A stretch of 64,000 nt of DNA from Vulcanisaeta thermophila (GTDB taxonomy: Archaea; Thermoproteota; Thermoprotei; Thermoproteales; Thermocladiaceae): assembly GCF_001748385.1 (NCBI RefSeq), contig NZ_BCLI01000004.1, positions 124,001-188,000 of the forward strand. The letters are read 5' to 3'. How positions within the stretch are numbered: the stretch's first letter is position 1; each line of letters opens with the position of its first letter. Positions 1 to 64,000 of the stretch are shown here, piece by piece. A program made the position numbers and the translations under genes. Below the pieces are notes generated by a model. That model saw only the letters and a list, made by a program, of their open reading frames with translations. It did not search any database and had not been told where the DNA came from.

Positions 1-344
1 ACCCTGTCCCTTGGGGCTCCGAAGGATAGGAAGACCTTGTCAATGTACTCAATGAGCTTCATTGCGGAGTCCCAACTACCCAGTAATTCATGAAGGTCAC
101 CACCCACGTCCGGCCTTAGGTTAATGAGTCCGTCACTGAAGGTTCCGGCGCCTCCAATACCGTGGGTTATGTGGCATGGCACGCATACGCACCTCCCAAC
201 CTTACTAAGTGGGCAGTGTCTTTGGCGAACTTTATAGCCCTTGTCTATCAGCGCCACCCTTAGGTTTGAGGTGTTAGTGACTAGTTCGTACGCTGTGAAT
301 AGGCCCGCGGGGCCAGCGCCTATTATTGCCACGTCGTAGGTCAT
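1..344 (-). CDS. FAD-dependent dehydrogenase, N-terminal part (runs off left edge)
   Basis: This is the first 114 codons of a flavoprotein that continues beyond base 1. The Rossmann FAD motif GAGPAGL is at residues 9-15. A cysteine-rich stretch follows at about residues 43-57, and then the glycine-rich motif GIGGAGTFSDG. That combination is typical of the COG2509 group of predicted NAD(FAD)-dependent dehydrogenases, whose substrate is generally unknown. The ATG overlaps the purA stop codon as ATGA, so the two genes are probably cotranscribed with purA upstream. The flavoprotein fold is secure; the reaction is not. Confidence 0.8.
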   Translation of the reverse strand, partial: MTYDVAIIGAGPAGLFTAYELVTNTSNLRVALIDKGYKVRQRHCPLSKVGRCVCVPCHITHGIGGAGTFSDGLINLRPDVGGDLHELLGSWDSAMKLIEYIDKVFLSFGAPRDR

Positions 345-1357
345 GGGCCCATCACCTCCCTCCTCATGTCCACCATGTCCAGGGAATCCTCACCAGTGCC
401 TATGAGGGTCACGGGGACCTTCAACGCCTCACTCAATTCCTCAACCCACCTCCTAGCCTCGGGTGGTAAATCAACCCACCTCCTCTTACCCCTGGCCCCT
501 GGAAACAGGGCATCGAGTTTCGTAATGGCTATCTGCGTGGGCCTATTGAGCATCACAGCCCTCCTGGCCAGGTCTAGGTTGAACGGCGCGGCCCTCCTGG
601 GCCTCCCGGTCACGGTCCCCCTCTCAACCCAACCCCTGGCCACAACCTCCTCAGGACTTAACTCACCAGGTAATTCACCAGCACCGACCCTGGTCACGTA
701 GGACTTGAACACGAGGATTATATCATCAACACGCCTAGGGCTAACACCCACCTCACTAAGGATCCCGGCAGCCGTGGTGTCGCGGCTAGTGACGTACGGG
801 TACGTGCCATGGTACAGGCTCAGGAAGGTCCCCTGGGTACCCTCAACAACCACCAAACCTCCCCTATCAAGCTCCTCATTGACGGCCAGGGGTACGTCAG
901 TTATTAAGCCACGAAGCTCCTGAAAATCCCTAGCGAGCCTGAGCCTCCTCATGACCCTGTCCATGGTAGCCGCGCCCACGCCCTGCCCCGTGGAGCCTAT
1001 GGTCCTCATCAGGTACTCATCACTACGTTCCCTCTCCACGTGGGCGTCCTCAATGACTCCCGTTCTCTCATCAACCCAAACCCTACCCCTGGAATTGGTC
1101 TCTTCAACCTCCCTAAGAAATACATCGATCTTGAGCAGGGCGCCGGGGGCAATCATTAACTTGGTACTTTGGTTTACGAAGCATGAGGGTATGATCCTGA
1201 CCTTCCAGGTCCTGCCGTTGTAGGTAACGGTATGCCCAGCGTTTATGGAGCCCGTCCTAACGCAAATACTGGGTTTATCACTAAGCCCTAGGTATGAAAC
1301 CACCTTCCCCTTACCCTCATCACCAAACTGACCACCAACAACAAGGGTTAACGGCAC
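341..1357 (-). CDS. purA: adenylosuccinate synthetase
   Basis: Catalyses the GTP-dependent joining of IMP and aspartate to adenylosuccinate, the first committed step to AMP. The P-loop-like signature GQFGDEGKGK is at residues 9-18, followed by the GSINAGHT region near residue 35 and a STGQGVGA segment near residue 122. At 338 aa it matches the short archaeal form rather than the bacterial enzyme of about 430 aa. The start is GTG at 1357. A TATA box (TTTATAAG, 1389-1382) lies about 28 bases upstream, so the mRNA is probably leaderless. It shares an ATGA overlap with the downstream flavoprotein gene. Confidence 0.95.
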   Translation of the reverse strand: MPLTLVVGGQFGDEGKGKVVSYLGLSDKPSICVRTGSINAGHTVTYNGRTWKVRIIPSCFVNQSTKLMIAPGALLKIDVFLREVEETNSRGRVWVDERTGVIEDAHVERERSDEYLMRTIGSTGQGVGAATMDRVMRRLRLARDFQELRGLITDVPLAVNEELDRGGLVVVEGTQGTFLSLYHGTYPYVTSRDTTAAGILSEVGVSPRRVDDIILVFKSYVTRVGAGELPGELSPEEVVARGWVERGTVTGRPRRAAPFNLDLARRAVMLNRPTQIAITKLDALFPGARGKRRWVDLPPEARRWVEELSEALKVPVTLIGTGEDSLDMVDMRREVMGP

Positions 1358-1390
1358 TTTTTAATCACTAAGACTCACCCACTTATAAAC

Positions 1391-1412
1391 ATTATTATTA
1401 ATCAATAATAAT
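1391..1412. promoter_or_regulatory. Inverted repeat next to the purA TATA box
   Basis: Arms ATTATTATT and AATAATAAT are perfect 9-base complements separated by AATC. The repeat sits directly upstream of the purA TATA box, where a transcription factor could bind. It is very AT-rich, so chance is possible. Confidence 0.3.
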
Positions 1413-1438
1413 CATACATGTGGAATCCACGAAGCAAC

Positions 1439-1458
1439 CAATGGGTGGGTGCCCATTG
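1439..1458. promoter_or_regulatory. Inverted repeat upstream of the SLC13-type transporter
   Basis: Perfect 7-base arms CAATGGG and CCCATTG surround TGGGTG. The dyad lies between the divergent purA and transporter genes, 68-87 bases before the chosen transporter start. It could be an operator or an RNA hairpin. Confidence 0.3.
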
Positions 1459-1525
1459 AATAACCAGTAATTGAATGATTAATTACCCATCAATGCTTAA
1501 TAAGCACCTCACCCTAACCATCTGG

Positions 1526-3238
1526 ATGCTCACTTATGGAGAGTTATACGTGATCGCTGTTCTACTACTATCCACAGTACTACTGCTTACCAGGGTTGTT
1601 CGGTACGACGTGGTTGGTCTACTAACAATGATCCTGCTGGTAATTGGCGGTATAGTCCCCGTGACAAGGGCCCTTGACTACTTCGGCTCCACGGTGGTCA
1701 TAGTCCTCATTAGCATAATGATTATAAGTAGAACGCTGGAGGAATCGGGCTTCCTGGACAAGCTAGCCGATGCCATGATCAGGGCATTGGGGAGTGAGGT
1801 TTTGATAGTGATCCTGACGCTCCTGCTGGTGGCCCTGGTCTCTGGCTTCATGAGTGATGTGGCCCTGGTCGCCATATTCATACCCTTCATGTACGCCCTA
1901 TCCAAGTCCTTCAATAAGAAGCTCTCCAAGTACTTAATACCGCTCTCCTACTCCGCAATAATCGGTGGTAGGTACACCATAATAGGCACCAGCACAAACC
2001 TCATAATCAACCAGCTTTGGTATGATAGGTACCATCAATACCTATCCCTATTTCAATTCCTACCCGTGGGACTGGGCATAGTGCTCACAAGCATACCGGT
2101 ACTACTGCTGATACACCACGTGATGCCGTCTAGGGAGGCCGTGGTAACGAGCATAGAGGACCTAAGGACTAGTGAGTACCTGGTTGAGGCGAGGGTTGGC
2201 GATGATTGTGAGTGGGTTGGGCTTAGTAAGGCTGAGGTGGAGCGTAGGTACCACGTTAAGATAAGGTCAGTACTACCCAGGAGGCTCGCCAGGTCCAGCG
2301 TGATAAGGAGTGGGATGACCCTGATAGTACAGGTAAGTGCGGACACACTAACAAGGTTATCGTCAATAAAGGGACTAAGGATAGTGACGGAGCAGGGGGA
2401 ATTACCCAGTAATGCGGAGGTGGTAGAGGCCATGGTCACCGGGAACTCAGGGCTCGTGGGGTACTCACTGGATGATGTGGATGCAGAGAGCAAGTACGGA
2501 ATAACAATACTGGGGCTATCCCTCGGGGGTAGGAGGGTACTGGGTAGGATAAGGCACATAACCCTGAGGCCAGGGGACTCACTACTAATAATTGGTGAGG
2601 AGGAGAGGGTGGCCAGGTTCCTCAGTGATTATGGACTCATGCCCCTAAGGGGCGGGGGCGTTAGGATATTCAACGTTAAGAAAGGCGTGGGAGCCATAGC
2701 GGCACTGGCCTTCGCAACAACGGCATCACTCCTGGGCTTAAACATAGCCCTCGCCTTCCTAATACCCACGCTGGCTTTGGTGGTGAGCAACGTGGTGAAT
2801 TACAGGAGGGTTTACCAATACGTTGATTGGCCAGTCATAGTATTCATAGCCACATACCTATCACTTGGCTATGCTGTGGAGACCTCGGGGCTTTCGGCAC
2901 TCATGGCCAGGGTACTTCCCGAATCACCCATAATACTCTTCCTCATAACAGCATTAATCGCTAACTTCGTGAACAATGTGACGGCGGCGGTGGTAATGAC
3001 ACCCATAGCCCTGCTATACCCAAACCCCCTGGCCGCCGTGACCATAGTGGCCATGGCATCCTCAAGCACATTCCTAACACCCTACTCCCACCCAGCAAAC
3101 CTAATGGTTCTGGGCCCCGGGAATTACAGGGTCAGGGATTACCTAATGGCAGGGGCCCTTGTAATGCTTGTGGTGCTCACGGTGACGCTGTACCTAACGC
3201 ACTCACTCCACCTCCAGTTAGGGATGCAATTGGCATAA
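1526..3238 (+). CDS. SLC13/ArsB-type membrane transporter with two TrkA-C domains
   Basis: A large membrane protein (570 aa from this start) of the ion transporter superfamily that includes Na+/sulfate, dicarboxylate and arsenite carriers. Hydrophobic helices cover roughly residues 5-200 and 390-570. Between them lie two soluble segments resembling RCK/TrkA-C ligand-binding domains, one starting near EYLVEARVG and the other near NSGLVGYSL. This arrangement is common in prokaryotic SLC13 proteins. Substrate cannot be read from sequence. Start choice: ATG 1526 lies 26 bases after a CTTAATAAG box. In-frame ATGs at 1475 and 1493 are alternatives. It diverges from purA. Confidence 0.82.
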   Translation: MLTYGELYVIAVLLLSTVLLLTRVVRYDVVGLLTMILLVIGGIVPVTRALDYFGSTVVIVLISIMIISRTLEESGFLDKLADAMIRALGSEVLIVILTLLLVALVSGFMSDVALVAIFIPFMYALSKSFNKKLSKYLIPLSYSAIIGGRYTIIGTSTNLIINQLWYDRYHQYLSLFQFLPVGLGIVLTSIPVLLLIHHVMPSREAVVTSIEDLRTSEYLVEARVGDDCEWVGLSKAEVERRYHVKIRSVLPRRLARSSVIRSGMTLIVQVSADTLTRLSSIKGLRIVTEQGELPSNAEVVEAMVTGNSGLVGYSLDDVDAESKYGITILGLSLGGRRVLGRIRHITLRPGDSLLIIGEEERVARFLSDYGLMPLRGGGVRIFNVKKGVGAIAALAFATTASLLGLNIALAFLIPTLALVVSNVVNYRRVYQYVDWPVIVFIATYLSLGYAVETSGLSALMARVLPESPIILFLITALIANFVNNVTAAVVMTPIALLYPNPLAAVTIVAMASSSTFLTPYSHPANLMVLGPGNYRVRDYLMAGALVMLVVLTVTLYLTHSLHLQLGMQLA

Positions 3239-3271
3239 AGGCTTTTTAGGGCCCATCCCCAGGGCTTGTGT

Positions 3272-3600
3272 ATGAAGAATAGTGAGAAGAGGAGTTCGAT
3301 TAATGAGGAGGGGGTGTTGAAGGAGTCCCTGGCGTATATCCCCCAAAGGCCATTAGGAAGGAGAAGACCACGTTGTAGGTGGCTATGTTGAGGACCGCGG
3401 TTGTTGTTCTCAGCGAACTCCCTATCAATTTTAATGGGTAGCTTATTGGCAATGTACTCCGTAGAGCCTACGGGCTTTTCCTAGCCAACCTAATACCGGC
3501 GTTGTACGCGTTTATGAAGAATTGTGTGTCACCATTACCTAGTTATCCCTCAATAACGCCACCCCTCCTACCAACCCAAACCCCATTGTTAATCAATAAC
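3272..3600 (+). pseudogene. Possible decayed gene, function unknown
   Basis: This intergenic stretch has no intact ORF but reads protein-like on the plus strand. An ATG at 3272 lies about 28 bases after CTTTTTAG and opens a short ORF. A second frame then gives GVYPPKAIRKEKTTL, VAMLRTAVVVLSELPINF and AYGLFLANLIPALYAFMKN, separated by in-frame stops. One frameshift and at least two stops would be needed to join them. The reverse strand also shows a hydrophobic reading with one stop, so the coding strand is uncertain. Best described as a probable gene remnant. Confidence 0.3.
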
Positions 3601-3620
3601 GGCAATACACAAACACGTAA

Positions 3621-4388
3621 TCAACCGCTTATAAGGAGGCCGTATAGCCCCAACGTAATCATGAATATACCAAGAAGCCCCAATGCAACCCTACCAGCAT
3701 TAGCAACCACAGCCCAATCCTTCACACTCCTTACAACGCCCCTGTAAATGAGGATAACAACAACCAGCTGAGCAAGCCAGGAACCAAAACCGAACATAAA
3801 ACCCACCAGGAACAACTGCCAGGAATGGATAACCTGTGCAAGAACCGTACTCAGGATAAGAACCACGAAAAAATCCCCACCAAAGGCAGCGGCTAGCCCA
3901 TGAATCCAAACCAACTTATAATCAGCGGTCTTGACGCCACCATGCCCATGGTTATGACCAAAGAATAAGTAAGCAGCCACACCGATCATCGTCACACCAA
4001 CAATCAAATCCACGTACGGATCTAAAATCGAAACATCAATAAACCCCATAACCCAACCAACAAATGCACTTAAAGCGCTCCAAACCAAAGTTAACGCACC
4101 AGCAAAAACAGAAACCACAGCAACAACACCCCTAACACTCCTCTGCATTAAACCATAGGACACGGTTACAGGCCAGGTATGCTCATCAGGCTTCAACCCA
4201 TGCACAATACCAATAACAAAAACAGCAAGTAACCAAAAACTACCCATCGACCTAAGCACATACTTAGCCAAAGGTACGAGAACCTCAGGCATAGATAGAA
4301 TAGCAATTATAATGCCTACAGAAATAACGCCACCAAGCAACCAAACCCTAGATGAAAACCGTGCTAAACCCCCAATTAGGCCCCTCAT
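3621..4388 (-). CDS. NicO/UreH-like membrane protein, possible metal transporter
   Basis: A 255-aa membrane protein with about six to seven hydrophobic segments. The motif HGLKPDEHTWP near residue 65 resembles the His/Asp transmembrane signature of nickel/cobalt permeases. A histidine-rich loop, GHNHGHGG, lies near residue 146. Both suggest a divalent metal ligand, with Ni or Co as the usual substrates in related families. Related families also include electron-transfer or sulfite exporters, so the substrate is only inferred. The start ATG 4388 is about 28 bases downstream of TTTAAATAG (minus strand), consistent with a leaderless single-gene transcript. Confidence 0.6.
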   Translation of the reverse strand: MRGLIGGLARFSSRVWLLGGVISVGIIIAILSMPEVLVPLAKYVLRSMGSFWLLAVFVIGIVHGLKPDEHTWPVTVSYGLMQRSVRGVVAVVSVFAGALTLVWSALSAFVGWVMGFIDVSILDPYVDLIVGVTMIGVAAYLFFGHNHGHGGVKTADYKLVWIHGLAAAFGGDFFVVLILSTVLAQVIHSWQLFLVGFMFGFGSWLAQLVVVILIYRGVVRSVKDWAVVANAGRVALGLLGIFMITLGLYGLLISG

Positions 4389-4514
4389 TAGGGTAACCCA
4401 AACAATAATCTATTTAAACCTTTCGGGTAACCCAAACAAACCACGTAAAAGAGAGCACGACCCAAAGAGCTTAAAAACACAAGCCACACCATGCATATGA
4501 CCACGCTCACATAA

Positions 4515-4592
4515 GCCCCGGTAGTATAGTCCGGTCCAGTATGCGGGCCTGTCGAGCCCGTGACCCGGGTTCAAATCCCGGCCGGGGCGCCA
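4515..4592 (+). tRNA. tRNA-Asp (GTC)
   Basis: Acceptor arms GCCCCGG (4515-4521) and CCGGGGC (4582-4588) pair fully. The anticodon stem is CGGGC/GCCCG with loop CTGTCGA and anticodon GTC at 4551-4553. The T arm is CCGGG-TTCAAAT-CCCGG. Discriminator G and CCA are encoded. No intron. Confidence 0.96.
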
Positions 4593-4604
4593 TTGGGATT
4601 TTAG

Positions 4605-5360
4605 TTACTGCGTGGCCTTACGCCTTCGCCTCTCCTCAATGAACTCCATCATCCTCCTCCTGGCATCCTCAGTCATTGACATTAAGGTTAACTCCCTAAT
4701 CGCAGCTCTCAGGGCCTCCCTATCTGGCTTGGTCCACTCCTTAATGACCCTTATTGAGTTGGGGCTGGTCCTCCTTATGCTACTTATCACCTCATTAACC
4801 TTATCCATGAGTTTATCCCTGGGCACCACGTAGTCCACAATCCCTAATTCCCTAGCCTCCACAGCATTTATTGGGTCCCCTGTTATGGAGAGCCTCCTCA
4901 CGAGCCTAAAGCCCAGCGCGCCCAACCCAACGGTTATCATCATTGGCGGTATCAAGCCCAACCTACCCTCTGGCACCGCGAATAAAGCATCCTCCACAGC
5001 TATCACCACGTCACAAAACAGCAGCAACTCCATACCACCACCATACGCCAACCCATTAACCGCGCACACAATGGGTTTCCCGCAATCCACCATGGCCTCC
5101 ACAGCCGAGTACAGGGTGTTAAAGAACTCCTCAGCCTCCCCCGTATTCCTCAACTCATACATGGCGTATATATCATCACCCGACGAGAACGCCCTACCCA
5201 CCCCAGTGATCACCACGGCATCAACCCCAGGGTCACCGCACAGGTTCCTCACGGCACCACCCAGGGACGACCAGGAGGACTTATCAAAGGCATTCAACCT
5301 CTCGGGCCTATTAAGGATAACGAAACCCACCCCATCCCTAACCTGAACCTCCACAACCAT
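4605..5360 (-). CDS. enoyl-CoA hydratase/isomerase family protein
   Basis: A crotonase-fold enzyme acting on acyl-CoA thioesters. Visible motifs are the oxyanion-hole segment GRAFSSGDDIYAM, the helix GGGMELLLFCD with the first catalytic glutamate, and FAVPEGRLGLIPP with the second, so hydratase chemistry looks intact. Start: ATG 5360 (251 aa) is 27 bases downstream of TTATTAA on the minus strand. An upstream ATG at 5384 would lie inside the promoter and is rejected. It ends 12 bases after tRNA-Asp in the opposite orientation. The acyl-CoA substrate is unknown; the fold assignment is secure. Confidence 0.88.
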   Translation of the reverse strand: MVVEVQVRDGVGFVILNRPERLNAFDKSSWSSLGGAVRNLCGDPGVDAVVITGVGRAFSSGDDIYAMYELRNTGEAEEFFNTLYSAVEAMVDCGKPIVCAVNGLAYGGGMELLLFCDVVIAVEDALFAVPEGRLGLIPPMMITVGLGALGFRLVRRLSITGDPINAVEARELGIVDYVVPRDKLMDKVNEVISSIRRTSPNSIRVIKEWTKPDREALRAAIRELTLMSMTEDARRRMMEFIEERRRRKATQ

Positions 5361-5495
5361 TAACCACACCCACTGCACCAGCATTAATAAGGTTTGGGCC
5401 CGTCACATCAATAATTGGTGATTCATTGGAAAATTTTCATGGAAGCAAAAATTTAAATAGGGCCCATTGAGGAATATCGTCTACTGGTGACTTAA

Positions 5496-5783
5496 TTGGG
5501 GCATGATATTAAACTCTGTGAAAATAAAATAATAAACCTTGAGGATGAAATACCAATATTCACAATACTCGACGGAGAAGACGAAATAAAATCATTCATA
5601 TACAGATGGAGGAACGCAAACGAGGTAGAGGCGGTGAGTTACCTAACCCACGAAACACTACATTGGATCCTATGGAAAATCTGCGGGAAATGCACATCAA
5701 ACGAAAGGTTCGTAACACTACTCGAACAATTATCAACAATCAATTGGGACTCACATCACGAAGAATCCTCCCCCTATTCCTAA
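5496..5783 (+). CDS. small AT-rich protein with an HExxH motif
   Basis: A 95-aa protein that I cannot assign to a named family. Its central feature is THETLHWILWKI near residue 52, containing HETLH, a match to the HExxH zinc-binding motif. It could be a mini zinc-peptidase-like protein, but no third zinc ligand is obvious. A TTTAAATAG box lies at 5451-5459 and a GGTGA site at 5486-5490 precedes the TTG start. Base composition is far more AT-rich than the flanking genes, suggesting foreign origin. Its 3' end overlaps the convergent SWIM-domain gene by 44 bases. Confidence 0.6.
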   Translation: MGHDIKLCENKIINLEDEIPIFTILDGEDEIKSFIYRWRNANEVEAVSYLTHETLHWILWKICGKCTSNERFVTLLEQLSTINWDSHHEESSPYS

Positions 5784-6009
5784 TGAACACATTGGTCAGA
5801 TGCAGTATGTGCCAGCACGGCATGTGCCCCCTCACGAAAGCCTCACAATCACAGGAGCCCCTTATCAGGACCTCACCAGTGGGTAGCCACTGAACCGTGA
5901 CCCTGACCCTATGCCACACACCAGGCCTGCTCCTGCTCCTGACCAGGCCCGTGACTAAGTAACCCCTAGTAATCCTGGAAACCCCAGTCACCTTAGCATC
6001 ACCAGTCAT
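5740..6009 (-). CDS. SWIM zinc-finger protein
   Basis: An 89-aa protein. Near residue 52 is CDCEAFVRGHMPCWHILHL, which fits the SWIM pattern CxC...CxH and is predicted to bind one zinc and to interact with DNA or protein. The basic N-terminal half contains a short beta-rich segment. Start: ATG 6009 is about 28 bases downstream of a CTTTATA/TATAAAG box, while an upstream in-frame TTG at 6018 is only 18 bases from it. The gene is convergent with, and overlaps, the HExxH gene. Stand-alone archaeal SWIM proteins have no settled function. Confidence 0.75.
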   Translation of the reverse strand: MTGDAKVTGVSRITRGYLVTGLVRSRSRPGVWHRVRVTVQWLPTGEVLIRGSCDCEAFVRGHMPCWHILHLTNVFIRNRGRILRDVSPN

Positions 6010-6060
6010 TGCGACCAAGTAAGAACACAGGCGCTTTATACACCCTTCTACCCATAACCC

Positions 6061-6189
6061 TCACGATAAAAACACCAAGAACCAAACCACGACACCCAAC
6101 ACGGCCCTGAAGTTAATAAGAACCAGGATCATAAACCCAGGTAGAAGACCCCTAATGGGCGATCTCCTCACACAACACGCCAAAACCAC
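6061..6189 (-). CDS. possible 42-aa hydrophobic protein
   Basis: A very short ORF starting with GTG 6189 that encodes a basic N-terminus (CCVRRSPIRGLLPG) followed by a hydrophobic stretch (FMILVLINF, then VVVWFLVFLS). It would form one or two short membrane segments. A minus-strand TTTTTAAG box is centred about 28 bases upstream, exactly the spacing of the leaderless genes nearby. No homology is recognised and the ORF is short enough to be chance. The rest of 6010-6280 shows nothing else recognisable. Confidence 0.35.
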   Translation of the reverse strand: MVLACCVRRSPIRGLLPGFMILVLINFRAVLGVVVWFLVFLS

Positions 6190-6280
6190 GAATAACCCTG
6201 AAAACCAAAGAACTTAAAAACCAAAGGAACACTAAAGACCCGAATGGCTCCACAGGCCCTGAATACCTAAGCAAGGGAAA

Positions 6281-6356
6281 GGCCGGGGTGGTGTAGCCTG
6301 GTTAACATGCGGGCCTGTGGAGCCCGTGAACCCGGGTTCAAATCCCGGCCCCGGCC
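6281..6356 (+). tRNA. tRNA-His (GTG)
   Basis: Acceptor arms GCCGGGG (6282-6288) and CCCCGGC (6349-6355) pair fully. The extra G at position -1 (6281) faces C73 (6356), the identity element of tRNA-His. Anticodon GTG is at 6317-6319 in loop CTGTGGA. The T arm is CCGGG-TTCAAAT-CCCGG. CCA does not follow C73 directly, so it is probably added after transcription. Confidence 0.95.
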
Positions 6357-6450
6357 TCCAATTCATAATTGATTGGATTTATTAAGGTGTTTTGGGTTTT
6401 GTTTTATTGCCTTGGTGTTGCTGTTTAGTGTGAGTTTGAGGATTTGGTTT

Positions 6451-6527
<77 letters not shown>

Positions 6528-6608
6528 TGTCTTACTTCTTTGGTTTCGTTTTTAAGGTTTTCTTGTGCCTGGGGTAGTTTTTTATTTCCTTGGTCTGTGT
6601 GTTGTTTG

Positions 6609-6950
6609 ATGGTTTTGCTTGTGGGTATGAGGCTTGGGGATTTTCGTTGTGAGTGGGTTTTGGAGGGTGGTGTTGTTAGGTATGTGGAGTATGTGGGTGG
6701 TGATGTTATTGAGGCTGAGTTGGGCTGTGGTGTTGATGATAGGGATTGCGTGGTTAGTGACGTGCTGGGTAGGCTGGGTTTTGAGCTTAAGTTGCCTAGT
6801 TCCGTAATTGGCGCCATTAAGGCCAGGCTTAAGTATATGCCTTTCCCCATTGCCATAGAGTTGCGTAGTGAGGGTAATTACTCCATTGTGGAGTTTAGGG
6901 GTGGTTCTGGGGACTCCTTTCAGTTAATAATTAGGTACCAGGTTACTTAA
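6609..6950 (+). CDS. hypothetical protein, 113 aa
   Basis: I do not recognise this protein. From ATG 6609 it encodes a soluble, mixed alpha/beta product with an acidic middle (VDDRDCVVSDVLGRLGFEL) and a C-terminal strand-rich part ending QLIIRYQVT. The open frame extends upstream through the tRNA-Lys gene, which cannot be coding. ATG 6609 is the sensible start because a TTTTTTATTT box lies about 28 bases before it. The 3' end overlaps the convergent MFS gene by 8 bases. Strong codon bias like the neighbours supports a real gene. Confidence 0.65.
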   Translation: MVLLVGMRLGDFRCEWVLEGGVVRYVEYVGGDVIEAELGCGVDDRDCVVSDVLGRLGFELKLPSSVIGAIKARLKYMPFPIAIELRSEGNYSIVEFRGGSGDSFQLIIRYQVT

Positions 6951-8103
6951 TCACGGCCCTGAGCACCGCGTACAGTACCAGGGCGGTTAGGAAAACCACC
7001 AGGGCCAGCACCGCTATGCCCCCGAGCCCCATTTTGGTGTAGAAGTAACCACTGAGTATGTTTCCAAGCCCCATGCCCACGCCCAGGACTAGGCTGTAGA
7101 GTCCCATGGACGTGCCTCTCATGGTTACCAGGGACTCATCACCCGTGAGTGCCAGTATTGTGGGTACCAGGGCGGATGCCATGAATATGAAGGGGGAAGC
7201 GGCTAGTACTGTTATTATTGGGTTTATGTTTATGATGAGTAGTGTGGCCAGGGTGACCAGGCCCATTACCACGCCGAGGAGCCCTATCGTTATTAATCTC
7301 CACCTGCCGAACCTATCCGAGAGGTGGCCAAAGAATACGGAGCCCAGGCCCACTATGGTCACTGCGCCTAGGATTAGGGCGCCCACGTGTATTGGTAGGA
7401 CTCCCTCCACCCTGCCCATTGCCCTGCCCGCGTATATGGCGGCGCCCAGTATTGTGGTTATGGAAAACCAAAGTGGTAGTGTGGGTATTACCCTCCTGGA
7501 CACTCCTTTGAGTGGGTTTAGGTAAACCTTACCGCTCACCCTGGGCTTTGTCTCGATTATGTATTTAACGACCACGGCGTATAACGTAACCATGAGGGCT
7601 AGGAGGGCTATGAATGATGATGCGTTGCCCGTGATCTGGTAAAGCACGGCGCCCGTCATGTACCCCAAGGCGTAGCCCAGTATGTTTATGAAGTCAAACA
7701 CACCCATTCCCAGTCCCCTGTGGCCGAGTTCCGTGAGGTCCGTTATCATGGTTAATGACGAAACTAAAATCAGTGCGGCCCCAAAGCCCATTAATCCATT
7801 AATTACCCCAGTGAGTGTGGGGCTCCCCGTGATTACTATGGTAAGGTATACCAGTGCCGTGAAGGTTAGGATCCAGGAGTAACCGAGGATCATGGTGACC
7901 CTCCTACCCACCCTATCTGTTATGTGACCGGCCACGAAGGAGCTTGCGGCCTCCACGAAGGGGTACGAGGCGAGTATGAAACCCACCGCTATGTTACTGC
8001 CGGGCGCTAGGTATGATATTAGGAATGTGTTGGCTCCCGAGCCTATCCTGGCAATGAGGACTGGTAGGTAGGATAGTGTTAAGGCCCTTATGTTTAGCTT
8101 CAT
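6943..8103 (-). CDS. MFS transporter
   Basis: A 386-aa major facilitator with about twelve hydrophobic segments. The classic loop 2-3 signature appears as GHITDRVGRRVTMI near residue 60, and the repeat in the second half as GHLSDRFGRWRLI near residue 265. Substrate is unknown; sugars, organic acids and drugs are all possible. Start: ATG 8103 is 26 bases from the shared TATA box at 8126-8133, whereas ATG 8112 is only 17 away. It is divergent from the ThiF/MoeB gene and the two share that box. Confidence 0.85.
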   Translation of the reverse strand: MKLNIRALTLSYLPVLIARIGSGANTFLISYLAPGSNIAVGFILASYPFVEAASSFVAGHITDRVGRRVTMILGYSWILTFTALVYLTIVITGSPTLTGVINGLMGFGAALILVSSLTMITDLTELGHRGLGMGVFDFINILGYALGYMTGAVLYQITGNASSFIALLALMVTLYAVVVKYIIETKPRVSGKVYLNPLKGVSRRVIPTLPLWFSITTILGAAIYAGRAMGRVEGVLPIHVGALILGAVTIVGLGSVFFGHLSDRFGRWRLITIGLLGVVMGLVTLATLLIININPIITVLAASPFIFMASALVPTILALTGDESLVTMRGTSMGLYSLVLGVGMGLGNILSGYFYTKMGLGGIAVLALVVFLTALVLYAVLRAVIK

Positions 8104-8125
8104 TGGGTCCATGGTTTGGGAAGCC

Positions 8126-8133
8126 TTAAATAA
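8126..8133. promoter_or_regulatory. Shared divergent TATA box (MFS / thiF-like)
   Basis: One A/T box, TTAAATAA, sits midway between the start codons at 8103 (minus) and 8154 (plus), about 25 bases from each. Read on either strand it gives an archaeal TATA-like sequence. Only 50 bases separate the starts, so both mRNAs should be leaderless and compete for one TBP site. Confidence 0.6.
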
Positions 8134-8153
8134 TTTTTACTGGAGGGTTTGCT

Positions 8154-8897
8154 GTGAGCCGTGTAAGGTTGATTGATAGGTACTCCAGGCAGGTAGCGGT
8201 TATTGGTGAGGAGGGGCAGGAGAGGCTTAGGAGGGCCAGGGTGGTCCTAGTGGGTGTGGGCGGCCTTGGTAGTTTAGTCTCCATGTACCTAGTGGGTGCT
8301 GGCGTGGGTGAGTTGACGCTGGTGGACTTCGACACTGTGAACCTCACGGACCTACATAGGCAGTTGATCTATAGGGAGGGTGATGTGGGTAAGCCCAAAG
8401 TTGATGTAGCCGTTGAGAGGTTGAGGGAGTTGAACTCAGAGGTTAAGTTGAGGAGTGTTAATGAGGTGCTTAATGAGGAAAATGCGGAAAAGATTATTGC
8501 GGATGCTGACGTGGTCGTGGATGCCCTGGATAATTGGATGAGTAGGCATGTACTAAATGAGGCTGTGGTTAAGTTGAGGAAGCCCCTGGTACACGGCGCG
8601 GTCATTGGTTGGTATGGTGAGGTGACCACGGTAATGCCCGGCAGGACACCCTGCCTCTACGAGATATTCCAATCAAGGAGCCTACCCCAGTGTGCGGGTT
8701 ACTGCCCCGTGGTGGGGCCTGTGGTGGGTCTTGTGGCTTCCGCAGAGGCCACGGAGGTCATTAAGTTAATAACGGGTATTGGTACGCCACTCTTTAATAA
8801 GTTGTTGGTGATTGATGGTAAGAATTGGGTCATTGATGAGGTGTCCCTGGTGCATGTTGAGAATTGCCCAGTTTGCTCAAGGTACCTAAGGACCTAG
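8154..8897 (+). CDS. ThiF/MoeB/HesA family adenylyltransferase
   Basis: An E1-like enzyme that adenylates the C-terminal glycine of small sulfur-carrier (ubiquitin-like) proteins, feeding molybdopterin, thiamine or tRNA thiolation. The nucleotide-binding motif GVGGLGS is near residue 34, the conserved DFDTVNLTDLHRQ segment near residue 59 and DALDNWMSR near residue 124. Zinc ligands are likely C-x3-C (CAGYC) and the C-terminal CPVC. At 247 aa it lacks a rhodanese domain. GTG 8154 is about 25 bases after the shared TATA box. A MoaD-like partner is encoded in this window at 36697. Confidence 0.9.
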   Translation: MSRVRLIDRYSRQVAVIGEEGQERLRRARVVLVGVGGLGSLVSMYLVGAGVGELTLVDFDTVNLTDLHRQLIYREGDVGKPKVDVAVERLRELNSEVKLRSVNEVLNEENAEKIIADADVVVDALDNWMSRHVLNEAVVKLRKPLVHGAVIGWYGEVTTVMPGRTPCLYEIFQSRSLPQCAGYCPVVGPVVGLVASAEATEVIKLITGIGTPLFNKLLVIDGKNWVIDEVSLVHVENCPVCSRYLRT

Positions 8898-8959
8898 TAT
8901 TATCAATGGTCAAAGAAGAAAAGCAATTTAACCGGGTATCTTCATTAGCTTGCATTACC

Positions 8960-9901
8960 ATGAGGAGGTTCCTAACACTGGCATTGGCTAAGTTGAGTAA
9001 TAGGCCGGTGGCGCTTTGCGATAGTGGTGATGTTGATGGGATCACGAGCGCCGCGTTATTCCTTAGGAAGTACCCCAGGGGTGTGGTTATTCTGGCGGCG
9101 CCCAGCGAGATTTACAGGAGTTTTTGGATTAGGAGTGTTTTTTGGAATTTCGTGGCGGACCTACCGTGCCCCGGCAAGGCCCTGATAAGGGCTGATCACC
9201 ACAGGACCAATAAGCCCTGTGCCAAGGTGGAGTTTTACGACCCAGAGGCGCCTTGCTCCGCACTCATGGCCCTCAGGGCCCTCAATCTGGAGGGTGACCC
9301 CGTGGCTAATGATTTGGTTAAGGTTGCCATTGAGACCGACACAGCGAACATAACCAGTAGGGAGGCTGAGGAGTTGGATCTCGCCGTGAGGTTCGCGTCT
9401 TACGGTGAGAAGCTGTACATAGTGAGGAACCTGGCGGTTAATGGGCTTAGGGCTTTGGGTGATGCTAAGATTAGGGAGTTGGTGGAGAGGGGCTTGAGGG
9501 CTAAGAACAGGATGCTTGAGATAGCCAGTAAGCTCCCCATTAATGACGTGGTCACGATATACAGCCCACTGAACCTCGGCATATCCTATAGGCAGTTAAC
9601 CATTGAGCTCCAGCGCAGGGGTGCCAGGATGGTCAACATACTACTGAGGCTGGGTAGGAGGACGTACAGGTACTACTGCGGTGCTGATAAGGATGGGCCC
9701 TACGACTGCACCCAGGTGGCCACTAAATTAGGCGGTGGTGGTCATAAGTACGCATCGGGCGCCCAGTACAAGGTCTCCATTTTCAACCCTGGCATGGGCC
9801 TAACACTCTTCATAAACACCCTGAAGTCGTACCTAAACACCAAGGAATTGAACGTGGTAATACTGAACTCCAATGGCTCCATAAGCACCACATTAATGTG
9901 A
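8960..9901 (+). CDS. DHH family phosphoesterase
   Basis: A 313-aa single-protein DHH-DHHA1 hydrolase, related to RecJ-like nucleases and oligonucleotide or cyclic-dinucleotide phosphodiesterases. The metal-binding motifs appear in order: CDSGDVDGITSA near residue 23, RADHHRTN near residue 77, and ETDTANITS near residue 125. The DHHA1 glycine motif GGGGHKYASG is near residue 265. ATG 8960 (MRRFLTLALAKLS) is preferred because an ATTTAA box lies about 31 bases upstream. The exact nucleic-acid or nucleotide substrate cannot be told from sequence. Confidence 0.85.
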   Translation: MRRFLTLALAKLSNRPVALCDSGDVDGITSAALFLRKYPRGVVILAAPSEIYRSFWIRSVFWNFVADLPCPGKALIRADHHRTNKPCAKVEFYDPEAPCSALMALRALNLEGDPVANDLVKVAIETDTANITSREAEELDLAVRFASYGEKLYIVRNLAVNGLRALGDAKIRELVERGLRAKNRMLEIASKLPINDVVTIYSPLNLGISYRQLTIELQRRGARMVNILLRLGRRTYRYYCGADKDGPYDCTQVATKLGGGGHKYASGAQYKVSIFNPGMGLTLFINTLKSYLNTKELNVVILNSNGSISTTLM

Positions 9902-10023
9902 GCGCAGAGGAGTAATCAGTGCTTTGGACCCTCTTCACCGTTAAGTGGCTACCATTCTCATCACAGGTAATACAGGGAGTAGCGCTTTTAAAGCATTAGC
10001 CAAAAGCCTATGGCGGGTCACCC

Positions 10024-10683
10024 TTGGGTAGGGTAGTCATTGTGGATCACCCACTGGCCCAGGCCATACTCACCACTCTCAGGGATAGGAATACCAGGCA
10101 GATTGAGTTTCGCAAGGGCTTAGTTAGGCTTGGTAGGCTCATTGGTTATGAGATTGTTAAGTCCATGGATGTGGAGACCGTGGAGGTGGAGACGCCCCTG
10201 GGTGTTAAGGCCCGTGGGGTTAGGATTAGGGATTTGGACCACGTGGTTATTGTGCAGGTGCTCAGGGCGGCCATGCCCCTGGTGGAGGGCTTGGTCAAGA
10301 TCTTCGCCAACGCCAGGATGGGCGTGGTGAGCGCAAGGAGGGTTGAGGAGACCCACAGACCTGGTTCGCTGGATTTCGACGTGGAGATAACGTATGTTAA
10401 GGTCCCTAGGATCATGGAAGATGATGTACTGATAGTGGCGGATCCCATGCTGGCCACGGGGTCCACAATAACCTCGGTACTCTCTCACGTACTTAAGTAT
10501 GGTAATCCCAAGAGGACCCTTGTGGTTAGTGTGATCTCCACTAAGTACGGTATAGATAGGGTGTTGAGTAGGTACCCCTTTGTGGAGATATACACCGTTG
10601 CCATCGACCCAGAGATTAATGAGAAGGGCTACATAATGCCAGGGCTTGGGGATGCTGGTGACCGCGCCTTCGGTGGTTCATAG
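10024..10683 (+). CDS. upp: uracil phosphoribosyltransferase
   Basis: Salvages uracil to UMP using PRPP. The PRPP-loop region [15 protein letters not shown] is near residue 138 and the uracil-binding C-terminal motif [14 protein letters not shown] near residue 205; length (219 aa) matches archaeal enzymes. The start is TTG 10024, the only initiation-type codon at the right place in frame. TTTTAAAG at 9985-9993 puts the transcription start about 10 bases upstream. Uracil salvage may link to the nucleobase permeases at 24-27 kb, but the gene stands alone and has normal host base composition. Confidence 0.93.
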
Positions 10684-10690
10684 CTTAAAA

Positions 10691-11347
10691 TCACGAGTAC
10701 GCCCTTATCTTCTTACGCACGTAGTCCAGGGCCTCCCTAACCAGGCCCTTCCTGGCAAGCTCGTTGAATTTCTCGTCCGAGTCCAGGTCGAAGTATAGCT
10801 TAAGCCTTACCTTAACATCACCCACACTACTCTTTATCTCGTGCTTCACCGCGTACCAAACCCTTGCCATGTTCATTAACTCGGTATCGCCCTCAATAAC
10901 CTCCCTTATCCTCTTAAGGGCCCTCCTAGCCACCACGCCACTCAACCCCTCGGTGGTCACTGCAATCCTCAACCCATTCACCTCCGTTTCGAAGGGGACC
11001 ACGACCTCAGTCTCCTCGGCGTTGGTGGCGTCATTGAAGAGCTTCCTCATTTCCCTGGCCACATTCCTAACCTTCTCATTCACCCCTGGGTCGTTAGTAG
11101 CTATGACCACTAGATCTGCCCATGCCATGTTCCTTCTCAGTAATTCATCATCCCCAGCATCACCCACAATAACCTCCACCTTACCCTCCCTGGACAACCT
11201 AATGAGCTCCTCACTAATACTAAGCCCAATCACCCTGATGTTCGCGCCAGCCTTTAGGAATTTAAGGGCCCTCCTGGTGGCCACTGCACCACCCCCAATA
11301 ATGAGCACATTCCTACCGCTAAAGTCTATGAACAGTGGAACCCTCAC
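10691..11347 (-). CDS. precorrin-2 dehydrogenase / sirohydrochlorin ferrochelatase-like (Met8/CysG N-terminal type)
   Basis: Predicted to oxidise precorrin-2 to sirohydrochlorin on the way to siroheme or heme. The NAD-binding motif NVLIIGGGAVATRRALKF starts near residue 14 and ATNDPGVNEKV lies near residue 84. The segment PFETEVNGLRIAVTTEG near residue 115 is also typical of Met8. The C-terminal 80 residues are helical. GTG 11347 begins 9 bases after the stop of the upstream hypothetical gene, so it is the last gene of the CaiB operon, an unusual companion for acyl-CoA genes. Iron insertion activity is not certain. Confidence 0.82.
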   Translation of the reverse strand: MRVPLFIDFSGRNVLIIGGGAVATRRALKFLKAGANIRVIGLSISEELIRLSREGKVEVIVGDAGDDELLRRNMAWADLVVIATNDPGVNEKVRNVAREMRKLFNDATNAEETEVVVPFETEVNGLRIAVTTEGLSGVVARRALKRIREVIEGDTELMNMARVWYAVKHEIKSSVGDVKVRLKLYFDLDSDEKFNELARKGLVREALDYVRKKIRAYS

Positions 11348-11356
11348 AGTAATTCC

Positions 11357-11896
11357 TTAATGTGCCTTATTTTTAACGCTTCCCAGGGCCCTGAGCACCA
11401 GGTCCTTAATACCCACCAACTCCTTAACCCCTAAACCGCTAACCACCATGTGGAAACCACCTGTTAATTTTCCAATCAATTCCCCACAAACCCCAGGATC
11501 CACGTGATGCATGGAGCCTGGAGTGAGGGCATTGCTAAGTTGTTCCCTGAGGAAATCCCCAGTGAATCCAAGGCTCACCTCATGATCCAACCCCAACCTG
11601 AATCCAAGGCTCACCGTAAGGTCCGGCTTTAGGGAGTTCACGAACCTCAAACATGCCCGTTTAAGGGATTCCTCATTGCAGGGCGTGGGCCTTGTGGGCA
11701 TGAAAACCCCAACACCGGCCTTACTCAGTACGACCGCTATTATGGAGTAGAACTGGGGCTTTATGCCCGGTGGCGTTAGTAGTAATACCCTACCCCTCTC
11801 ATTGTTGGTTGGTTTGAAGTACATAATGCCCTCCCCAAGGTATACCTGGTACTCCGTGTGGTTGAAGATTAGGTCCACGTTTCCCCTGGGAATCAC
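11357..11896 (-). CDS. hypothetical protein, 179 aa
   Basis: Not recognised. The start is GTG 11896. The ribosome-binding site AGGAGGTGA overlaps the stop codon of the enoyl-CoA hydratase gene upstream, about 13 bases before the start. The protein contains RVLLLTPPGIKPQFYSIIAVVLSKAGV near residues 36-62, which resembles an alpha/beta strand-loop-helix start, and later histidines (MHHVDPG). No catalytic triad could be identified. Its place between an acyl-CoA enzyme and Met8 gives no clear clue. The gene is well formed and almost certainly real. Confidence 0.7.
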   Translation of the reverse strand: MIPRGNVDLIFNHTEYQVYLGEGIMYFKPTNNERGRVLLLTPPGIKPQFYSIIAVVLSKAGVGVFMPTRPTPCNEESLKRACLRFVNSLKPDLTVSLGFRLGLDHEVSLGFTGDFLREQLSNALTPGSMHHVDPGVCGELIGKLTGGFHMVVSGLGVKELVGIKDLVLRALGSVKNKAH

Positions 11897-11909
11897 TGGT
11901 TTAATTAAC

Positions 11910-12653
11910 TCACCTCCTAAGGAACTCCCTAAGCCTAGCCTTAACCTCCTGGGTTAATGATTCCCTGGCCAGGGTTTCCAGAAGCTCATCCCACTCATCA
12001 TTGACTCGCTGGGCCACTGACCTAATCATTAACTTCTTCAATTCCAAATAAACGCCACGCGGCACCGCATTTATCTTCCTCACAATGCCCAGCGCCACCT
12101 CCATCCCCTCATTAATGTCGCCCACAACCCTATGGACCAAACCCCAGGACAGCGCATCCTCAGTGCTCAGTTTGAAGTCACGGTCTAGGAAGAATCTGCT
12201 CCTGAGGATGCCGAAGAGGTACGGTGCGAAGGCAGGGGTCACTGGGACGAGCCCATACCTAATCCCGGGCAGGGAGAACTCACTACCCTTAACGGCCACG
12301 ACCTGGTCCATGAAGTATAGGATCTCGGCTGCGAAACCATAGGCTGATCCGTTAACTAAGCCCACCACTGGCCTGTCGCAGTTGATTATGGAGAGGGCCA
12401 GGTCCTTAATCGCCCTGAAGTACTTCCTGGACTCCTCAATATCCTTGAAGCTGTATATCTCGGCTAGGTCAAGGCCCGCGGAGAACACCCCACCAACCCC
12501 CGTGATTATCAGGCCCGCGTAACCCCCGCAACCATCCCTAACGGCCTCCGTGACCCTTAAAGTCAACTCAAGACTGAAGGCATTCCTCTTCTCGGGCCTA
12601 TTCAACCTTATTATTAACACGTCATCCCTGGACTCCCTGATCACGAGGCTCAT
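11910..12653 (-). CDS. enoyl-CoA hydratase/isomerase family protein with an altered active site
   Basis: A 247-aa crotonase-fold protein. The oxyanion-hole segment GGVFSAGLDLAEIY is present near residue 54 and the first acidic position is kept in GFAAEILY. The second position, normally Glu in the hydratases, falls in FSLPGIRYGLVP where Gly replaces it. That change suggests an isomerase, decarboxylase or thioesterase-like activity rather than simple hydration. ATG 12653 overlaps the CaiB stop codon as ATGA, so the two proteins are translationally coupled and may act on the same CoA ester. Confidence 0.85.
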   Translation of the reverse strand: MSLVIRESRDDVLIIRLNRPEKRNAFSLELTLRVTEAVRDGCGGYAGLIITGVGGVFSAGLDLAEIYSFKDIEESRKYFRAIKDLALSIINCDRPVVGLVNGSAYGFAAEILYFMDQVVAVKGSEFSLPGIRYGLVPVTPAFAPYLFGILRSRFFLDRDFKLSTEDALSWGLVHRVVGDINEGMEVALGIVRKINAVPRGVYLELKKLMIRSVAQRVNDEWDELLETLARESLTQEVKARLREFLRR

Positions 12654-13858
12654 TTTAGGGCACCCACCGCGCCCATCCTCACCAACTCCTCAATTTCATC
12701 ATCTGAGTAGCCCAATTCCCTGAGGATCTCCCTAGTGTGTTCGCCGAGCATTGGTGGTGCTCTGTCACTGGTGGTGTCCATGTCCCTGGCCCTTATTGGG
12801 TTATTCATGGCTTTAATACCCCCAATGAGTGGGTGCTTGAGTTCAATTACCATGCCCCTGGCCCTCGCATGCTCGCTCTCCACGGCCTCCTTAACATTAA
12901 GCACGGGAGCCACTGGTATGCCGTGCCTCTGTAGGAGTTCCACCCAGTGGTTCATGGGCGCCGTGAGGAATGTCTTCTCCAACTCCCTCTCCAGCTCCTC
13001 CCTATTCCTAACCCTGTCGGGGTTCGTCCTGAACCTTGGGTCGTTGATTAAATCCTCCCTACCAATGGCCCTACAGAACTCCTGCCATAGCTTCTCGGTG
13101 CCCACGGCCACTATGAAGAACCTACCATCACCAGCCCTAAAGCCCTGGTACGGGGCAATGTGGGCATGGGCACTACCTAACCTCCTGGGCACCTCACCAC
13201 TGGCGAAGTAGTGCGTTGCCTGGTGGGTGAGTATTGATAGGGCCGAGTCCATGAGGGACAGGTCTATGTACGTGCCTCTGCCAGTTCTCTCCCTAACCAT
13301 CAGCGCCGAGAGGACCGCGATTACGCAGTAAAGCCCCGTGGTTATGTCCACAATGGGAACCGCGAATTTAACTGGAGACCCATTGGGCTCGCCTGTCAGG
13401 TCCATGAGCCCGCTCATGGCCAGGGCCACGAGGTCATAGCCCGGGTAGTCCCTGTAGGGTCCGTACTGACCGAAGCCCGATATGGAGCAATAGATGATCC
13501 TGGGGTTCACCTTAACTACGTCATCATAACCAATACCCAGCCTGGCCGCCGTGCCCGGCCTAAAGGCCTCTATCATTACGTCAGCGGTCCTCACAAGCCT
13601 CATCATAACCTCCCTACCCCTATCATGCCTCAGGTTAATCACGATGGACCTCTTACCCCTATTGGCGCTTGCGAAGTACGCACTGTACTTCTCCGCGTAA
13701 AATGGCGGTCCCCAATCACGTGATGAATCACCCTCAGGTGGCTCCACCTTAATAACATCGGCCCCCAGGTCAGCCAGGAGCATGGATGCGAAGGGACCAG
13801 CCATAGCAGTAGTTAACTCCAAAACTCTAATTTTAAGAAGGGGTCGATTTAAGTCCAT
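12650..13858 (-). CDS. CoA-transferase family III (CaiB/BaiF)
   Basis: Transfers CoA between carboxylic acids by a class III mechanism, as in formyl-CoA and carnitine CoA-transferases. The N-terminal signature VLELTTAMAGPFASMLLADL is followed by GADVIKVEPPEGD. The conserved aspartate that forms the acyl anhydride is likely in PIVDITTGLY near residue 172. It is 402 aa from ATG 13858, which is 27 bases after a CTTTATAAATA box; the upstream in-frame ATG 13879 would overlap that box. It heads an operon with a crotonase, a hypothetical protein and Met8. The AT-rich island begins just upstream. Confidence 0.88.
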   Translation of the reverse strand: MDLNRPLLKIRVLELTTAMAGPFASMLLADLGADVIKVEPPEGDSSRDWGPPFYAEKYSAYFASANRGKRSIVINLRHDRGREVMMRLVRTADVMIEAFRPGTAARLGIGYDDVVKVNPRIIYCSISGFGQYGPYRDYPGYDLVALAMSGLMDLTGEPNGSPVKFAVPIVDITTGLYCVIAVLSALMVRERTGRGTYIDLSLMDSALSILTHQATHYFASGEVPRRLGSAHAHIAPYQGFRAGDGRFFIVAVGTEKLWQEFCRAIGREDLINDPRFRTNPDRVRNREELERELEKTFLTAPMNHWVELLQRHGIPVAPVLNVKEAVESEHARARGMVIELKHPLIGGIKAMNNPIRARDMDTTSDRAPPMLGEHTREILRELGYSDDEIEELVRMGAVGALK

Positions 13859-13936
13859 CGCTTTTGGATTATTACACATATTTATAAAGATTACCTTGTA
13901 ATATTATCTTTTTAATGCCTTTCTTTTAATACTAGA

Positions 13937-15313
13937 TTAATATTTAATTATTTGTTGAATCGTATTAGCAGTTGTTAATAACTTCTCATCATTATATAAA
14001 TCGCTCATTAATTGTATTCCCACAGGCAGCGAATTTATCTTACCAATTGGTAATGAAATAGCAGGGATTCCGATTAAGTTAGCTAATAATGTATATCGAG
14101 TTATTATTGATCTAAATTCAATTTCATGTCCCATAACTTCTACTATCTTTGGTGCCACAATTGGCACTGTGGGTGTTGCTATTATATCAACTCTCTTGAA
14201 GAGTTGGGCAATAGTACTTGCTATATATATTTTACGTCTAAGAGCATTTATATAATCTGTAGCACTAATTTTTAATCCCTGCCTAATTAATTCCGCAACA
14301 TCAGGACTATAATCATTACCTCTTAACTTAAAGAGCTCATTATGTACTGCAGCTGCCTCTGCAAGCCTTATAATCCTCTGGGTATTGTTAATGGTATCTA
14401 TATCTATGCTTATTTTCTCTATATTAAATCCCTCAGAGTTAAGTTTGCTTAGTGTATCCATGAAAACCTTATGTACAGGATTGTCCTCATCGACATGAAT
14501 GTAGCCTATGGTGACTCTTTTTGGATTAACCCCATCTTTAATTCTTAATAAATCAAATCTATACTTAATAGATTCATTGCTAATTACGGTGTAAAATACA
14601 TAAGCAATATCTAAAATATTATTACCTAATAACCCAATAGTATCTAAACTCCATGCTAATGGAAACACTCCCTCTCTGCTTATTAAATCATATGAAGGCT
14701 TATAGCCTATGACACCACAAAATGCAGCTGGTATTCTTATCGATCCTGAAGTATCTGTACCTATGGCAATTGGTACTGAATTGGTAGCCACGGCAACAGC
14801 AGAACCACCACTAGAACCCCCTGAGATATGCTCGGGATTATAAGGATTCCTAACGGGACCAAAATAAGAACTAATATTGGATACACCGGACGCGAATTCG
14901 TGTAAATTGGTCTTACCTATAATTATTGCATCTTCTGATAATAACTTATTTACTATATCCGCATTATATTTTGGAACATAATCACTAAATATTTTAGAAG
15001 CCATCGTTGTTTTAATATTTCTCGTAAATATATTATCCTTAACAGCCACAGGCACAGCAGCAAGTAAACCTACTATCTTACCTATCCTTAATTTACTCTC
15101 AATATCCTCGGCGATTCTTAAAGCCTCCTCTTCCAATACTGTGATGAAAGCATTTAATTTTATATTTTCACGTATTTTCATCAACGACTTCATGACCACA
15201 TCATATGGCGAAGAAACCCTTCTTACTACTTCATCAATGGTTAGTATTAATTTTGGTTCTGGCCTTAAATTAGGTTCTATTAATAAATCAAACATATCAT
15301 CAAATTTCATCAT
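13937..15313 (-). CDS. amidase signature family hydrolase
   Basis: A 458-aa Ser-cisSer-Lys amidase. The catalytic lysine is in VAVKDNIF near residue 90, the cis-serine in the glycine/serine box GGSSGGSAVAVA near residue 163, and the nucleophile in TDTSGSIRIP near residue 187. The family includes GatA, urea and allophanate amidohydrolases and many small-amide hydrolases. It is the last gene of the molybdenum hydroxylase operon and overlaps the 2Fe-2S subunit stop as ATGA. That context suggests a small amide product of the pathway, perhaps oxamate, as substrate (inference). The gene is AT-rich like the whole island. Confidence 0.88.
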   Translation of the reverse strand: MMKFDDMFDLLIEPNLRPEPKLILTIDEVVRRVSSPYDVVMKSLMKIRENIKLNAFITVLEEEALRIAEDIESKLRIGKIVGLLAAVPVAVKDNIFTRNIKTTMASKIFSDYVPKYNADIVNKLLSEDAIIIGKTNLHEFASGVSNISSYFGPVRNPYNPEHISGGSSGGSAVAVATNSVPIAIGTDTSGSIRIPAAFCGVIGYKPSYDLISREGVFPLAWSLDTIGLLGNNILDIAYVFYTVISNESIKYRFDLLRIKDGVNPKRVTIGYIHVDEDNPVHKVFMDTLSKLNSEGFNIEKISIDIDTINNTQRIIRLAEAAAVHNELFKLRGNDYSPDVAELIRQGLKISATDYINALRRKIYIASTIAQLFKRVDIIATPTVPIVAPKIVEVMGHEIEFRSIITRYTLLANLIGIPAISLPIGKINSLPVGIQLMSDLYNDEKLLTTANTIQQIIKY

Positions 15314-15819
15314 TTAACATCACCTACATTACCATACATAGCCTTACTAGCATCTACTATGGCATCCACTATATGTTTATAACCAGTGCACCTACAGATT
15401 AATCCATCTAACTCCTTGGCAACCTCCTCCTTAGATAATACCCTTTTATACTTATTAAGTAAATAATGACCAACTAGTACAAAAGCCGGTGTACAAAAAC
15501 CACATTGAAAAGCAAAATGTTCAATAAATTTCCTTTGTACTAAAGATAATTCCGTATCCTTACTAATTCCTTCAACTGTTATTATTTCAGCACCATCAGC
15601 CTCACTTGCAAGTATCATACATGATTTCACAGGCTTTCCGTTCATTAAAACTGTACATAATCCGCAGGATCCCTGACTACATGACTCCCTAACACTAGTT
15701 ATATGCAGTCTTTTTCTCAATACATCTAATAATGTCTCATAGGGTTTAACCCTAACTTCTCGATATATCCCATTAACTTTCAATCTAATAGTTAATTCCT
15801 CATATATTTCTTTGGTCAT
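15310..15819 (-). CDS. molybdenum hydroxylase 2Fe-2S subunit (XdhC/CoxS-like)
   Basis: The electron-transfer subunit of a three-subunit xanthine dehydrogenase-type enzyme. Two [2Fe-2S] sites are visible. The plant-ferredoxin-like cluster is CSQGSCGLC plus a downstream Cys (KSCMI). The second is CGFCTP with CRCTGY. The length, 169 aa, is normal. The start is ATG 15819, which overlaps the stop of the FAD subunit as ATGA and is preceded by GAGGTGAT; the longer in-frame start at 15855 lies inside the upstream gene. Gene order is large, FAD, 2Fe-2S, amidase. Confidence 0.92.
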   Translation of the reverse strand: MTKEIYEELTIRLKVNGIYREVRVKPYETLLDVLRKRLHITSVRESCSQGSCGLCTVLMNGKPVKSCMILASEADGAEIITVEGISKDTELSLVQRKFIEHFAFQCGFCTPAFVLVGHYLLNKYKRVLSKEEVAKELDGLICRCTGYKHIVDAIVDASKAMYGNVGDVK

Positions 15820-16655
15820 AGAATCACCTCTAACGTTCTCTTTGTTAATATCCATGCTAGATTTAATCTATATTCTTCAGAGGCCCTGACATCTGAGATT
15901 ACGTCTTTCTTAAATTCATTAAGTCTTCCCTTAACATTACGTAGAAATGCATCTTTATTGCCCTTAGAGTCAATAAAGTCATCAGTAAGATCTAATAATA
16001 TAGGTTTATTGGTTAATCCCATTATGGCTGTTTTCACTATATCTTTATTATTCTGCGAATATCTAATTGAAGCCACACTGACTATAGCCAATAAGCTATC
16101 GGCTTTGAAATCCATGAATTTTGACTTACCATCAATTTTCTTTAAACGAATCGACAAAACCAATTCATTAGGCCTTTGTGATGTTTTCATTACATCCTCA
16201 AAAAACTCAAGGCCTTTAACCACTCTTTCACCCGATTTACTACGTAAAACGACCTCCCCATTAAGAAGTAGAAATGTAGGAACAGCCGTTGCATATGGTG
16301 CGGCATTAACAATATTTCCTACCAACGTTGCTTGATTACGAAGTATATTATCACCTATATGCAGAATGGTCTCATAAAGCAATGGATACTTTTCTTTTAT
16401 CATACTATTTTCAATTAATTCCGTTAAAGTTACTTTTGCACCTATTTCTATCTCTCCGTTATCTCTATAAATAATTTTATTAAGACCAAGTTTCCTGATG
16501 CTCATTATGTAACTTGGTCTCATGAGCCCCCATTTCATCAATAATAATACCTTAGTACCTCCTGATATTACAACTATCTCGCTACCCATATCATTAAGTA
16601 TTTCCAACGCTTCATCTAGGGTCTCAGGTATTAACATCTTAAATGGAGGTAACAT
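15816..16655 (-). CDS. molybdenum hydroxylase FAD-binding subunit (CoxM-like)
   Basis: The FAD-binding middle subunit, about 279 aa, passing electrons from the 2Fe-2S subunit to an acceptor. The VAO-fold FAD motif appears as VVISGGTKVLLLMK, and a later segment, RNQATLVGNIVNAAP, matches the conserved flavin-contact region (usually ATxGGN). ATG 16655 follows AAGGGTGA with short spacing, just beyond the large-subunit stop codon, so translation is coupled. The upstream in-frame TTG at 16670 is inside the large-subunit gene. The electron acceptor cannot be told from sequence. Confidence 0.9.
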   Translation of the reverse strand: MLPPFKMLIPETLDEALEILNDMGSEIVVISGGTKVLLLMKWGLMRPSYIMSIRKLGLNKIIYRDNGEIEIGAKVTLTELIENSMIKEKYPLLYETILHIGDNILRNQATLVGNIVNAAPYATAVPTFLLLNGEVVLRSKSGERVVKGLEFFEDVMKTSQRPNELVLSIRLKKIDGKSKFMDFKADSLLAIVSVASIRYSQNNKDIVKTAIMGLTNKPILLDLTDDFIDSKGNKDAFLRNVKGRLNEFKKDVISDVRASEEYRLNLAWILTKRTLEVIL

Positions 16656-16659
16656 AGTC

Positions 16660-18996
16660 TCACCCTTCAAGAAGTTCTGGCCTTTGTTCCCTTATTGCTC
16701 TCCATACCCTTTCTGGTGTCATTGGAAGTTCATATAAGTTAACCTTTATGGCATTGTAAACTGCGTTACCAATGGCTGCAGCAACACCTAACATAGTATT
16801 TTCACCAATACCTCTGACACCGTAAGGACCCGATGGCTCTGGATTTTCTAATGCTATACTTATAATATCCTGAGGAATCTCGTCAGACCTAATTACCTTA
16901 TAATCTATAAGATTTGGATTAACTAGTACGCCATTATCAAACTTTAATCTCTCATAAAGTGCATAGCTGATACCCATTATTGCACCACCTATTATTTGCC
17001 CCTCAAGTAATTTAGGATTAACTACCTTACCTACATCAAAAACGCCAACATACTTAAGGACCTTTATTTTACCGGTTAGAACGTCAACTTCTATCTCAAC
17101 TGCATGAGCACCAAATGTAAAGAATGGAAACGGTATGCCTTGCCCATTTTCATCTAGGTATGTTAGGTCTGATTTAACAAAGTACCCTCTACCTAATATT
17201 GGCCCACCTATCACATTTCCATTAGGTAATGTATAGCCCATGGCTATCTCGCTTAACGTAACATATTCATTAGGTTCTGTTTTAGGGAAAACTTTTCCAT
17301 CCTTTATTTCGATTTCCTCAGCCTCTACGTTAAAGATCTTTGATGCAATGGACCTTATCTGAGCCTTAACATCTCTTATCGCAGCTAATAGGGCATTTCC
17401 ATCATAATATAAACTCCTACTTCCCACGGTCTGCCACGTATATGCAGACGTACTAGTATCCTTGATTATGTTTATCTTTATCTTTTCAATAGGTACTCCA
17501 AACTCCTCGGCAACTAATTGCGCTAATCCTGTAAGGGTTCCTTGACCTATCTCCGTGGTTCCAACGCTCACGTCTATTGTCCCATCCTCATTCAACCTAA
17601 CAAACGCCTGAGCCGCATTATTTGGAGGTACAGAGGGCCCTTTTATTGATGCCGCAATACCCTTTCCTCTAAATATGTATGGATCTTTGGGTTTATCTAC
17701 TTTATTAAGGTCTATCAGTTCTGCGGCTAATTTTAGGCATCTTTCTAAGTCTCCTGAATCCTTCGTTACCGGCTGTCCAGTTGATAGTGTTAAGCCAGGT
17801 CTCACAATATTTTTTAGCCTAAATGTTAGTGGATCTATACCTAATTTTTGTGCTGCTATGTCTATTATCCGTTCAATTACCCAATGAGCTTCTAAAATTC
17901 CAAAGCCCCTAAATGCAGTGGCATAAGGCTTATTGGTATACACGGTGTATGACTCCACTAAGATATTAGGAACATAGTAAACACTTGCACCAATATAACC
18001 CATCGTTCTACCCACATTTACGGCATAATCAGCATAGCCGCCTGAATCCACTAAATATTTGGCCTGAAATGCTAAGATCTTTCCATCCTCATTAACACCA
18101 AGTTTAGCCCATGCCTTTACACCAACCTTAGATGGTGCTACGAAGAAGTTTTCCTCTCTCGTGAAACTCAGCTTTACTGGTCTACCCTGAACCACCTTAG
18201 ATAACATGGCAACTAATGGTTCAAAGTTCACACCAGCTTTTCCTCCAAATCCGCCTCCTACATACGGTACGTGAACTACTATATTACTTTCAGGTAAGTG
18301 AAGAGCCTTTGCCGTTAAATATCTAACAGCAAAAGGTGACTGAGCGCTAGTCCATATTTCAACTATGTTATTAGGTAACCACCTGGCTATAACGCTTATA
18401 GGCTCCATATATACATGGTTCATCATATCTTCAGTAAATTGAGCCTCAACGACCTTAACAGAATCCCTTAAGAAAGCACTATTAACATCCCCTCTTCTAA
18501 GAATAAACTTATTTGCAATATTAGTACCAGGTACTGGATTTATATATCCCTTGTAATAGTTATATTTACCAAGATCATGTATGAGCGGTGCCGTAGGCTT
18601 AATAGCTTCTTCTACATCAAAAATTGCTGGTAATGGATCATACTCTACTTCCACCAATTCTGCAGCTCTTTCCGCCGCCTCCTCATTCTCAGCAATTACA
18701 GCAGCCACAGGCTCCCCATAAAACCTAACTTTATCCTCAGCTAAAAGCGGTCTATCGGATACATATATACCTACTCGATAACCTGCTAAGTCCTTACCTG
18801 TTACAACCGCCACTACTCCTGGTATACTAAGTGCTTTGCTTACGTCTATCCTAATTATGCGTGCATGTTGCTCAGTACTCCTAACAAGTTTTGCATAAAG
18901 CATCCCAGGCAATTCCATATCGTAAACATATAATGCCGTACCTGTTACTTTCTCGACACCATCAACCCTATATATTGATTTACCTATGGAGGACAT
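16660..18996 (-). CDS. molybdenum hydroxylase large (molybdopterin) subunit, XDH-like
   Basis: The 778-aa catalytic subunit that hydroxylates a carbon next to nitrogen or an aldehyde, using water as oxygen source. GGGFGGKAG near residue 245 and AFRGFGILEAH near residue 355 are molybdopterin-cytosine contacts. The catalytic glutamate is in VRGIGENTMLG near residue 734. The loop reads AFRGFG rather than the AYRCSFR of CO dehydrogenases, so a xanthine, purine or aldehyde type enzyme is favoured. ATG 18996 is about 30 bases from the TATA core of a 19-base element also present before the NCS1 permease. It starts the xdhL-M-S-amidase operon. Confidence 0.93.
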   Translation of the reverse strand: MSSIGKSIYRVDGVEKVTGTALYVYDMELPGMLYAKLVRSTEQHARIIRIDVSKALSIPGVVAVVTGKDLAGYRVGIYVSDRPLLAEDKVRFYGEPVAAVIAENEEAAERAAELVEVEYDPLPAIFDVEEAIKPTAPLIHDLGKYNYYKGYINPVPGTNIANKFILRRGDVNSAFLRDSVKVVEAQFTEDMMNHVYMEPISVIARWLPNNIVEIWTSAQSPFAVRYLTAKALHLPESNIVVHVPYVGGGFGGKAGVNFEPLVAMLSKVVQGRPVKLSFTREENFFVAPSKVGVKAWAKLGVNEDGKILAFQAKYLVDSGGYADYAVNVGRTMGYIGASVYYVPNILVESYTVYTNKPYATAFRGFGILEAHWVIERIIDIAAQKLGIDPLTFRLKNIVRPGLTLSTGQPVTKDSGDLERCLKLAAELIDLNKVDKPKDPYIFRGKGIAASIKGPSVPPNNAAQAFVRLNEDGTIDVSVGTTEIGQGTLTGLAQLVAEEFGVPIEKIKINIIKDTSTSAYTWQTVGSRSLYYDGNALLAAIRDVKAQIRSIASKIFNVEAEEIEIKDGKVFPKTEPNEYVTLSEIAMGYTLPNGNVIGGPILGRGYFVKSDLTYLDENGQGIPFPFFTFGAHAVEIEVDVLTGKIKVLKYVGVFDVGKVVNPKLLEGQIIGGAIMGISYALYERLKFDNGVLVNPNLIDYKVIRSDEIPQDIISIALENPEPSGPYGVRGIGENTMLGVAAAIGNAVYNAIKVNLYELPMTPERVWRAIREQRPELLEG

Positions 18997-19019
18997 CGCA
19001 AAACTTAAAATATTAACTT

Positions 19020-19038
19020 GATTTTTAAGTTTTACCTT
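19020..19038 (-). promoter_or_regulatory. 19-base promoter element, copy 1 (molybdenum hydroxylase operon)
   Basis: On the minus strand this reads AAGGTAAAACTTAAAAATC. It contains a BRE-like GTAAAA and a TATA-like CTTAAAAAT, and ends 23 bases before the large-subunit start. The identical 19 bases occur before the NCS1 permease (27117-27135). Confidence 0.6.
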
Positions 19039-19098
19039 TGCGTCGAAGTTTATATTGGAGCAAAAATTTAAAAACTAGATAAAATAATGTCTTCTAGT

Positions 19099-19956
19099 AT
19101 GTCCCTTGGCTGGATAGATGAGTGGCGTAAAATAGCAACGAATAAACCTAAGTATGACTGGTCAAAGTTAATCGACTGGTCAGCTGTGAAGATCTATGAT
19201 TTATCTCAACCGTTAAGTAACCTTACACCACCATTTCCAACATATCCGCCCTTTGAGTTTAAATGGATAAAAACAATAACTGAAAATCACGTGCAAGCAC
19301 AATATATTATGGGCCCACTACATATAGGTACTCATATGGATGGGCCTTTACACTTCATCCCTAACGGCCCTGATATTGGGAGTATACCCATCGATCATTG
19401 GGTAGGCGAGGGCGTTATAATCGACATCAGTGATGAAGTTGGCGATTTAGATATTTATACCAGCGAGATGATCATAAAGAAGGCTAAGGAACATAATTTG
19501 GAACTTAAGAAGGGAGACATCTTAATTATACATACCGGTTACCATAAGTATGCCTGGTATCAACCTACAGCGGACACTGAAAGATACATGTTAAGGCATC
19601 CAGGGCCTACGATAGAATTTGCTAAGTGGGTCATAAATATGCAATTTAAATGGCTGGGCATAGATGCTACATCACAAGACCATCCACTCAATACTGTAAT
19701 AAGGAGGGTAAGACCAGATATTGTAGAGGAGTTTGAAAGAAAGCATGGCAAAAAGATAGATGAATTAATGCCCTGGCCTGAAAATTACCAAGTAATGCAC
19801 ACATTACCATTTAGGTACGGCATAGTGCATGCAGAGAACCTCGGCGGTGAAATTAGTCAAGTAATTAATAAAAGATGCCTAATAGTGGGTGCACCATTTA
19901 AATTCTTAGGAGGAGAATCAGCTTACGCTAGAGTATTTGCTATATGTAGTGAGTAA
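19099..19956 (+). CDS. cyclase family protein (metal-dependent hydrolase)
   Basis: A member of the kynurenine formamidase/isatin hydrolase/cyclic-imide hydrolase family. The metal-binding signature HIGTHMDGPLHF lies near residue 75 (from this start), with a later conserved segment GWLGIDATSQDHP near residue 192. These enzymes hydrolyse cyclic or formyl amides with Zn or Mn. Start: ATG 19099 is about 28 bases after ATTTAAAAAC; ATG 19087 is too close to it. It heads the operon with FdrA, DUF1116 and DUF2877, which makes it a good candidate for ring opening of a cyclic ureide such as parabanate (inference). Confidence 0.87.
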   Translation: MSLGWIDEWRKIATNKPKYDWSKLIDWSAVKIYDLSQPLSNLTPPFPTYPPFEFKWIKTITENHVQAQYIMGPLHIGTHMDGPLHFIPNGPDIGSIPIDHWVGEGVIIDISDEVGDLDIYTSEMIIKKAKEHNLELKKGDILIIHTGYHKYAWYQPTADTERYMLRHPGPTIEFAKWVINMQFKWLGIDATSQDHPLNTVIRRVRPDIVEEFERKHGKKIDELMPWPENYQVMHTLPFRYGIVHAENLGGEISQVINKRCLIVGAPFKFLGGESAYARVFAICSE

Positions 19957-19966
19957 GGGTTAAGTC

Positions 19967-21604
19967 ATGACGGAGGTTAGAACTAAAATTCAAATTAAGT
20001 ATCCGTTTTCAAAAGTAATAATTAAACGTAATGTTTATAGAGATTCGATAGAATTATTAAAGATAACGGAAGATATTAAAAAAATACCAGGTATAATTCA
20101 AGCACTAATCGGCATGGCTACAGACACAAATATTAACTTGCTTAAATTACTTGGATTTGAAATAAACGAGTCAGTTACATCCAGCGATTTAATAATAGCC
20201 ATAGGTGCATCTAGCGAAGAATCATTAAATAATGCAATTAACGAGGCAATTAGATTATTAGAACAGGGATTTGTTAGTCATGAATTTAGGTATTACGACT
20301 TAGATACCGCATTAAAAGAGAACCCTGATGTTGACATTGCACTTATATCGATTCCAGGACAATACGTTAAGGATGTGGCATTTAAATTAATTGATAAAGG
20401 CATTAATCTTCACATATTTAGTGATAATGTACCTATTCATGACGAAATTGAAATAAAGAAGAGAGCCCTTGAACGTAACGTACTTGTTTTAGGACCTGGA
20501 GCTGGTACGGTAATTATAAAGGGTGTGGGACTTGGTTTTGCTAATAAGGTTCTCGTGGGGGATGTAGGAATCGTAGCTGCATCCGGTACAGGTCTTCAAG
20601 AAGTTTCCTCATTATTATCAAATATAGGTATAGGAATAAGTTATGGACTTGGTGTTGGCGGAAATGATGTAAAAGATTCCGTAGGTGGTATTATGACCAT
20701 ACAGTCATTAAATGTTCTCATGAATGATGAAGATACAAGAATAATAGGTTTAATATCAAAGGTTCCTGATAAGAATACCGAAAATTACATAATTAATTAT
20801 ATAATTAATCATGTATCAAAACCCGTAGTCATTAATTTCTTAGGTGGTAGTTCAGACTTGAAGGTAAAAAAAGAAAATATAACATTTGCAGCAACACTTC
20901 ATCAAGCCATTCTTAAAATAGCCAAGTTAAGATCGGAAGAGGATTACATGAAGGCTGTTAAGGAGTATGCCATGGATTTCGATGAAATATTTAAAATGGC
21001 TTCAGAATTACGATCATTATTATCACACGAGCAAAAATATATAAGAGGTTTGTTCGTTGGAGGTACCTTCACACACGAGTCTCAAGTTATCCTTAAGGAA
21101 TTAATAAATAATCTTTATTCTAATTCACCAATAGAAGGCGTAAATAAGTTGGAAGATCCATTTAAGAGTATTTATAATTCCGTTATCGATATGGGTGATG
21201 AAGTATTTACAAGGGGTAGGCCTCATCCTATGATAGATCCTACTTTAAGGATCAATAGGATATTAAATGAAGTTAAGGATACTAATATAGCCATATTACT
21301 GATGGACTTTGTTCTTGGATATGGTTCACATAATGACCCTGTAGGTGCTCATATTGAAGCACTAAAGCAAGCTACTGAAGAGCTTAGGGATAGAAATAAA
21401 TATTTAATAATAATAGCTCATATATGCGGAACTAAGGACGATCCTCAGAATTTACAGGAGCAAATAAATAAGCTTAAATCGTTAGATAATGCAATAATAA
21501 TGCCAACGAATGCCCTAGCTGCATTTTTAGCCGGAATGATAGTTAGCGATTTACCAAGGGAAAAGCTTAAAAACATATATTATAGGTTGCTAATGGTGGA
21601 GTGA
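19967..21604 (+). CDS. fdrA: FdrA/AllF family protein (acyl-CoA synthetase-like), oxamate carbamoyltransferase component
   Basis: A 545-aa protein resembling the alpha subunit of succinyl-CoA synthetase. Visible segments are the Rossmann-like ALISIPGQYVKDVAFKLIDKG near residue 123, LGPGAGTVIIKGVGLGFAN near residue 173, and VAASGTGLQEVSSLLSNIG near residue 204. This order is characteristic of FdrA. E. coli FdrA (AllF) was reported, together with AllG and AllH, to form oxamate carbamoyltransferase of anaerobic allantoin use. All three partners follow here, 10 bases after the cyclase gene. The C-terminal segment usually found in FdrA-type proteins seems to be the separate 54-aa gene downstream. 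Confidence 0.85.
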   Translation: MTEVRTKIQIKYPFSKVIIKRNVYRDSIELLKITEDIKKIPGIIQALIGMATDTNINLLKLLGFEINESVTSSDLIIAIGASSEESLNNAINEAIRLLEQGFVSHEFRYYDLDTALKENPDVDIALISIPGQYVKDVAFKLIDKGINLHIFSDNVPIHDEIEIKKRALERNVLVLGPGAGTVIIKGVGLGFANKVLVGDVGIVAASGTGLQEVSSLLSNIGIGISYGLGVGGNDVKDSVGGIMTIQSLNVLMNDEDTRIIGLISKVPDKNTENYIINYIINHVSKPVVINFLGGSSDLKVKKENITFAATLHQAILKIAKLRSEEDYMKAVKEYAMDFDEIFKMASELRSLLSHEQKYIRGLFVGGTFTHESQVILKELINNLYSNSPIEGVNKLEDPFKSIYNSVIDMGDEVFTRGRPHPMIDPTLRINRILNEVKDTNIAILLMDFVLGYGSHNDPVGAHIEALKQATEELRDRNKYLIIIAHICGTKDDPQNLQEQINKLKSLDNAIIMPTNALAAFLAGMIVSDLPREKLKNIYYRLLMVE

Positions 21605-21769
21605 ATGACAATAAAAATAAAAAGTGGTAAAATTAAGGTATTAAATATTGGAATAGAGTTGTTCTATAGTGAACTTAAAAAGCAGGGTATTGATGTGATA
21701 CATGTTGAATGGAAACCACCTATTAAGCTTGAAAAGGAAATTGAAGATATTTTATCTAAGGTGATGTAA
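21605..21769 (+). CDS. 54-aa conserved-looking protein between fdrA and the DUF1116 gene
   Basis: The ATG follows the fdrA stop codon directly and the stop is two bases before the DUF1116 start, so the gene is embedded in the operon. The product contains VLNIGIELFYSELKKQGIDV and HVEWKPP, then an acidic helix. A similar V(I)NVGL...F...L..QG..V..V.W.PP pattern is, to my memory, found in larger FdrA or DUF1116-associated proteins. It is therefore probably a detached domain of the carbamoyltransferase complex rather than junk. GGTGAT near its end acts as the ribosome-binding site for the next gene. Confidence 0.7.
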   Translation: MTIKIKSGKIKVLNIGIELFYSELKKQGIDVIHVEWKPPIKLEKEIEDILSKVM

Positions 21770-21771
21770 TA

Positions 21772-23034
21772 ATGCTTAAGGATGAGATAGAAAAAGCTAA
21801 TAATGAAGCTGTAGAAAGAATGATGGAAGCGCAAGCTATTTGGGTTGATATTGCTGAAGCACGTAAAGTAATACCCGGATTTAAAGAGTACATGTTAACG
21901 CATGCCGGTCCTCCTATTACATGGAGTCAAGCCTCAGGTCCATTAAGGGGGGCATTAATAGGCGCTGTTTTATATGAAGGGTGGGCTAATTCGGTAGATG
22001 AAGCGGTAAAGATGCTTGAACGAGGTGAAATAATTTTAAAGCCGAATCATGAATTAAATGCTGTAGGACCAATGGCTGGCGTTATTTCACCCTCAATGCC
22101 TGTTATTGTGGTTAAGGACCCTAAATATGGAAATACTGCATACTCAAATTTAAATGAGGGTATTGGTAAAGTGCTTAGATACGGTGCCTATGATAAATCT
22201 GTTTTGGATAGATTAAAATGGATGCATGATGAATTTTTCCCAGTATTAAAGGCTACTATAGATACCGCTGTTAAGGAGAAGGGGGGTATTGACTTGAAAA
22301 CAATAATCTCTCAAGCTTTAACAATGGGGGATGAATGTCACAATAGGCATGTAGCCGCCACATCATTATTTATTAACGAGGTTATTGAGTATATGATTAA
22401 AGCTGATATACCTAAGGATCAATTATTAAGAGTTTTAAACTTTATGCGAAATAATACATTCACATTCCTAAACTTCGCTATGGCAGCTGCTAAGGTGTTT
22501 ACATTAGCAGGGCATAATATTAAATATAGCACGATAGTTACGGTTATGAGTAGAAATGGAACAGAGGTTGGAATATGGGTTAGCGGTCTTGGTAATAGAT
22601 GGTTCACAGCACCAGCACCTATACCACGAGGTATATTTTTCCCTGGATATTCACAGGAGGATGCCAACCCAGACATTGGTGATAGTGCAATAACGGAAAC
22701 CGCAGGCTTTGGCGGATTTGCTATGGCAGCATCTCCAGCTATAATTTCATGGGTAGGGGGTACGGTAGACTATGCAATAGAAGTCACGAATAAGATGTAT
22801 CAAATAACACACACCAAACATAAATACTTTAGAATACCATATCTATCATTCCAAGGAACACCTGTTGGTATTGATATTAGGAAAGTGCTTAAAACGGGCA
22901 TTGAACCTACATTGAATACAGGAATAGCACATAAAGAAGCAGGTATAGGACAAATAGGGGCAGGTATTGTTCAGATACCAATAGAGGCATTCAAGAAAGC
23001 TCTTGTCGCATATGCCGAATATTATGGAATATAA
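21772..23034 (+). CDS. allG: DUF1116 family protein (YlbE/AllG), oxamate carbamoyltransferase component
   Basis: A 420-aa protein whose sequence closely follows the YlbE family. Conserved blocks include LTHAGPPITWSQASGPLRGA near residue 42, MAGVISPSMPVIVV near residue 100, LNEGIGKVLRYGAY near residue 126, and a C-terminal TGIAHKEAGIGQIGAGIV near residue 383. In E. coli the homologue is one of three proteins assigned to oxamate carbamoyltransferase, which converts oxalurate and phosphate into oxamate and carbamoyl phosphate. GGTGA, 7 bases before the ATG, is the likely ribosome-binding site. Its strong conservation argues that the pathway is functional here. Confidence 0.88.
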   Translation: MLKDEIEKANNEAVERMMEAQAIWVDIAEARKVIPGFKEYMLTHAGPPITWSQASGPLRGALIGAVLYEGWANSVDEAVKMLERGEIILKPNHELNAVGPMAGVISPSMPVIVVKDPKYGNTAYSNLNEGIGKVLRYGAYDKSVLDRLKWMHDEFFPVLKATIDTAVKEKGGIDLKTIISQALTMGDECHNRHVAATSLFINEVIEYMIKADIPKDQLLRVLNFMRNNTFTFLNFAMAAAKVFTLAGHNIKYSTIVTVMSRNGTEVGIWVSGLGNRWFTAPAPIPRGIFFPGYSQEDANPDIGDSAITETAGFGGFAMAASPAIISWVGGTVDYAIEVTNKMYQITHTKHKYFRIPYLSFQGTPVGIDIRKVLKTGIEPTLNTGIAHKEAGIGQIGAGIVQIPIEAFKKALVAYAEYYGI

Positions 23035-23908
23035 ACCTATCATATATGGAATAGGTGAAGAATTACTAAAGGCATTAAATAATGAAGGCGAAATAAATAT
23101 TAACCTTAATATAAAGACTTCTCATAACATTTATGGTTCATTTAATAACCATTTAGTTCCAATATCTCAACATCCATTAATAACACCATACACCATAATG
23201 ATTGATCATACATTGATGAAAAAATTCTATGAGAATGCATGTAAAAACATAATTATTAATCTTAAAAATAAATCATTATTTATTAAATGCTCTACAGAAA
23301 AGGATTTCTTTTATTTAAATAATATAAATGAAATAGAGATCTTTAAACGAATAAAGCCATTATGTGATTCTGAAATACCCTCTTCAATAATTCGCAATTC
23401 ATTATACACACTTATCATTATTATTACTTTAATAAATAATCCAATGGATTTACAAGTTATAGATAAATTAAGACGTATTATTAATACATATGACCGAGTA
23501 AATTCTAAGGTGATCTTGACATTAATTAATGAGGTCTTAGGCTTAGGTAGTGGAAGTACACCTTCAGGTGATGATTTAGTCATTGGATTATTAACGGCGC
23601 TAGATAATCATGTTCATGAATTACGCAAAGACTTAATATCAATGATCTATAAAACTACAAAATTAAGTCAGGCATTAATTAAAGAGATAATTGAGGATCA
23701 ATATTATTTAATAACTCTTAATTCTCTAAAAAATAACATATGTATGAAAATAGAATCTAATATTTATTCTAAGATAATTGATAATATTATTAACATTATT
23801 CGAATTGGAAATACATCTGGAATATTCATGGCATTAGGATTAATATCTGGACTTCTTATTAGATGGAATAGTATCAATATATTAAAAGATATATTAAGAA
23901 AAGTATAA
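23024..23908 (+). CDS. allH: DUF2877 family protein (YlbF/AllH-like)
   Basis: A 294-aa AT-rich protein. The family signature is GLGSGSTPSGDDLVIGLLTA near residue 170, the most conserved block of DUF2877 proteins. In E. coli the corresponding gene (ylbF, allH) follows ylbE, as here. The chosen ATG 23024 overlaps the DUF1116 stop codon by 11 bases; ATG 23012 or TTG 23003 in the same frame are alternatives. It completes the AllF-G-H set and is the last gene of the cyclase operon. Outside the signature the sequence is lysine/isoleucine/asparagine-rich and poorly conserved. Confidence 0.83.
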   Translation: MEYKPIIYGIGEELLKALNNEGEININLNIKTSHNIYGSFNNHLVPISQHPLITPYTIMIDHTLMKKFYENACKNIIINLKNKSLFIKCSTEKDFFYLNNINEIEIFKRIKPLCDSEIPSSIIRNSLYTLIIIITLINNPMDLQVIDKLRRIINTYDRVNSKVILTLINEVLGLGSGSTPSGDDLVIGLLTALDNHVHELRKDLISMIYKTTKLSQALIKEIIEDQYYLITLNSLKNNICMKIESNIYSKIIDNIINIIRIGNTSGIFMALGLISGLLIRWNSINILKDILRKV

Positions 23909-24001
23909 TATATTTCACTAAACTATGTATAAATAAAGACTTTTAAATTAAAAGAAGTTAAGTAGAAGATAGTGATATATAATCGATGATAAGGAGCCAT
24001 T

Positions 24002-24020
24002 TCCGTAAAATTTAAATATA
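24002..24020 (+). promoter_or_regulatory. Promoter element resembling the 19-base motif (NCS2 permease)
   Basis: The sequence TCCGTAAAATTTAAATATA matches 13 of 19 positions of the element before the molybdenum hydroxylase and NCS1 genes. It keeps GTAAAA and TTAAA. The TATA part lies about 25 bases before ATG 24040. Part of the similarity is expected of any BRE/TATA promoter. Confidence 0.45.
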
Positions 24021-24039
24021 AGATAGGTGTTTCTACAAG

Positions 24040-25419
24040 ATGACAGAAAATGAAGGTGTCGGTAAGAGGAGTTCACTCAGTAACGTTGGTAATCTGATTT
24101 ACCATATTGAGGATAAATTATCAATACCAGAGTACCTTATTTATGGTTTTCAACAATTATTAGTCATGGATAGTGTCTTTGCTTTACCCGTTATATTGGG
24201 CTACGCATTTCAATTACCACCTTCCGAAATAGCGTACCTTATTCAAGCAACTCTTATAGGAGCTGGTATAACTACCCTATTACAGTCAGCCACATTATTA
24301 AGGCTACCCATTGCACAGGGTATAGGGGCCGCTGCCACTGTAGTAGCTATCTCATTAGCACAGTTAAAGTATAATCTAGCCACGGTATCATTTGTATTTG
24401 CTATATCAATGCTGATAATATTATTTCTACTTGCACCAATAATACCAACTAAATCTCAAGGTAGAAAAAGCATACTGGAAGTCTTATTAATACTCATTAA
24501 GGCACCTCAGGTATATGGAGTTTTAATAACATTAATAGGTATAACGCTGATAGGCGCGGCTTGGAGGCTGATAGGTACAGCCCACTATGAAACACTATAT
24601 AACATTGGTGCATTAATAACAGCCGTAGCAATACTGGTATTAATATTTACTTTCCGTAAAGGCATAGCTAGATTTGGTTCAATATTAATTGGAATATTTA
24701 TTGGGGCAGTGTATGCATATGGGGTTGGTATAATGAATATTAAACAGGTATATGAGGCACCTATAGTAGCATTACCACGTGTTTGGCCCTGGGGTATAGT
24801 ACAGTGGGATTTAGTACCAGCAGCAATATTACCTGCTTTTATAGCGTCCCTAATGCTCCCCACAGAAGCTATTGGCGTTTATTATACAGTGGGCGCATTG
24901 GATAATGTATCAATCTCAGACAAAAGAGTAAGAAATGGTATTCTCGGTGAGACGTTGGGATCATTGGTATCCTTACTAATAGGAAGTCTACCAACAACTA
25001 CCTATGCCCAAAATGTCGGTGTTATTGCAATAACAAGAGTAGGTGCGAGAAGAGTATTTGTTACCACGGGAATACTATTAATAATTCTTGGTCTGATACC
25101 TAAAATAGGCGCGTTCATAGTATCGATACCTGGCCCTATACTGGGGAGTGCTTTTGTAATAATATATTCAATGTTATTATTAACTGGCATAGGCATATTA
25201 GCTGATATGGAGTGGAATGATAAAAATGCCATGATAGTTGCAGTATCATTAGGAATTGCCTTGGGCATTTCATCAATACCAAGCACGGTAATAGTTAAGT
25301 TACCACTATTCATTAGGGTCTTAATGACTCCGTTAATAATTGGTACTGTATTAGCAATAATCCTAAACTTAATAGTCAATATACTCCCATCATTAATTAA
25401 GAAAAATAAGCAGCGGTAA
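24040..25419 (+). CDS. NCS2 family nucleobase permease (xanthine/uracil/ureide type)
   Basis: A 459-aa membrane protein with 12-14 hydrophobic segments of the nucleobase:cation symporter-2 fold. Conserved features include VPAAILPAFIASLMLPTEAI near residue 268, positioned like the substrate-binding TM8 loop. It is followed by LPTTTYAQNVGVIAITRVGAR near residue 323, which contains the family's TTTYAQNVG segment. The second motif is typical of NCS2 carriers for xanthine, urate or uracil. It has its own promoter, 25 bases from the ATG, and lies beside the carbamoyltransferase operon, so it probably imports the pathway's cyclic substrate. It is convergent with the NCS1 gene. Confidence 0.9.
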   Translation: MTENEGVGKRSSLSNVGNLIYHIEDKLSIPEYLIYGFQQLLVMDSVFALPVILGYAFQLPPSEIAYLIQATLIGAGITTLLQSATLLRLPIAQGIGAAATVVAISLAQLKYNLATVSFVFAISMLIILFLLAPIIPTKSQGRKSILEVLLILIKAPQVYGVLITLIGITLIGAAWRLIGTAHYETLYNIGALITAVAILVLIFTFRKGIARFGSILIGIFIGAVYAYGVGIMNIKQVYEAPIVALPRVWPWGIVQWDLVPAAILPAFIASLMLPTEAIGVYYTVGALDNVSISDKRVRNGILGETLGSLVSLLIGSLPTTTYAQNVGVIAITRVGARRVFVTTGILLIILGLIPKIGAFIVSIPGPILGSAFVIIYSMLLLTGIGILADMEWNDKNAMIVAVSLGIALGISSIPSTVIVKLPLFIRVLMTPLIIGTVLAIILNLIVNILPSLIKKNKQR

Positions 25420-25472
25420 TATTAAGAAGTAAATAATATTTAAAATTTTAATTATTTTTCCTTTTATTTTAA

Positions 25473-27095
25473 TTACTTACTTTTGACATTGAATATTTGT
25501 CTAACTTCATCAGAGAGATAACCTTCCTTCCATATTGAACCTCTTAACACAGGTTGATACTTGGGGATAACCCAATAAACCATTAATGGTGTATAGATGA
25601 TACCTGAAAGGGCGAATGAAATAAGCCAAGAATTGCTAAATATTATGCTGTGATATGGTATAAAGGGCGCATAAATTATGAACTCTACAATTGCAAACGT
25701 TATAAATGCCGCCGGATTAATTCCACGCCAATATCTAAATCTACCTCTACTCCAGAAGACATCTGTTATATCGAACTTAAAGCGCCTAATCAATGCATAG
25801 TCAAAGATTATAATACCCTCTACACTGCCTAATAAGCCACCATAAGTAAGTAACCAACTATATAGATAACCATAAGCATTGCCATAGAAGGTCCAGGCAC
25901 CTAAGGCTATAGATACTAACACTACAATTAATACTCCTCTAAACCATGTTAAGTATCTTGGGAATGTATTTGCAAAATCATAAGCTGGACCCACGGTATT
26001 AGCAAATACATTTACTGAAAAGGTTGCTAGAAGGAAAATTACATTTAGGAATATTGCTAAACCAGTAGGGAGGTATAGCGTCGATACAAGTATTGGATCC
26101 CAGATTGTCCTATGATATAAGTGCATGATAGCTCCTGTTGTCATTACTCCTAATATTCCCACTGCTAACATCATTAATGGCATAGGTATTTGACCAACAG
26201 TTTGTGCAAATTGACTTTTAGCAAACCTAGTATAATCAGGCATTGAAATGGCCATGGTAGCCCAATATGCAATGTTAGCATTTAGAAACGCCAACCATGC
26301 AATCCAATATGAGGGACCACTAATTGTCGGAGATATTATTGCCTTTGTATAATGCCAATTAGCATGCGTCATAAAATAAATCCAGATTGTTATGAAGCCT
26401 AGAAGCACTAAAGGTGCTGCTGATCTTGCAAACCACTTAAGGGCAGGTTGGGCCTCAGGTACTGGTGAAAAATATAGGAGAAGTAATTGGAATATTATTA
26501 TTAATGCGAAGGTTATCCAGAAAATTTGCGGAAAAGCAATACTTAATGTGAATGGATTAGCAATGCCTTTATCCACTAAAGTTTGTATTATGTCTAGCTT
26601 ATGAGCTAATATTGCATATATCCCCACGGCAGCCTCGGTCATTATGTAACTTTCTATCCCCCACCAACCAGCCCCAATCACTGCCCTGATCCAACTTGGA
26701 AATATAGCCCCATAAATGCCCCACCTGGTCCTCGCTAACTGCGGCTCGGCAAGCCCGTACCTGGCGCCTGCATGTGATTCTATTATCATGGGTATTAAGA
26801 CTATGGCGTTGCCCAGGAAAATAGCCAGGAGAGAGTCCCATGTGCCGAGACCAAAGACCAAGCCTACGCTTGCCAGTGACCAACTGGGCACTATGAACGT
26901 CATACCAAACCATATGGCAGCGTATGTATACCAATCCCACGTCCTCTTACTAATTGCTATTGGGTGGAAGTCTTTATTCCAAAGCCATTTCTCCTCGGGA
27001 TATTCTTTGATAAGTTCAACCTGCCCCCTCTGTGCATCATACTTTACAGCTTGAACACGATCCTTAGCCCGCTCTTTTCCTACATCATCACCCAT
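25473..27095 (-). CDS. NCS1 family permease (allantoin/hydantoin/cytosine type)
   Basis: A 540-aa carrier of the nucleobase:cation symporter-1 family with about twelve membrane segments. The start region KDFHPIAISKRTWDWYTYAA is typical of the family, followed by GARYGLAEPQLARTRWGIYG, the usual substrate-site loop, near residue 110. NPAAFITFAIVEF near the C-terminus is also characteristic. NCS1 proteins carry allantoin, hydantoins, uracil or cytosine. ATG 27095 is 28 bases from the TATA core of the 19-base element shared with the molybdenum hydroxylase operon. The N-terminal coding part is GC-rich and the remainder AT-rich, an oddity shared with the carbamate kinase gene. Confidence 0.9.
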   Translation of the reverse strand: MGDDVGKERAKDRVQAVKYDAQRGQVELIKEYPEEKWLWNKDFHPIAISKRTWDWYTYAAIWFGMTFIVPSWSLASVGLVFGLGTWDSLLAIFLGNAIVLIPMIIESHAGARYGLAEPQLARTRWGIYGAIFPSWIRAVIGAGWWGIESYIMTEAAVGIYAILAHKLDIIQTLVDKGIANPFTLSIAFPQIFWITFALIIIFQLLLLYFSPVPEAQPALKWFARSAAPLVLLGFITIWIYFMTHANWHYTKAIISPTISGPSYWIAWLAFLNANIAYWATMAISMPDYTRFAKSQFAQTVGQIPMPLMMLAVGILGVMTTGAIMHLYHRTIWDPILVSTLYLPTGLAIFLNVIFLLATFSVNVFANTVGPAYDFANTFPRYLTWFRGVLIVVLVSIALGAWTFYGNAYGYLYSWLLTYGGLLGSVEGIIIFDYALIRRFKFDITDVFWSRGRFRYWRGINPAAFITFAIVEFIIYAPFIPYHSIIFSNSWLISFALSGIIYTPLMVYWVIPKYQPVLRGSIWKEGYLSDEVRQIFNVKSK

Positions 27096-27116
27096 ACAAC
27101 ATATAATTTTATAAGG

Positions 27117-27135
27117 GATTTTTAAGTTTTACCTT
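27117..27135 (-). promoter_or_regulatory. 19-base promoter element, copy 2 (NCS1 permease)
   Basis: Identical over 19 bases to 19020-19038. On the minus strand it reads AAGGTAAAACTTAAAAATC and ends 21 bases before the NCS1 start codon. It fills most of the 43-base gap to carbamate kinase, giving the permease its own promoter. Confidence 0.6.
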
Positions 27136-27138
27136 GAT

Positions 27139-28058
27139 TTACTTTATTGTTATTTTAGTACCTATCTTGCCTTTAATTATATATTTAGCTTTTCCCAGAG
27201 GACCTATGTACGCGACTTTACCACCATTTTCTAGAAATTCAATTGCAGCCTTAATTTTAGGTCCCATGTTTCCTGAGGGAAAGTACCCTTTAGAATAATA
27301 GTATTTGATTTCGTCTAGCGTTACACTTAGCAATGGCTTAGCATCTGCTTTTTATAGTTTATATACACATAATCTACATCTGTTAATATAATTAACATAT
27401 CAGCTTTTAATAATGTAGCTAATAATTGACTTGCTATATCCTTATCAATAACAGCCTCAACACCTTCAAGCTCATTATCTTTTATCACTATAGGTACTCC
27501 ACCCCCACCTACACATATTGGGATATACCCATTATTAAGCAAAAGTTTAATCGCATTTAATTCTATTATAGATAATGGCTCTGGTGATGGAACAACCCTC
27601 CTAAACCCTCCCCTCGGGTCTTCCTTAAAAACCCAGTTCCTTTCCCTGCTTAGTCTCTCGGAGGTTGGTTTGTCGTAGATAGGGCCTATGTACTTCGTGG
27701 GGTTTTGAAAGGATGGGTCATTTTCATGAATGAGTGTTCTAGTTATTATAACAATGGGTTGCCGGTTAATCCCACGCTGCCGAAACTCATTATCCAGTGC
27801 ATTGGCAAGTAAGTAACCCATCCAACCCTCCGTGGCCGCGCCCATCATGTCCAGGCTAAGGTGATCGCTTAATCTCTCGGCGAGGAGGCCTACCTGGGGC
27901 CCGTTACCGTGGGTCACGACCACGTCGAGGCCCAGCATTATTAGGTCAGCCACGTCCTGGGCGGCTAATTTAACCCTCTCAATCTGCTCCCTGGGGTCTC
28001 CAACCCTGGCGCCCTCCATTGCGAATGCATTACCGCCCAGTGCAATTACCGCGAGCAC
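27139..28058 (-). pseudogene. arcC: carbamate kinase, frameshifted
   Basis: Carbamate kinase makes ATP from carbamoyl phosphate and ADP. The N-terminal frame (27327-28058) has VIALGGNAF, HGNGPQVGLLAER, ICVGGGGVPIV and LTDVDYVYINY. The C-terminal frame (27333-27139) continues with LSVTLDEIKYY, PSGNMGPKIKAAIEFLENGG and KIGTKI. The two parts abut at a run of five A (minus strand, after codon Tyr-Lys). Adding one A would fuse them into a normal protein of about 306 aa. It may be a sequencing error, a real mutation or recoding. It is the expected last energy-yielding step after oxamate carbamoyltransferase. Confidence 0.85.
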
Positions 28059-28239
28059 ATCCTGAATACTTCATTCCCGCTTAAATTTATTTCCTACCCA
28101 TGTGGGTATTACCAATAATTACATAGTTAAATGTTAATTAATACCCCAATAATTTGACGCCTAATACTACCGTATTACCCACATATTCCATTGGATGTGG
28201 CGTATTACTTTTAAATATGGGGTGTTCACGTATACGCCG

Positions 28240-28515
28240 ATGCTTAGGAAGATTGGTGATATTATCAACATGACACCGGACAGGAGGTTCGTGGTTAAGT
28301 TGGCCACGGTGCCTCCCCTGGGATTAACGGTTTATGATTACGCAATGAAGAGGTTGGGCAGGCTTTACGACGTGATAGGCCCTGTGAAGTCACCGTACGG
28401 GCTTGTGAAAATAGACCCGGGGCTTGAGGACCCCGGGTCCTTCGTGGGTAAGCCCGTTTATGTTAGGGAGGTGGATTTGAGGCGTAGGGGTGGTCGTGGT
28501 GGTCACGGCAGATAA
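28240..28515 (+). CDS. gar1: H/ACA ribonucleoprotein subunit Gar1
   Basis: A component of the archaeal H/ACA particle that guides pseudouridylation of rRNA with Cbf5, Nop10 and L7Ae. The 91-aa product has the six-stranded Gar1 barrel pattern, seen as LGRLYDVIGPVKSPYGLVKI near residue 44, and an Arg/Gly-rich tail (RRRGGRGGHGR). ATG 28240 is 27 bases after TTTTAAATAT; the longer reading from 28195 would start upstream of the promoter. The gene overlaps the start of tfb by 26 bases, a gar1-tfb order I recall from other Crenarchaeota. Confidence 0.9.
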   Translation: MLRKIGDIINMTPDRRFVVKLATVPPLGLTVYDYAMKRLGRLYDVIGPVKSPYGLVKIDPGLEDPGSFVGKPVYVREVDLRRRGGRGGHGR

Positions 28516-29449
28516 GGTCGTAAACGTGGGCGTGCTAAGGTGCCCTAACTGCGGTGGTGTTGGGACGATTATTGAGGATCCATCCACTGGTGAGTTGGTT
28601 TGTAGGGCGTGTGGTTTTGTGCTTCAGGACCACGTCATTTCGGAGGGGCCGCCCTGGAGGGTTTTCGATAGCTCGGAGGTAGTGGGTAGGGTTAGTGCCA
28701 AGGTGATTAGTCCATCACTTCCTAACCATGGTATTGGGGGTTCGGTAATAGCCGTGGAGAATAGGGGAGGTAGTGTTGCTGCTAAGCTTAGGGCGTTGGC
28801 TAGGAGGAATAGGTTGATTCAGTATGTGGAGAATACCGAGAGAAGGGCCAAGGAGCTTAGGGATCTACTCATGGGTGTGAAGTACAGGTTGAACCTGCCC
28901 GATTCCGTAATTGACGACGCAATAATACTTTACAGGCAGTTATCAAGTAGGTGTGACATCAAGGGCGCCAGGACTAGGGACCTGGCCCTGGTGTTGCTGT
29001 ACATGGCAATTAAGAAGCATAGGTTGGGTTACCAGTTTAGGGAGTTGAAGGCTGCATTGAATACCGATGGTGGTAAGAGGGTGAGTAGGCTTCTGATGAC
29101 TGTGAAGCAATGCCTGGCACAGCAGGGTGGGGAGGGCCTTATTAGGAGTGATGAGGAGCTGGGTAGGTTCCTGGAGAGGGTCATAGCCTCGTTAAAACTG
29201 GGCGAGGACATTAGGTACCACGTAACCAAACTATCCATAAGCATGGTTAAGGAGGGCGAGAAACTACGGTTGACTAATGGCAGGACTGCATACTCACTAA
29301 TAGCCTCTGCGGTCTACATAGCCGCCACGTTAATGGGGGCCAGGAGGAGGCAGAGGGATGTTGCCGAGGCCGCCAAGGTCACGGACGTGACCATTAGGAA
29401 TAGGTATAAGGAGTTAATCAGTAAGTTGGACATTGTGATTGAGGTTTAG
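28490..29449 (+). CDS. tfb: transcription initiation factor TFB (TFIIB homologue)
   Basis: Recruits RNA polymerase to the TBP-promoter complex. The N-terminal zinc ribbon is CPNCGG...CRACGF (residues 18-43), followed by the B-reader/linker segment PPWRVFDSSE and two cyclin-fold repeats, roughly residues 110-210 and 215-315. The second repeat ends with the helix-turn-helix segment VTDVTIRNRYKEL that contacts the BRE. GTG codons at 28490, 28496 and 28499 are all possible starts; the frame is clear. It overlaps gar1 and is probably cotranscribed with it. The length (about 319 aa) is normal. Confidence 0.94.
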   Translation: MVVVVTADKVVNVGVLRCPNCGGVGTIIEDPSTGELVCRACGFVLQDHVISEGPPWRVFDSSEVVGRVSAKVISPSLPNHGIGGSVIAVENRGGSVAAKLRALARRNRLIQYVENTERRAKELRDLLMGVKYRLNLPDSVIDDAIILYRQLSSRCDIKGARTRDLALVLLYMAIKKHRLGYQFRELKAALNTDGGKRVSRLLMTVKQCLAQQGGEGLIRSDEELGRFLERVIASLKLGEDIRYHVTKLSISMVKEGEKLRLTNGRTAYSLIASAVYIAATLMGARRRQRDVAEAAKVTDVTIRNRYKELISKLDIVIEV

Positions 29450-29496
29450 GTGGTGAAGAATAAGTTAAAAGGGGCTTGGGTGGGATCCCCACTGGC

Positions 29497-29925
29497 ATGC
29501 CTAGGGATGCTTCATCAATAATTAGGGAATTGAGTGATAAAGAGGCCAAGCTACTCACGGAGATTTACAGGGCTGGAGGGGAGGTTATGCTGAAGGATAT
29601 TTGGAAGACCCTGGGCATGAGGAGTAAGGCAGGGATGCCCTTCATAAACAAGCTCGAGAAGAAGGGACTGCTGGAGAAGGAGAATGTGGGAAGGGGCAAG
29701 AGGGTCATGTACAGGGTGAGGCTTACGGAGGTTGGTATGGAAATAGCCAGGGAAATAACGGAGGTAGGCGCATTAATAAGGGTGTTAACATACGAGGCAC
29801 TGACCAAGATACCATGCTTCTACTGCCCCTACATCGACGTGTGCGGGACCACGGAGGAAATAACACCAATAAGGTGCGAGTACCTGAACAAGTGGCTTTA
29901 TGAACAGACCAAGGGTCAGGAATAA
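29497..29925 (+). CDS. TFE-beta (RPC34/hRPC39 homologue) with Fe-S motif
   Basis: A winged-helix protein that pairs with TFE-alpha to help RNA polymerase melt promoters in Crenarchaeota. The wHTH occupies residues 10-90 (LSDKEAKLLTEIYRAGG, then KAGMPFINKLEKKGLLEKE). The C-terminal CFYCPYIDVC plus a later Cys (RCEYL) matches the [4Fe-4S] ligand set of TFE-beta. ATG 29497 (142 aa) is 29 bases after GTTAAAAG, so it is probably leaderless. It follows tfb by 47 bases, grouping two basal transcription factors. Confidence 0.82.
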   Translation: MPRDASSIIRELSDKEAKLLTEIYRAGGEVMLKDIWKTLGMRSKAGMPFINKLEKKGLLEKENVGRGKRVMYRVRLTEVGMEIAREITEVGALIRVLTYEALTKIPCFYCPYIDVCGTTEEITPIRCEYLNKWLYEQTKGQE

Positions 29926-29959
29926 GCATTAAAAAGAGAGCGGTGGCACTTAATATGGC

Positions 29960-30520
29960 ATGCCCCAGCTCTACAGGGTGTTCATAGCCGTGGACATAAA
30001 TGACGAGTTGAAAAAACCCATGCTACAACTACAGAGGGAGTTGATGATCGCGGGTGTGGATATGAAGCCCGTGGAGCCCGAGAACCTACACATAACCCTG
30101 AGATTCATTGGCGAGATAACCAGGGAGGAACTCAACGAGGTAATGAAGAGACTCGAAAGGCTAAGTTACAGGAGGTTCATAATGCACATGGTTGGTGTTG
30201 GCGCATTCCCAGACCTAACAAGGCCCAGGGTCATATGGGTGGGCGTGAAGGAGGGGTCTGAGGACCTGGCCAGGGTTCACGATGAGGTCATGAAACTCAC
30301 CGGGGACATAGGGCAGAGGGATGATAGGGAATTCACACCACACCTAACCATAGCCAGGGTGAGGCATATTAGGGATAGGGAGAGGTTCATGAGCGTGATA
30401 AGGAAGTACGAAAACCAGGACTTCGGAACCCAGGAGGTAATCGAGATAAAACTAAAACAGAGCACCCTAACACCCAGGGGCCCCATCTACAATGACCTCA
30501 TGAAAATAAAACTCACGTAA
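29960..30520 (+). CDS. thpR: RNA 2',3'-cyclic phosphodiesterase (2'-5' RNA ligase family)
   Basis: A two-histidine phosphoesterase of 186 aa. The paired HxTx motifs are NLHITLRFIGE near residue 42 and FTPHLTIARVRH near residue 128, as in ThpR/LigT. It opens 2',3'-cyclic phosphates on RNA and may act in tRNA half repair or splicing by-products. ATG 29960 is 28 bases after ATTAAAAAG. An ATG at 29955 is out of frame. It stands alone between TFE-beta and tRNA-Leu. Confidence 0.9.
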   Translation: MPQLYRVFIAVDINDELKKPMLQLQRELMIAGVDMKPVEPENLHITLRFIGEITREELNEVMKRLERLSYRRFIMHMVGVGAFPDLTRPRVIWVGVKEGSEDLARVHDEVMKLTGDIGQRDDREFTPHLTIARVRHIRDRERFMSVIRKYENQDFGTQEVIEIKLKQSTLTPRGPIYNDLMKIKLT

Positions 30521-30614
30521 CATGGGGGAAGCAGTGAACGAGGACTCGGGACCATGTGCCATGCAGCCCTGATGAAAGAAGAGCTTAAAAGCCATTAATG
30601 GCACTACACGTAAA

Positions 30615-30702
30615 GCGGGGGTGCCCGAGCCAGGTCAAAGGGGACGGGTTCAGGTCCCGTTGGCGAAGGCCTGCGTGGGTTCAAATCCCACCCCCCGCAC
30701 CA
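30615..30702 (+). tRNA. tRNA-Leu (CAG)
   Basis: Acceptor GCGGGGG pairs with CCCCCGC. The anticodon stem is ACGGG/CCCGT with loop TTCAGGT and anticodon CAG at 30651-30653. A long variable arm (TTGGCGAAGGCCTGC region) marks a class II tRNA. The T arm is GTGGG-TTCAAAT-CCCAC and CCA is encoded. A CTTAAAAGCC box lies about 30 bases upstream. Confidence 0.94.
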
Positions 30703-30757
30703 AAACGTGATCACAATTATGGGGCGTTAATGTGGATTTGATTTGGTTTTACCGCGT

Positions 30758-31207
30758 TTATGGGTATGAGAGTTCCTGTGCCATTAGTGACCTTAGTATG
30801 TCCCTTATGCTCACTATACCCACTACCCTGCTGCTTTCCGTGACTGGTAGGTGCCTTATGTTGTTTTCCAGCATTTTCATGGCCGCTGATATTATTGATT
30901 CGTCTGGGTTTGCGGTTATTAATTTCTTACTCATTACCTTGGATAGTGGTGTGTTTAGGCTTATTCCCTCAGCCACTATCCTGACCAAGTCCCTCTCTGT
31001 GAATATCCCGGTGGGTTTTCCGTCTTCGTCGATTATTACCACGCTGCCCACGTTGTTCGTGTACATCTTACTCACGGCGCACATTATTGGGTCTGTGGAT
31101 TTGCAGGATATAACGCCGTCTTTAATGAGTTCCTTAACCCTCATGGGTAAACCCAGTGAAATAGTTCTACTTGGGTTAATAAGTATTTCCTCGTAATAAG
31201 GTATCAC
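30758..31207 (-). CDS. CBS-domain protein (tandem CBS pair)
   Basis: A 149-aa stand-alone Bateman module. The first CBS domain covers about residues 20-80 (GSVVIIDEDGKPTGIFTERD) and the second about 85-145 (HLPVTESSRVVGIVSIRDIL). Such proteins bind AMP, ATP or S-adenosylmethionine and act as energy sensors or regulators. GTG 31207 lies about 25 bases from a TGAATAAAC box. It is divergent from the aldehyde ferredoxin oxidoreductase gene, whose promoter lies next to it, but a functional link is only a guess. Confidence 0.85.
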   Translation of the reverse strand: MIPYYEEILINPSRTISLGLPMRVKELIKDGVISCKSTDPIMCAVSKMYTNNVGSVVIIDEDGKPTGIFTERDLVRIVAEGISLNTPLSKVMSKKLITANPDESIISAAMKMLENNIRHLPVTESSRVVGIVSIRDILRSLMAQELSYP

Positions 31208-31281
31208 CCATTAGCAACCGGTGGTGTTTATTCAAAATTTACTCAAGGAAGTTATTTATACCATGGTGCTTAACCTGTACT

Positions 31282-33165
31282 GTGAAGGTGCTTAGTATTG
31301 ACCTGGGCATTAACTCCTGGAGTATTAAGGAGATTGAGGCACAGGGCCCAGTGAGCCTTGGCGTTAAGCTTCACTGGGATTCCAAGTCATGGAGACTGGA
31401 CCCACTGGATCCCCAGGTACCATTCATAATAGGCATGGGGCCCTTCGTTGGCGGTAAACTGCCTGGTTTCCATAGGCTCATTGCGGTCTTCAAGAGCCCC
31501 ATGACAAGGACAATACACGTGGCAGCACTGGGTGGCGCTGCCTACAAGTTCATGGGCTCGGGCGTGGATGCCATAGTCATTACGGGCAGGTCCAGGGAGC
31601 CAACGGCATTGTTCATCTCCAGTGACGGTGTTGAGGTTGTTGGCATTAAGCCCGTGTTTGAGTACGGTGGTTATAGGGGCGCTTACGCCTTAACTAAGTA
31701 CCTGCTCGACGAGTACCGCAAATTCTTCATTAAGTATAATGCGAGGGCTGTTGTTATTGGGCCTGGCGCCGTTAGTACATACAATGGCGCCCTGGTCTCC
31801 ATAGACGTGGACCCAAGGAGGGGATCGTTCAAACCAGGCGCTGAGGATTTCGCGGCCAGGGGAGGCCCTGGTTCCGCGTTGTTCCAGGGCCATAATGTGG
31901 CGGCCATAGTGGCTGGTGGTAGGTATGGGGCCAGGTACCCAGGGGTTGTTGATGCGTCACTTATAAATAGGATAATCATGGAGCAGTTCAAGAAGCCCTT
32001 TATACAGGTGATGAGCGAGAAGACCGTTAAGTACAGGTTTGACCCGAGCATGGGCACGGGGGGAACCTTCGGCGTTAATTACCCACACTACAGGGAGTTA
32101 CTACCCCTATTTGGGTACAAGTCCATTTACCTACCTAAGGAGGAGAGGATAAGGCATGTAAACGCAATCATTAAGTTGTTCTGGGAGCCCTTCAACAACG
32201 AGGTTTTCGGCAAGGCCAAGACCTGGTACAACTGCGGTGACTTCGGGTGCTCAGTGGTTTGTAAGAAGGTTTGGCGTGGTAAGAAGGTGGATTATGAACC
32301 ATTCCATGCCATGGGCCCATTCATAGGGAACTACATGTTCGAGGAGGCTGTGAGGCTTGTTGATGAGGTTGATCAATACGGGCTCGACGCCATAGAGATG
32401 GGCCACGTGGTCGCGTGGATCTTCGACGCCGTGGAGCAGGGCTTACTGGAGCCCGAGGAGGTGGGGCTCAGTGGGAAACCCGTTTTCGACCCGCTCAGGT
32501 TCAGGCCTGAGGTTGATTCGAGGTTGAATGCAAAACTGGCCAGTGAGGTTTTGAGGGGGTTTGTGGAGAGGTCCACGGAGGTCCTGAGGATAATTGCCGA
32601 GAGCGGCATTAGGGTGGCTGCGAGGAAGCTTGATGAGGTGTTCCATGACAGGGTGGTTAGGGTGGGTAAGTCCTTCAGGGATCTGGTGGTTTATGCGGCG
32701 TACGGTGAGGATGGGTACATGACCCCAAACCTGTACTGGGCCCCAGGCATGGTGGCGCCCATGTACGTCCTGGGTAGGTACTGGACCAACTACACGCCCA
32801 CATTCATGGATCCAAGAGACTTCGCAAAATCCTCCCTGGAGAGGGCCATTGCGGAGGCGTTGATTGATGATGCAGGGCTGTGCAGGTTCCACAGGGGTTG
32901 GGCTGAGCCCATACTCGGGAAACTCTATGTGGAGATCACGGGTATGAAGCCCAACACAAACCTGTACAGGGAGATCGCGGAGTACTCAATAAAGGCTGGG
33001 GCGGAGCCAAGGCCCTGGGAGGGGGAGAGAACGAGGGATTTGGTATCCACAATGGCCAGGGAAATAGGCTCGAGGGAATGGGCCTTTGAGGACTACGAGG
33101 ACTACGCCAGGTGGTGGGGGCAATTCAAGGAAACACTGGACAAGGGACTCGGCATAACACAATAA
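31282..33165 (+). CDS. aldehyde ferredoxin oxidoreductase family protein (tungstopterin)
   Basis: A 627-aa AOR-family enzyme that oxidises aldehydes to acids with ferredoxin, using a tungsten-bispterin centre. The N-terminal AOR_N domain covers residues 1-200, with ARGGPGSALFQGHNVAAIVAG near residue 193. The Fe-S ligands are near residue 318 (NCGDFGCSVVC) and the last Cys is in DDAGLCRFHRG near residue 535. Spacing of the first three cysteines reads C-x4-C-x3-C rather than the usual C-x2-C-x3-C. GTG 31282 is about 26 bases after TTTATACC. Its aldehyde substrate is unknown. Confidence 0.92.
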   Translation: MKVLSIDLGINSWSIKEIEAQGPVSLGVKLHWDSKSWRLDPLDPQVPFIIGMGPFVGGKLPGFHRLIAVFKSPMTRTIHVAALGGAAYKFMGSGVDAIVITGRSREPTALFISSDGVEVVGIKPVFEYGGYRGAYALTKYLLDEYRKFFIKYNARAVVIGPGAVSTYNGALVSIDVDPRRGSFKPGAEDFAARGGPGSALFQGHNVAAIVAGGRYGARYPGVVDASLINRIIMEQFKKPFIQVMSEKTVKYRFDPSMGTGGTFGVNYPHYRELLPLFGYKSIYLPKEERIRHVNAIIKLFWEPFNNEVFGKAKTWYNCGDFGCSVVCKKVWRGKKVDYEPFHAMGPFIGNYMFEEAVRLVDEVDQYGLDAIEMGHVVAWIFDAVEQGLLEPEEVGLSGKPVFDPLRFRPEVDSRLNAKLASEVLRGFVERSTEVLRIIAESGIRVAARKLDEVFHDRVVRVGKSFRDLVVYAAYGEDGYMTPNLYWAPGMVAPMYVLGRYWTNYTPTFMDPRDFAKSSLERAIAEALIDDAGLCRFHRGWAEPILGKLYVEITGMKPNTNLYREIAEYSIKAGAEPRPWEGERTRDLVSTMAREIGSREWAFEDYEDYARWWGQFKETLDKGLGITQ

Positions 33166-33232
33166 GGAGAACTTAAAAACCACAGGGCAAAAACAATTAA
33201 GGGCCCGTAGCTCAGCATGGACAGAGCGGCGG

Positions 33233-33252
33233 AGGACCCCTCGTCCGCCGAA
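33233..33252 (+). other. tRNA-Arg intron 1 (20 nt, position 30/31)
   Basis: A bulge-helix-bulge can be drawn exactly. Exon CGGC (33227-33230) pairs with intron GCCG (33247-33250), flanked by bulges GGA (33231-33233) and AAC (33251-33253). An inner helix GGAC/GTCC encloses loop CCCTC. Confidence 0.8.
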
Positions 33253-33259
33253 CCTGCGG

Positions 33260-33272
33260 AGTTATCGGAGAA
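33260..33272 (+). other. tRNA-Arg intron 2 (13 nt, position 37/38)
   Basis: Removal restores loop CTGCGGA and the fifth stem pair. The bulge-helix-bulge is relaxed. The outer helix is the five-pair anticodon stem, central pairs CTGC/GGAG contain one G-G mismatch, and the inner helix is a single pair. Base identity allows a shift of one or two bases; 37/38 was chosen as the canonical site. Confidence 0.65.
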
Positions 33273-33334
33273 AGCCGTAGGACCCGGGTTCAAATCCCGG
33301 CGGGCCCGCCAAAATCCCCCGTGAAATCCCTGAC

Positions 33335-33493
33335 TTGGTAATTTTTGATCCTAGGCATGAGTGGGACTGCGTGATTATGTTCAGGGATGGGGTGCCCGCT
33401 AGGGTTTGCTTGAGCGTTTACATGCTATTCTCGTTCATTCTCGTTGTGGCGGGTATTGTTAAACTGTGTGGTGATTGGTGTAGTGAATATTAA
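33335..33493 (+). other. Short ORF after tRNA-Arg, possible gene fragment
   Basis: Reading from TTG 33335 gives 52 residues, including FDPRHEWDCVIMFRDGVPAR and a hydrophobic stretch MLFSFILVVAGIV. No promoter box is visible and the frame stays open upstream into the tRNA tail, so it looks like the end of a longer gene rather than an intact one. The position directly downstream of a tRNA 3' end is where integrated elements leave debris. Real function is doubtful. Confidence 0.25.
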
Positions 33494-33515
33494 CTTGTCA
33501 TTGACTTGGTGTGTT

Positions 33516-33818
33516 GTGACGCTGCTTAAGATTGAGGATGTAATGAGGATGCTACCCAGTGGGTGGAGGGTTGAGGGGCAGTACCTAATTAGGGATTTGG
33601 AGTTTAGGTCTTTCATGGACTGCATAGCCTTCGTTAATGAGCTGGCCCAGTTAGCGGAGCAGGAGGAGCATCACCCAGACATGGTGATAGTTTGGAAGCA
33701 CCTGACGCTTAGGTTGACAACGCATGATGAGGGTGGTATTACCGAGCTGGATCTGGAGATGGCTAATAAGATAAATCAATTGATAGATAAGTGGGGTGAT
33801 AGGATTGAGGCGAAGTAA
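33516..33818 (+). CDS. phhB: pterin-4a-carbinolamine dehydratase
   Basis: Dehydrates 4a-hydroxytetrahydropterin; in organisms without phenylalanine hydroxylase it may serve molybdopterin or other pterin chemistry. The active-site motif EEHHPDMVIVWKHLTLRLTT carries the paired histidines and is followed by THDEGGITELD, both diagnostic. It is about 100 aa from GTG 33516, which lies 26 bases after an AATATTAAC box. The upstream extension to 33444 is rejected because it crosses that box. Confidence 0.92.
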   Translation: MTLLKIEDVMRMLPSGWRVEGQYLIRDLEFRSFMDCIAFVNELAQLAEQEEHHPDMVIVWKHLTLRLTTHDEGGITELDLEMANKINQLIDKWGDRIEAK

Positions 33819-33875
33819 GGTTGTGATTGCCCTTTTGATTGTTTTGAAGTTTTAATTAGTTTGTTTTGGCTTGGT

Positions 33876-34061
33876 CTATACGGCTTTGTACTTGCCGTTG
33901 GTTTTCTGTACCTTCCCGTCCTTTATGAGCCTTGTTAATTGTGCCTTTATCACGTTTAGTCTTTCCTCACCCACGGCCTTTGCTATCTCCTCCACCGTGA
34001 ATTCCTTACCCTTGTTCGCTGTGAGGTAGTCTAGGATTTTCTTCTTAATCCCCTCCACCAT
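33876..34061 (-). CDS. small winged-helix DNA-binding protein
   Basis: A 61-aa protein consisting of one wHTH. Helix 1 is IKKKILDYLTANKGK, the helix-turn-helix FTVEEIAKAVGEERLNVIKAQL, and the wing LIKDGKVQKTNGKYKAV. It is lysine-rich, as expected of a small abundant crenarchaeal regulator or chromatin protein. ATG 34061 is about 28 bases after a minus-strand TTAAAAAC box. No partner is cotranscribed. The target is unknown. Confidence 0.85.
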   Translation of the reverse strand: MVEGIKKKILDYLTANKGKEFTVEEIAKAVGEERLNVIKAQLTRLIKDGKVQKTNGKYKAV

Positions 34062-34262
34062 ACAAAGTAAAGCCTTGTGTGGGTGTTTTTAAGTATAACT
34101 CTTTATTGTATATGAAGTATCAGGCGTAGTTTGCCCGGGTTTTAGTGCTACGTAGTATTTAGCGATTGTAAACCACCAATAATGATTATTTAGCGTTAGT
34201 TTGCCCAAATGGGGTTGGGGCTCTGCTAAGTATTTAAAATGGGCTCTTTATCACCTACCTTA

Positions 34263-35270
34263 GTGGTTTTGAGGGTTTACTACGATGATGGGGTTGTGGT
34301 GAGTAATGGGAGGTTTAGGGTATTGGTGGATCCCGTGGGCAGGCCCAGGGAGAGGCCCGACGCTGTGTTGATAACCCATGCCCATAGGGATCATGTTAAT
34401 CCCAGGGCCCTCCTGGGCTTGTCATCACCAATAATCATGAGCCCACAGTCAAGCTCCATAATTAAGTCCCGCGATGGCGTGACACTTAGGTCAATACCCG
34501 CCATCCCAGGCTCGATCATCGAACTGGAGGGTTTTAGGGTTGAGGCCTTGAACGCTGGTCACGTCCTTGGCAGTCTCATGTACATTATCGACTTTGGCGA
34601 TTATAGGGTTGGTGTTACCGGTGACTTCAACGTTGAGGACTCAATCATCCTAAGGGGTGCCAGGGCTTTGGAGGGTGTGGATGCCCTGGTCATGGAAGCC
34701 ACCTACGGATCGCCCGATTACGTGTTCCCCACCAGGGAGGAGGTTTATGGGGAGGTTCTGGGTTTTGTTGAGAATGGCGTGAGGGATGGGGTTGTGGTCC
34801 TCATTGGACAAGCCCTTGGTCGCGGACAGGAATTAACGGCACTGCTCAGGGGCTACCCCATGTACCTTGATTATGACATTAAGGTTTTGAACAATGCCCT
34901 GGGGATTAGGGATGGTAAGGTCCTGGGCAGTTACGTGGAGGACGGCTCGGTAGTCATAATGGGCGCCCAGGGTGGTTTTGAAAGACTGAGGAGGCTCCGC
35001 AGGGGTAGGTTTAGGTTCATGGCGTTAAGCGGGGTTTACGCCAAGAGCTCCAGGAGGAGTAGGGCTGAGGGTTTGGGGATTGCCACTGCACCCCTAAGCA
35101 GCCACTCTGATTTTCCAGGGCTTGTGGACTTCACCCTGGGTAGTAATGCGAAGGTTGTGTACACTGTTTATGGCCACGCTAGGGAGTTCGCCAGGTATTT
35201 AAGGGGGCTTGGTGTCAGGGCTATGGTTATTCCCAGGGCTGGCCAGACCTTCATTGATGACTATCTCTAA
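34263..35270 (+). CDS. metallo-beta-lactamase fold nuclease-like protein
   Basis: A 335-aa MBL-fold hydrolase of the mRNA 3'-processing/SNM1-like exonuclease group. The zinc motif THAHRDH is near residue 41, with NAGHVLGS near residue 98, GDFN near residue 120 and SHSDF near residue 280 as further metal ligands. It lacks KH domains. The start is GTG 34263, 28 bases after ATTTAAAA. The in-frame ATG 34239 overlaps that box and is rejected. It precedes the SAM hydrolase gene by 39 bases, but that gene has its own TATA-like box. Confidence 0.85.
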   Translation: MVLRVYYDDGVVVSNGRFRVLVDPVGRPRERPDAVLITHAHRDHVNPRALLGLSSPIIMSPQSSSIIKSRDGVTLRSIPAIPGSIIELEGFRVEALNAGHVLGSLMYIIDFGDYRVGVTGDFNVEDSIILRGARALEGVDALVMEATYGSPDYVFPTREEVYGEVLGFVENGVRDGVVVLIGQALGRGQELTALLRGYPMYLDYDIKVLNNALGIRDGKVLGSYVEDGSVVIMGAQGGFERLRRLRRGRFRFMALSGVYAKSSRRSRAEGLGIATAPLSSHSDFPGLVDFTLGSNAKVVYTVYGHAREFARYLRGLGVRAMVIPRAGQTFIDDYL

Positions 35271-35309
35271 CGGGGTTATGCTTATTTTAGGCTAAGCCCC
35301 AGTACCGCT

Positions 35310-36116
35310 GTGAGTGGGGTTATCACGTTACTCACGGACTTCGGCTATGACTCCTACTTCGTGCCATCAATGAAGGCCGTTATCCTGAGCATAAACCCCA
35401 GGGCGGTCATTGTGGACATAACCCACGCAATACCACCCTTCAACATAGCCAAGGCGGCCTTCACACTGTGGGCATCGTATAAGTACTTCCCCAGGGGAAC
35501 AGTGCACGTTGTGGTGGTTGACCCAGGCGTTGGCACAAGTAGGAGGCCTATTGTTGTGAGGACCAGGAATTACTACTTCGTGGGCCCAGACAATGGTGTG
35601 TTGATGATGGCCGCGGAGGATGATGGTGTGGAGGAGGTTAGGGTTATTGAGAATAGGAGCTACATGAGGCCCGTGATCTCCCACACATTCCATGGGCGTG
35701 ACATATTCGCGCCAGTGGCTGCCCATTTAAGCCTTGGTGTGGACCCCTCGTCAATTGGGCCCTTAATTAATGATCCCGTTAGGTTGCCGTGGACCAAGCC
35801 CGTGATTAACAGGGGCTTTGCCAGGGCATCCATTGTGTATGTGGATCACTTTGGGAATGCGTACACCAATGTCAGGGTTGAGGACTTGGGTGTCCTGGGC
35901 CTTGATTATGGTGGTGAATTGCAGGTGGATTTCCCAAGGCTTGGTAAGACCCTTAAGGTTAGGTTCCTTAGGACCTACGGCTATGCAAACCCAGGCGAGG
36001 CCCTGGCCCTAATCAACAGTGAGGGCTTCCTAGAGCTGTCCATTCGTAACGGGAACTTCGGTGGGTATTACGGTGTCTCCGAGGGTGAGGAGGTGGTGCT
36101 TAGGGTTTTGTCTTAA
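35310..36116 (+). CDS. S-adenosylmethionine hydrolase/hydroxide adenosyltransferase (DUF62)
   Basis: Cleaves S-adenosylmethionine to adenosine and methionine. The family pattern is complete: LLTDFGYDSYFVPSMKAVIL near residue 7, VVVDPGVGTSRRPIVV near residue 69, GPDNGVLMMA near residue 92, and SHTFHGRDIFAPVAAHL near residue 124. The length, 268 aa, is normal. GTG 35310 lies 26 bases after TTATTTTAG. The 3' end overlaps the convergent ogt gene by 4 bases. Physiological purpose of this widespread enzyme is still debated. Confidence 0.92.
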   Translation: MSGVITLLTDFGYDSYFVPSMKAVILSINPRAVIVDITHAIPPFNIAKAAFTLWASYKYFPRGTVHVVVVDPGVGTSRRPIVVRTRNYYFVGPDNGVLMMAAEDDGVEEVRVIENRSYMRPVISHTFHGRDIFAPVAAHLSLGVDPSSIGPLINDPVRLPWTKPVINRGFARASIVYVDHFGNAYTNVRVEDLGVLGLDYGGELQVDFPRLGKTLKVRFLRTYGYANPGEALALINSEGFLELSIRNGNFGGYYGVSEGEEVVLRVLS

Positions 36117-36646
36117 ATTATCAACCTCGTTAACCTTTCGAAATTCTCACGCAGCCTTTCATAACTAATTAAGTACTGCCTCGGCACCCTACCATTCACC
36201 ACGGGTACACCCTCAAACTCTAACAGGGCCCTCTTCACCGACGTGCCTAGGGAGTAACCGCCCAGTGACCCATCGCTCCTCACCACCCTGTGGCAGGGTA
36301 TTAACACGGGTATTTCATTCTTGCCAGCCAGCCTACCCACTGCCCTGGGGCTTGTGCCCAATAACCTGGCTATTTGCGCGTAGGTTGCCACCTTACCCCT
36401 GGGTATGGATAGGATTGCTGTTTGAACGAGGCCCAGCATCCCCGAGCCCAACTCCAGGTACTTAATCACAGCCTCAGGGCCCAACTCGCCCATTAGGTAC
36501 CTAAGCAACTCACCAGGTACTTCCTGGGCTTCAAACTCTGTTAAGCCGTCAATACCAACCTCAATGTTTACCCTGTGAACTTTATTATCATGAATGCACA
36601 CATTAAGTACGCCAACGTTCTTAATGGGCAATTTAAAACAATGCAC
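36113..36646 (-). CDS. ogt: methylated-DNA-protein cysteine methyltransferase
   Basis: Repairs O6-alkylguanine by suicidal transfer to cysteine. The active site is LIPCHRVVRSDGSLGGYSLG near residue 118, preceded by the DNA-binding segment VATYAQIARLLGTSPRAVG with the arginine finger. The 177-aa length fits archaeal Ogt. GTG 36646 is 25 bases from the TATA-like box at 36668-36676, which also serves the divergent moaD-like gene. It converges on the SAM hydrolase gene with a 4-base overlap. Confidence 0.93.
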   Translation of the reverse strand: MHCFKLPIKNVGVLNVCIHDNKVHRVNIEVGIDGLTEFEAQEVPGELLRYLMGELGPEAVIKYLELGSGMLGLVQTAILSIPRGKVATYAQIARLLGTSPRAVGRLAGKNEIPVLIPCHRVVRSDGSLGGYSLGTSVKRALLEFEGVPVVNGRVPRQYLISYERLRENFERLTRLII

Positions 36647-36667
36647 ATATTAATACCCAGAAACCCC

Positions 36668-36676
36668 TTAAAAACC
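36668..36676. promoter_or_regulatory. Shared divergent TATA box (ogt / moaD-like)
   Basis: The sequence CTTAAAAAC sits midway between GTG 36646 and ATG 36697, about 25 bases from each. Exactly 50 bases separate the two start codons, the same arrangement as at 8126-8133. Confidence 0.55.
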
Positions 36677-36696
36677 CTCTTCCTTAGCCCACCATG

Positions 36697-36975
36697 ATGA
36701 TTAAGGTGAGGCTTGCGGGGGTCCTGAGGGCATTGGCGCTGGGTCGGGACTACGTGGAGGTTAATGGTGCAGGCACAGTGAGGGATGTTGTGCTGGGTCT
36801 TGGTAGCATTAATGAGAAGCTCCTCAGGAGGGTCTATGACCCACTTAGGAATGAGTTGATGCCCGACATCTACATAGCCGTTAATGACATAGACATAAGG
36901 TTGCTAAAGGGTCTCGACACCCCCGTCGAGGATGGCGATGAGGTCTTAATACTGGCTTACATACACGGTGGTTAA
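36697..36975 (+). CDS. MoaD/ThiS family sulfur carrier
   Basis: A 92-aa beta-grasp protein ending in Gly-Gly (YIHGG), the residue activated by MoeB/ThiF-type enzymes such as the one at 8154. The sulfur is used for molybdopterin or tungstopterin, or for tRNA thiolation by the Ncs6/TtuA protein at 60.6 kb. The ubiquitin-like pattern is seen in IKVRLAGVLRALALG and DGDEVLILAYI. ATG 36697 fits the shared TATA box better than ATG 36694. The next gene starts 4 bases after its stop codon. Confidence 0.88.
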   Translation: MIKVRLAGVLRALALGRDYVEVNGAGTVRDVVLGLGSINEKLLRRVYDPLRNELMPDIYIAVNDIDIRLLKGLDTPVEDGDEVLILAYIHGG

Positions 36976-36979
36976 TTCG

Positions 36980-37504
36980 ATGGTTCCCGGAATCACAAGG
37001 CTTGCCAGTGACCTTGGGGATATCTATGTATGGCTTGCCACAGCGAGGTTTCAAAAACCCCTGGGTGAGGACTTAATAAACCACCTGAGGAAGTTAGTGG
37101 GCGCATGCGGTAAATGCCTAATTGTGGTGGTACCCGCCACTAAGGTGCTTAATCATTGGCACATGATTTACCCATCATACCTAGCCCTGAGGGATTTCCT
37201 TAGGGGCACGTCTAGGTTTAGGGACCTGGGGCTTGGGGCATTAACCTACATGGCCGGCACTGACCAGGTGAGGGAGGCCCTTGGGTTAATGAGCCCTGTG
37301 GGTGCCGTGGACGTTTCAATACTCGTGATGGGCCTGGGCAATGATGCGCCCAGGGTTATTAATGAGGTGGGTATGTACGTAATTAACAGTGCCGTGGATG
37401 TCTACGTGGGTGTCGGCGCCTTTAGGCGTTACGATGGGCCCTGGAGGGATGTGGAGGGTTTCATCGAGACGTTAATACTGAAGTACCTGGAGTCCTTCAC
37501 ATAA
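36980..37504 (+). CDS. KEOPS subunit Cgi121-like protein
   Basis: A 174-aa protein I assign tentatively to the Cgi121 subunit of KEOPS, which makes t6A in tRNAs. The basis is the block ALTYMAGTDQVREAL near residue 87. It resembles the E-L-Y-L-S-G-x-x-Q-I-x-x-A motif, and an upstream helix contains KVLNHWHM where Cgi121 has a conserved His. ATG 36980 follows GGTGGT with suitable spacing. It is cotranscribed with the sulfur-carrier gene, so both could serve tRNA modification. Its stop abuts the convergent thioesterase stop. Confidence 0.55.
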   Translation: MVPGITRLASDLGDIYVWLATARFQKPLGEDLINHLRKLVGACGKCLIVVVPATKVLNHWHMIYPSYLALRDFLRGTSRFRDLGLGALTYMAGTDQVREALGLMSPVGAVDVSILVMGLGNDAPRVINEVGMYVINSAVDVYVGVGAFRRYDGPWRDVEGFIETLILKYLESFT

Positions 37505-37996
37505 TTAATGCCTATTCTCCTTAACCATGAACCACGTGCCAATCCCCTTCGCACACAACTTATTATTTGAATCCCTAACCTCGGCCTCCGCCACAGCCAA
37601 GTGCCTGCCAGCCCTTATGACCCGGCCCTCCACGGTGAATGGACCATCCCTGAGGGGTTCTAGGAAGTGGACCTTGAGCTCCGCCGTGTATTGATCCACA
37701 CCGTCATTAACAGTCATGACGGCAACCCCCAGTATCGAGTCTATCACAGTCATTATAACGCCACCATGAACCACACCGCCTCTCCTTAGGATCTCCCGCT
37801 TATACGGAAAACGGGCCTTAACGAATCCCTCACCTATCTCTGTGAATTCGAGCCCTATAAGTTGAAAGAGCGGTTCTGAGCGTAGGTACTCATTCATCAT
37901 GCTCACCGTGTCTATGCCATAGTCACGGGCCCTCCTGAATAACTCCCTCATGCTACTCACGCCGATCTTCCCGAGTATTTCATCCCAATGGGACAC
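37505..37996 (-). CDS. PaaI-type hotdog thioesterase
   Basis: A 163-aa 4HBT/PaaI-family acyl-CoA thioesterase. The hotdog helix with the catalytic region is GGVVHGGVIMTVIDSILGVA near residue 78, followed by strands ELKVHFLEPL and VEGRVIRAGRHLAVAEAEV. The 44-residue N-terminal helical extension is unusual but seen in archaeal members. GTG 37996 is about 26 bases downstream of TTTAAAAG on the minus strand. It may clear phenylacetyl- or other aryl-CoA. Confidence 0.88.
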   Translation of the reverse strand: MSHWDEILGKIGVSSMRELFRRARDYGIDTVSMMNEYLRSEPLFQLIGLEFTEIGEGFVKARFPYKREILRRGGVVHGGVIMTVIDSILGVAVMTVNDGVDQYTAELKVHFLEPLRDGPFTVEGRVIRAGRHLAVAEAEVRDSNNKLCAKGIGTWFMVKENRH

Positions 37997-38147
37997 CGTA
38001 CGTAATTAATCAGTGGCTTTTAAACAATGCCTCACTACCCAATATTTAGTAATAAATAGTGACCCTATGCATGATGTGAATTTCGATATCGGGGCATTGG
38101 GAAGAAGGCTTTATTAATTTTCTAGCGCCACGGGGCATGGTGGGATC

Positions 38148-38936
38148 ATTGCCGTAAATAAGACGCCGATCCTCGAGGTAATCGATGTTTGGTATAGCTA
38201 TAAGACTGAGAGGGGCCCCGTGCCCGTCCTCAAGGAGGTATCCTTCAAGGTTTATGCCCAGGAGTTCGTATCGATAGTGGCCCCCACGGGGACTGGCAAG
38301 TCCACACTGCTGAGGATAATAGCTGGGCTCAGGAGGCCCGATAAGGGCAGGGTGCTCCTGATGGGGGAGGAGGTCAGGGGGCCCACGCCCAAGTTGGCGA
38401 TGATATTCCAGGACTTCGCGTTGTTTCCCTGGCTCACGGCCCTTGAGAATGTAGAGCTCGCCCTAATGCATAGGAAGGACCTGAGTAAGGAGAGTAGGAG
38501 GGAGATGGCTAAGAAGTACCTGGAGCTTGTGGGCCTCGGGGGCTTTGAGGATTACTACCCAAGGGAGTTGAGCGGTGGTATGAAGCAAAGGGTCGCCATT
38601 GCCAGGGCATTGGCGGCCCAGCCCGTGGTCTTACTAATGGACGAGCCCTTCGCAAACCTAGACGCCATAACAGCCGAGGGCCTTAGGTCCGAGATATACA
38701 GCATGATCTTCAATGAGGAGTCCACCGTCAAGGCAATAATAATGGTTAGCCACAACCTTGAGGAGGTTGTGGAGTTAAGTGATAAGGTGTTGATACTCGG
38801 GGGTAAGCCCGCCACGATAATATCCGAGGTCCCCATAAACCTACCCAGGCCCAGGAATTCCAGAGATCCAGAGTTCCAGGACTACCTCGATCGCCTATAC
38901 TCAATACTGTCAATGAGCATTAGGGGGTTCGTATGA
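38148..38936 (+). CDS. ABC transporter ATP-binding protein (NitT/TauT/SsuB type), start codon unclear
   Basis: The nucleotide-binding protein of a nitrate/sulfonate/taurine-like importer. Walker A is APTGTGKST, the ABC signature LSGGMKQRVAIARAL and Walker B VLLMDEPF. The N-terminal strand ILEVIDVWYSYKTERGPVPV clearly belongs to the protein but has no ATG, GTG or TTG before it in frame. The first standard codon is GTG 38220, which would remove that strand. TTTATTAA at 38110-38118 predicts initiation near 38141. I list ATT 38148; a one-base indel joining ATG 38137 is equally possible. Confidence 0.8.
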   Translation: MAVNKTPILEVIDVWYSYKTERGPVPVLKEVSFKVYAQEFVSIVAPTGTGKSTLLRIIAGLRRPDKGRVLLMGEEVRGPTPKLAMIFQDFALFPWLTALENVELALMHRKDLSKESRREMAKKYLELVGLGGFEDYYPRELSGGMKQRVAIARALAAQPVVLLMDEPFANLDAITAEGLRSEIYSMIFNEESTVKAIIMVSHNLEEVVELSDKVLILGGKPATIISEVPINLPRPRNSRDPEFQDYLDRLYSILSMSIRGFV

Positions 38937-40597
38937 CCCCCTGGCCAGTACTACTAACTGCGTTCCTGGCCACCCTGGCCACCCTGGGCAGGGTTGCCTT
39001 AACGATAGTCCTGGGCATAGTCACTGGTTGGTTCCTTGGTTACGCAGCGGCTAAGAATGGATTCTTCGAGAGGATCTTCCTATCCATAACCCAAACCCTG
39101 GAGGCAGTACCGGTCATAACCTTCTTCCCAGTGGTCCTAATATTCTTCATAAGTAACATAAGGGGTTATCTGGGCGTTGAGTTTGCTGTGGATTTCCTGG
39201 TGTTCACGGCGGTTGTTTGGAACATATGGATTGGGGAGTACGAGTCCATAAAGACCGTGTCCCAATCACTGGAGGACGCCACTAGGATGATGAACCTTGG
39301 CTTCCTCAGGAGTATGCGTTACCTCTACATACCAGCCACTTGGCCCAGGGTTGCGGGTAACGTACTGGTTAGCTTCGCAGATGGCTTGTTCTACATAGTG
39401 GTTAGTGAGGTCATAACCCTGGGTACCAGGAACTACTTCGTATTTGGGATAGGAGCATCAATTGCCAGGTGGGTTACTGGTAACGAGTGGGGTTACGCGG
39501 TAACGGGCCTCGTGGTGCTCATAGTAATGGTCACTGTGGTTATCTTCGGGATCTTAAGGCCATTCGTCAACTGGGCTGTGAAGTACAGTTACGACCCAAT
39601 GATGGAGATAACCAAGGTCAGGGTTAGGAGGCCCGTAGCCAGTAGTCGTGTTAGATCCTTCATGGCCAGGAATATTAAGTACGTGAGGAGGATTGCGGCC
39701 ATGGAGGAGGCAATAATGCCCGTGTTCATAAGGGCATCCAGCTACGCCATTAGGCATAGGCTAACCGTTAGGAGTAGGTTTAGGAACCCACTGAGCCTTC
39801 ATGAGAAGTACCTCGGCATTGCACTGCTCATATTAATAATTACATTACTGGCTTACTCAGTGTACTCATCATGGAGTGCCACCTGGTCACCAATAATCCT
39901 AGATCTAGAAGCCCACGGCATGATATACCTATACTACCTGGGCCTTGATTGGTTAAGGGTTGTGCTGGTCACGGTGGCTTCCATAGCAACCGCAATACCC
40001 ATCAACTACCTAATGGTTACCAACAGGCGTGTTGAGACCGTACTACTACCCATACTCGAGGATTTGGCGTCCATACCCGTATCTGGTTACATGCCATTGA
40101 TAGCCATACCCTTCACCACGTACCTAGCCAACACCCTGGGGCTTGGGGCCTCACTCAACCTACTCACCTTCATAGTGGCTTACCTAAGCACTGCCTGGTA
40201 CGTTATCTACAACATGTATGTGGGGATGAAGACAATACCCAGGAGCCTATGGGAGGTGGCTAACAACCTAAACCTAAGCACGTGGGATAAACTCAGGAGG
40301 TTGGCAATACCTGGGTCCATGCCCGCAACCATAACCGGGCTGGCGAGTACCGTGGGATCCACATGGGGCGGTCTTGAGGTTGCTGAGTACTTCCAGGGGA
40401 TTAATGGGCATGTTTACTCTGTCCAGGGGTTCACCGCATTGATGGATTACTACACCAGCATTGGCAATATTGTGGGGCTTGAGGCAATGAGCCTCATACT
40501 CGCCATAAACGTCATACTCCTGAGCATCTTCCTATGGAGGTGGCTCTTTCACCTGGCCCGTGAGAGGTACAGGATGGAGGGCGCCATAACCCTTTAA
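38933..40597 (+). CDS. ABC transporter permease, two membrane domains fused
   Basis: A 554-aa permease in which two binding-protein-dependent transport domains are fused. The first (residues 1-220) carries the EAA-like loop SQSLEDATRMMNLGFLRSMR, and the second (residues 280-550) carries IPRSLWEVANNLNLSTWDKL. A basic linker lies between. ATG 38933 overlaps the ATPase stop as ATGA. No substrate-binding protein is encoded nearby, so the ligand is unknown; nitrate, sulfonate or taurine carriers are the nearest type. The 3' end overlaps the convergent NurA gene by 4 bases. Confidence 0.87.
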   Translation: MTPWPVLLTAFLATLATLGRVALTIVLGIVTGWFLGYAAAKNGFFERIFLSITQTLEAVPVITFFPVVLIFFISNIRGYLGVEFAVDFLVFTAVVWNIWIGEYESIKTVSQSLEDATRMMNLGFLRSMRYLYIPATWPRVAGNVLVSFADGLFYIVVSEVITLGTRNYFVFGIGASIARWVTGNEWGYAVTGLVVLIVMVTVVIFGILRPFVNWAVKYSYDPMMEITKVRVRRPVASSRVRSFMARNIKYVRRIAAMEEAIMPVFIRASSYAIRHRLTVRSRFRNPLSLHEKYLGIALLILIITLLAYSVYSSWSATWSPIILDLEAHGMIYLYYLGLDWLRVVLVTVASIATAIPINYLMVTNRRVETVLLPILEDLASIPVSGYMPLIAIPFTTYLANTLGLGASLNLLTFIVAYLSTAWYVIYNMYVGMKTIPRSLWEVANNLNLSTWDKLRRLAIPGSMPATITGLASTVGSTWGGLEVAEYFQGINGHVYSVQGFTALMDYYTSIGNIVGLEAMSLILAINVILLSIFLWRWLFHLARERYRMEGAITL

Positions 40598-41994
40598 TCT
40601 ACATCACCCCTCATGTCCATGTTGTAGGCCATGGCGAACCTCCTCTTAGCGGGTATTTTCAATTTATCAATGGCCGCTATGGCGTATTCGAGGAATTGAT
40701 CAGAACCAAAGTTCGCATACTCATGGGCAAGCCATAGCAATTTATTATAATGTATCGAGTCCCTGTACATACTAAGGAGTAGGTTTACGTGGTCGCTCAC
40801 ATCCACCTTATCGAAGAATAGCTTCCAGGGTACCCTCTGGTCGAACATGGGCCACTCATAGTAGGGTACCTCCACGAGTATTGGTGTGTCGTTCTTGCTC
40901 GGTTTTACGTAGAACATGAGTATCCTGGGCATCTCCTCAAGGACCCTCCTAACCCTCCTGATATAGTCACTGGGATTCAACTCCCCACCCTCATCCACGG
41001 ACCTAAGTCCTAGGCTGTCCTCAACCCTGTCGTTAATGAGCCTCAGCAGTCGATCTATGTTGGTTAATGATTTACTGTTTAGGTACGCATCCATGGCACC
41101 TATTAATAACTTCCTCGTGATCCCCAACCCCACGCCTTGCACCTTCGCCAATTCCTCAAGCACGTTTATGTCGGATACGGACTGGCTAAGGATCACCCTA
41201 ATCCCCATGCGCACCAGATCCCTGTGGCTCCCGTTGTAGTTCCCCGCCAGGTCCAGCAGGCGCTTCCTGTAATTCCTTATCCAAACAACCGAGTGCCACT
41301 CAATCCCCCTGTTCAGTATGTCTATCACCTCCTTATCTATGTTCCCCAGGGGCCCCTCGTTGAGTATTAACTCCTTGAGGGTTTTGAATAGGACGTAGTC
41401 CTTGAAAACCTTTAACTCCGTGTCCTTGGACACGAACATGACCTTAACACCAAGCTCCCTGGCCTTAACCAGTAACTGGTAAATCCTCTCCAACGCATCC
41501 ACAACGTCGGGTACGAAGTACAGGTCCAGGAAGCCCTTGGTTAGTATTAACTCGTGTATCAACGCCGTTACCTTGGCGTAGAGGCTTCCGTCCATGAGTA
41601 GGAATTCGTAGCCCCCGTCTTCAAGGGCCTTCATGGCCACTGAGGACTCCACGTGGGTTAGTAATACCCACCTTAGGGCTGGTGCGTAGACTGGCGAGAG
41701 CTTCACGATAACGTCCTTGGTGGGTGGTTTACCCACGTTGTTTATGGCAATGGCCCTAACAATGACCAGGGATGCGCCATTCCTGAAATCAAGCTCCTGA
41801 ACCCCACCATCAACGGCAACGGCCCTGAAGTCCCTGGACGTGTTGGGCATGCCCAGGGGCTTCCACACGTCATTAACAGCCCCATAATCCACGACACCCC
41901 TAATGACACTCCCCATGCCCAGGTCCCTGGGCCTCACGCCGCTACTGAGCTCCATCAGCTTCCTGTAGTAAATGTCGTAGAATAGGTCAACCAC
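40594..41994 (-). CDS. nurA: NurA domain nuclease
   Basis: NurA is the 5'-3' nuclease working with HerA and Mre11-Rad50 in archaeal end resection. The diagnostic acidic motifs are AVAVDGGVQELDF near residue 57 and EFLLMDGSLYAKV near residue 130, positioned as the Mn-binding site. At 466 aa it is longer than many NurA proteins (about 340-400 aa). HerA, Mre11 and Rad50 are not adjacent, so this may be a stand-alone or paralogous NurA. GTG 41994 lies about 22 bases from TTATTAAT. Confidence 0.72.
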   Translation of the reverse strand: MVDLFYDIYYRKLMELSSGVRPRDLGMGSVIRGVVDYGAVNDVWKPLGMPNTSRDFRAVAVDGGVQELDFRNGASLVIVRAIAINNVGKPPTKDVIVKLSPVYAPALRWVLLTHVESSVAMKALEDGGYEFLLMDGSLYAKVTALIHELILTKGFLDLYFVPDVVDALERIYQLLVKARELGVKVMFVSKDTELKVFKDYVLFKTLKELILNEGPLGNIDKEVIDILNRGIEWHSVVWIRNYRKRLLDLAGNYNGSHRDLVRMGIRVILSQSVSDINVLEELAKVQGVGLGITRKLLIGAMDAYLNSKSLTNIDRLLRLINDRVEDSLGLRSVDEGGELNPSDYIRRVRRVLEEMPRILMFYVKPSKNDTPILVEVPYYEWPMFDQRVPWKLFFDKVDVSDHVNLLLSMYRDSIHYNKLLWLAHEYANFGSDQFLEYAIAAIDKLKIPAKRRFAMAYNMDMRGDVD

Positions 41995-42121
41995 GCCAAT
42001 TTACAGTCAATGATTAATAATTAGATTTTTGCGTACAGGGTTACTGGTGGGTTCGGCGAAAGTTTTGATGTGCGCAGTACTACTTATAAATAGGTCCCCC
42101 GGGTATGCACCGGCGTTGGTA

Positions 42122-42868
42122 ATGAAAAGAACCTTGTTAATCACCGTGGTTGCGGTCGTGGCGATTGCCGTGGCCCTGGCACTACTCATGCTAAGGCCCG
42201 CGGCCACGGGACCCTCACTCAATAAGCTCTATGAGAGGAGCCTCAATGCCACGTTCACTGGTTATTACTACTACGTGGTTTACACAAACGTCCTCGGTCA
42301 ATCCCAATCCCAGAAGTACCTAATGACCTACAGTCAGGAGGGACCTTATGATAGGTACGTCGTGGTCACCACGAGCACGATACCTCCCCAATCCCTCTAC
42401 CTTGTGATGACGCGGCTGAGCAATGGATCCCTAATACAATGCATCGCGGAGTCCCTCAGTGCGGGGTGTTTCGTGACTAATGAGACCTATAACCTGGTGC
42501 TCCTGGTCATGCCCACCATGAACGCTTCGGTGTTTAGGTTCGTGGGTTCTAGGAACATAACGGGCAACGTGGCTTACTGCTACGAGTTCATTAACAGGAC
42601 CACACTGGGGAGTGTGATACCCGCAGCGGCATCCAGCGGGCTTGGGCTACTCCCCGCGAATGTCACGGAAACTCTATGCCTAACCAGTGATGGGATACCC
42701 ATGGCGATTAGGGTTTCTGTAACGAGCTCCGTGGTCATAGGTGGGCTGGCCTCGGGCATCAACATAACCCAGTCAATAGTGGCGCTGGGTATTCGGAGGG
42801 GTGTGTACCTGAGTAATAACGCCACAATGCTCCTGAGCGCCCTGGGTATTAATGAGACAGCAGGATGA
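42122..42868 (+). CDS. membrane-anchored or secreted protein with many N-glycosylation sequons
   Basis: Not assigned to a family. The product (248 aa) begins MKRTLLITVVAVVAIAVALA, a signal peptide or N-terminal anchor, and the rest should lie outside the cell. It has ten N-x-S/T sequons (for example NATF, NGSL, NETY, NITG, NRTT) in about 220 residues and several paired cysteines (QCIAE, AGCFV, YCYEF, LCLT). The start ATG 42122 or TTG 42116 follows CTTATAAATA by 29-35 bases. Function unknown; a surface receptor or S-layer-associated role is possible. Confidence 0.7.
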   Translation: MKRTLLITVVAVVAIAVALALLMLRPAATGPSLNKLYERSLNATFTGYYYYVVYTNVLGQSQSQKYLMTYSQEGPYDRYVVVTTSTIPPQSLYLVMTRLSNGSLIQCIAESLSAGCFVTNETYNLVLLVMPTMNASVFRFVGSRNITGNVAYCYEFINRTTLGSVIPAAASSGLGLLPANVTETLCLTSDGIPMAIRVSVTSSVVIGGLASGINITQSIVALGIRRGVYLSNNATMLLSALGINETAG

Positions 42869-42924
42869 AGACTTCAGGAAATGCTGAGAAACGCTTAAAT
42901 TGAATCCCCAATGCCCATCCTGTA

Positions 42925-43734
42925 ATGAATGAGGACGTTAAGATAGAGGTCTTCATACACCCCACGTGCAGCACATGCCACACGCTGATCAAGATGCTTA
43001 GTAGGTGGGGTTACCTGGACAGGGTGTCCATAATAGACACGTCTAAGGAGCCGTACATAGCCATGGAGAGGGGCGTTAGGTCCGTGCCCAGCATATTCAT
43101 AAATGGCGAGTTAGTGTTTGCGGGTATTGTGGATTTCAAGGCCCTGAAGGCCATGCTCGATGGCTTAAACATAAGGGCAAAGGTGGAGGTTTCCATTGAG
43201 GAGTTGACGGAGGATTTCTTCAAGGGTGTCCTTGACACCATATCCACCGCGCTCTGGCTCTACATAAACGCTGACTGCAGGGCATTCCTTGAGGATAGGG
43301 ACTTCGTAATGGCAATTATGAATTTGAAGAAGTACGCGAATTATGAGGAACTCTATAAGAGGCTCAGTGATTACCTGGGTAATGAGGTCAATTGTGGGGA
43401 GGGTATTAGGGCTAGGGAGGAGAGGTTCCTCAGGGTCATAGCCAGGAACTTCGCAAGGGAGGTGTACTGGCTCCATGGGAAGGCCCTGAGTTGGGGCGAG
43501 GTTTCGAGGCTATACCCCAGGGAGGTGATTGCCCACTGGATGATCGTCAGGAGCACCCTGGGCAGGGTGGGGCTTAGGATACACAGGCTTAGCGAGGGTG
43601 AGTTCAGGGCGAAGGTTGATAGGGTTTATGAGTACCTAAACGCGAACTTCGACTCAATAATAAGTGAGGTGGCTAGGGAGCAGGAGGAGATATTTAGTGA
43701 TAAGGAGTTCCTCTCGGTAATTGAGAGGGTTTAA
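42925..43734 (+). CDS. thioredoxin-like domain fused to an unknown helical domain
   Basis: Residues 1-80 are a thioredoxin/glutaredoxin fold: VFIHPTCSTCHTLIKMLSRWG with active-site CSTC, then the cis-proline segment RSVPSIFINGEL near residue 52. Residues 90-269 form a long, mostly helical, charged domain with two cysteines (NADCRAF, VNCGEG) that I do not recognise. The fusion suggests a dedicated redox partner for the C-terminal domain. ATG 42925 is about 30 bases after CTTAAATTG. Confidence 0.78.
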   Translation: MNEDVKIEVFIHPTCSTCHTLIKMLSRWGYLDRVSIIDTSKEPYIAMERGVRSVPSIFINGELVFAGIVDFKALKAMLDGLNIRAKVEVSIEELTEDFFKGVLDTISTALWLYINADCRAFLEDRDFVMAIMNLKKYANYEELYKRLSDYLGNEVNCGEGIRAREERFLRVIARNFAREVYWLHGKALSWGEVSRLYPREVIAHWMIVRSTLGRVGLRIHRLSEGEFRAKVDRVYEYLNANFDSIISEVAREQEEIFSDKEFLSVIERV

Positions 43735-43764
43735 AGGCTTTTAAACGGTGATTCCCAACACTCC

Positions 43765-45537
43765 ATGGTGGATAGGGTATTAATACTGGATGGTTATGAT
43801 GACGAGCCCGCGGGCCTTGGTGTGCCACCCTACCTAGACGTGTATGCTAGGTACATTGCCGGGGCCGTTTGGTACCTGGACAGGTCCGTGGATGTTAGGT
43901 ACGTCACCATTGACTGGGCCCGTGGCAACTGGAACGAGTTCCTGAGGCTGGCCAGGGAGTCCAGGGTCCTCGTGGTTCTCGCAGGCATTGTGACCCCTGG
44001 CAAGTACCTGGGTGGTGAGCCCATAAGCCTCAGGGAGATTGAGCTCGTGGGCGCGGTGGTTGAGGGGCCCATTAAGGTGCTTGGGGGCCCCGTGGCCAGG
44101 TTTGGCTATGGAGCCGCGGGTGGAACCATTGCGATACCGAGGAGTAGGTTTAGGAGGTACTACGACATCGTGGTCACCGGGGACGTGGATTTGGTGGTTC
44201 ATGAGCTGGTTAGGAATAATTACCAGGCGAGTAATGTATCCCCTGGCCTTGTCCATGGGGATTACAGGTTGATTAATGAATTCGCTGTGCTGGGTGCCAG
44301 GATAGTGACCCAGCACCCGAATTATGGCAAAAACCTAATCGTGGAGCTTGAGACCTATAGATCCTGCCCCAGGTACGTTAGTGGTGGTTGCTCCTTCTGC
44401 GCCACCGTTAGGTACGGCGCTGTTAAGTACAGGGATGCGGAGGCCATTGTTAAGGAGGTGGAGGCCCTGTACAGGGCTGGCGTTAGGCACTTTAGGCTTG
44501 GTAGGCAGGCGGACTTCTACACATACATGGCCCTGGACACGGGCAAGCTGGACTTCCCAAGGCCCAACCCAGGGGCCATTGAGGGGTTGCTGAGGGGGAT
44601 TAGGAACGTGGCCCCTGGGCTCGAGACCCTGCACATAGACAATGTGAACCCAGGGACCATATACCACTGGCCCAGGGAGAGTATTGAGGTCACCAGGATA
44701 CTCATGAAGTACCACACACCGGGTGATGTGGCTGCCATGGGCATAGAGACCGCGGACCCCAGGGTGGTGAGGATGAACAACCTGAAGGTGATGCCCGATG
44801 AGGCCTTCTTCGCAGTGAAGACCATAAGCGAGCTGGGCAGGGTGAGGGGTGAGAATGGGATGCCCCACCTACTACCGGGCATTAATTTCGTGATTGGCCT
44901 ACCTGGGGAGACCAGGGAAACCTTCAGGCTCAATATTGAGTTCCTGAGGAAACTCCTGGAGAACGACGTGTGGGTTAGGAGGGTGAACATTAGGCAGGTG
45001 CTCGTCCTACCACCCACACCACTCTGGGAGGTGGCCAGTGACGTGATGGCCCTCCTAAAGAGGCATGAGGAGTACTTTAGGGCGTTTAAGTACTGGGTTC
45101 GTAGGTACTTCGACCACGAGATGCTCAGGAGGGTGGTGCCCAGGGGCACCGTGCTCAGGAGGGCATTCACAGAGGCGCACTACGGGGGTGGGACCTACGC
45201 TAGGCAGGTGGGCTCATACCCACTACTCATCTACATACCAGCCAGGGTGGAGCTAAACAAATGGATAGACATTGCCGTGGTGGACCACGGATTCAGGTCA
45301 GTAATAGGGATACCACACCCGCTAAACCCCAACACAGCACCGAAGAAACTACTGAGGCTGGTCCCTGGGATGAGTGAGGATGCCCTGAACAAGATAATGG
45401 CAAGGAGGCCCTTTAAAAGCAATGAAGAACTGAAACAAATACTCAACGAAGAAGCCATGAAATACCTAGCAGTAAACGACGAAGAAACACAGCAAACAAA
45501 ACCCAACAAAACACTTTCAACTTCTACAAGTAATTAA
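43765..45537 (+). CDS. radical SAM protein, COG1031-like
   Basis: A 590-aa radical SAM enzyme of the archaeal Fe-S oxidoreductase COG1031 type. The N-terminal half has a B12-binding-like Rossmann pattern (residues 1-150). The cluster-binding segment is SCPRYVSGGCSFC near residue 206, with cysteines spaced C-x7-C-x2-C instead of the classical C-x3-C-x2-C. A SAM-contact region follows near MGIETADPRVV (residue 327). The C-terminus has a helix-hairpin-helix (LVPGMSEDALNKIMARRPFK) and a Thr/Asn-rich tail. The reaction is unknown. ATG 43765 or GTG 43768 follow a TTTTAAAC box. Confidence 0.85.
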   Translation: MVDRVLILDGYDDEPAGLGVPPYLDVYARYIAGAVWYLDRSVDVRYVTIDWARGNWNEFLRLARESRVLVVLAGIVTPGKYLGGEPISLREIELVGAVVEGPIKVLGGPVARFGYGAAGGTIAIPRSRFRRYYDIVVTGDVDLVVHELVRNNYQASNVSPGLVHGDYRLINEFAVLGARIVTQHPNYGKNLIVELETYRSCPRYVSGGCSFCATVRYGAVKYRDAEAIVKEVEALYRAGVRHFRLGRQADFYTYMALDTGKLDFPRPNPGAIEGLLRGIRNVAPGLETLHIDNVNPGTIYHWPRESIEVTRILMKYHTPGDVAAMGIETADPRVVRMNNLKVMPDEAFFAVKTISELGRVRGENGMPHLLPGINFVIGLPGETRETFRLNIEFLRKLLENDVWVRRVNIRQVLVLPPTPLWEVASDVMALLKRHEEYFRAFKYWVRRYFDHEMLRRVVPRGTVLRRAFTEAHYGGGTYARQVGSYPLLIYIPARVELNKWIDIAVVDHGFRSVIGIPHPLNPNTAPKKLLRLVPGMSEDALNKIMARRPFKSNEELKQILNEEAMKYLAVNDEETQQTKPNKTLSTSTSN

Positions 45538-45601
45538 TAATAAATAAGGAATAATTTACACTGAAAGTAATTTATAAACCAAAAAGACAAAGAAATAAGC
45601 A

Positions 45602-45658
45602 ATGGAGAACCCAATAATATGCCCCAGGTGCGGGGAACCAGTAAAATCAATAGAATAA
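45602..45658 (+). pseudogene. truncated zinc-ribbon gene, 18 codons
   Basis: The ATG is about 27 bases after TTTATAAACC, a complete leaderless promoter, and the peptide starts MENPIICPRCGEPVKSIE before a TAA stop. CPRCG is half of a zinc ribbon, so a longer protein was probably encoded. The sequence beyond the stop changes at once to the GC-rich tnpB element, which suggests insertion truncated the gene. No continuation was found on the far side of the element. Confidence 0.5.
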
Positions 45659-45679
45659 CACAAACGTGCATGTGAAGGA

Positions 45680-45695
45680 CCCCACGTGGGGTTTG
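45680..45695. repeat. Palindrome at the tnpB 3' side (putative element end)
   Basis: The sequence CCCCACGTGGGGTTTG contains a perfect 12-base palindrome. It matches 47737-47752 (CCCCACGTGGGGCTTG) in 15 of 16 bases. The two lie on either side of tnpB. Confidence 0.5.
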
Positions 45696-45765
45696 TGGGC
45701 GTGGTATCTCTATTATGTTGTTCCGTTTTCCCTCTGGCCTCCTCGCCGTCCCTGGGTGGGGCGGT

Positions 45766-47065
45766 TCATTGGTTCCCCCCATCGGTCGGGGTGTCATCCG
45801 TCACTTGGGGGGCAGTCGAGGGGGCCAGAGCTCCTCCCATGGGGTGTAGCGTTGCATTACGCTTCCATTGAAGGTAAATATTCATCACGGCGATGACGTC
45901 TCTGTCGTTTTCGTAACCGCACCTTGGGCATTTGAGCCACCTATGCCTTGTTTCAATCATTTTGGCGCCGCAGCGTGGGCATTGGGTTGATGTGCGGTAC
46001 GGCGAGACGTAAACAACCACCAACCCACGCTTCATTGCTTGCCACTCAATCCAGCGCTGGATTCTGCGGTATTGTGTATATATTAATCGTTCTCTGTACT
46101 TCTTAGGCAGTGTTTCTGCCCTCCTAATCAGCCCAGTTAAGTCCTCGAGTATTATTGTGCCTGCGCCCACTGACACTGCGAAGTCAATTACGCTCTTCCC
46201 AATTCTCCTCGCTGAGTCAATTAGTATGTTCTTTGCCCTCCTATAAAAATACCGAATTCTATTTAGGATCTTCCTATTCCTCAGCCACATCATGTTTTTT
46301 TCCATATTTGCGCTTCAACCCTTCTGCTTCCATCATGAGGTGTAGAGCGTCTTCAATCCTAGTGGGAAGTCTCTCCTGCCTGGATGGGTTTCCGTACACA
46401 ACCTCTCTTGCATTGATATCCACCGCAATTGCCTCTGAACCGCTTGGTCGTGGGTCGTTACTCCTCCTCAGCAGCATCACCTTCAGGTAAGCCTCGTTAT
46501 CATTCTTAATGACCAGCCTCGCCTCCCTAACCTCCCAATTCCTATAGTATTCTTCAAGGGTTTTTGGCCACCCAATTATCGGGACCTCAATCCATTCATT
46601 GCCAAGTCTTATCATGGCCTTCTTGTTCTTTAGGTCTATTTTGTATGTTTGCCCTGGAGACAGCCAAACACTGACCTTCCTAAGGATTGGGAATCTCCCT
46701 TTCTTTGGATTCCTAACCCAGCCTTTATAAACAGCGTATGCATCTCTGTAACAATCTCTAGCTAGCGCTGGATTCAGACCCATCTCCTTGAGGCGTTGAT
46801 ACCACACGGCGTGGACAGCACTTATGCTTATTTTTGTTTTTGAGGTTTCCAAAAGCCACCAAAGAACAAGCCTCTTACCGTTCATGTACCTTTGCGCCAT
46901 ATCAACAATGGACTGATTTACTAAAACCTTCAACGCAATGGTTGCTCTAACCTCCGTGCCTGGGGCCCGGCGGGCCGGGTTTCCCCCGTTGGTGCTTGAG
47001 GCATTTGAGGCGCCTCGCCCCGGGGTTCCCTCGTTTTTGTTCGGTTCGCCCACCATGCCCACCAC
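45766..47065 (-). pseudogene. tnpB: IS200/IS605-type TnpB (OrfB), frameshifted
   Basis: An RNA-guided nuclease of the transposon family that gave rise to Cas12. The N-terminal frame (47065-46274) contains the RuvC-I segment AIAVDINAREVVYG. The C-terminal frame (46305-45766) has RuvC-II (IILEDLTG), the zinc finger CPRCG...CPRCGYEN and RuvC-III (NDRDVIAVMN). The frames overlap at a run of seven A. Removing one A joins them as KYGKNMMWLRNRK, giving a full protein. All catalytic residues survive, so the break may be recent, artefactual or bypassed by slippage. No tnpA is present. The N-terminal 40 residues extend into GC-rich repeat DNA and may not be coding. Confidence 0.85.
47016..47029 (+). 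repeat. Inverted repeat A, left arm
   Basis: The sequence CGCCCCGGGGTTCC is the exact reverse complement of 47322-47335. Its core CCCCGGGG occurs four times between 47.0 and 47.7 kb. Confidence 0.6.
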
Positions 47066-47221
47066 CTTTTGGGGTTGGGGCCCTCCCCAGCCTGGTATGG
47101 GTGTTTCGTCCCCTGGGTCGCCCTACTCCCCTTCGGGGAGGACCCCACCTTGGGTTTCGGGCAGGCCCAGGTTCACCCGCCCCCACCCACACCAGGCCTC
47201 TTTTGGTGGTTGAGGATTGGT

Positions 47222-47279
47222 GGCCTGGGTGGGTGAGGATTAAGAGGGCGTGGGTTTTGGACCCACGCCCCACCAGGCC
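47222..47279 (+). repeat. Nested hairpin C
   Basis: Outer arms GGCCTGG (47222-47228) and CCAGGCC (47273-47279) enclose a perfect 9-base inner stem, GGGCGTGGG (47246-47254) with CCCACGCCC (47262-47270) and loop TTTTGGA. The fold is very stable and could be a transcript element or transposon-end hairpin. Confidence 0.55.
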
Positions 47280-47321
47280 GGGAGAGAACCCCAACCCCAA
47301 AAGGTGATGGGCATGGCCCCA

Positions 47322-47335
47322 GGAACCCCGGGGCG
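47322..47335 (-). repeat. Inverted repeat A, right arm
   Basis: The sequence GGAACCCCGGGGCG is a perfect 14-base inverted copy of 47016-47029, about 300 bases away. Confidence 0.6.
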
Positions 47336-47417
47336 TTTCTGCTTGTTGCGTGGTTGCTTATGAGTTTATTGCTTCGTTGCTCCCTATGCATTGGTGCTTT
47401 GGGGTGTTGGTTGTCGA

Positions 47418-47435
47418 GCCCCGGGGTTGTCCCGT
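47418..47435 (+). repeat. Inverted repeat B, left arm
   Basis: The sequence GCCCCGGGGTTGTCCCGT is inverted at 47653-47669 with a single-base gap. Confidence 0.55.
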
Positions 47436-47652
47436 CCCCCTCTCCCTTGGTCCGTGGGCTCGCGTCCTCCCCTACCTCATCCGTGAGTCCACGGACCAGC
47501 CCGTGGGGTTTACCAGCTCCTCCCCTACCTCATCACTGGCACCACCACGGGCCCAGGCCCCCCTCGCGAGGGGCCCTTTCCTTTATGGGCGGCCCCCACG
47601 GGGGACTTAAGCATGAAAAAGGGAGGTTGGAGGGAGAGAGGAGGGAGTTTTA

Positions 47653-47669
47653 ACGGGCAACCCCGGGGC
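47653..47669 (-). repeat. Inverted repeat B, right arm
   Basis: The sequence ACGGGCAACCCCGGGGC is the inverted partner of 47418-47435, differing by one missing base. The arms are about 220 bases apart. Confidence 0.55.
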
Positions 47670-47736
47670 GCAGTGGGTTTGTTGCTGAGGCGCTAAGCAA
47701 CTAAGCCGCTGAGTCCTCATTACCCACGCTACCCAC

Positions 47737-47752
47737 CCCCACGTGGGGCTTG
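47737..47752. repeat. Palindrome at the tnpB 5' side (putative element end)
   Basis: The sequence CCCCACGTGGGGCTTG matches 45680-45695 in 15 of 16 bases and in the same orientation. It is followed by the short palindrome TTGATTAAATCAA. Together the two copies may mark the ends of a tnpB-containing element of about 2 kb. Confidence 0.5.
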
Positions 47753-48096
47753 ATTAAATCAACCCCGAGTCTTGCCGCCCCGGCTAAACCAGGGTGGCTG
47801 AACCTCGGGGTCTCATTGTGGCTTACCCACTTACAAAGAAGCAGGATGGTTTAAAAGACACTTACGTGGCCTCACTATTATTGTGCATATCCTGGAAAAT
47901 AATGCTAACTGCACACTCGAGTGATTGCACGTACGGTGTCGAGGGCATGTTCGTGAAGTCGCGGAACGGTCTTCGTGAGCGTTCCACGTTATTTAGAAAT
48001 TATGTGTAAAATCAACGTGAATTAACCCATAGGTTCAAAATAATGTTCATGATAACAATTCAATTCCAAATAGACTATACGCACGGCGCCGGCCCC

Positions 48097-48125
48097 TTTT
48101 TAAATCCTTTTAAACCCTTATAAGG
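48097..48125. promoter_or_regulatory. Three TATA-like boxes in tandem
   Basis: Three boxes, TTTTTAAAT, CTTTTAAAC and CTTATAAGG, follow each other at about 10-11 bases, one helical turn. No start codon lies at leaderless distance on either strand, so they may drive a non-coding or antisense transcript over the RHH gene. Confidence 0.35.
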
Positions 48126-48175
48126 AGTAAGGTTGAGGTTGGGGAGATCGTAAATTACTACGTATTCCCAAGCGA

Positions 48176-48442
48176 TCACCCATGCCCATCCTCCCTCCGT
48201 GACTGCACACCCTCCCTCACCACGCCCTGGATGTGCCTTAACTCACTGGTTAAAACCCTCAACTCGTTGAGTGTGGTTCTCAACTCGGTGATTAGGGGCT
48301 CCAGTTCACTGCAGTCTCGGCCCTCCAGGAGCCTCTTAACCACCTCACTCATCGACACACCCCACTCAGTGGCTAGTTCGTTGATTCTCCGGTAAACGTC
48401 CTCGGTAACCCTAATACTCCTGTAACCCACGGTAGTCACCAC
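48176..48442 (-). CDS. ribbon-helix-helix regulator, antitoxin-like
   Basis: An 88-aa protein with an N-terminal RHH domain: strand YRSIRVTEDVYRRINELA, then helix VSMSEVVKRLLEG (residues 7-42). The C-terminal helix with heptad-like leucines (TELRTTLNELRVLTSELRHI) suggests a coiled coil. VapB- or CopG-like proteins have this shape and usually repress their own gene. GTG 48442 directly follows an array of ATGTGGA repeats that could be its operator. No toxin gene is adjacent in the same direction; the HEPN-MNT pair diverges 258 bases away. Confidence 0.75.
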   Translation of the reverse strand: MVTTVGYRSIRVTEDVYRRINELATEWGVSMSEVVKRLLEGRDCSELEPLITELRTTLNELRVLTSELRHIQGVVREGVQSRREDGHG

Positions 48443-48506
48443 TCCACATCAATGTGGAACGATGTGGAATGATGATTCACGGAAAACCGAGGACACCATT
48501 CCACAT
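48443..48506. promoter_or_regulatory. Operator-like ATGTGGA/TCCACAT array
   Basis: Four copies of one 7-mer occur in 64 bases: TCCACAT 48443-48449, ATGTGGA 48452-48458, ATGTGGA 48462-48468 and TCCACAT 48500-48506. The first two form an inverted pair. They border the RHH regulator start codon, a typical place for autoregulation by RHH dimers. Confidence 0.55.
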
Positions 48507-48591
48507 TGAGAAATAGAAAGAAAAACGCAACAGGAAGCAGAAGCCATACAATGACAGTACACGACGAATTAAAAATTATTTAACAAATCGT

Positions 48592-48614
48592 CCCATGGCA
48601 AAATTTTGCCATGG
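48592..48614. repeat. Palindrome 1 flanking the HEPN-MNT genes
   Basis: The sequence CCATGGCAAAA-A-TTTTGCCATGG has perfect 11-base arms around a single A. A near copy lies at 49243-49264, and the pair encloses the HEPN fragment and MNT gene. Confidence 0.7.
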
Positions 48615-48699
48615 ATCGGTTTTTGATTATATTATTGAAAACTAGTCTTGGCACTGTGCTTTGTGCTTGGTTTATTAATTTGTTGTTTTGTGGGTTAGT

Positions 48700-48828
48700 G
48701 TGGCTATTAGGTGTGCCAAGTTGTTGAGCGAGCACTACATTGGGGCCAGGTATCCGAATGCCAGGCTTCTAGATTATGCTGAGGAGTGCATTAAGTGTAT
48801 GGAGTTGGTGTTTCAGCATGTCCTTTAG
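48700..48828 (+). pseudogene. truncated HEPN-domain gene (C-terminal part only)
   Basis: The 42-aa reading contains CAKLLSEHYIGARYPNARLL, which matches the end of HEPN proteins (usual motif Y-I-P-x-R-Y-P-D-A), but a full HEPN domain is about 120 residues. The N-terminal helices are missing. GTG 48700 nevertheless lies 26 bases after TTTATTAAT, so the fragment has a promoter and may be translated. Its end overlaps the MNT start, as in intact HEPN-MNT operons. The toxin function is probably lost. Confidence 0.6.
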
Positions 48829-49174
48829 GGAGTTACTACTTAAGATACATGGGGAGGTTGAGGCGTGGGTTAGGGAATTGTGCATGGAGGGTTATACGGT
48901 GATACTCTTCGGATCCAGGGCCAGGGGAGAAGCCAGGATAGACAGTGACTGGGACCTGCTAATAATAAGCGATAAACCACCCAACGACCTAGCACAAGCA
49001 CACCACATCACACCCCAGGAGGCACCCCTGAGGATCAGGGAATTCAACACAATAATCATAGACGCACTCTACGAGGGAAAAATTAGTATGCGGCGACGAA
49101 AACTATACCAAAAACTAAGGGAGATGGTCCTCGAAGTAACAAGGGACTACACAAAAACAAGGGAGGATGGATAA
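48818..49174 (+). CDS. MNT family nucleotidyltransferase (HEPN-MNT antitoxin type)
   Basis: A 118-aa minimal nucleotidyltransferase. The catalytic motif VILFGSRARGEARIDSDWDLLII near residue 24 has G-S and D-x-D intact. In HEPN-MNT systems such proteins neutralise the HEPN ribonuclease by AMPylating it. ATG 48818 overlaps the HEPN fragment by 11 bases; the longer start at 48776 lies inside that fragment. A third catalytic acidic residue is likely in NTIIIDALYEG. With a truncated partner it may act as an orphan antitoxin. Confidence 0.82.
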   Translation: MSFRELLLKIHGEVEAWVRELCMEGYTVILFGSRARGEARIDSDWDLLIISDKPPNDLAQAHHITPQEAPLRIREFNTIIIDALYEGKISMRRRKLYQKLREMVLEVTRDYTKTREDG

Positions 49175-49242
49175 GGAAGAGAACGAAGTAACAAAAACCA
49201 CGGTACCGAGGCTAGTTTTCAATGGGGCTCTCAATGGTTGGT

Positions 49243-49264
49243 CCGTGGCAAAATTTTGCCACGG
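49243..49264. repeat. Palindrome 2 flanking the HEPN-MNT genes
   Basis: The sequence CCGTGGCAAAATTTTGCCACGG is a perfect 22-base palindrome. It differs from palindrome 1 only at the third base of each arm and by one central A. Confidence 0.7.
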
Positions 49265-49270
49265 AATGGT

Positions 49271-49547
49271 ATGTTAAATATTGTTTTATATTCTTGGTTT
49301 GCTTTTATTATTTTGTTTAGTCCCATTGTTATTAGTGCCTGTCCTGTTATTTTACTATGGTTGCTATTGTGGTTTGTGTTGTTGTGTGGCTTACACGTAA
49401 CACTGGAGGTTGTGAATTGATGATGGGTTTAGGTGGGGCATCACTAGGTTCATTGGGGCGTTCATCTCGGTGGTGCTTGGTTTGGGTGTGCGTGACGTTG
49501 GTGTTGAGGCCCTGCCTGGGGAGGTTAATGTTGTGATTAATGTGTGA
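49271..49547 (+). pseudogene. possible frameshifted small membrane-associated gene
   Basis: The first frame from ATG 49271 gives a hydrophobic peptide (VLYSWFAFIILFSPIVI, then VILLWLLLWFVLLCG) ending TLEVVN at a stop at about 49420. Deleting one A at GTGAATTG would continue into DDGFRWGITRFIGAFISVVL and GVEALPGEVNVVINV, ending at 49547. The join reads naturally, but no family is known. Between 49175 and 49656 I see nothing else apart from the palindrome and a TTATTTAAAGG box near 49551. Confidence 0.3.
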
Positions 49548-49656
49548 CCCTTATTTAAAGGATTGCGTCAAATGAGTATAATTGGTTGAATAATACCTAT
49601 CCCCTATGGTGGGATTGTGAGTTATGTTTAAATACAACCACTCTGTATTGTTTAAT

Positions 49657-49965
49657 GTGACTAAGGGTGTTAGGTTGAAGGTGGATTCGCTACCGTATCA
49701 GGTGAAGGTCTATGTGAATAACCAGGTGTTACTACCCGCCAGCCTGGTTAGGGCGTTGAACCTGGGTGGTGTGGATTATGTAGACATAACCCTTGAGTTT
49801 AATAATAAGGTTATTGAGTTGAGGAATGTTAAGTTACTCCATGCCAGGAATGCCGTGTCACGGCAGTTCACAATACCCAGGGAGGTTAGGGAGCAGTATG
49901 GGATAAAGCCCCTGGACACGGTCACCATACTAAGTATCAAGCCCTCGGGGCCCAGGACCCAGTGA
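49657..49965 (+). CDS. AbrB/SpoVT-like swapped-hairpin protein
   Basis: About 102 aa. The C-terminal half has the AbrB-like pattern RQFTIPREVREQYGIKPLDTVTIL (broken here into RQFTIPREVREQYG and IKPLDTV) near residue 68. The N-terminal half (VKVYVNNQVLLPASLVRALN) looks like a second, diverged copy. These are dimeric DNA-binding folds found in antitoxins and regulators. GTG 49657 is 27 bases after GTTTAAATAC; the upstream ATG 49624 lies before that box. Its placement among toxin-antitoxin debris suggests a similar role. Confidence 0.65.
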   Translation: MTKGVRLKVDSLPYQVKVYVNNQVLLPASLVRALNLGGVDYVDITLEFNNKVIELRNVKLLHARNAVSRQFTIPREVREQYGIKPLDTVTILSIKPSGPRTQ

Positions 49966-49978
49966 TTGAGGGCCCTGC

Positions 49979-50332
49979 CTAAAACTCCCTGAGCAACCTC
50001 CTTACCAGCCTTAGCTCCCTCCTGACCTTCCTCAACCTAGCCCTGGCCTTCCTAATCTCGGGCTCCGTGTACCCTCTTAGCTTCAACTCCTCAATGAGCC
50101 CCAAAACCTCGCTCTCCTCCCTCTTCAACATTGCGTACTTAAGCAGTAACTGCCTCCTCTCTATATCCCTCACCATTTTACTAACCCCATGATCACCACC
50201 CAACCTGGCACCAAGTATTAATTCCTCCCTAATCCTCAACTCCTCATCCTCATTCCTAAGCTGGTTAAGCACCTTCTCATAATCAATACCACCCATGTAC
50301 CTACCATACCTCCTAACGAACCCCTCAAACAT
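49979..50332 (-). CDS. hypothetical helical charged protein, 117 aa
   Basis: Not recognised. The sequence is dominated by charged helices, with RNEDEELRIREELILGARLGG in the middle and an Arg/Leu-rich end, ARARLRKVRRELRLVRRLLREF (two separate runs). Coiled-coil formation is likely. The ATG lies 8 bases inside the end of the next upstream gene, so the two form an operon. Such pairs are common in archaeal plasmids and viruses, which fits this accessory region, but no function can be assigned. Confidence 0.6.
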   Translation of the reverse strand: MFEGFVRRYGRYMGGIDYEKVLNQLRNEDEELRIREELILGARLGGDHGVSKMVRDIERRQLLLKYAMLKREESEVLGLIEELKLRGYTEPEIRKARARLRKVRRELRLVRRLLREF

Positions 50333-50690
50333 CGCCCAACACCCTCCTCAGGACCCTCTGCCCCAGGTACTCCTCCTCAACCACCTCGTAATCACTAGGA
50401 ACATCGTACTCATCACCCACCACCTCCTCAACATTATCCACGACTTCCTCCCCAACGTACCCCTCAAACCTCCTTGGATTCTCAACCTTACCCAACCTGG
50501 CACCGCTTAGTCTTATTATGCTCAGGGCCTCATCCCTCGTTATAACACCCTCCCCGTAGAGCCTAAGGGCCTCCTTAATCACAGCCCTGGATTTACTCTG
50601 CAGCTTCACTGATACCTCTATTAACTTAATGTTCCAGTTGAGTTCACGGTCCTCACTTAGTAATCTCCCCTGGCCACCGCGCCTCCTCAT
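50325..50690 (-). CDS. hypothetical protein, 121 aa, with acidic C-terminus
   Basis: Not recognised. The N-terminus is basic (MRRRGGQGRLL), the middle helical (SRAVIKEALRLYGEGVITRD) and the C-terminal third strongly acidic (VGEEVVDNVEEVVGDEYDVP). ATG 50690 is 28 bases after TTAATAAG on the minus strand, so it is the leaderless head of a two-gene operon with the overlapping downstream gene. It may be a partner of that charged helical protein. Confidence 0.6.
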   Translation of the reverse strand: MRRRGGQGRLLSEDRELNWNIKLIEVSVKLQSKSRAVIKEALRLYGEGVITRDEALSIIRLSGARLGKVENPRRFEGYVGEEVVDNVEEVVGDEYDVPSDYEVVEEEYLGQRVLRRVLGDV

Positions 50691-50762
50691 CAATTGCTTG
50701 ATGCCCTGGCTTATTAATTAGGTTAATAGTTATTTTCCCTTCAGTCGTGCTCGCTAATAGTT

Positions 50763-50969
50763 TTAAAGAAGCCCCCTCTCCCTAAGGAATTCCCTAAATA
50801 CGTCGGTCTTCGTGAACACCGACCACTCATCCCTTGGGTTGCTCATGTACCTTTGAAACTCCATCCAGAACTCCATGTGCATTGTATCATACCTACTCTT
50901 TAACTTCACATGCTTGAGTAGGGAGCTGGAGTTCGCGAACTCCTTACCGCACACTGGGCAGATGACCAT
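50763..50969 (-). CDS. small C2H2-type zinc-finger protein
   Basis: A 68-aa protein opening with VICPVCGKEFANSSSLLKH, a classical C-x2-C-x12-H finger start, with a later histidine (DTMHMEF) as possible fourth ligand. The rest is aromatic and helical (EFWMEFQRYMSNPRDEW). Small C2H2 proteins of this kind are frequent in crenarchaeal viruses and plasmids. ATG 50969 lies 27 bases after TTAATAAAG; the upstream in-frame start at 50987 is too close to the box. Confidence 0.7.
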   Translation of the reverse strand: MVICPVCGKEFANSSSLLKHVKLKSRYDTMHMEFWMEFQRYMSNPRDEWSVFTKTDVFREFLRERGLL

Positions 50970-51127
50970 CACCAATGCCCTGAGCAACCTCTTTATTAAT
51001 TTACTGCTTAATCAAATTATTAATTAATAAACCCCCGTATGAAATTAATCCGCATGCTTCATGAGGATGGTAATTAATTATGTGGCTTCTCCGTGAGTAA
51101 ATTGTTTATTTTTTAAATTTAGAATAA

Positions 51128-52288
51128 TTATAGCAACTTAATTATCAATGAAAGTAGTAATGAGGCCACGGCGAGCCCAAGGAGGGTGGACCAACTCATC
51201 TTCAGGGCTTGGTCCGGTCTATATCTTCCATAGACTGCCCTTGTGAATACCATTATCATCATGACAATGTAGGTCTTTATACCAAACCAAAGGGCGCCTG
51301 ATAGATCACCGAGAGGTGGTATGTATGGCCCAGCCCAGCCCGAGAGGAAGAGGAGTGTTATTAACATGCTGAGTACGTAGAGCTTCTCGTAACTCATGGT
51401 CATGACCAGCCCGTAGATTACGCCGCTGTACTCCGTGTATGGGCCCAGGACGATCTCGGTATCCGCCTCGGGTATCTCGAAGGGGAACCTGGACGTTGCC
51501 ATTAGCGTGGCTATCCATATGGCTAGGAATGCCAGTGGGTTCATGATAATGCCCGGTAAGTGGTTGACCTGCCAATTAACTATTGAGAGTGGGTCCGCGC
51601 TCCCGTATATTACTAGTATTGAGACCACGGATAGTATCATAATGGCCTCGTAGGCCGTGTAAAGCAGTGCCTCCCTAATGGTGCCTATGTATGTGAACCT
51701 ATCATTCGATGCCCAGCCCAGGAGTATTATTGCTATGTTGAATATTGTTATCAGGGCCACAGCCAGGATCACGTTGTACGGCGTGTATATGCCGTAGATC
51801 CCAGGGCTTATGGGTATTAGCAGCGCCGGTAGTGTGGATAGTATGAAGGCTATTGCTGGGGCGTGTACGAAGTAATTCCTATCCACCTGCCTAGGCACCA
51901 CGAACTCCTGGAACGTGTACCTAAACAGGTCCGCGAAGGGTTGTAGGAAGCCCCCTATGGATCTTGAGACCTCCAGTGGTCCAAACCTCCACTGAACCTT
52001 AGCGGTTAATTTCCTCTCGAACCATATTATGTAGATTAGGGCTATGGTTACTGAAATGAGCCCTGGGAAGAAGATCAGGGCGAATATGGGCCTCCATAGT
52101 AGGAGGTGGACTATCACGGTTATCACGGGCACCTTGTATAGGAATTGGATTATGGGGTTTAGGAAGGGTATGCTCACCTGTGGTGATGTCATTATGTACT
52201 GGATTATTGAATATATTAATTGAAATGCCTGGGAGGTCAGAGAGCCCAATGGGCCGCTGGTTGGTGATAGTTGTAGGTAAGTATCCAT
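51128..52288 (-). CDS. nuoH: NADH-quinone oxidoreductase subunit H (complex I)
   Basis: The proton-pumping membrane subunit that forms most of the quinone site. The family signature WFERKLTAKVQWRFGP near residue 88 and the segment GGFLQPFADLFRYTFQEF follow each other as in NuoH. FPFEIPEADTEIVLGPYTEYSG near residue 272 contains the conserved acidic quinone-channel loop. About nine transmembrane helices and 386 aa fit, with a longer N-terminus than bacterial forms. No other nuo genes are adjacent. ATG 52288 is 28 bases after CTTTAAAGG. Confidence 0.93.
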   Translation of the reverse strand: MDTYLQLSPTSGPLGSLTSQAFQLIYSIIQYIMTSPQVSIPFLNPIIQFLYKVPVITVIVHLLLWRPIFALIFFPGLISVTIALIYIIWFERKLTAKVQWRFGPLEVSRSIGGFLQPFADLFRYTFQEFVVPRQVDRNYFVHAPAIAFILSTLPALLIPISPGIYGIYTPYNVILAVALITIFNIAIILLGWASNDRFTYIGTIREALLYTAYEAIMILSVVSILVIYGSADPLSIVNWQVNHLPGIIMNPLAFLAIWIATLMATSRFPFEIPEADTEIVLGPYTEYSGVIYGLVMTMSYEKLYVLSMLITLLFLSGWAGPYIPPLGDLSGALWFGIKTYIVMMIMVFTRAVYGRYRPDQALKMSWSTLLGLAVASLLLSLIIKLL

Positions 52289-52331
52289 ACAAAGCCCAGT
52301 GGGTTCCTAATCCTTTAAAGCTTTAACCCGG

Positions 52332-53381
52332 TTAACCAAAGAAGGAATCCAGTGTTGACTCTCTCCTCCTGCTAAGGGCCTTCTTCAACCTATCAATGGC
52401 GTTCCTAACCCTGTCCTCACTGAAGTCATGCTCATGAACCAGGAAGTCCAGGAGCTCCCTCTCGTTAGGCTCTGTGAAGTTAACCTCGTAATTTGGGTTG
52501 CTGGGTGGGTTTAGGAAGTAATCCCTTATTTTGAGTGGGTCTGTGGGGAATTGAGCGTTCTTAAGGGGTCCCTGGAGGAGCTTCTCAAGACTGCCAAACT
52601 CCTGAATCAGCCTCAGGGCCCTCTGAGGGCCAATCCCAGGCACGCCGTCTGGGTTTAGGTCCGTGCCCAGTAGTATGGCTAGGTCTATCAATTGGGTTCT
52701 ATCCCTCAACTTAAGGGCCCTGAGAACCTCGTTCAGGTCCAGGAGCTCCGGCTTAATCTCCACGTACTCATCCCTATTGGGTAACTTCCTGCGCCCCGTT
52801 ATGGCCAGGTTCCTAACTAGCCTCGGAGCCCCGAAGAGTAGTGAATCATAGTCCTGACTACCCGCTGCCCATGCCTTACCATCCCTAGTAATAACAGCTG
52901 CCTGGGCTTCACCATCGGCTTTTGCCTGGACCACCGGTATGCCCATGAGTTTAAGCAGTCGCTTTGCGTCCTCAACCATATCGTCAGTTAGGAACAAGGC
53001 CCTCTGGGCGTACTTCCTGGCCTCCTCCCTCTTACCACTCTCCAATAACTTAATCCACTTGTCCATGGCCTCCTCCCTAACCCTCCTCCTCCTGGCTATC
53101 TCTATGGCCTTCTCCTCGGGTGGCTTGCCATCGAATACGTAGACGGGCCATACCTTGTACTCGAGGAGGTTTATGGTCCTGTATAGTAAACCACTGAGGT
53201 GACTTGTGACCCTGCCCTTGGAGTCCATTAGTGGCGTACCATCTGGCTGCCTTATGGAGGCTAGGAATTGATAGAGGGCGTTGTACGCATCAAGGGCTAT
53301 TACCCTGTTGGATAATTGCGTGAATTCCAGGGTCTTCCTGGCGCTGTCCGGTATTAACTTACCCAGTTCTGTTACACCCAT
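52332..53381 (-). CDS. fen: flap endonuclease 1
   Basis: A structure-specific nuclease that removes 5' flaps in Okazaki fragment maturation. The N-terminal XPG domain contains VIALDAYNALYQFL and VYVFDGKPPEEK. The internal domain has KADGEAQAAVITRDGKAWAAGSQDYD split by the metal ligands (EAQA and SQDYD). The H3TH region is GVPGIGPQRALRLI. The C-terminal STLDSFFG is a PCNA-interaction (PIP) box. The length is 349 aa. ATG 53381 lies 24 bases from TTATAATA. It follows the cdc48 group on the same strand but has its own promoter. Confidence 0.95.
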   Translation of the reverse strand: MGVTELGKLIPDSARKTLEFTQLSNRVIALDAYNALYQFLASIRQPDGTPLMDSKGRVTSHLSGLLYRTINLLEYKVWPVYVFDGKPPEEKAIEIARRRRVREEAMDKWIKLLESGKREEARKYAQRALFLTDDMVEDAKRLLKLMGIPVVQAKADGEAQAAVITRDGKAWAAGSQDYDSLLFGAPRLVRNLAITGRRKLPNRDEYVEIKPELLDLNEVLRALKLRDRTQLIDLAILLGTDLNPDGVPGIGPQRALRLIQEFGSLEKLLQGPLKNAQFPTDPLKIRDYFLNPPSNPNYEVNFTEPNERELLDFLVHEHDFSEDRVRNAIDRLKKALSRRRESTLDSFFG

Positions 53382-53421
53382 TATTAATTAATCCGCAGGC
53401 CATTATTATAATGCTTTCCCC

Positions 53422-53649
53422 TCACTCCTTATAGAGCCTTACGTAGAGCGTGGGCCCATCCTTCCTAGACACCCTCTGGACAATGACCAACCTACCCAGC
53501 TCAAGCCTCATCAATGCCCTGAGGACCTCCTTATCAGTAATGTCCTGATAGTAAGCCCTCAATGCCTGCACTAGGTCGTTATACCACATGTCCCCCTTAT
53601 CCCTGAGTAGGCCCATGATCAGGGCCTCCACGGGCACAGGCCTCCTCAT
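53422..53649 (-). CDS. small winged-helix-like protein downstream of cdc48
   Basis: A 75-aa protein with a predicted wHTH: ALIMGLLRDKGDMWYNDLVQ, then ITDKEVLRALMRLELG and the wing LVIVQRVSRKDGPTLYVRL. ATG 53649 is preceded by GAGGTG at 5 bases, and the cdc48 stop is 15 bases upstream of that ATG, so it is the second gene of the cdc48 operon. In-frame ATG 53664 touches the cdc48 stop and has no ribosome-binding site. Function is unknown; a conserved role with Cdc48 is a guess. Confidence 0.7.
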   Translation of the reverse strand: MRRPVPVEALIMGLLRDKGDMWYNDLVQALRAYYQDITDKEVLRALMRLELGRLVIVQRVSRKDGPTLYVRLYKE

Positions 53650-53664
53650 GTGAACACCTCGCAT

Positions 53665-55881
53665 TTACACATAAAGCGTGGGCGCCCTCTGCCTCTCGCG
53701 GGATATTGTCTGCTTGATCCTCTCGTACCATGACTCATAGAACTTAATCATCTCGGGCGTCACCGACGGCTTCACCTTCTTCATGGCCTCCAGGAAGTGC
53801 CTCATGGAAACCTCAGCGGCGTTGTTGCCCTCCCTCATGGCCAATAAACCGGCCTCCCTGGCCAAAAGCTCTATGTCAGCGCCCGTGTACCCCTCGGTTA
53901 TCCTGGCAAGCTCCATTAGGTCTACATCCCTGGCCAGGGGCATGTTCCTTGTGTGTATCTTGAGTATTTCAAACCTGGCCCTCAGGTCTGGGGGTGGTAC
54001 GTAGATTATCCTGTCAAACCTACCAGGCCTCAGTAATGCTGGGTCCACAATATCTGGTCTGTTGGTTGCTGCTATGACAACCACGTTATCAAGCCTTGAG
54101 ACCCCATCCATCTCAGCCAGTAATTGGGCCACTATCCTATCCATGGCCGGTGAATCCTCTGCGTACCCCCTTGCTGGTGCTAGTGCGTCTATTTCGTCGA
54201 AGAATATTACGCATGGTGCTGCCATTCTGGCTTTTTTGAATATTTCCCTTATTGCCTTCTCGCTCTCACCAAACCACTTACTAAGTATCTCGGGGCCCCT
54301 AACGGCAATGAAGTTAGCATTAGACTCAGTAGCCACAGCCTTAGCCAACAAAGTCTTACCAGTACCAGGAGGACCAAAAAGAAGAATACCCTTAGGAGGC
54401 TTTATACCCATCTTCCTGAACCTCTCGGGGTACTTGAGAGGCCACTCAATAGCCTCCTGAAGCTCCTGCTTAACCTCCTCAAGTCCACCAATATCGCTCC
54501 ACCTAACCTTGGGTATCTCCACATGAATCTCCCTAAGCGCGCTGGGCACTATCTCCCTCATGGCCTCTAGGAAGTCGTTCATTGTCACCTTAACGTACTT
54601 CTCAAGGTCCTGCCTCACCTCACTGCTATCCTTATTAACATCAATAACGCCTGACTGTAGGGCCTTCCTAAGGGCCCTCATGGCGGCCTCCCTAGCCAGC
54701 GCCGCTATGTCGGCGCCCGTGTACCCGTACGTTATCTCTGCTAATTTCCTAAGATCCACGTCCTTGGCAAGGGGCATGTTCCTGGTGTGCACCTGTAGTA
54801 TCTCGAACCTACCCTCGGTATCCGGCGGATTAATCCAGATCTCCCTGTCGAATCTGCCTGGTCTTCTTAGTGCTGGGTCTACTGCTTCTGGTCTGTTTGT
54901 GGCTCCTATGACTATGACTTGGCCTCTTTCCTGCAAACCATCCATCAGCGTTAATAACTGAGCCACTATGCGCTTCTCCACTTCACCCGTTACCTCCTCC
55001 CTCTTGGGCGCAATGGCATCAATCTCATCAATAAATATGATAGCGGGCGCATTCTTCTTAGCCTCCTCAAAAATCTCCCTCAACTTAGCCTCAGACTCAC
55101 CATAATACTTGGACACTATTTCTGGGCCATTAATGGCGATGAAGTAGGCGTTGGACTCCGTGGCCACTGCCTTGGCCAGTAGAGTCTTGCCAGTGCCTGG
55201 GGGACCAATCAACAAAACACCCTTAGGAGGCTCAATACCGAGGTACTCGAATATTTCTGGGTGCCTAAGAGGTAGTTCCACAAGCTCCCTGATCTTCTCC
55301 TTGGCCTCCTTCAGGTCACCAATGTCCTCCCACGTAACGCGTGGTATGTTTATGTTCTCCACGGGTTTCTCGTAAATCACGAGGTTCGTGTCCTCGTCAA
55401 TGATCACGGGCGCGTCGTTGGGCTTTGCCTGGACCACCTGGAATGTGAGTGGTTGCCCAAGCACCTGTATCTGGACTAGGTCCCCTTCCATGATTACGTA
55501 GTCCCTGAGCTTCTGCTTTGTGTATTGTACGAAGTTCTGATCAACGCTTATGGTCATATTCACAGGCGCCAACTTAACCAGTGATGCCCTCTTACCCTCG
55601 ACCTTCCTAACCCTAACCTTCTGGTCAATCTCCACGTTGGCATTCCTCCTTATTATTGCATTCATCCTAATGATACCCTTACCCTCATCCTCAGGGAGTC
55701 CGTACCAAACCTTGGCCGCTGTCCTCCTCTTACCCTCAATGAGTAGTATCATGCCGGGCTCTATGCTGAACCTCCTCATTATGTCAGGGTCAACCCTAAC
55801 AATGGGTCTCTGGGCATCCCTCTGCTTGGCCTCCTTAACGATGAGCTCAATCCACTCACCACCGCCGCTCTCCGACATCAT
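53665..55881 (-). CDS. cdc48: AAA+ ATPase Cdc48/VAT (p97 homologue)
   Basis: A 738-aa protein unfoldase feeding the proteasome. The N-domain (residues 1-190) is of the double-psi barrel type. D1 contains Walker [21 protein letters not shown] near residue 230 and Walker [14 protein letters not shown]2 repeats them near residue 507 (GPPGTGKT) with [12 protein letters not shown]. Arginine-finger segments ([10 protein letters not shown] and [10 protein letters not shown]) follow each. The C-terminus RAPTLYV includes the HbYX-like terminal tyrosine (LYV). Two ATGs, 55881 and 55878, both fit TTTTAAATAA upstream; GGTGATGAGGAG also precedes them. Confidence 0.96.
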
Positions 55882-55939
55882 AACTCCTCATCACCCATAG
55901 CTCCCTTTTAAATAAAAACCTTATGCGCCCTTTTAAACC

Positions 55940-56218
55940 TCAGAATCCAAGCCTCGTGAAGTACTCAAGCTCTATACTGCCCACGCCATCGATACTGCTC
56001 AGTATGTTCTCAACTTCATCGCTTGAGTGCTCCTCGGACTCCTCGGGCATCCTTATGTAGACCCTCAGGGCCTTGATCCCAAAGCCGATGTCCTCCTCCT
56101 CAACCTTATCAACCCTATACTTGGGCTCCAGGGACCTCTTTATGTTGTTCTTAAGCTCCTCGTAATTAACATCCGACTTACTGGGCGTGATTCTGTAAAC
56201 CAGGTATACCTCCGCCAT
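55940..56218 (-). CDS. translation elongation factor aEF-1beta
   Basis: Guanine-nucleotide exchange factor for aEF-1alpha. The 92-aa product has the small archaeal EF1-GNE fold: [20 protein letters not shown], then [21 protein letters not shown], and [19 protein letters not shown] at the end. Each block matches archaeal aEF-1beta in order. ATG 56218 is 27 bases from the TATA-like box shared with the divergent MFS gene; the in-frame start at 56233 is too close to it. Confidence 0.93.
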
Positions 56219-56237
56219 GGCTTTGCGTGGCAAATTA

Positions 56238-56250
56238 AGTATTTATTAAA
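56238..56250. promoter_or_regulatory. Shared divergent TATA box (aEF-1beta / MFS)
   Basis: The sequence TATTTATTAAAC lies midway between ATG 56218 (minus) and ATG 56271 (plus), about 27 bases from each. The starts are 52 bases apart. It is the third case of this layout in the window. Confidence 0.55.
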
Positions 56251-56270
56251 CTTACCACTCAGTCACCCCA

Positions 56271-57416
56271 ATGAGGATCAGCGGAGGCAGTGCTGCGTTG
56301 ATCATAGCGTCACTGTCCTTCTTCTCCATAGTGGTGGTTAGATTCGCAATACCCTCAATACTACCCTACGTAATTGCTAGGGAGGGGGTAAACGAGGCCC
56401 TCGGCGGCTTGTTAATATCCATATTCTGGGTTGGTTACACAGTCTTTCAGTTGATAGGCGGGTTAATAACCGATAGGTATGGGTTTACGGCGTTGATTTA
56501 CGTACTGGCACTAATCTCCGCACTAACCATGGCATACCCGCTGGCATTGACCCATTACTACTACCTAGCCGCCCTGCAGTTCTGCATTGGCTCCCTATCG
56601 GCTGTGGCCTATGTATTACTGGTGAGCATGGTCCTTGTGAACTACAGGAGGAGTGGGCTTGGTGTTGGTATTTACCAGAGCATGTTCTTCATAGCGTCCT
56701 CAGTATCAATACTACTGACGCCGTTATTCGTCACGGACTACAGCGAGCTATTCGTCATATACGCAGCCACGGTTTTACTGGCACTCGCGGCGTTACTCGT
56801 GGCCATTAGGCGTGGATTAATAAGGGAGGTTAATAAAACGCGTTCAACACTTAGGATAGGCCCTGAGAACCCCGGGTTCCTGGGCATTGGGCTGCTTAGG
56901 TTCTCCTCCGGCTTTTCATACCTGGGATTCCTGAGTTGGTCCACTTACTACGTGATCAGGACCTTCGGGACCCCGTTATCAACCAGTGGTTTTTACGCGT
57001 TCATGGCCTCCATACTGGGCACAGTGGGCGCCGTGTTAGGTGGTTATGTTGGTGATAAACTGGGTTATGTCTACCCATCAGCATCTGCCTCGGGGCTTCT
57101 TGCGATGGACTTAGTAATACTGTCCCTGGTTAGATCACCACCCGTGGTCATAGGTGTGATGTTAACGCTGGGCTTCCTATACGGATTCTACGCATCACCA
57201 ACCATGGCAACCACGAAGTTCGCGAGGAATGTGGGGGCCACAAGTGGCTTCCTAAACTTCATGAGTCAGTTGGGGGGTACGTTGTCGCCCTACTTAATTG
57301 GGTTCATAACCCAGTTATTCAGCATATACCTGGCACTCCTAATCGTGGGCTTAACATCCATCGCGCTGGTTATGATTGGCCTGTTACTAGTTAGTGCTTA
57401 CGGTTTTAGTAGGTAG
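56271..57416 (+). CDS. MFS transporter
   Basis: A 381-aa major facilitator with about twelve membrane helices. The loop 2-3 motif is seen as GGLITDRYGFTALIY near residue 63 and its second-half counterpart as GGYVGDKLGYVYPS near residue 258. Several small, glycine-rich helices (GTVGAVLGGYVG) are typical. Substrate is unknown. ATG 56271 is 27 bases from the shared box at 56238-56250. The 3' end overlaps the convergent valS gene by 19 bases. Confidence 0.87.
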   Translation: MRISGGSAALIIASLSFFSIVVVRFAIPSILPYVIAREGVNEALGGLLISIFWVGYTVFQLIGGLITDRYGFTALIYVLALISALTMAYPLALTHYYYLAALQFCIGSLSAVAYVLLVSMVLVNYRRSGLGVGIYQSMFFIASSVSILLTPLFVTDYSELFVIYAATVLLALAALLVAIRRGLIREVNKTRSTLRIGPENPGFLGIGLLRFSSGFSYLGFLSWSTYYVIRTFGTPLSTSGFYAFMASILGTVGAVLGGYVGDKLGYVYPSASASGLLAMDLVILSLVRSPPVVIGVMLTLGFLYGFYASPTMATTKFARNVGATSGFLNFMSQLGGTLSPYLIGFITQLFSIYLALLIVGLTSIALVMIGLLLVSAYGFSR

Positions 57417-59854
57417 ATGCCGTACTTCTCATCAAGCACCTCGGCATTTCCACCTGGCTTACCAAACCTCAACTCTGCGATTTTATGCATGGCCCTTAGC
57501 TCATTGGCTATTGGCTTGAGGGTCTCTGGGGCGTAGATAACGGCGTTTATAGGCTCGTTTAGGCTAAGTCCATTCCTGTTCTTGTAGGTCCACACGGCAC
57601 TGTTGAAGGCTATGAAGGGCTCCAGCATGGATAGGTACTCCTTATTGTCGAACCTTGGGTCTGGATCCTCAATGAGTTGCGTATGTATTGAGGTACCGTA
57701 GAGGCTCCTCCATATGTAGTCGGTTACGAAGGGCATTATGGGGGCCAGGAGCTTGAGCACTGCCTTGAGAACCCTATACAGTGTGAACCAGGCACCCCTC
57801 TGCTGCCTCTCCGTGAATAACCCCTCCCTATTGTAAGCCCTGGACTTCACGGCCTCCAGGTAGTGGTCTGCGAATACATGCCATGTGAAGTCGAAGAGGG
57901 TGTTTATGGGTACGTACACATCGAACTTCTCATAGGCGCTGATCACGGTCCTGGCAACCTCATTGAGCTTGGCGAGTATCATTAGGTCCAGCGGCGTTAG
58001 TTCATAGTCATCGCTTACCTCGGGGAATGCGGAAATGAACCTGGCAATGTTCCATAGCTTTATGGCGAAGTCATGCCCAGTCCTAATCAACTGCTCACTA
58101 TACCTGTAATCACTACCCAACTTAGCCGCCGCGGCCGCCCAGAACCTAACGGCGTCTGCGCCGTACTTCTCCACGGGCTGTAGTGAGTCTATTATGTTAC
58201 CCTTGGACTTGTGCATGGCCTCGCCCTTCTCATCAAGCCCCATGCCGCTTATCCTAACGTACCTGAAGGGGGGCTTGCCGTAAAGTAGGTAGGACCTGAG
58301 GACCGAGTAGTATAGCCAGGTCCTTATTATGTCGTAGCCCTGGGGCCTAAGTATACTATGTGGGTGGGCCCTTTGGAATAGGTTGATCTCCTTCTTCGTG
58401 TAACCGCTCGCGTACATCCAGGAAATTGATGAGTCAAACCAGGTGTCCAGAACCCTATCCTCACCCACTAACTTACCGCTGGGGCATTGCTCCTTAACCT
58501 CCTGTGGTGGTTCGTCCCTCCAGGGCCTGTAGTAACTACCTGGCTTGGGAACAATGGGCTTGGCATTGCCCTCCTCATCAATGCAGTACCAGATGGGTAT
58601 CTCCGTCCCGTAGTACCTGCGCCTTGATATGGGCCAGTCAAACTCCAGGGATTTGATCCAGTCAATGAGGGTTTGCTTGTACTCGGGTGGTTCGAATATC
58701 ATTTCCTCATTCACCATCTTAATCATGCCCTCCTTAAACTGGAGCTGCTTCAGGAAGTACTCCCTGGTTATTACTATCTCAATTGGTGTCTTGCACCTCC
58801 AGCAAATGGGCACCGTGTGCCTAATCCTCTCCCTCTTCACCAGGAGCCCCATGGACTCCAGGTCCCTAATAATGGCCTCCCTGGCCTCCCTAATCCTCAT
58901 CCCCCTGTACTTACCAGCCAACTCGTTGAGTGTGCCGTCCGGGTTCACAATAACCCTCATGGGTAGTCTCAACTCATTAACCACCATCAAGTCCCTGGTG
59001 TCGCCGAAGGTGCTTATCATCTCGATCCCAGTACCGTACTCCTTCTTAACCGATGGGTGCGTGACAATGGGCACCTCCTGGTTGAGTGGCGGTACCACTG
59101 CGTGGAGGCCCTCGAGTCTCTTGTACCTCTCATCCTCTGGGTTGAAGGCCACGGCAACGGTGGCAGGCAGCAACTCGGGCCTTGTGGTGGCTATTATTAT
59201 GTCCTCACCCGTCTCCTTAACCCTAAACTTAATGTAGTTTAGGTACGAGTCCTCCTCATCATACTCCACCTCCGCCTCCGCAAGGGCTGTCCTGCACCTG
59301 GGGCACCAAAGCGTGGGCCTACTGGCCTCGTAAATCAGGCCCCTATTCCAGAGGGTTATGAAGGTTTCCTGAGTCATCCTCCTGTACTCCTCACTATCCG
59401 TTCCATTCCTCCAGTAAGTGAAGGAGCCGCCCCAACGCCTGAATATGCTCACGAACTCCCCCTCATACTCATCAAGGAACCTCCTGCAAAGCTCCAGGAA
59501 CTTCTCCCTGGGGACCTCGTACATGTTCACACCGTAGGTCTTCTCCACTTGGACCTCCACGGGTAGTCCATTCCTGTCGGCGTACCATGGGAAGACCACG
59601 TTGTAACCCCTCATCCTGAAGAACCTGGCTATCATGTCAATCTGAGCGTAATGCGCCATCCCACCAATGTGGGGCCTGCCCGATGGGTATGGTGGTGGTG
59701 TGTCTATGACCAGTATTGGTTTGCCCTCGGTTACCCTAACATTAAACAGGCCCTCCTCCTCCCACCTCCTTATCAACTCAACCTCCTTACTGAAGTCCCA
59801 CCTCTTCTCAGCGAGCCTTGGGCTGAAGTTCGTACCAATAAAGGTCACCAACAC
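57398..59854 (-). CDS. valS: valyl-tRNA synthetase
   Basis: An 818-aa class I synthetase. The HIGH-type motif is PYPSGRPHIGG near residue 57, and the KMSKS-type motif is GEAMHKSKGNIIDSLQPVE near residue 573. The editing domain contains IIIATTRPELLPATVAVAFN near residue 225. Blocks LRPQGYDIIRTWLYYSVLRS and SGMGLDEKGEAMHKS favour ValRS over IleRS or LeuRS. Zinc-type pairs CPRCRTAL and CWRCKTP are present. The start is GTG 59854, TTG 59851 or GTG 59848, all fitting a TTTAAAAA box. Confidence 0.92.
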   Translation of the reverse strand: MLVTFIGTNFSPRLAEKRWDFSKEVELIRRWEEEGLFNVRVTEGKPILVIDTPPPYPSGRPHIGGMAHYAQIDMIARFFRMRGYNVVFPWYADRNGLPVEVQVEKTYGVNMYEVPREKFLELCRRFLDEYEGEFVSIFRRWGGSFTYWRNGTDSEEYRRMTQETFITLWNRGLIYEASRPTLWCPRCRTALAEAEVEYDEEDSYLNYIKFRVKETGEDIIIATTRPELLPATVAVAFNPEDERYKRLEGLHAVVPPLNQEVPIVTHPSVKKEYGTGIEMISTFGDTRDLMVVNELRLPMRVIVNPDGTLNELAGKYRGMRIREAREAIIRDLESMGLLVKRERIRHTVPICWRCKTPIEIVITREYFLKQLQFKEGMIKMVNEEMIFEPPEYKQTLIDWIKSLEFDWPISRRRYYGTEIPIWYCIDEEGNAKPIVPKPGSYYRPWRDEPPQEVKEQCPSGKLVGEDRVLDTWFDSSISWMYASGYTKKEINLFQRAHPHSILRPQGYDIIRTWLYYSVLRSYLLYGKPPFRYVRISGMGLDEKGEAMHKSKGNIIDSLQPVEKYGADAVRFWAAAAAKLGSDYRYSEQLIRTGHDFAIKLWNIARFISAFPEVSDDYELTPLDLMILAKLNEVARTVISAYEKFDVYVPINTLFDFTWHVFADHYLEAVKSRAYNREGLFTERQQRGAWFTLYRVLKAVLKLLAPIMPFVTDYIWRSLYGTSIHTQLIEDPDPRFDNKEYLSMLEPFIAFNSAVWTYKNRNGLSLNEPINAVIYAPETLKPIANELRAMHKIAELRFGKPGGNAEVLDEKYGIYLLKP

Positions 59855-59986
59855 AGCCTATGCGTGGCTCCCCTTTAAAAATTATGCCCCTTCTAACAGG
59901 GTATCTCGGTCATATGCACGGAATCCACTAATGAAGCCCCACGTAATAATTAAGCTTTTAAAGCGTTACCTCCATGGTGGAAACCT

Positions 59987-60676
59987 GTGGATACGTTGTA
60001 CAGGGACCTGGCGCTCACATTTGAGGGGAGGGATAAGGTACTTGGGGAATTCCTGATAAAGTTCACGTCAGACAGGCCTGGGATCCTCGCAGCCCTTTCC
60101 AACGTATTTGCTGATCATGGAATAAACATACTTAATATATCCGTAAACAGGGCACAGTTATTGCTACACTTCGTGGTGGATTTAACAAACATGGACACAT
60201 CACTAAATGACCTGGAGAAGGAATTTAGGAAGTTCTCATTCGTGGAGTGGATTAGGTATAGGGTTGTGGATAAGGAGGCAGTCATGGTGCCCTCACTCAT
60301 AATGCCCACCTTCAGGGATAAGCAGGTACTCATTGTGGAGCTGGAGAGGTTAACCGACCTAGTTAATAATGACGTGTTCAGGGGGATAATTAGAGAGTTG
60401 GGTGAGCGTGACGCGAGCACCCTGAGGAATAACAACCTAAGTGAGGTGGTTAGGATGGGGCAGTTCAGGGGCCTTGGTAGGATAACCCTCATGGAGAGGG
60501 ATGGCACGGTAAGCATTAGGTCATGCTCTGAGTTGAATAATAAGCAGGTTCTCGAGGCATTACTCATTGAGTACTACACGGGGTTCCTCAGGCAATTACT
60601 TAAGCATAATGTGGAGCTTGCGTCCAAGTCCTACGATGGTGAGTGCGTGGTCGTGGTATTCAAAGTCCTTAGGTGA
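59987..60676 (+). CDS. ACT-domain protein
   Basis: A 229-aa protein with an N-terminal ACT domain (residues 15-90): LIKFTSDRPGILAALSNVFADHGINILNIS in two parts, with the Gly-Ile turn that binds amino acids. The rest (residues 100-229) is helical and unknown. ACT domains sense amino acids and regulate enzymes or transcription; no enzyme domain is seen here. GTG 59987 is about 29 bases after CTTTTAAAG. Its 3' end overlaps the convergent Ncs6/TtuA gene by 46 bases, which is long for this window. Confidence 0.8.
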   Translation: MDTLYRDLALTFEGRDKVLGEFLIKFTSDRPGILAALSNVFADHGINILNISVNRAQLLLHFVVDLTNMDTSLNDLEKEFRKFSFVEWIRYRVVDKEAVMVPSLIMPTFRDKQVLIVELERLTDLVNNDVFRGIIRELGERDASTLRNNNLSEVVRMGQFRGLGRITLMERDGTVSIRSCSELNNKQVLEALLIEYYTGFLRQLLKHNVELASKSYDGECVVVVFKVLR

Positions 60677-61647
60677 CCCAGGTACCTCTCCAGTAAACCA
60701 GCCTTACCCATTAGGTCGCAAACCCTGCACACATCGCCGGATGTGGGCTCCCCACAGTACTTACACCTCCTAAGCTCGGGCACGGAGCCGCCCCCAGTGA
60801 GCAGGCCCGCTAGGGAGTCCCCAAAGGACACCAGTGAATGCTTAATGTTTGGGTTTTCCCTCTCCCACCTGGATATGGTGAACTTAAGCTCATACCTGGG
60901 GTTGCTGTACACGAAGGGGCACTCGAGCTCCATGAGCGGTATTCCGTGGTAGTAAGCATAGATCGCTATTTCCTCCTCCCTAACAAACCTAAGGGGTTTA
61001 ATCCTTGGTATTAAGTCCTCACGCTCAGTAATGGGTTTGGGGCCGAACCAGGCAAACCTATTGAGGTTGTTACTCAAGACGTTTAGTAGGACTGTCTGGG
61101 CCTCATCATCCAGGTTATGCCCAGTGGCTATTTTCGTGAGCCCCAACTCCCTGCCTATTATGTTCATGGCCCTCCTCCTGAGCACGCCGTCTATTGTGCA
61201 CATGTGTATATTGAGCCCCCTGGACCAGAGCCCGTGGGCTACGTCCATGGCCGTGACCCCAAATAACTCCTTGAAGGAGTAGACCCTGTACGGTATGTTG
61301 AACTCTTCACTGAGCTTCCTAACGAAGTCCACCCTATTCATCCTGTAGTAACAACTGAAGGGTTGACCCTCGTTTATGCTGAATGCCACGAACTCCACAC
61401 TACTCGGTATCTTACCCTGCCTCCTGAGCTTCCCGAGGATGTACATTAGTGTTAGGCTGTCCTTACCGCCACTAATGGCTATGCCCACCCTGTCATTGGG
61501 CTCTATCAACCCGTACTTCCTAATGGTCCAGAGCACGGTGTCCTCAATGGAGTTAAAGAGGCAGTGTAGGCATAGCTTCTCGCCGCTTGAGGCTCTGTAG
61601 TAATTCGCAACCCTCCTACCACACCTGGTGCAGATTGGAGGTTCCAT
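60631..61647 (-). CDS. tRNA 2-thiolation enzyme of the Ncs6/TtuA (PP-loop) family
   Basis: Adenylates and thiolates uridine in tRNA, using a MoaD-like sulfur carrier. The N-terminal zinc finger is CTRCGRRV...CLHCL. The ATP-binding PP-loop is AISGGKDSLTLMYIL near residue 58. The segment ATGHNLDDEAQTVLLN near residue 170 is the family's Fe-S region. C-terminal zinc pairs are CKYCGEP and CRVCDLMG. ATG 61647 (338 aa) lies about 30 bases after TTTATAAAAT; the frame continues upstream to 61710 but crosses that box. The exact site (U34 or U54) cannot be told. Confidence 0.88.
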   Translation of the reverse strand: MEPPICTRCGRRVANYYRASSGEKLCLHCLFNSIEDTVLWTIRKYGLIEPNDRVGIAISGGKDSLTLMYILGKLRRQGKIPSSVEFVAFSINEGQPFSCYYRMNRVDFVRKLSEEFNIPYRVYSFKELFGVTAMDVAHGLWSRGLNIHMCTIDGVLRRRAMNIIGRELGLTKIATGHNLDDEAQTVLLNVLSNNLNRFAWFGPKPITEREDLIPRIKPLRFVREEEIAIYAYYHGIPLMELECPFVYSNPRYELKFTISRWERENPNIKHSLVSFGDSLAGLLTGGGSVPELRRCKYCGEPTSGDVCRVCDLMGKAGLLERYLGHLRTLNTTTTHSPS

Positions 61648-61706
61648 TGGCGGGAGTAACCTTGCTTTAAGTATTTTATAAATCATGCACCCAAACCGCA
61701 CTGGGT

Positions 61707-62270
61707 TCACTCACCCCAGCGTTTGAATAGTGAGTGTTCAATCCCAAGTAGGTCAAGGACCCTACCCACTATGAAGTTCACCATGTCATCAATGGTACGG
61801 GGCCTGTGGTAGAAGCCCGGTGATGCGGGCATGACTATGGCGCCGGCCAGGGTAACCAACTCCATATTCCTAATGTGGATTAGGTTTAGTGGTGTCTCCC
61901 TAATCACCAGGATCAACCTCCTCCTCTCCTTAAGCGTCACATCCGCGGTCCTGGTCACCAGGTTATCCGCAATCCCATGCGCTATGGAGGCCAGGGTCTT
62001 CATGGAGCAGGGTATCACCACCATACCATCATGCCTAAAGGAGCCACTGGCTATTGGGGCCTCGAGCTCATCCTCACCATAAACCCTGTCGGCGAGTTTA
62101 ACCACATCCTCAGGTTTAACCTCGGTCTCACTCCTCATAACCTTAATGGCGCCCCTGGTCATTATTAGGTGGATCTCGGAATCCCTGGAGTGCGCCCTGA
62201 GGGCCTCTAGGAACCTCACGCCGTATATGACACCACTGGCCCCTGTTATTGCAACAACAAACCTCCTCAT
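61707..62270 (-). CDS. ubiX: flavin prenyltransferase UbiX
   Basis: Makes prenylated FMN, the cofactor of UbiD-type decarboxylases. The N-terminal [20 protein letters not shown] binds FMN; the [17 protein letters not shown] segment near residue 91 and [19 protein letters not shown] near residue 146 are family signatures. It is 187 aa, as expected. ATG 62270 is 28 bases after CTTTAAAGCC. No ubiD gene is visible in this window. Confidence 0.93.
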
Positions 62271-62308
62271 TAATGGGGATGTAGCGTGTTGGCTTTAAAG
62301 GGAATACG

Positions 62309-64000
62309 TTAGTAATCAAGCCCTCCGAATACCTTCTTCACAATCTCCCTGAACTCCTCATCGGGGTCCCTGGCGTCCAGCTTGGACCTGAGCCACCTCA
62401 GGTTCTCAAGGAGTATCTTCCTCTCTATGGAGTCCACGAGAAGCCTTGTCTGTATCACAGCGTCCGGGTTCACACTCACGTAGTCAATACCAGCCCTAAC
62501 CAGGAACTCCGTTATTTCCGGATAAACCGAGGGCGCCTGCCCGCATATACCCACTGACTTACCATGCGCATGCGCGACCCTTATCAGGTCATACATCGCC
62601 TTGAGGACCGAGGGCTCCCTCTCGTCGAAGTACCTCGGGTCCTGCCTAACCAAGACGTCATTGTCCCTGTCGGTGCCAAGCACCAGTTGCGTTAGGTCAT
62701 TGCTCCCTATTGAGAAGCCGTCCACGTACTTGGAGAATTCATCCGCCAGGAACACTATGCTCGGTATCTCAGCCATTGCATATACCTTAAAGTCCCTACC
62801 CCTGCTCAACCCCTCATCCTCCAGGATCTCAATGAACCTCCTCATCTCCCAGGGGGCCCTAACAAAGGGCGCCATGACGTGTACATTCTTAAGGCCCATC
62901 TCCTCCCTAACCTTCCTAATAGCCCTAACCTCAAGCCTGAAGGCCTTCTCGTAATCCCTGCTTATGTACCTGGAAACACCCCTCCAACCCAGCATGGGGT
63001 TCCTCTCCTCGGGCTCAAACTCCTCACCACCCCTCAACTGCCTATACTCATTGCTCTTGAAGTCGCTGAACCTAACAATCACGGGCCTTGGGTATATGGC
63101 CTTCGCCACGTACGCAATCCCCTCGGCGAGTTTATCCACGAACTTACTCTCATTACCCACCTTAATGAGGTAGAGTGGGTGATCCCCTATGTAGCTGGAT
63201 ATCACGAACTCAATCCTCATGAGCCCTATCCCATCGAAGGGTAAGTCCTTGTACTCATCAATCTTCTCAGGAACCCCCAGGTTCATGTAGACCCCAGTTG
63301 CAGTCCTTATGGACCTGTATATGTGGAGGATAATGTCACCGGACACTGAGGCTTGCCCAGCCACCTCGGTAGTGGCCTTGGACTCCCCAGCCGTGCTCAC
63401 GGCGCCCTCGTACACCAGGCCGTGCGTTGCATCCACCGTGTAAACCGCGTCATCGACCATGGTTGTTGTGGCGTTTCCCGTACCCACAATGGCCGGTATG
63501 CCCAGCTCCCTGGAGACAATGGCCGCGTGGCTCGTTAAACCGCCCTCGTCCGTCACTATGGCCGATGCCAACTTCATGTAAGGTACCCAATCTGGGTTAG
63601 TCATCTTAGTGACTAATATGTCGCCCTTGCTTAACTTCTTACTGGCTTCCTCAACCGTGAGGCATACCTTGGCCTTCCCAATGGCGACTCCGGGGCTTGC
63701 GGGTATCCCCTTAACCACAACCCTGCCCCCGCCCTTAACCTCCATATTCTCCCTAGCCTTACCCGTACTCCACACGGTTTCAGGCCTTACCTGCAGTATG
63801 AATATGTTGTTCGGATACTTCAAGTCAGCATCCACGGCCCACTCAATATCCAGTGGGTAGCCGTAGTAATTCTCAAGGTTTATGGCTATCCTGGCCAGGG
63901 CCACCACCTCCTCATCAGTTAGGCTTGGCGCCTCAGCCCTCTCGTTGTCCGGCTCCACGGTCTTCGTAAGGCCCCTCTCATCCATTACCACAGCCTTGGT
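62309..64000 (-). CDS. ppsA: phosphoenolpyruvate synthase, C-terminal part (runs off right edge)
   Basis: Pyruvate, water dikinase, converting pyruvate and ATP to PEP for gluconeogenesis. The window holds the last 563 codons. The end of the ATP-grasp domain ([14 protein letters not shown]) is followed by the phosphohistidine domain [20 protein letters not shown] with its catalytic His. The PEP-binding TIM barrel then follows, with [28 protein letters not shown] and [12 protein letters not shown]. The reading frame stays open to base 64000, so the start lies outside. Confidence 0.95.

Follow-up and report, generated by a model that had tools for sequence, protein, structure and literature searches.

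A molybdenum hydroxylase, cyclase and AllFGH-type gene island of Vulcanisaeta thermophila probably specifying a phosphorolytic variant of oxidative pyrimidine catabolism

The 64,000-nucleotide stretch of Vulcanisaeta thermophila DNA analysed here (contig NZ_BCLI01000004.1, positions 124,001 to 188,000; hereafter the window, from whose first letter positions are counted) carries a gene island that probably encodes oxidative pyrimidine catabolism in a variant form, one that works by phosphorolysis and yields ATP. The genes follow each other in the order amidase, three-subunit XDH-type hydroxylase, PF04199 cyclase, AllF, a 54-aa protein (p54), AllG, AllH and an NCS2 permease, followed by an NCS1 permease and the carbamate kinase ArcC, and the ORF list and profile searches found every named ORF, with its family, where a preliminary description of the region had placed it. 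In the proposed route uracil would be imported by a nucleobase permease (relatives of the cluster would also admit cytosine and probably thymine), hydroxylated at C6 to barbiturate by the Mo hydroxylase and opened by the cyclase-family hydrolase to ureidomalonate (N-carbamoylmalonamate); this N-acylurea would then be phosphorolysed to malonamate and carbamoyl phosphate by an AllF-p54-AllG-AllH complex, which would be the chemistry of E. coli AllFGH on oxalurate with one more CH2, after which ArcC would convert carbamoyl phosphate to ATP, CO2 and ammonia and the amidase would split malonamate into malonate and ammonia. What was observed are the identities of the genes, their conserved linkage, the genes that accompany them and their phylogeny; from these we infer every substrate and every reaction of the route. 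Oxidation via barbiturate and ureidomalonate is known chemistry (PMC4051656, PMC3758960), while a description of the present module was not found in the open-access literature, subscription journals lying outside the search.

The AllF/FdrA subunit (19967..21604, plus strand) matches PF00549 (Ligase_CoA/FdrA) with 98 bits, the FdrA subfamily model with 387 bits (under its cut-off of 433) and the FdrA structure PDB 3dmy with 227 bits, and is 33% identical to E. coli AllF. AllG (DUF1116; 21772..23034, plus strand; PF06545, 303 bits), which has a solved relative in 3clq, is 47% identical to E. coli AllG, and AllH (DUF2877; 23003..23908, plus strand) matches PF11392 with 52 bits (cut-off 25). An HMM made from 15 stand-alone copies of the 54-aa protein (21605..21769, plus strand) matches E. 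coli AllF (E 1.5e-8) as well as an N-terminal extension of AllG in two related loci, L023 and L024 (E about 1e-14); judged by these matches, p54 corresponds to the C-terminal domain of E. coli AllF, split off into a gene of its own, and it probably serves the AllFGH-type enzyme as a fourth subunit. Of 20 archaeal AllG loci, 19 contain the p54 gene, and AllF is present in each of these. Three subunit homologues in one operon, with the C-terminal AllF domain as a separate 54-aa gene, mark the set as a probable AllFGH-type carbamoyltransferase, and the complete AllFGH-like set that had been claimed from the letters of the sequence, AllF, AllG and AllH homologues plus the 54-aa protein, was confirmed by profiles. 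As E. coli AllFGH was assayed solely with oxamate and carbamoyl phosphate (PMC11326118), activity of the complex on ureidomalonate is predicted by analogy.

The hydroxylase is composed of a 2Fe-2S subunit (15310..15855, minus strand; PF01799 and PF00111, Fer2_2/Fer2), whose gene overlaps its neighbours in one operon, an FAD subunit (15816..16670, minus strand; PF00941, FAD_binding_5, 133 bits) and a Mo-cofactor subunit (16660..18996, minus strand; MoCoBD_1/2), the last a putative uracil 6-hydroxylase (uracil dehydrogenase). These three subunits and the catalytic Glu and Arg motifs assign it to the XDH family of Mo hydroxylases; the Mo subunit contains GGGFGGKAG, TAFRGFG and GIGE, and its nearest solved relatives are 4-hydroxybenzoyl-CoA reductase, CoxL and quinoline 2-oxidoreductase. 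A homologue of XdhC, relevant to maturation of the Mo cofactor, lies at G000:C1. Pooling all module hydroxylases as one enzyme was rejected, since a tree of 29 of them splits into two clades; the Mo subunit of the window belongs to clade A (support 100), and substrate evidence was drawn solely from loci with clade-A hydroxylases. The PF04199 cyclase-family metal hydrolase (19087..19956, plus strand; 126 bits) has the metal motif HIGTHMDGPLH and structural relatives that include kynurenine formamidase and isatin hydrolase, and is the candidate for opening the barbiturate ring. The amidase-signature hydrolase (13937..15313, minus strand; PF01425, 333 bits), with its Lys and Ser-cisSer-Ser motifs present (VAVKDN, GGSSGG, GTDTSGS), would serve as malonamate (carboxy-amide) amidohydrolase; PF01425-family amidases also occur in AllFGH loci of Chloroflexi and of two archaea (L028, L029). 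A match of the amidase to malonamidase E2 is at family level only and was set aside as substrate evidence.

Comparison with about 100 related AllFGH loci of archaea and bacteria, which are related and not independent samples, established that AllFGH is accompanied by the cyclase in 69 of 100 loci, by the Mo hydroxylase in 56 and by both in 51, so that the linkage of the module is conserved far beyond chance. Permease, hydroxylase, cyclase and FdrA genes stand together in many genomes, and the earlier proviso that permeases, hydroxylase and FdrA might never co-occur can be dropped. The substrate is suggested by the partner genes. In the sister cluster, which pairs with the window in both the AllG tree (support 98) and the Mo-subunit tree (support 100), a cytosine deaminase (482 bits, cut-off 438; 45% identical to E. 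coli CodA) accompanies a cyclase (81% identical to that of the window), an amidase (43%), ArcC (48%) and two NCS1 permeases. Inside operons with the AllF-p54-AllG-cyclase set and a clade-A hydroxylase, L067 and L096 encode uracil permeases that exceed the cut-off of 477 bits, the former with 703 bits and 70% identity to E. coli UraA, the latter with 639 bits and 58%, and the UraA-type ENxG motif is found in most bacterial clade-A loci having NCS2. Culturable organisms with clade-A loci include Clostridium rhizosphaerae (L096) and Alkaliphilus transvaalensis (L119). L052 runs on into malonate decarboxylase genes (subunits labelled MdcA/D/E; MdcA 887 bits against a cut-off of 789, beta 339 against 228, gamma 271 against 237), including its acyl carrier protein; the L081 and L107 operons contain an mmdA-like subunit, scoring under its cut-off, together with OAD-gamma, a biotin carrier and a Na+-pump decarboxylase beta subunit; and the archaeal L025 combines PrpD and a Na+-pump decarboxylase with 2-methylcitrate synthase and PrpB, the last two scoring above cut-off, methylcitrate-cycle genes being expected if thymine is the substrate. 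Decarboxylase genes occur in 14 of 51 loci with Mo hydroxylase and cyclase and in 3 of 49 without them (p=0.0066, the loci not being independent samples). Uracil permease, cytosine deaminase, malonate decarboxylase, methylmalonyl-CoA-type decarboxylase and methylcitrate genes thus point to uracil or thymine as the substrate and to a C3 acid as the product. Against the uracil reading, neither a cytosine deaminase scoring above cut-off nor a biotin-type carboxyltransferase was found in the host genome; a neighbouring CoA-transferase as its outlet for malonate is only suggestive.

The earlier proposal started from a cyclic ureide, for example hydantoin, which would be oxidised to parabanate and opened to oxalurate; phosphorolysis would yield oxamate and carbamoyl phosphate, the oxamate then being deaminated to oxalate. 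In hydantoin, C5 is an sp3 carbon, which an XDH-type enzyme would attack poorly. Neither AllD nor AllC was found in any of the 100 related loci or among the island's genes, ygeW was likewise absent from all 100, and the related loci held no true oxalyl-CoA decarboxylase and no clear oxalate, ureidoglycolate or allantoin enzyme; hydantoinase- or allantoinase-like genes were confined to three Chloroflexi loci, those with a different hydroxylase clade. A TPP enzyme beside AllG in L033 with an oxc-like match was rejected as oxalyl-CoA decarboxylase, being acetolactate synthase. The acid-processing genes that were found suit C3 and not C2 acids. In favour of that scheme, E. coli AllFGH acts as an oxamate carbamoyltransferase (PMC11326118), with an AllG that shares the 47% identity given above with that of the window; in the AllG tree, however, the two lie far apart, and the E. 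coli protein does not belong to the clade associated with Mo and cyclase genes. The sole structurally solved relative of the window's NCS1 is the hydantoin transporter Mhp1, which favours hydantoin and counts against uracil, and isatin hydrolase, the cyclase relative, opens a similar 1,2-dicarbonyl lactam. On balance we consider the oxalurate route unlikely: from the earlier scheme the uptake of a nucleobase-like ring, Mo hydroxylation, cleavage of the ring by the cyclase, phosphorolysis by AllFGH with release of carbamoyl phosphate, ATP formation by carbamate kinase and ammonia release by the amidase are retained as predictions from gene linkage, while hydantoin, parabanate, oxalurate, oxamate and oxalate give way to the pyrimidine and C3 acid indicated by the partner genes.

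The main point against uracil is the NCS2 permease of the window (24040..25419, plus strand; PF00860, Xan_ur_permease, 195 bits), which is xanthine/PbuX-like: it scores 247 bits against the pbuX model (under the cut-off of 414), lies nearer XanQ/PbuX than UraA, and its signature motif QNVG (TTYAQNVGVIAITR) has Q in place of E. With XdhA as the best NCBIfam model for the Mo subunit (542 bits, under the cut-off of 780), this permease would fit a purine-type ring, whether xanthine, urate or something formed in purine breakdown, acted upon by an XDH-type purine hydroxylase, the C3 partners elsewhere then being irrelevant to the window. The Mo subunit is nevertheless not a xanthine dehydrogenase proper by that score and by its GGGFGGKA in place of GGGFGGKE, as its Ala stands where XDH has the purine-binding Glu; the island has no urate, allantoin or xanthine ring-opening genes, and the sister cluster encodes cytosine deaminase, which makes a purine substrate improbable.

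A triazine or biuret-type substrate, with AllFGH phosphorolysing 1-carboxybiuret derived from cyanuric acid, has a parallel in AllFGH clusters, mostly without Mo and cyclase genes, that carry AtzD-family genes (Clostridia and one archaeon; cyanuric acid amidohydrolase at 563 and 544 bits, cut-off 360, in two scanned clusters), and in nitrifiers whose allFGHK lies beside biuret hydrolase (PMC12625717). For the window it is very unlikely, as neither the island nor any of the 51 Mo+cyclase loci has AtzD (PF09663), and cyanurate requires no hydroxylase.

From amidase to NCS1 the GC content is 25-40% and GC3 0.19-0.37, against 52-55% and 0.61-0.69 in flanking genes, in keeping with the AT-rich block initially drawn from 13937 to 28058. 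NCS1 (25473..27095, minus strand; TIGR00800, 226 bits) and ArcC (27139..28058, minus strand; arcC, 278 bits on the N-terminal part) are, however, resident genes of the genus, found at the same place in congeners that are without the rest of the block, and the foreign AT-rich block is therefore narrowed to about 13,937-25,419 (~13.9-25.4 kb), which appears to have been inserted. AllG is absent from all 10 other sampled genomes of the genus to which the host species belongs; the unusual composition, together with the lack of the block at the syntenic site in close relatives, points to a horizontally acquired island, although the congeners may instead have lost it. Repeats in 11.8-28.6 kb that could represent mobile-element ends are short AT-rich matches only, excepting a 19-nt promoter-like element, AAGGTAAAACTTAAAAATC, present in identical copies upstream of the Mo operon (19020..19038, minus strand) and of NCS1 (27117..27135, minus strand), with two matches at up to 3 mismatches in the window where 0.02 are expected. 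NCS1 is 76-80% identical to the congener copies, which lie on the opposite strand; it is inverted in the host and has the island-type promoter, an element not found upstream of NCS1 in the congeners read. A CoA-transferase (12650-13879) was rejected as an island member, being a flanking gene of native composition; a related fragment lies beside the same enoyl-CoA hydratase in one congener (L147). ArcC, ancestral to the genus, adjoins the island and is about 70% identical to congener copies, and is frameshifted as assembled: the ORF 27327-28058 stops early because one nucleotide is missing from an A-run near 27350, the last ~64 aa lying in another frame (27139-27333). Along the gene GC drops and congener identity falls mildly (70-74% to 63-68% to 56-63%), with no clear step, so that a chimera at the island edge is at most possible. 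The broken ArcC frame, the absence of the block in congeners and the inverted NCS1 might indicate a decaying acquisition whose pathway no longer works, but this is scarcely probable given that the remaining genes are full length with the checked motifs intact, that the Mo operon and NCS1 share the identical promoter element, and that a lone A-run indel may be a sequencing error of the draft assembly.

The route proposed here, most likely one of uracil oxidation, is widely conserved in microbes. We lean towards the broader view that AllFGH enzymes are a general N-acylurea phosphorylase family ending several ring-opening routes (oxalurate, ureidomalonate, carboxybiuret), of which the present clade would drive an undescribed, ATP-yielding way of oxidising uracil, cytosine and thymine that is widespread among archaea and bacteria and relies on a Mo enzyme as uracil hydroxylase and on a PF04199-type protein as a second kind of barbiturase. 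If true, this would provide candidate genes for these two enzymes and for an energy-conserving last step, suggest a role for many AllFGH copies outside enterobacteria and a means by which anaerobes and hyperthermophiles could draw nitrogen and ATP from RNA bases, and caution against labelling every AllFGH an oxalurate enzyme.

Among known systems, E. coli AllFGH (FdrA-YlbE-YlbF) with AllK (PMC11326118) resembles the island in its operon of AllF, AllG and AllH, in the carbamate kinase close by, which in the island is frameshifted as assembled, and in the carbamoyl-phosphate-forming chemistry proposed for the island; the island differs in its separate 54-aa gene, its AllG of a distant clade, the lack of upstream AllD, AllC and AllE, and its linkage to Mo hydroxylase and cyclase. 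The allFGHK genes of ammonia-oxidising archaea and comammox Nitrospira, read by their authors as degrading oxalurate, likewise combine AllFGH with carbamate kinase in archaea, but are described beside biuret/triuret hydrolases, with Mo hydroxylase and cyclase unmentioned (PMC12625717). The YgeW/YqeA branch of the reductive uric acid pathway also phosphorolyses a ureido compound to carbamoyl phosphate and then forms ATP, using an unrelated transcarbamylase family (PMC12507026). Four pyrimidine-degrading routes have been listed (PMC12507026): the reductive Pyd, Rut and URC pathways, none of whose enzymes appeared among the module genes that were annotated, share the starting base with the proposed route, whereas there the ring is reduced or split by RutA and here it would be oxidised. 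The oxidative pathway of some bacteria, with barbiturase, an enzyme termed rare and little studied (PMC4051656), and ureidomalonase (cited in PMC4051656 and PMC3758960), shares barbiturate and ureidomalonate with our proposal but employs an AtzD-family barbiturase (PF09663, matched by none of the island's genes) and hydrolyses ureidomalonate to urea, whereas the island would use a PF04199 hydrolase and conserve the energy of ureidomalonate by phosphorolysis as ATP.

The preliminary description had proposed that this neighbourhood be sought in other Thermoproteales genomes, and it does recur in archaea and bacteria. Among 100 non-redundant loci related to AllFGH, the E. coli-type oxamate carbamoyltransferase subunits (20 archaeal loci and 80 from a scan of GTDB genomes, the window included), the cyclase was found in 69, the Mo hydroxylase in 56 and both together in 51 (Fisher p ~7e-8, for loci that are not phylogenetically independent and of which some lie on incomplete contigs). 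Gene order differs among related loci, which argues for selection on linkage, and common partners of the module are Moco-maturation genes (XdhC, CoxG, MobA) and PucR regulators. No earlier description of the module was found in the open-access literature, subscription journals being outside the scope of the search. The usual target of the Mo hydroxylase family is an sp2 carbon next to nitrogen, and in the route we propose the enzyme would hydroxylate uracil at the sp2 C6 beside N1 (uracil + H2O -> barbiturate + 2 e-). The cyclase, which in the window carries the metal motif HxGTHxDxPxH and has relatives that open or cleave amide bonds, would then open the barbiturate ring to ureidomalonate, from which AllF-p54-AllG-AllH (p54 being a 54-aa protein) would yield malonamate and carbamoyl phosphate. 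Carbamate kinase would make ATP from the latter, while an amide hydrolase, amidase-type in the window and CN-hydrolase-type in several bacteria, would convert malonamate to malonate and ammonia. All reactions and substrates of this route are inferences.

The Mo-subunit tree comprises clade A (n=29), which includes the window, the related loci L041, L052, L067, L081, L096, L107, L025 and their kin, and clade B (n=25), mostly of Chloroflexi; substrate evidence was drawn from clade A only. The in-operon permease of L067 and L096 is a uracil permease (703 and 639 bits against a cut-off of 477; 70% and 58% identity to E. coli UraA). Malonate decarboxylase genes continue from the module in L050 and L052, the latter with alpha, beta and gamma subunits above cut-off and an acyl carrier protein, L081 and L107 hold subunits of a Na+-pumping, biotin-dependent decarboxylase, and the archaeal L025 group holds decarboxylase, biotin carrier, biotin ligase and methylcitrate-cycle genes. 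An oxidative route from uracil or thymine is expected to end in malonate or methylmalonate, respectively; oxalurate would give oxalate. The oxalurate-to-oxalate route initially envisaged was not upheld, as AllD and AllC, like YgeW, occur in 0/100 loci, the sole oxc-like match was rejected as an oxalate enzyme, being an acetolactate synthase, and the partners are those of malonate or methylmalonate decarboxylation. Methylcitrate-cycle genes and a biotin-type decarboxylase adjoin the AllFGH clusters of archaeal L025, L031, L036 and L046, suggestive of a thymine branch via methylmalonate and propionyl-CoA. Three Caldilineaceae loci (L068, L099, L105) combine AllF-AllG with a clade-B Mo hydroxylase, a cyclase and a hydantoinase-like gene (~40% identity to E. 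coli HyuA). Two of the three also have a CN-hydrolase, and these loci possibly form a separate substrate branch.

As the window NCS2 resembles XanQ/PbuX, the case for uracil is stronger at the level of the module than in the window. The window Mo subunit and AllG are each sister to their counterparts in L041 of genome G329, a cluster with AllF-p54-AllG-AllH, Mo hydroxylase, two NCS1, cyclase (81%), amidase (43%), ArcC (48%) and a cytosine deaminase above the curated cut-off; neither a cytosine deaminase above cut-off nor a biotin-type carboxyltransferase was found in the host genome. A family III CoA-transferase gene of native composition (12650-13879), possibly involved in malonyl-CoA formation, stands between the island and enoyl-CoA hydratase and is 51% identical to a CoA-transferase near the L041 cluster.

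The ORFs and families first assigned to the island were recovered at the same coordinates. On the minus strand the amidase, FeS, FAD and Mo genes overlap one another and form the left operon; the right operon, on the plus strand, holds cyclase, AllF, p54, AllG and AllH, which either overlap or are spaced by 0-10 nt, and NCS2 comes next. From amidase to NCS1 the GC content is 25-40% (GC3 0.19-0.37), as compared to 52-55% (GC3 0.61-0.69) in the flanks. AllG is present in 21/398 sampled genomes of the phylum and 0/10 other sampled genomes of the genus. Six congeners, some with fragmentary genomes, have the same flanking genes, with NCS1 next to ArcC, enoyl-CoA hydratase on one side of the pair and the Gar1/TFB genes on the other; thus the amidase-to-NCS2 block was either lost from congeners or inserted next to a permease and a carbamate kinase that were already resident, and composition and phyletic pattern favour insertion. 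Of the single AT-rich block originally delineated, the part that appears inserted thus runs from amidase to NCS2, NCS1 and ArcC being resident genes. NCS1 is itself AT-rich and inverted in the window, and the history of the region may be more complex than simple insertion. A 19-nt promoter-like element occurs in identical copies ahead of the Mo operon (19020-19038) and of the inverted NCS1 (27117-27135), two matches against 0.02 expected, and was missing ahead of NCS1 in those congeners that were read, which suggests that NCS1 now shares regulation with the island. Along ArcC, GC drops from ~0.6 to ~0.3, and a single-base frameshift within an A-run interrupts its frame (27327-28058) and leaves the rest of the protein in a different frame at 27139-27333; this may be a draft-assembly or sequencing error or a real loss.

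The p54 gene accompanies AllF in 19/20 archaeal loci. An HMM built from 15 stand-alone copies matches the C-terminal end of AllF from E. coli (E 1.5e-8), with a supporting alignment, and also a stretch that extends the N-terminus of AllG in the archaea L024 (9408-10796) and L023 (4790-6187) (E ~1e-14). By homology, p54 is a mobile domain of the AllFGH complex that E. coli carries on AllF and L023 and L024 carry on AllG, and that is encoded on its own in the window. AllFGH clusters without the cyclase, in Clostridia and one archaeon (L065, L066, L110, L118, L023), contain AtzD-family ring-opening hydrolases, together with carbamate kinase in three; NCBIfam scans, which covered those of L066 and L023, identified both as cyanuric acid amidohydrolase above cut-off, suggesting ATP-yielding breakdown of cyanurate or carboxybiuret. 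Together with the nitrifier AllFGHK, which adjoins a biuret hydrolase (PMC12625717), and with E. coli AllFGH, these clusters suggest that AllFGH is a family of N-acylurea phosphorylases acting on substrates from differing rings. The E. coli enzyme acts on oxalurate (PMC11326118), whereas ureidomalonate, the proposed substrate of the module, has one CH2 more.
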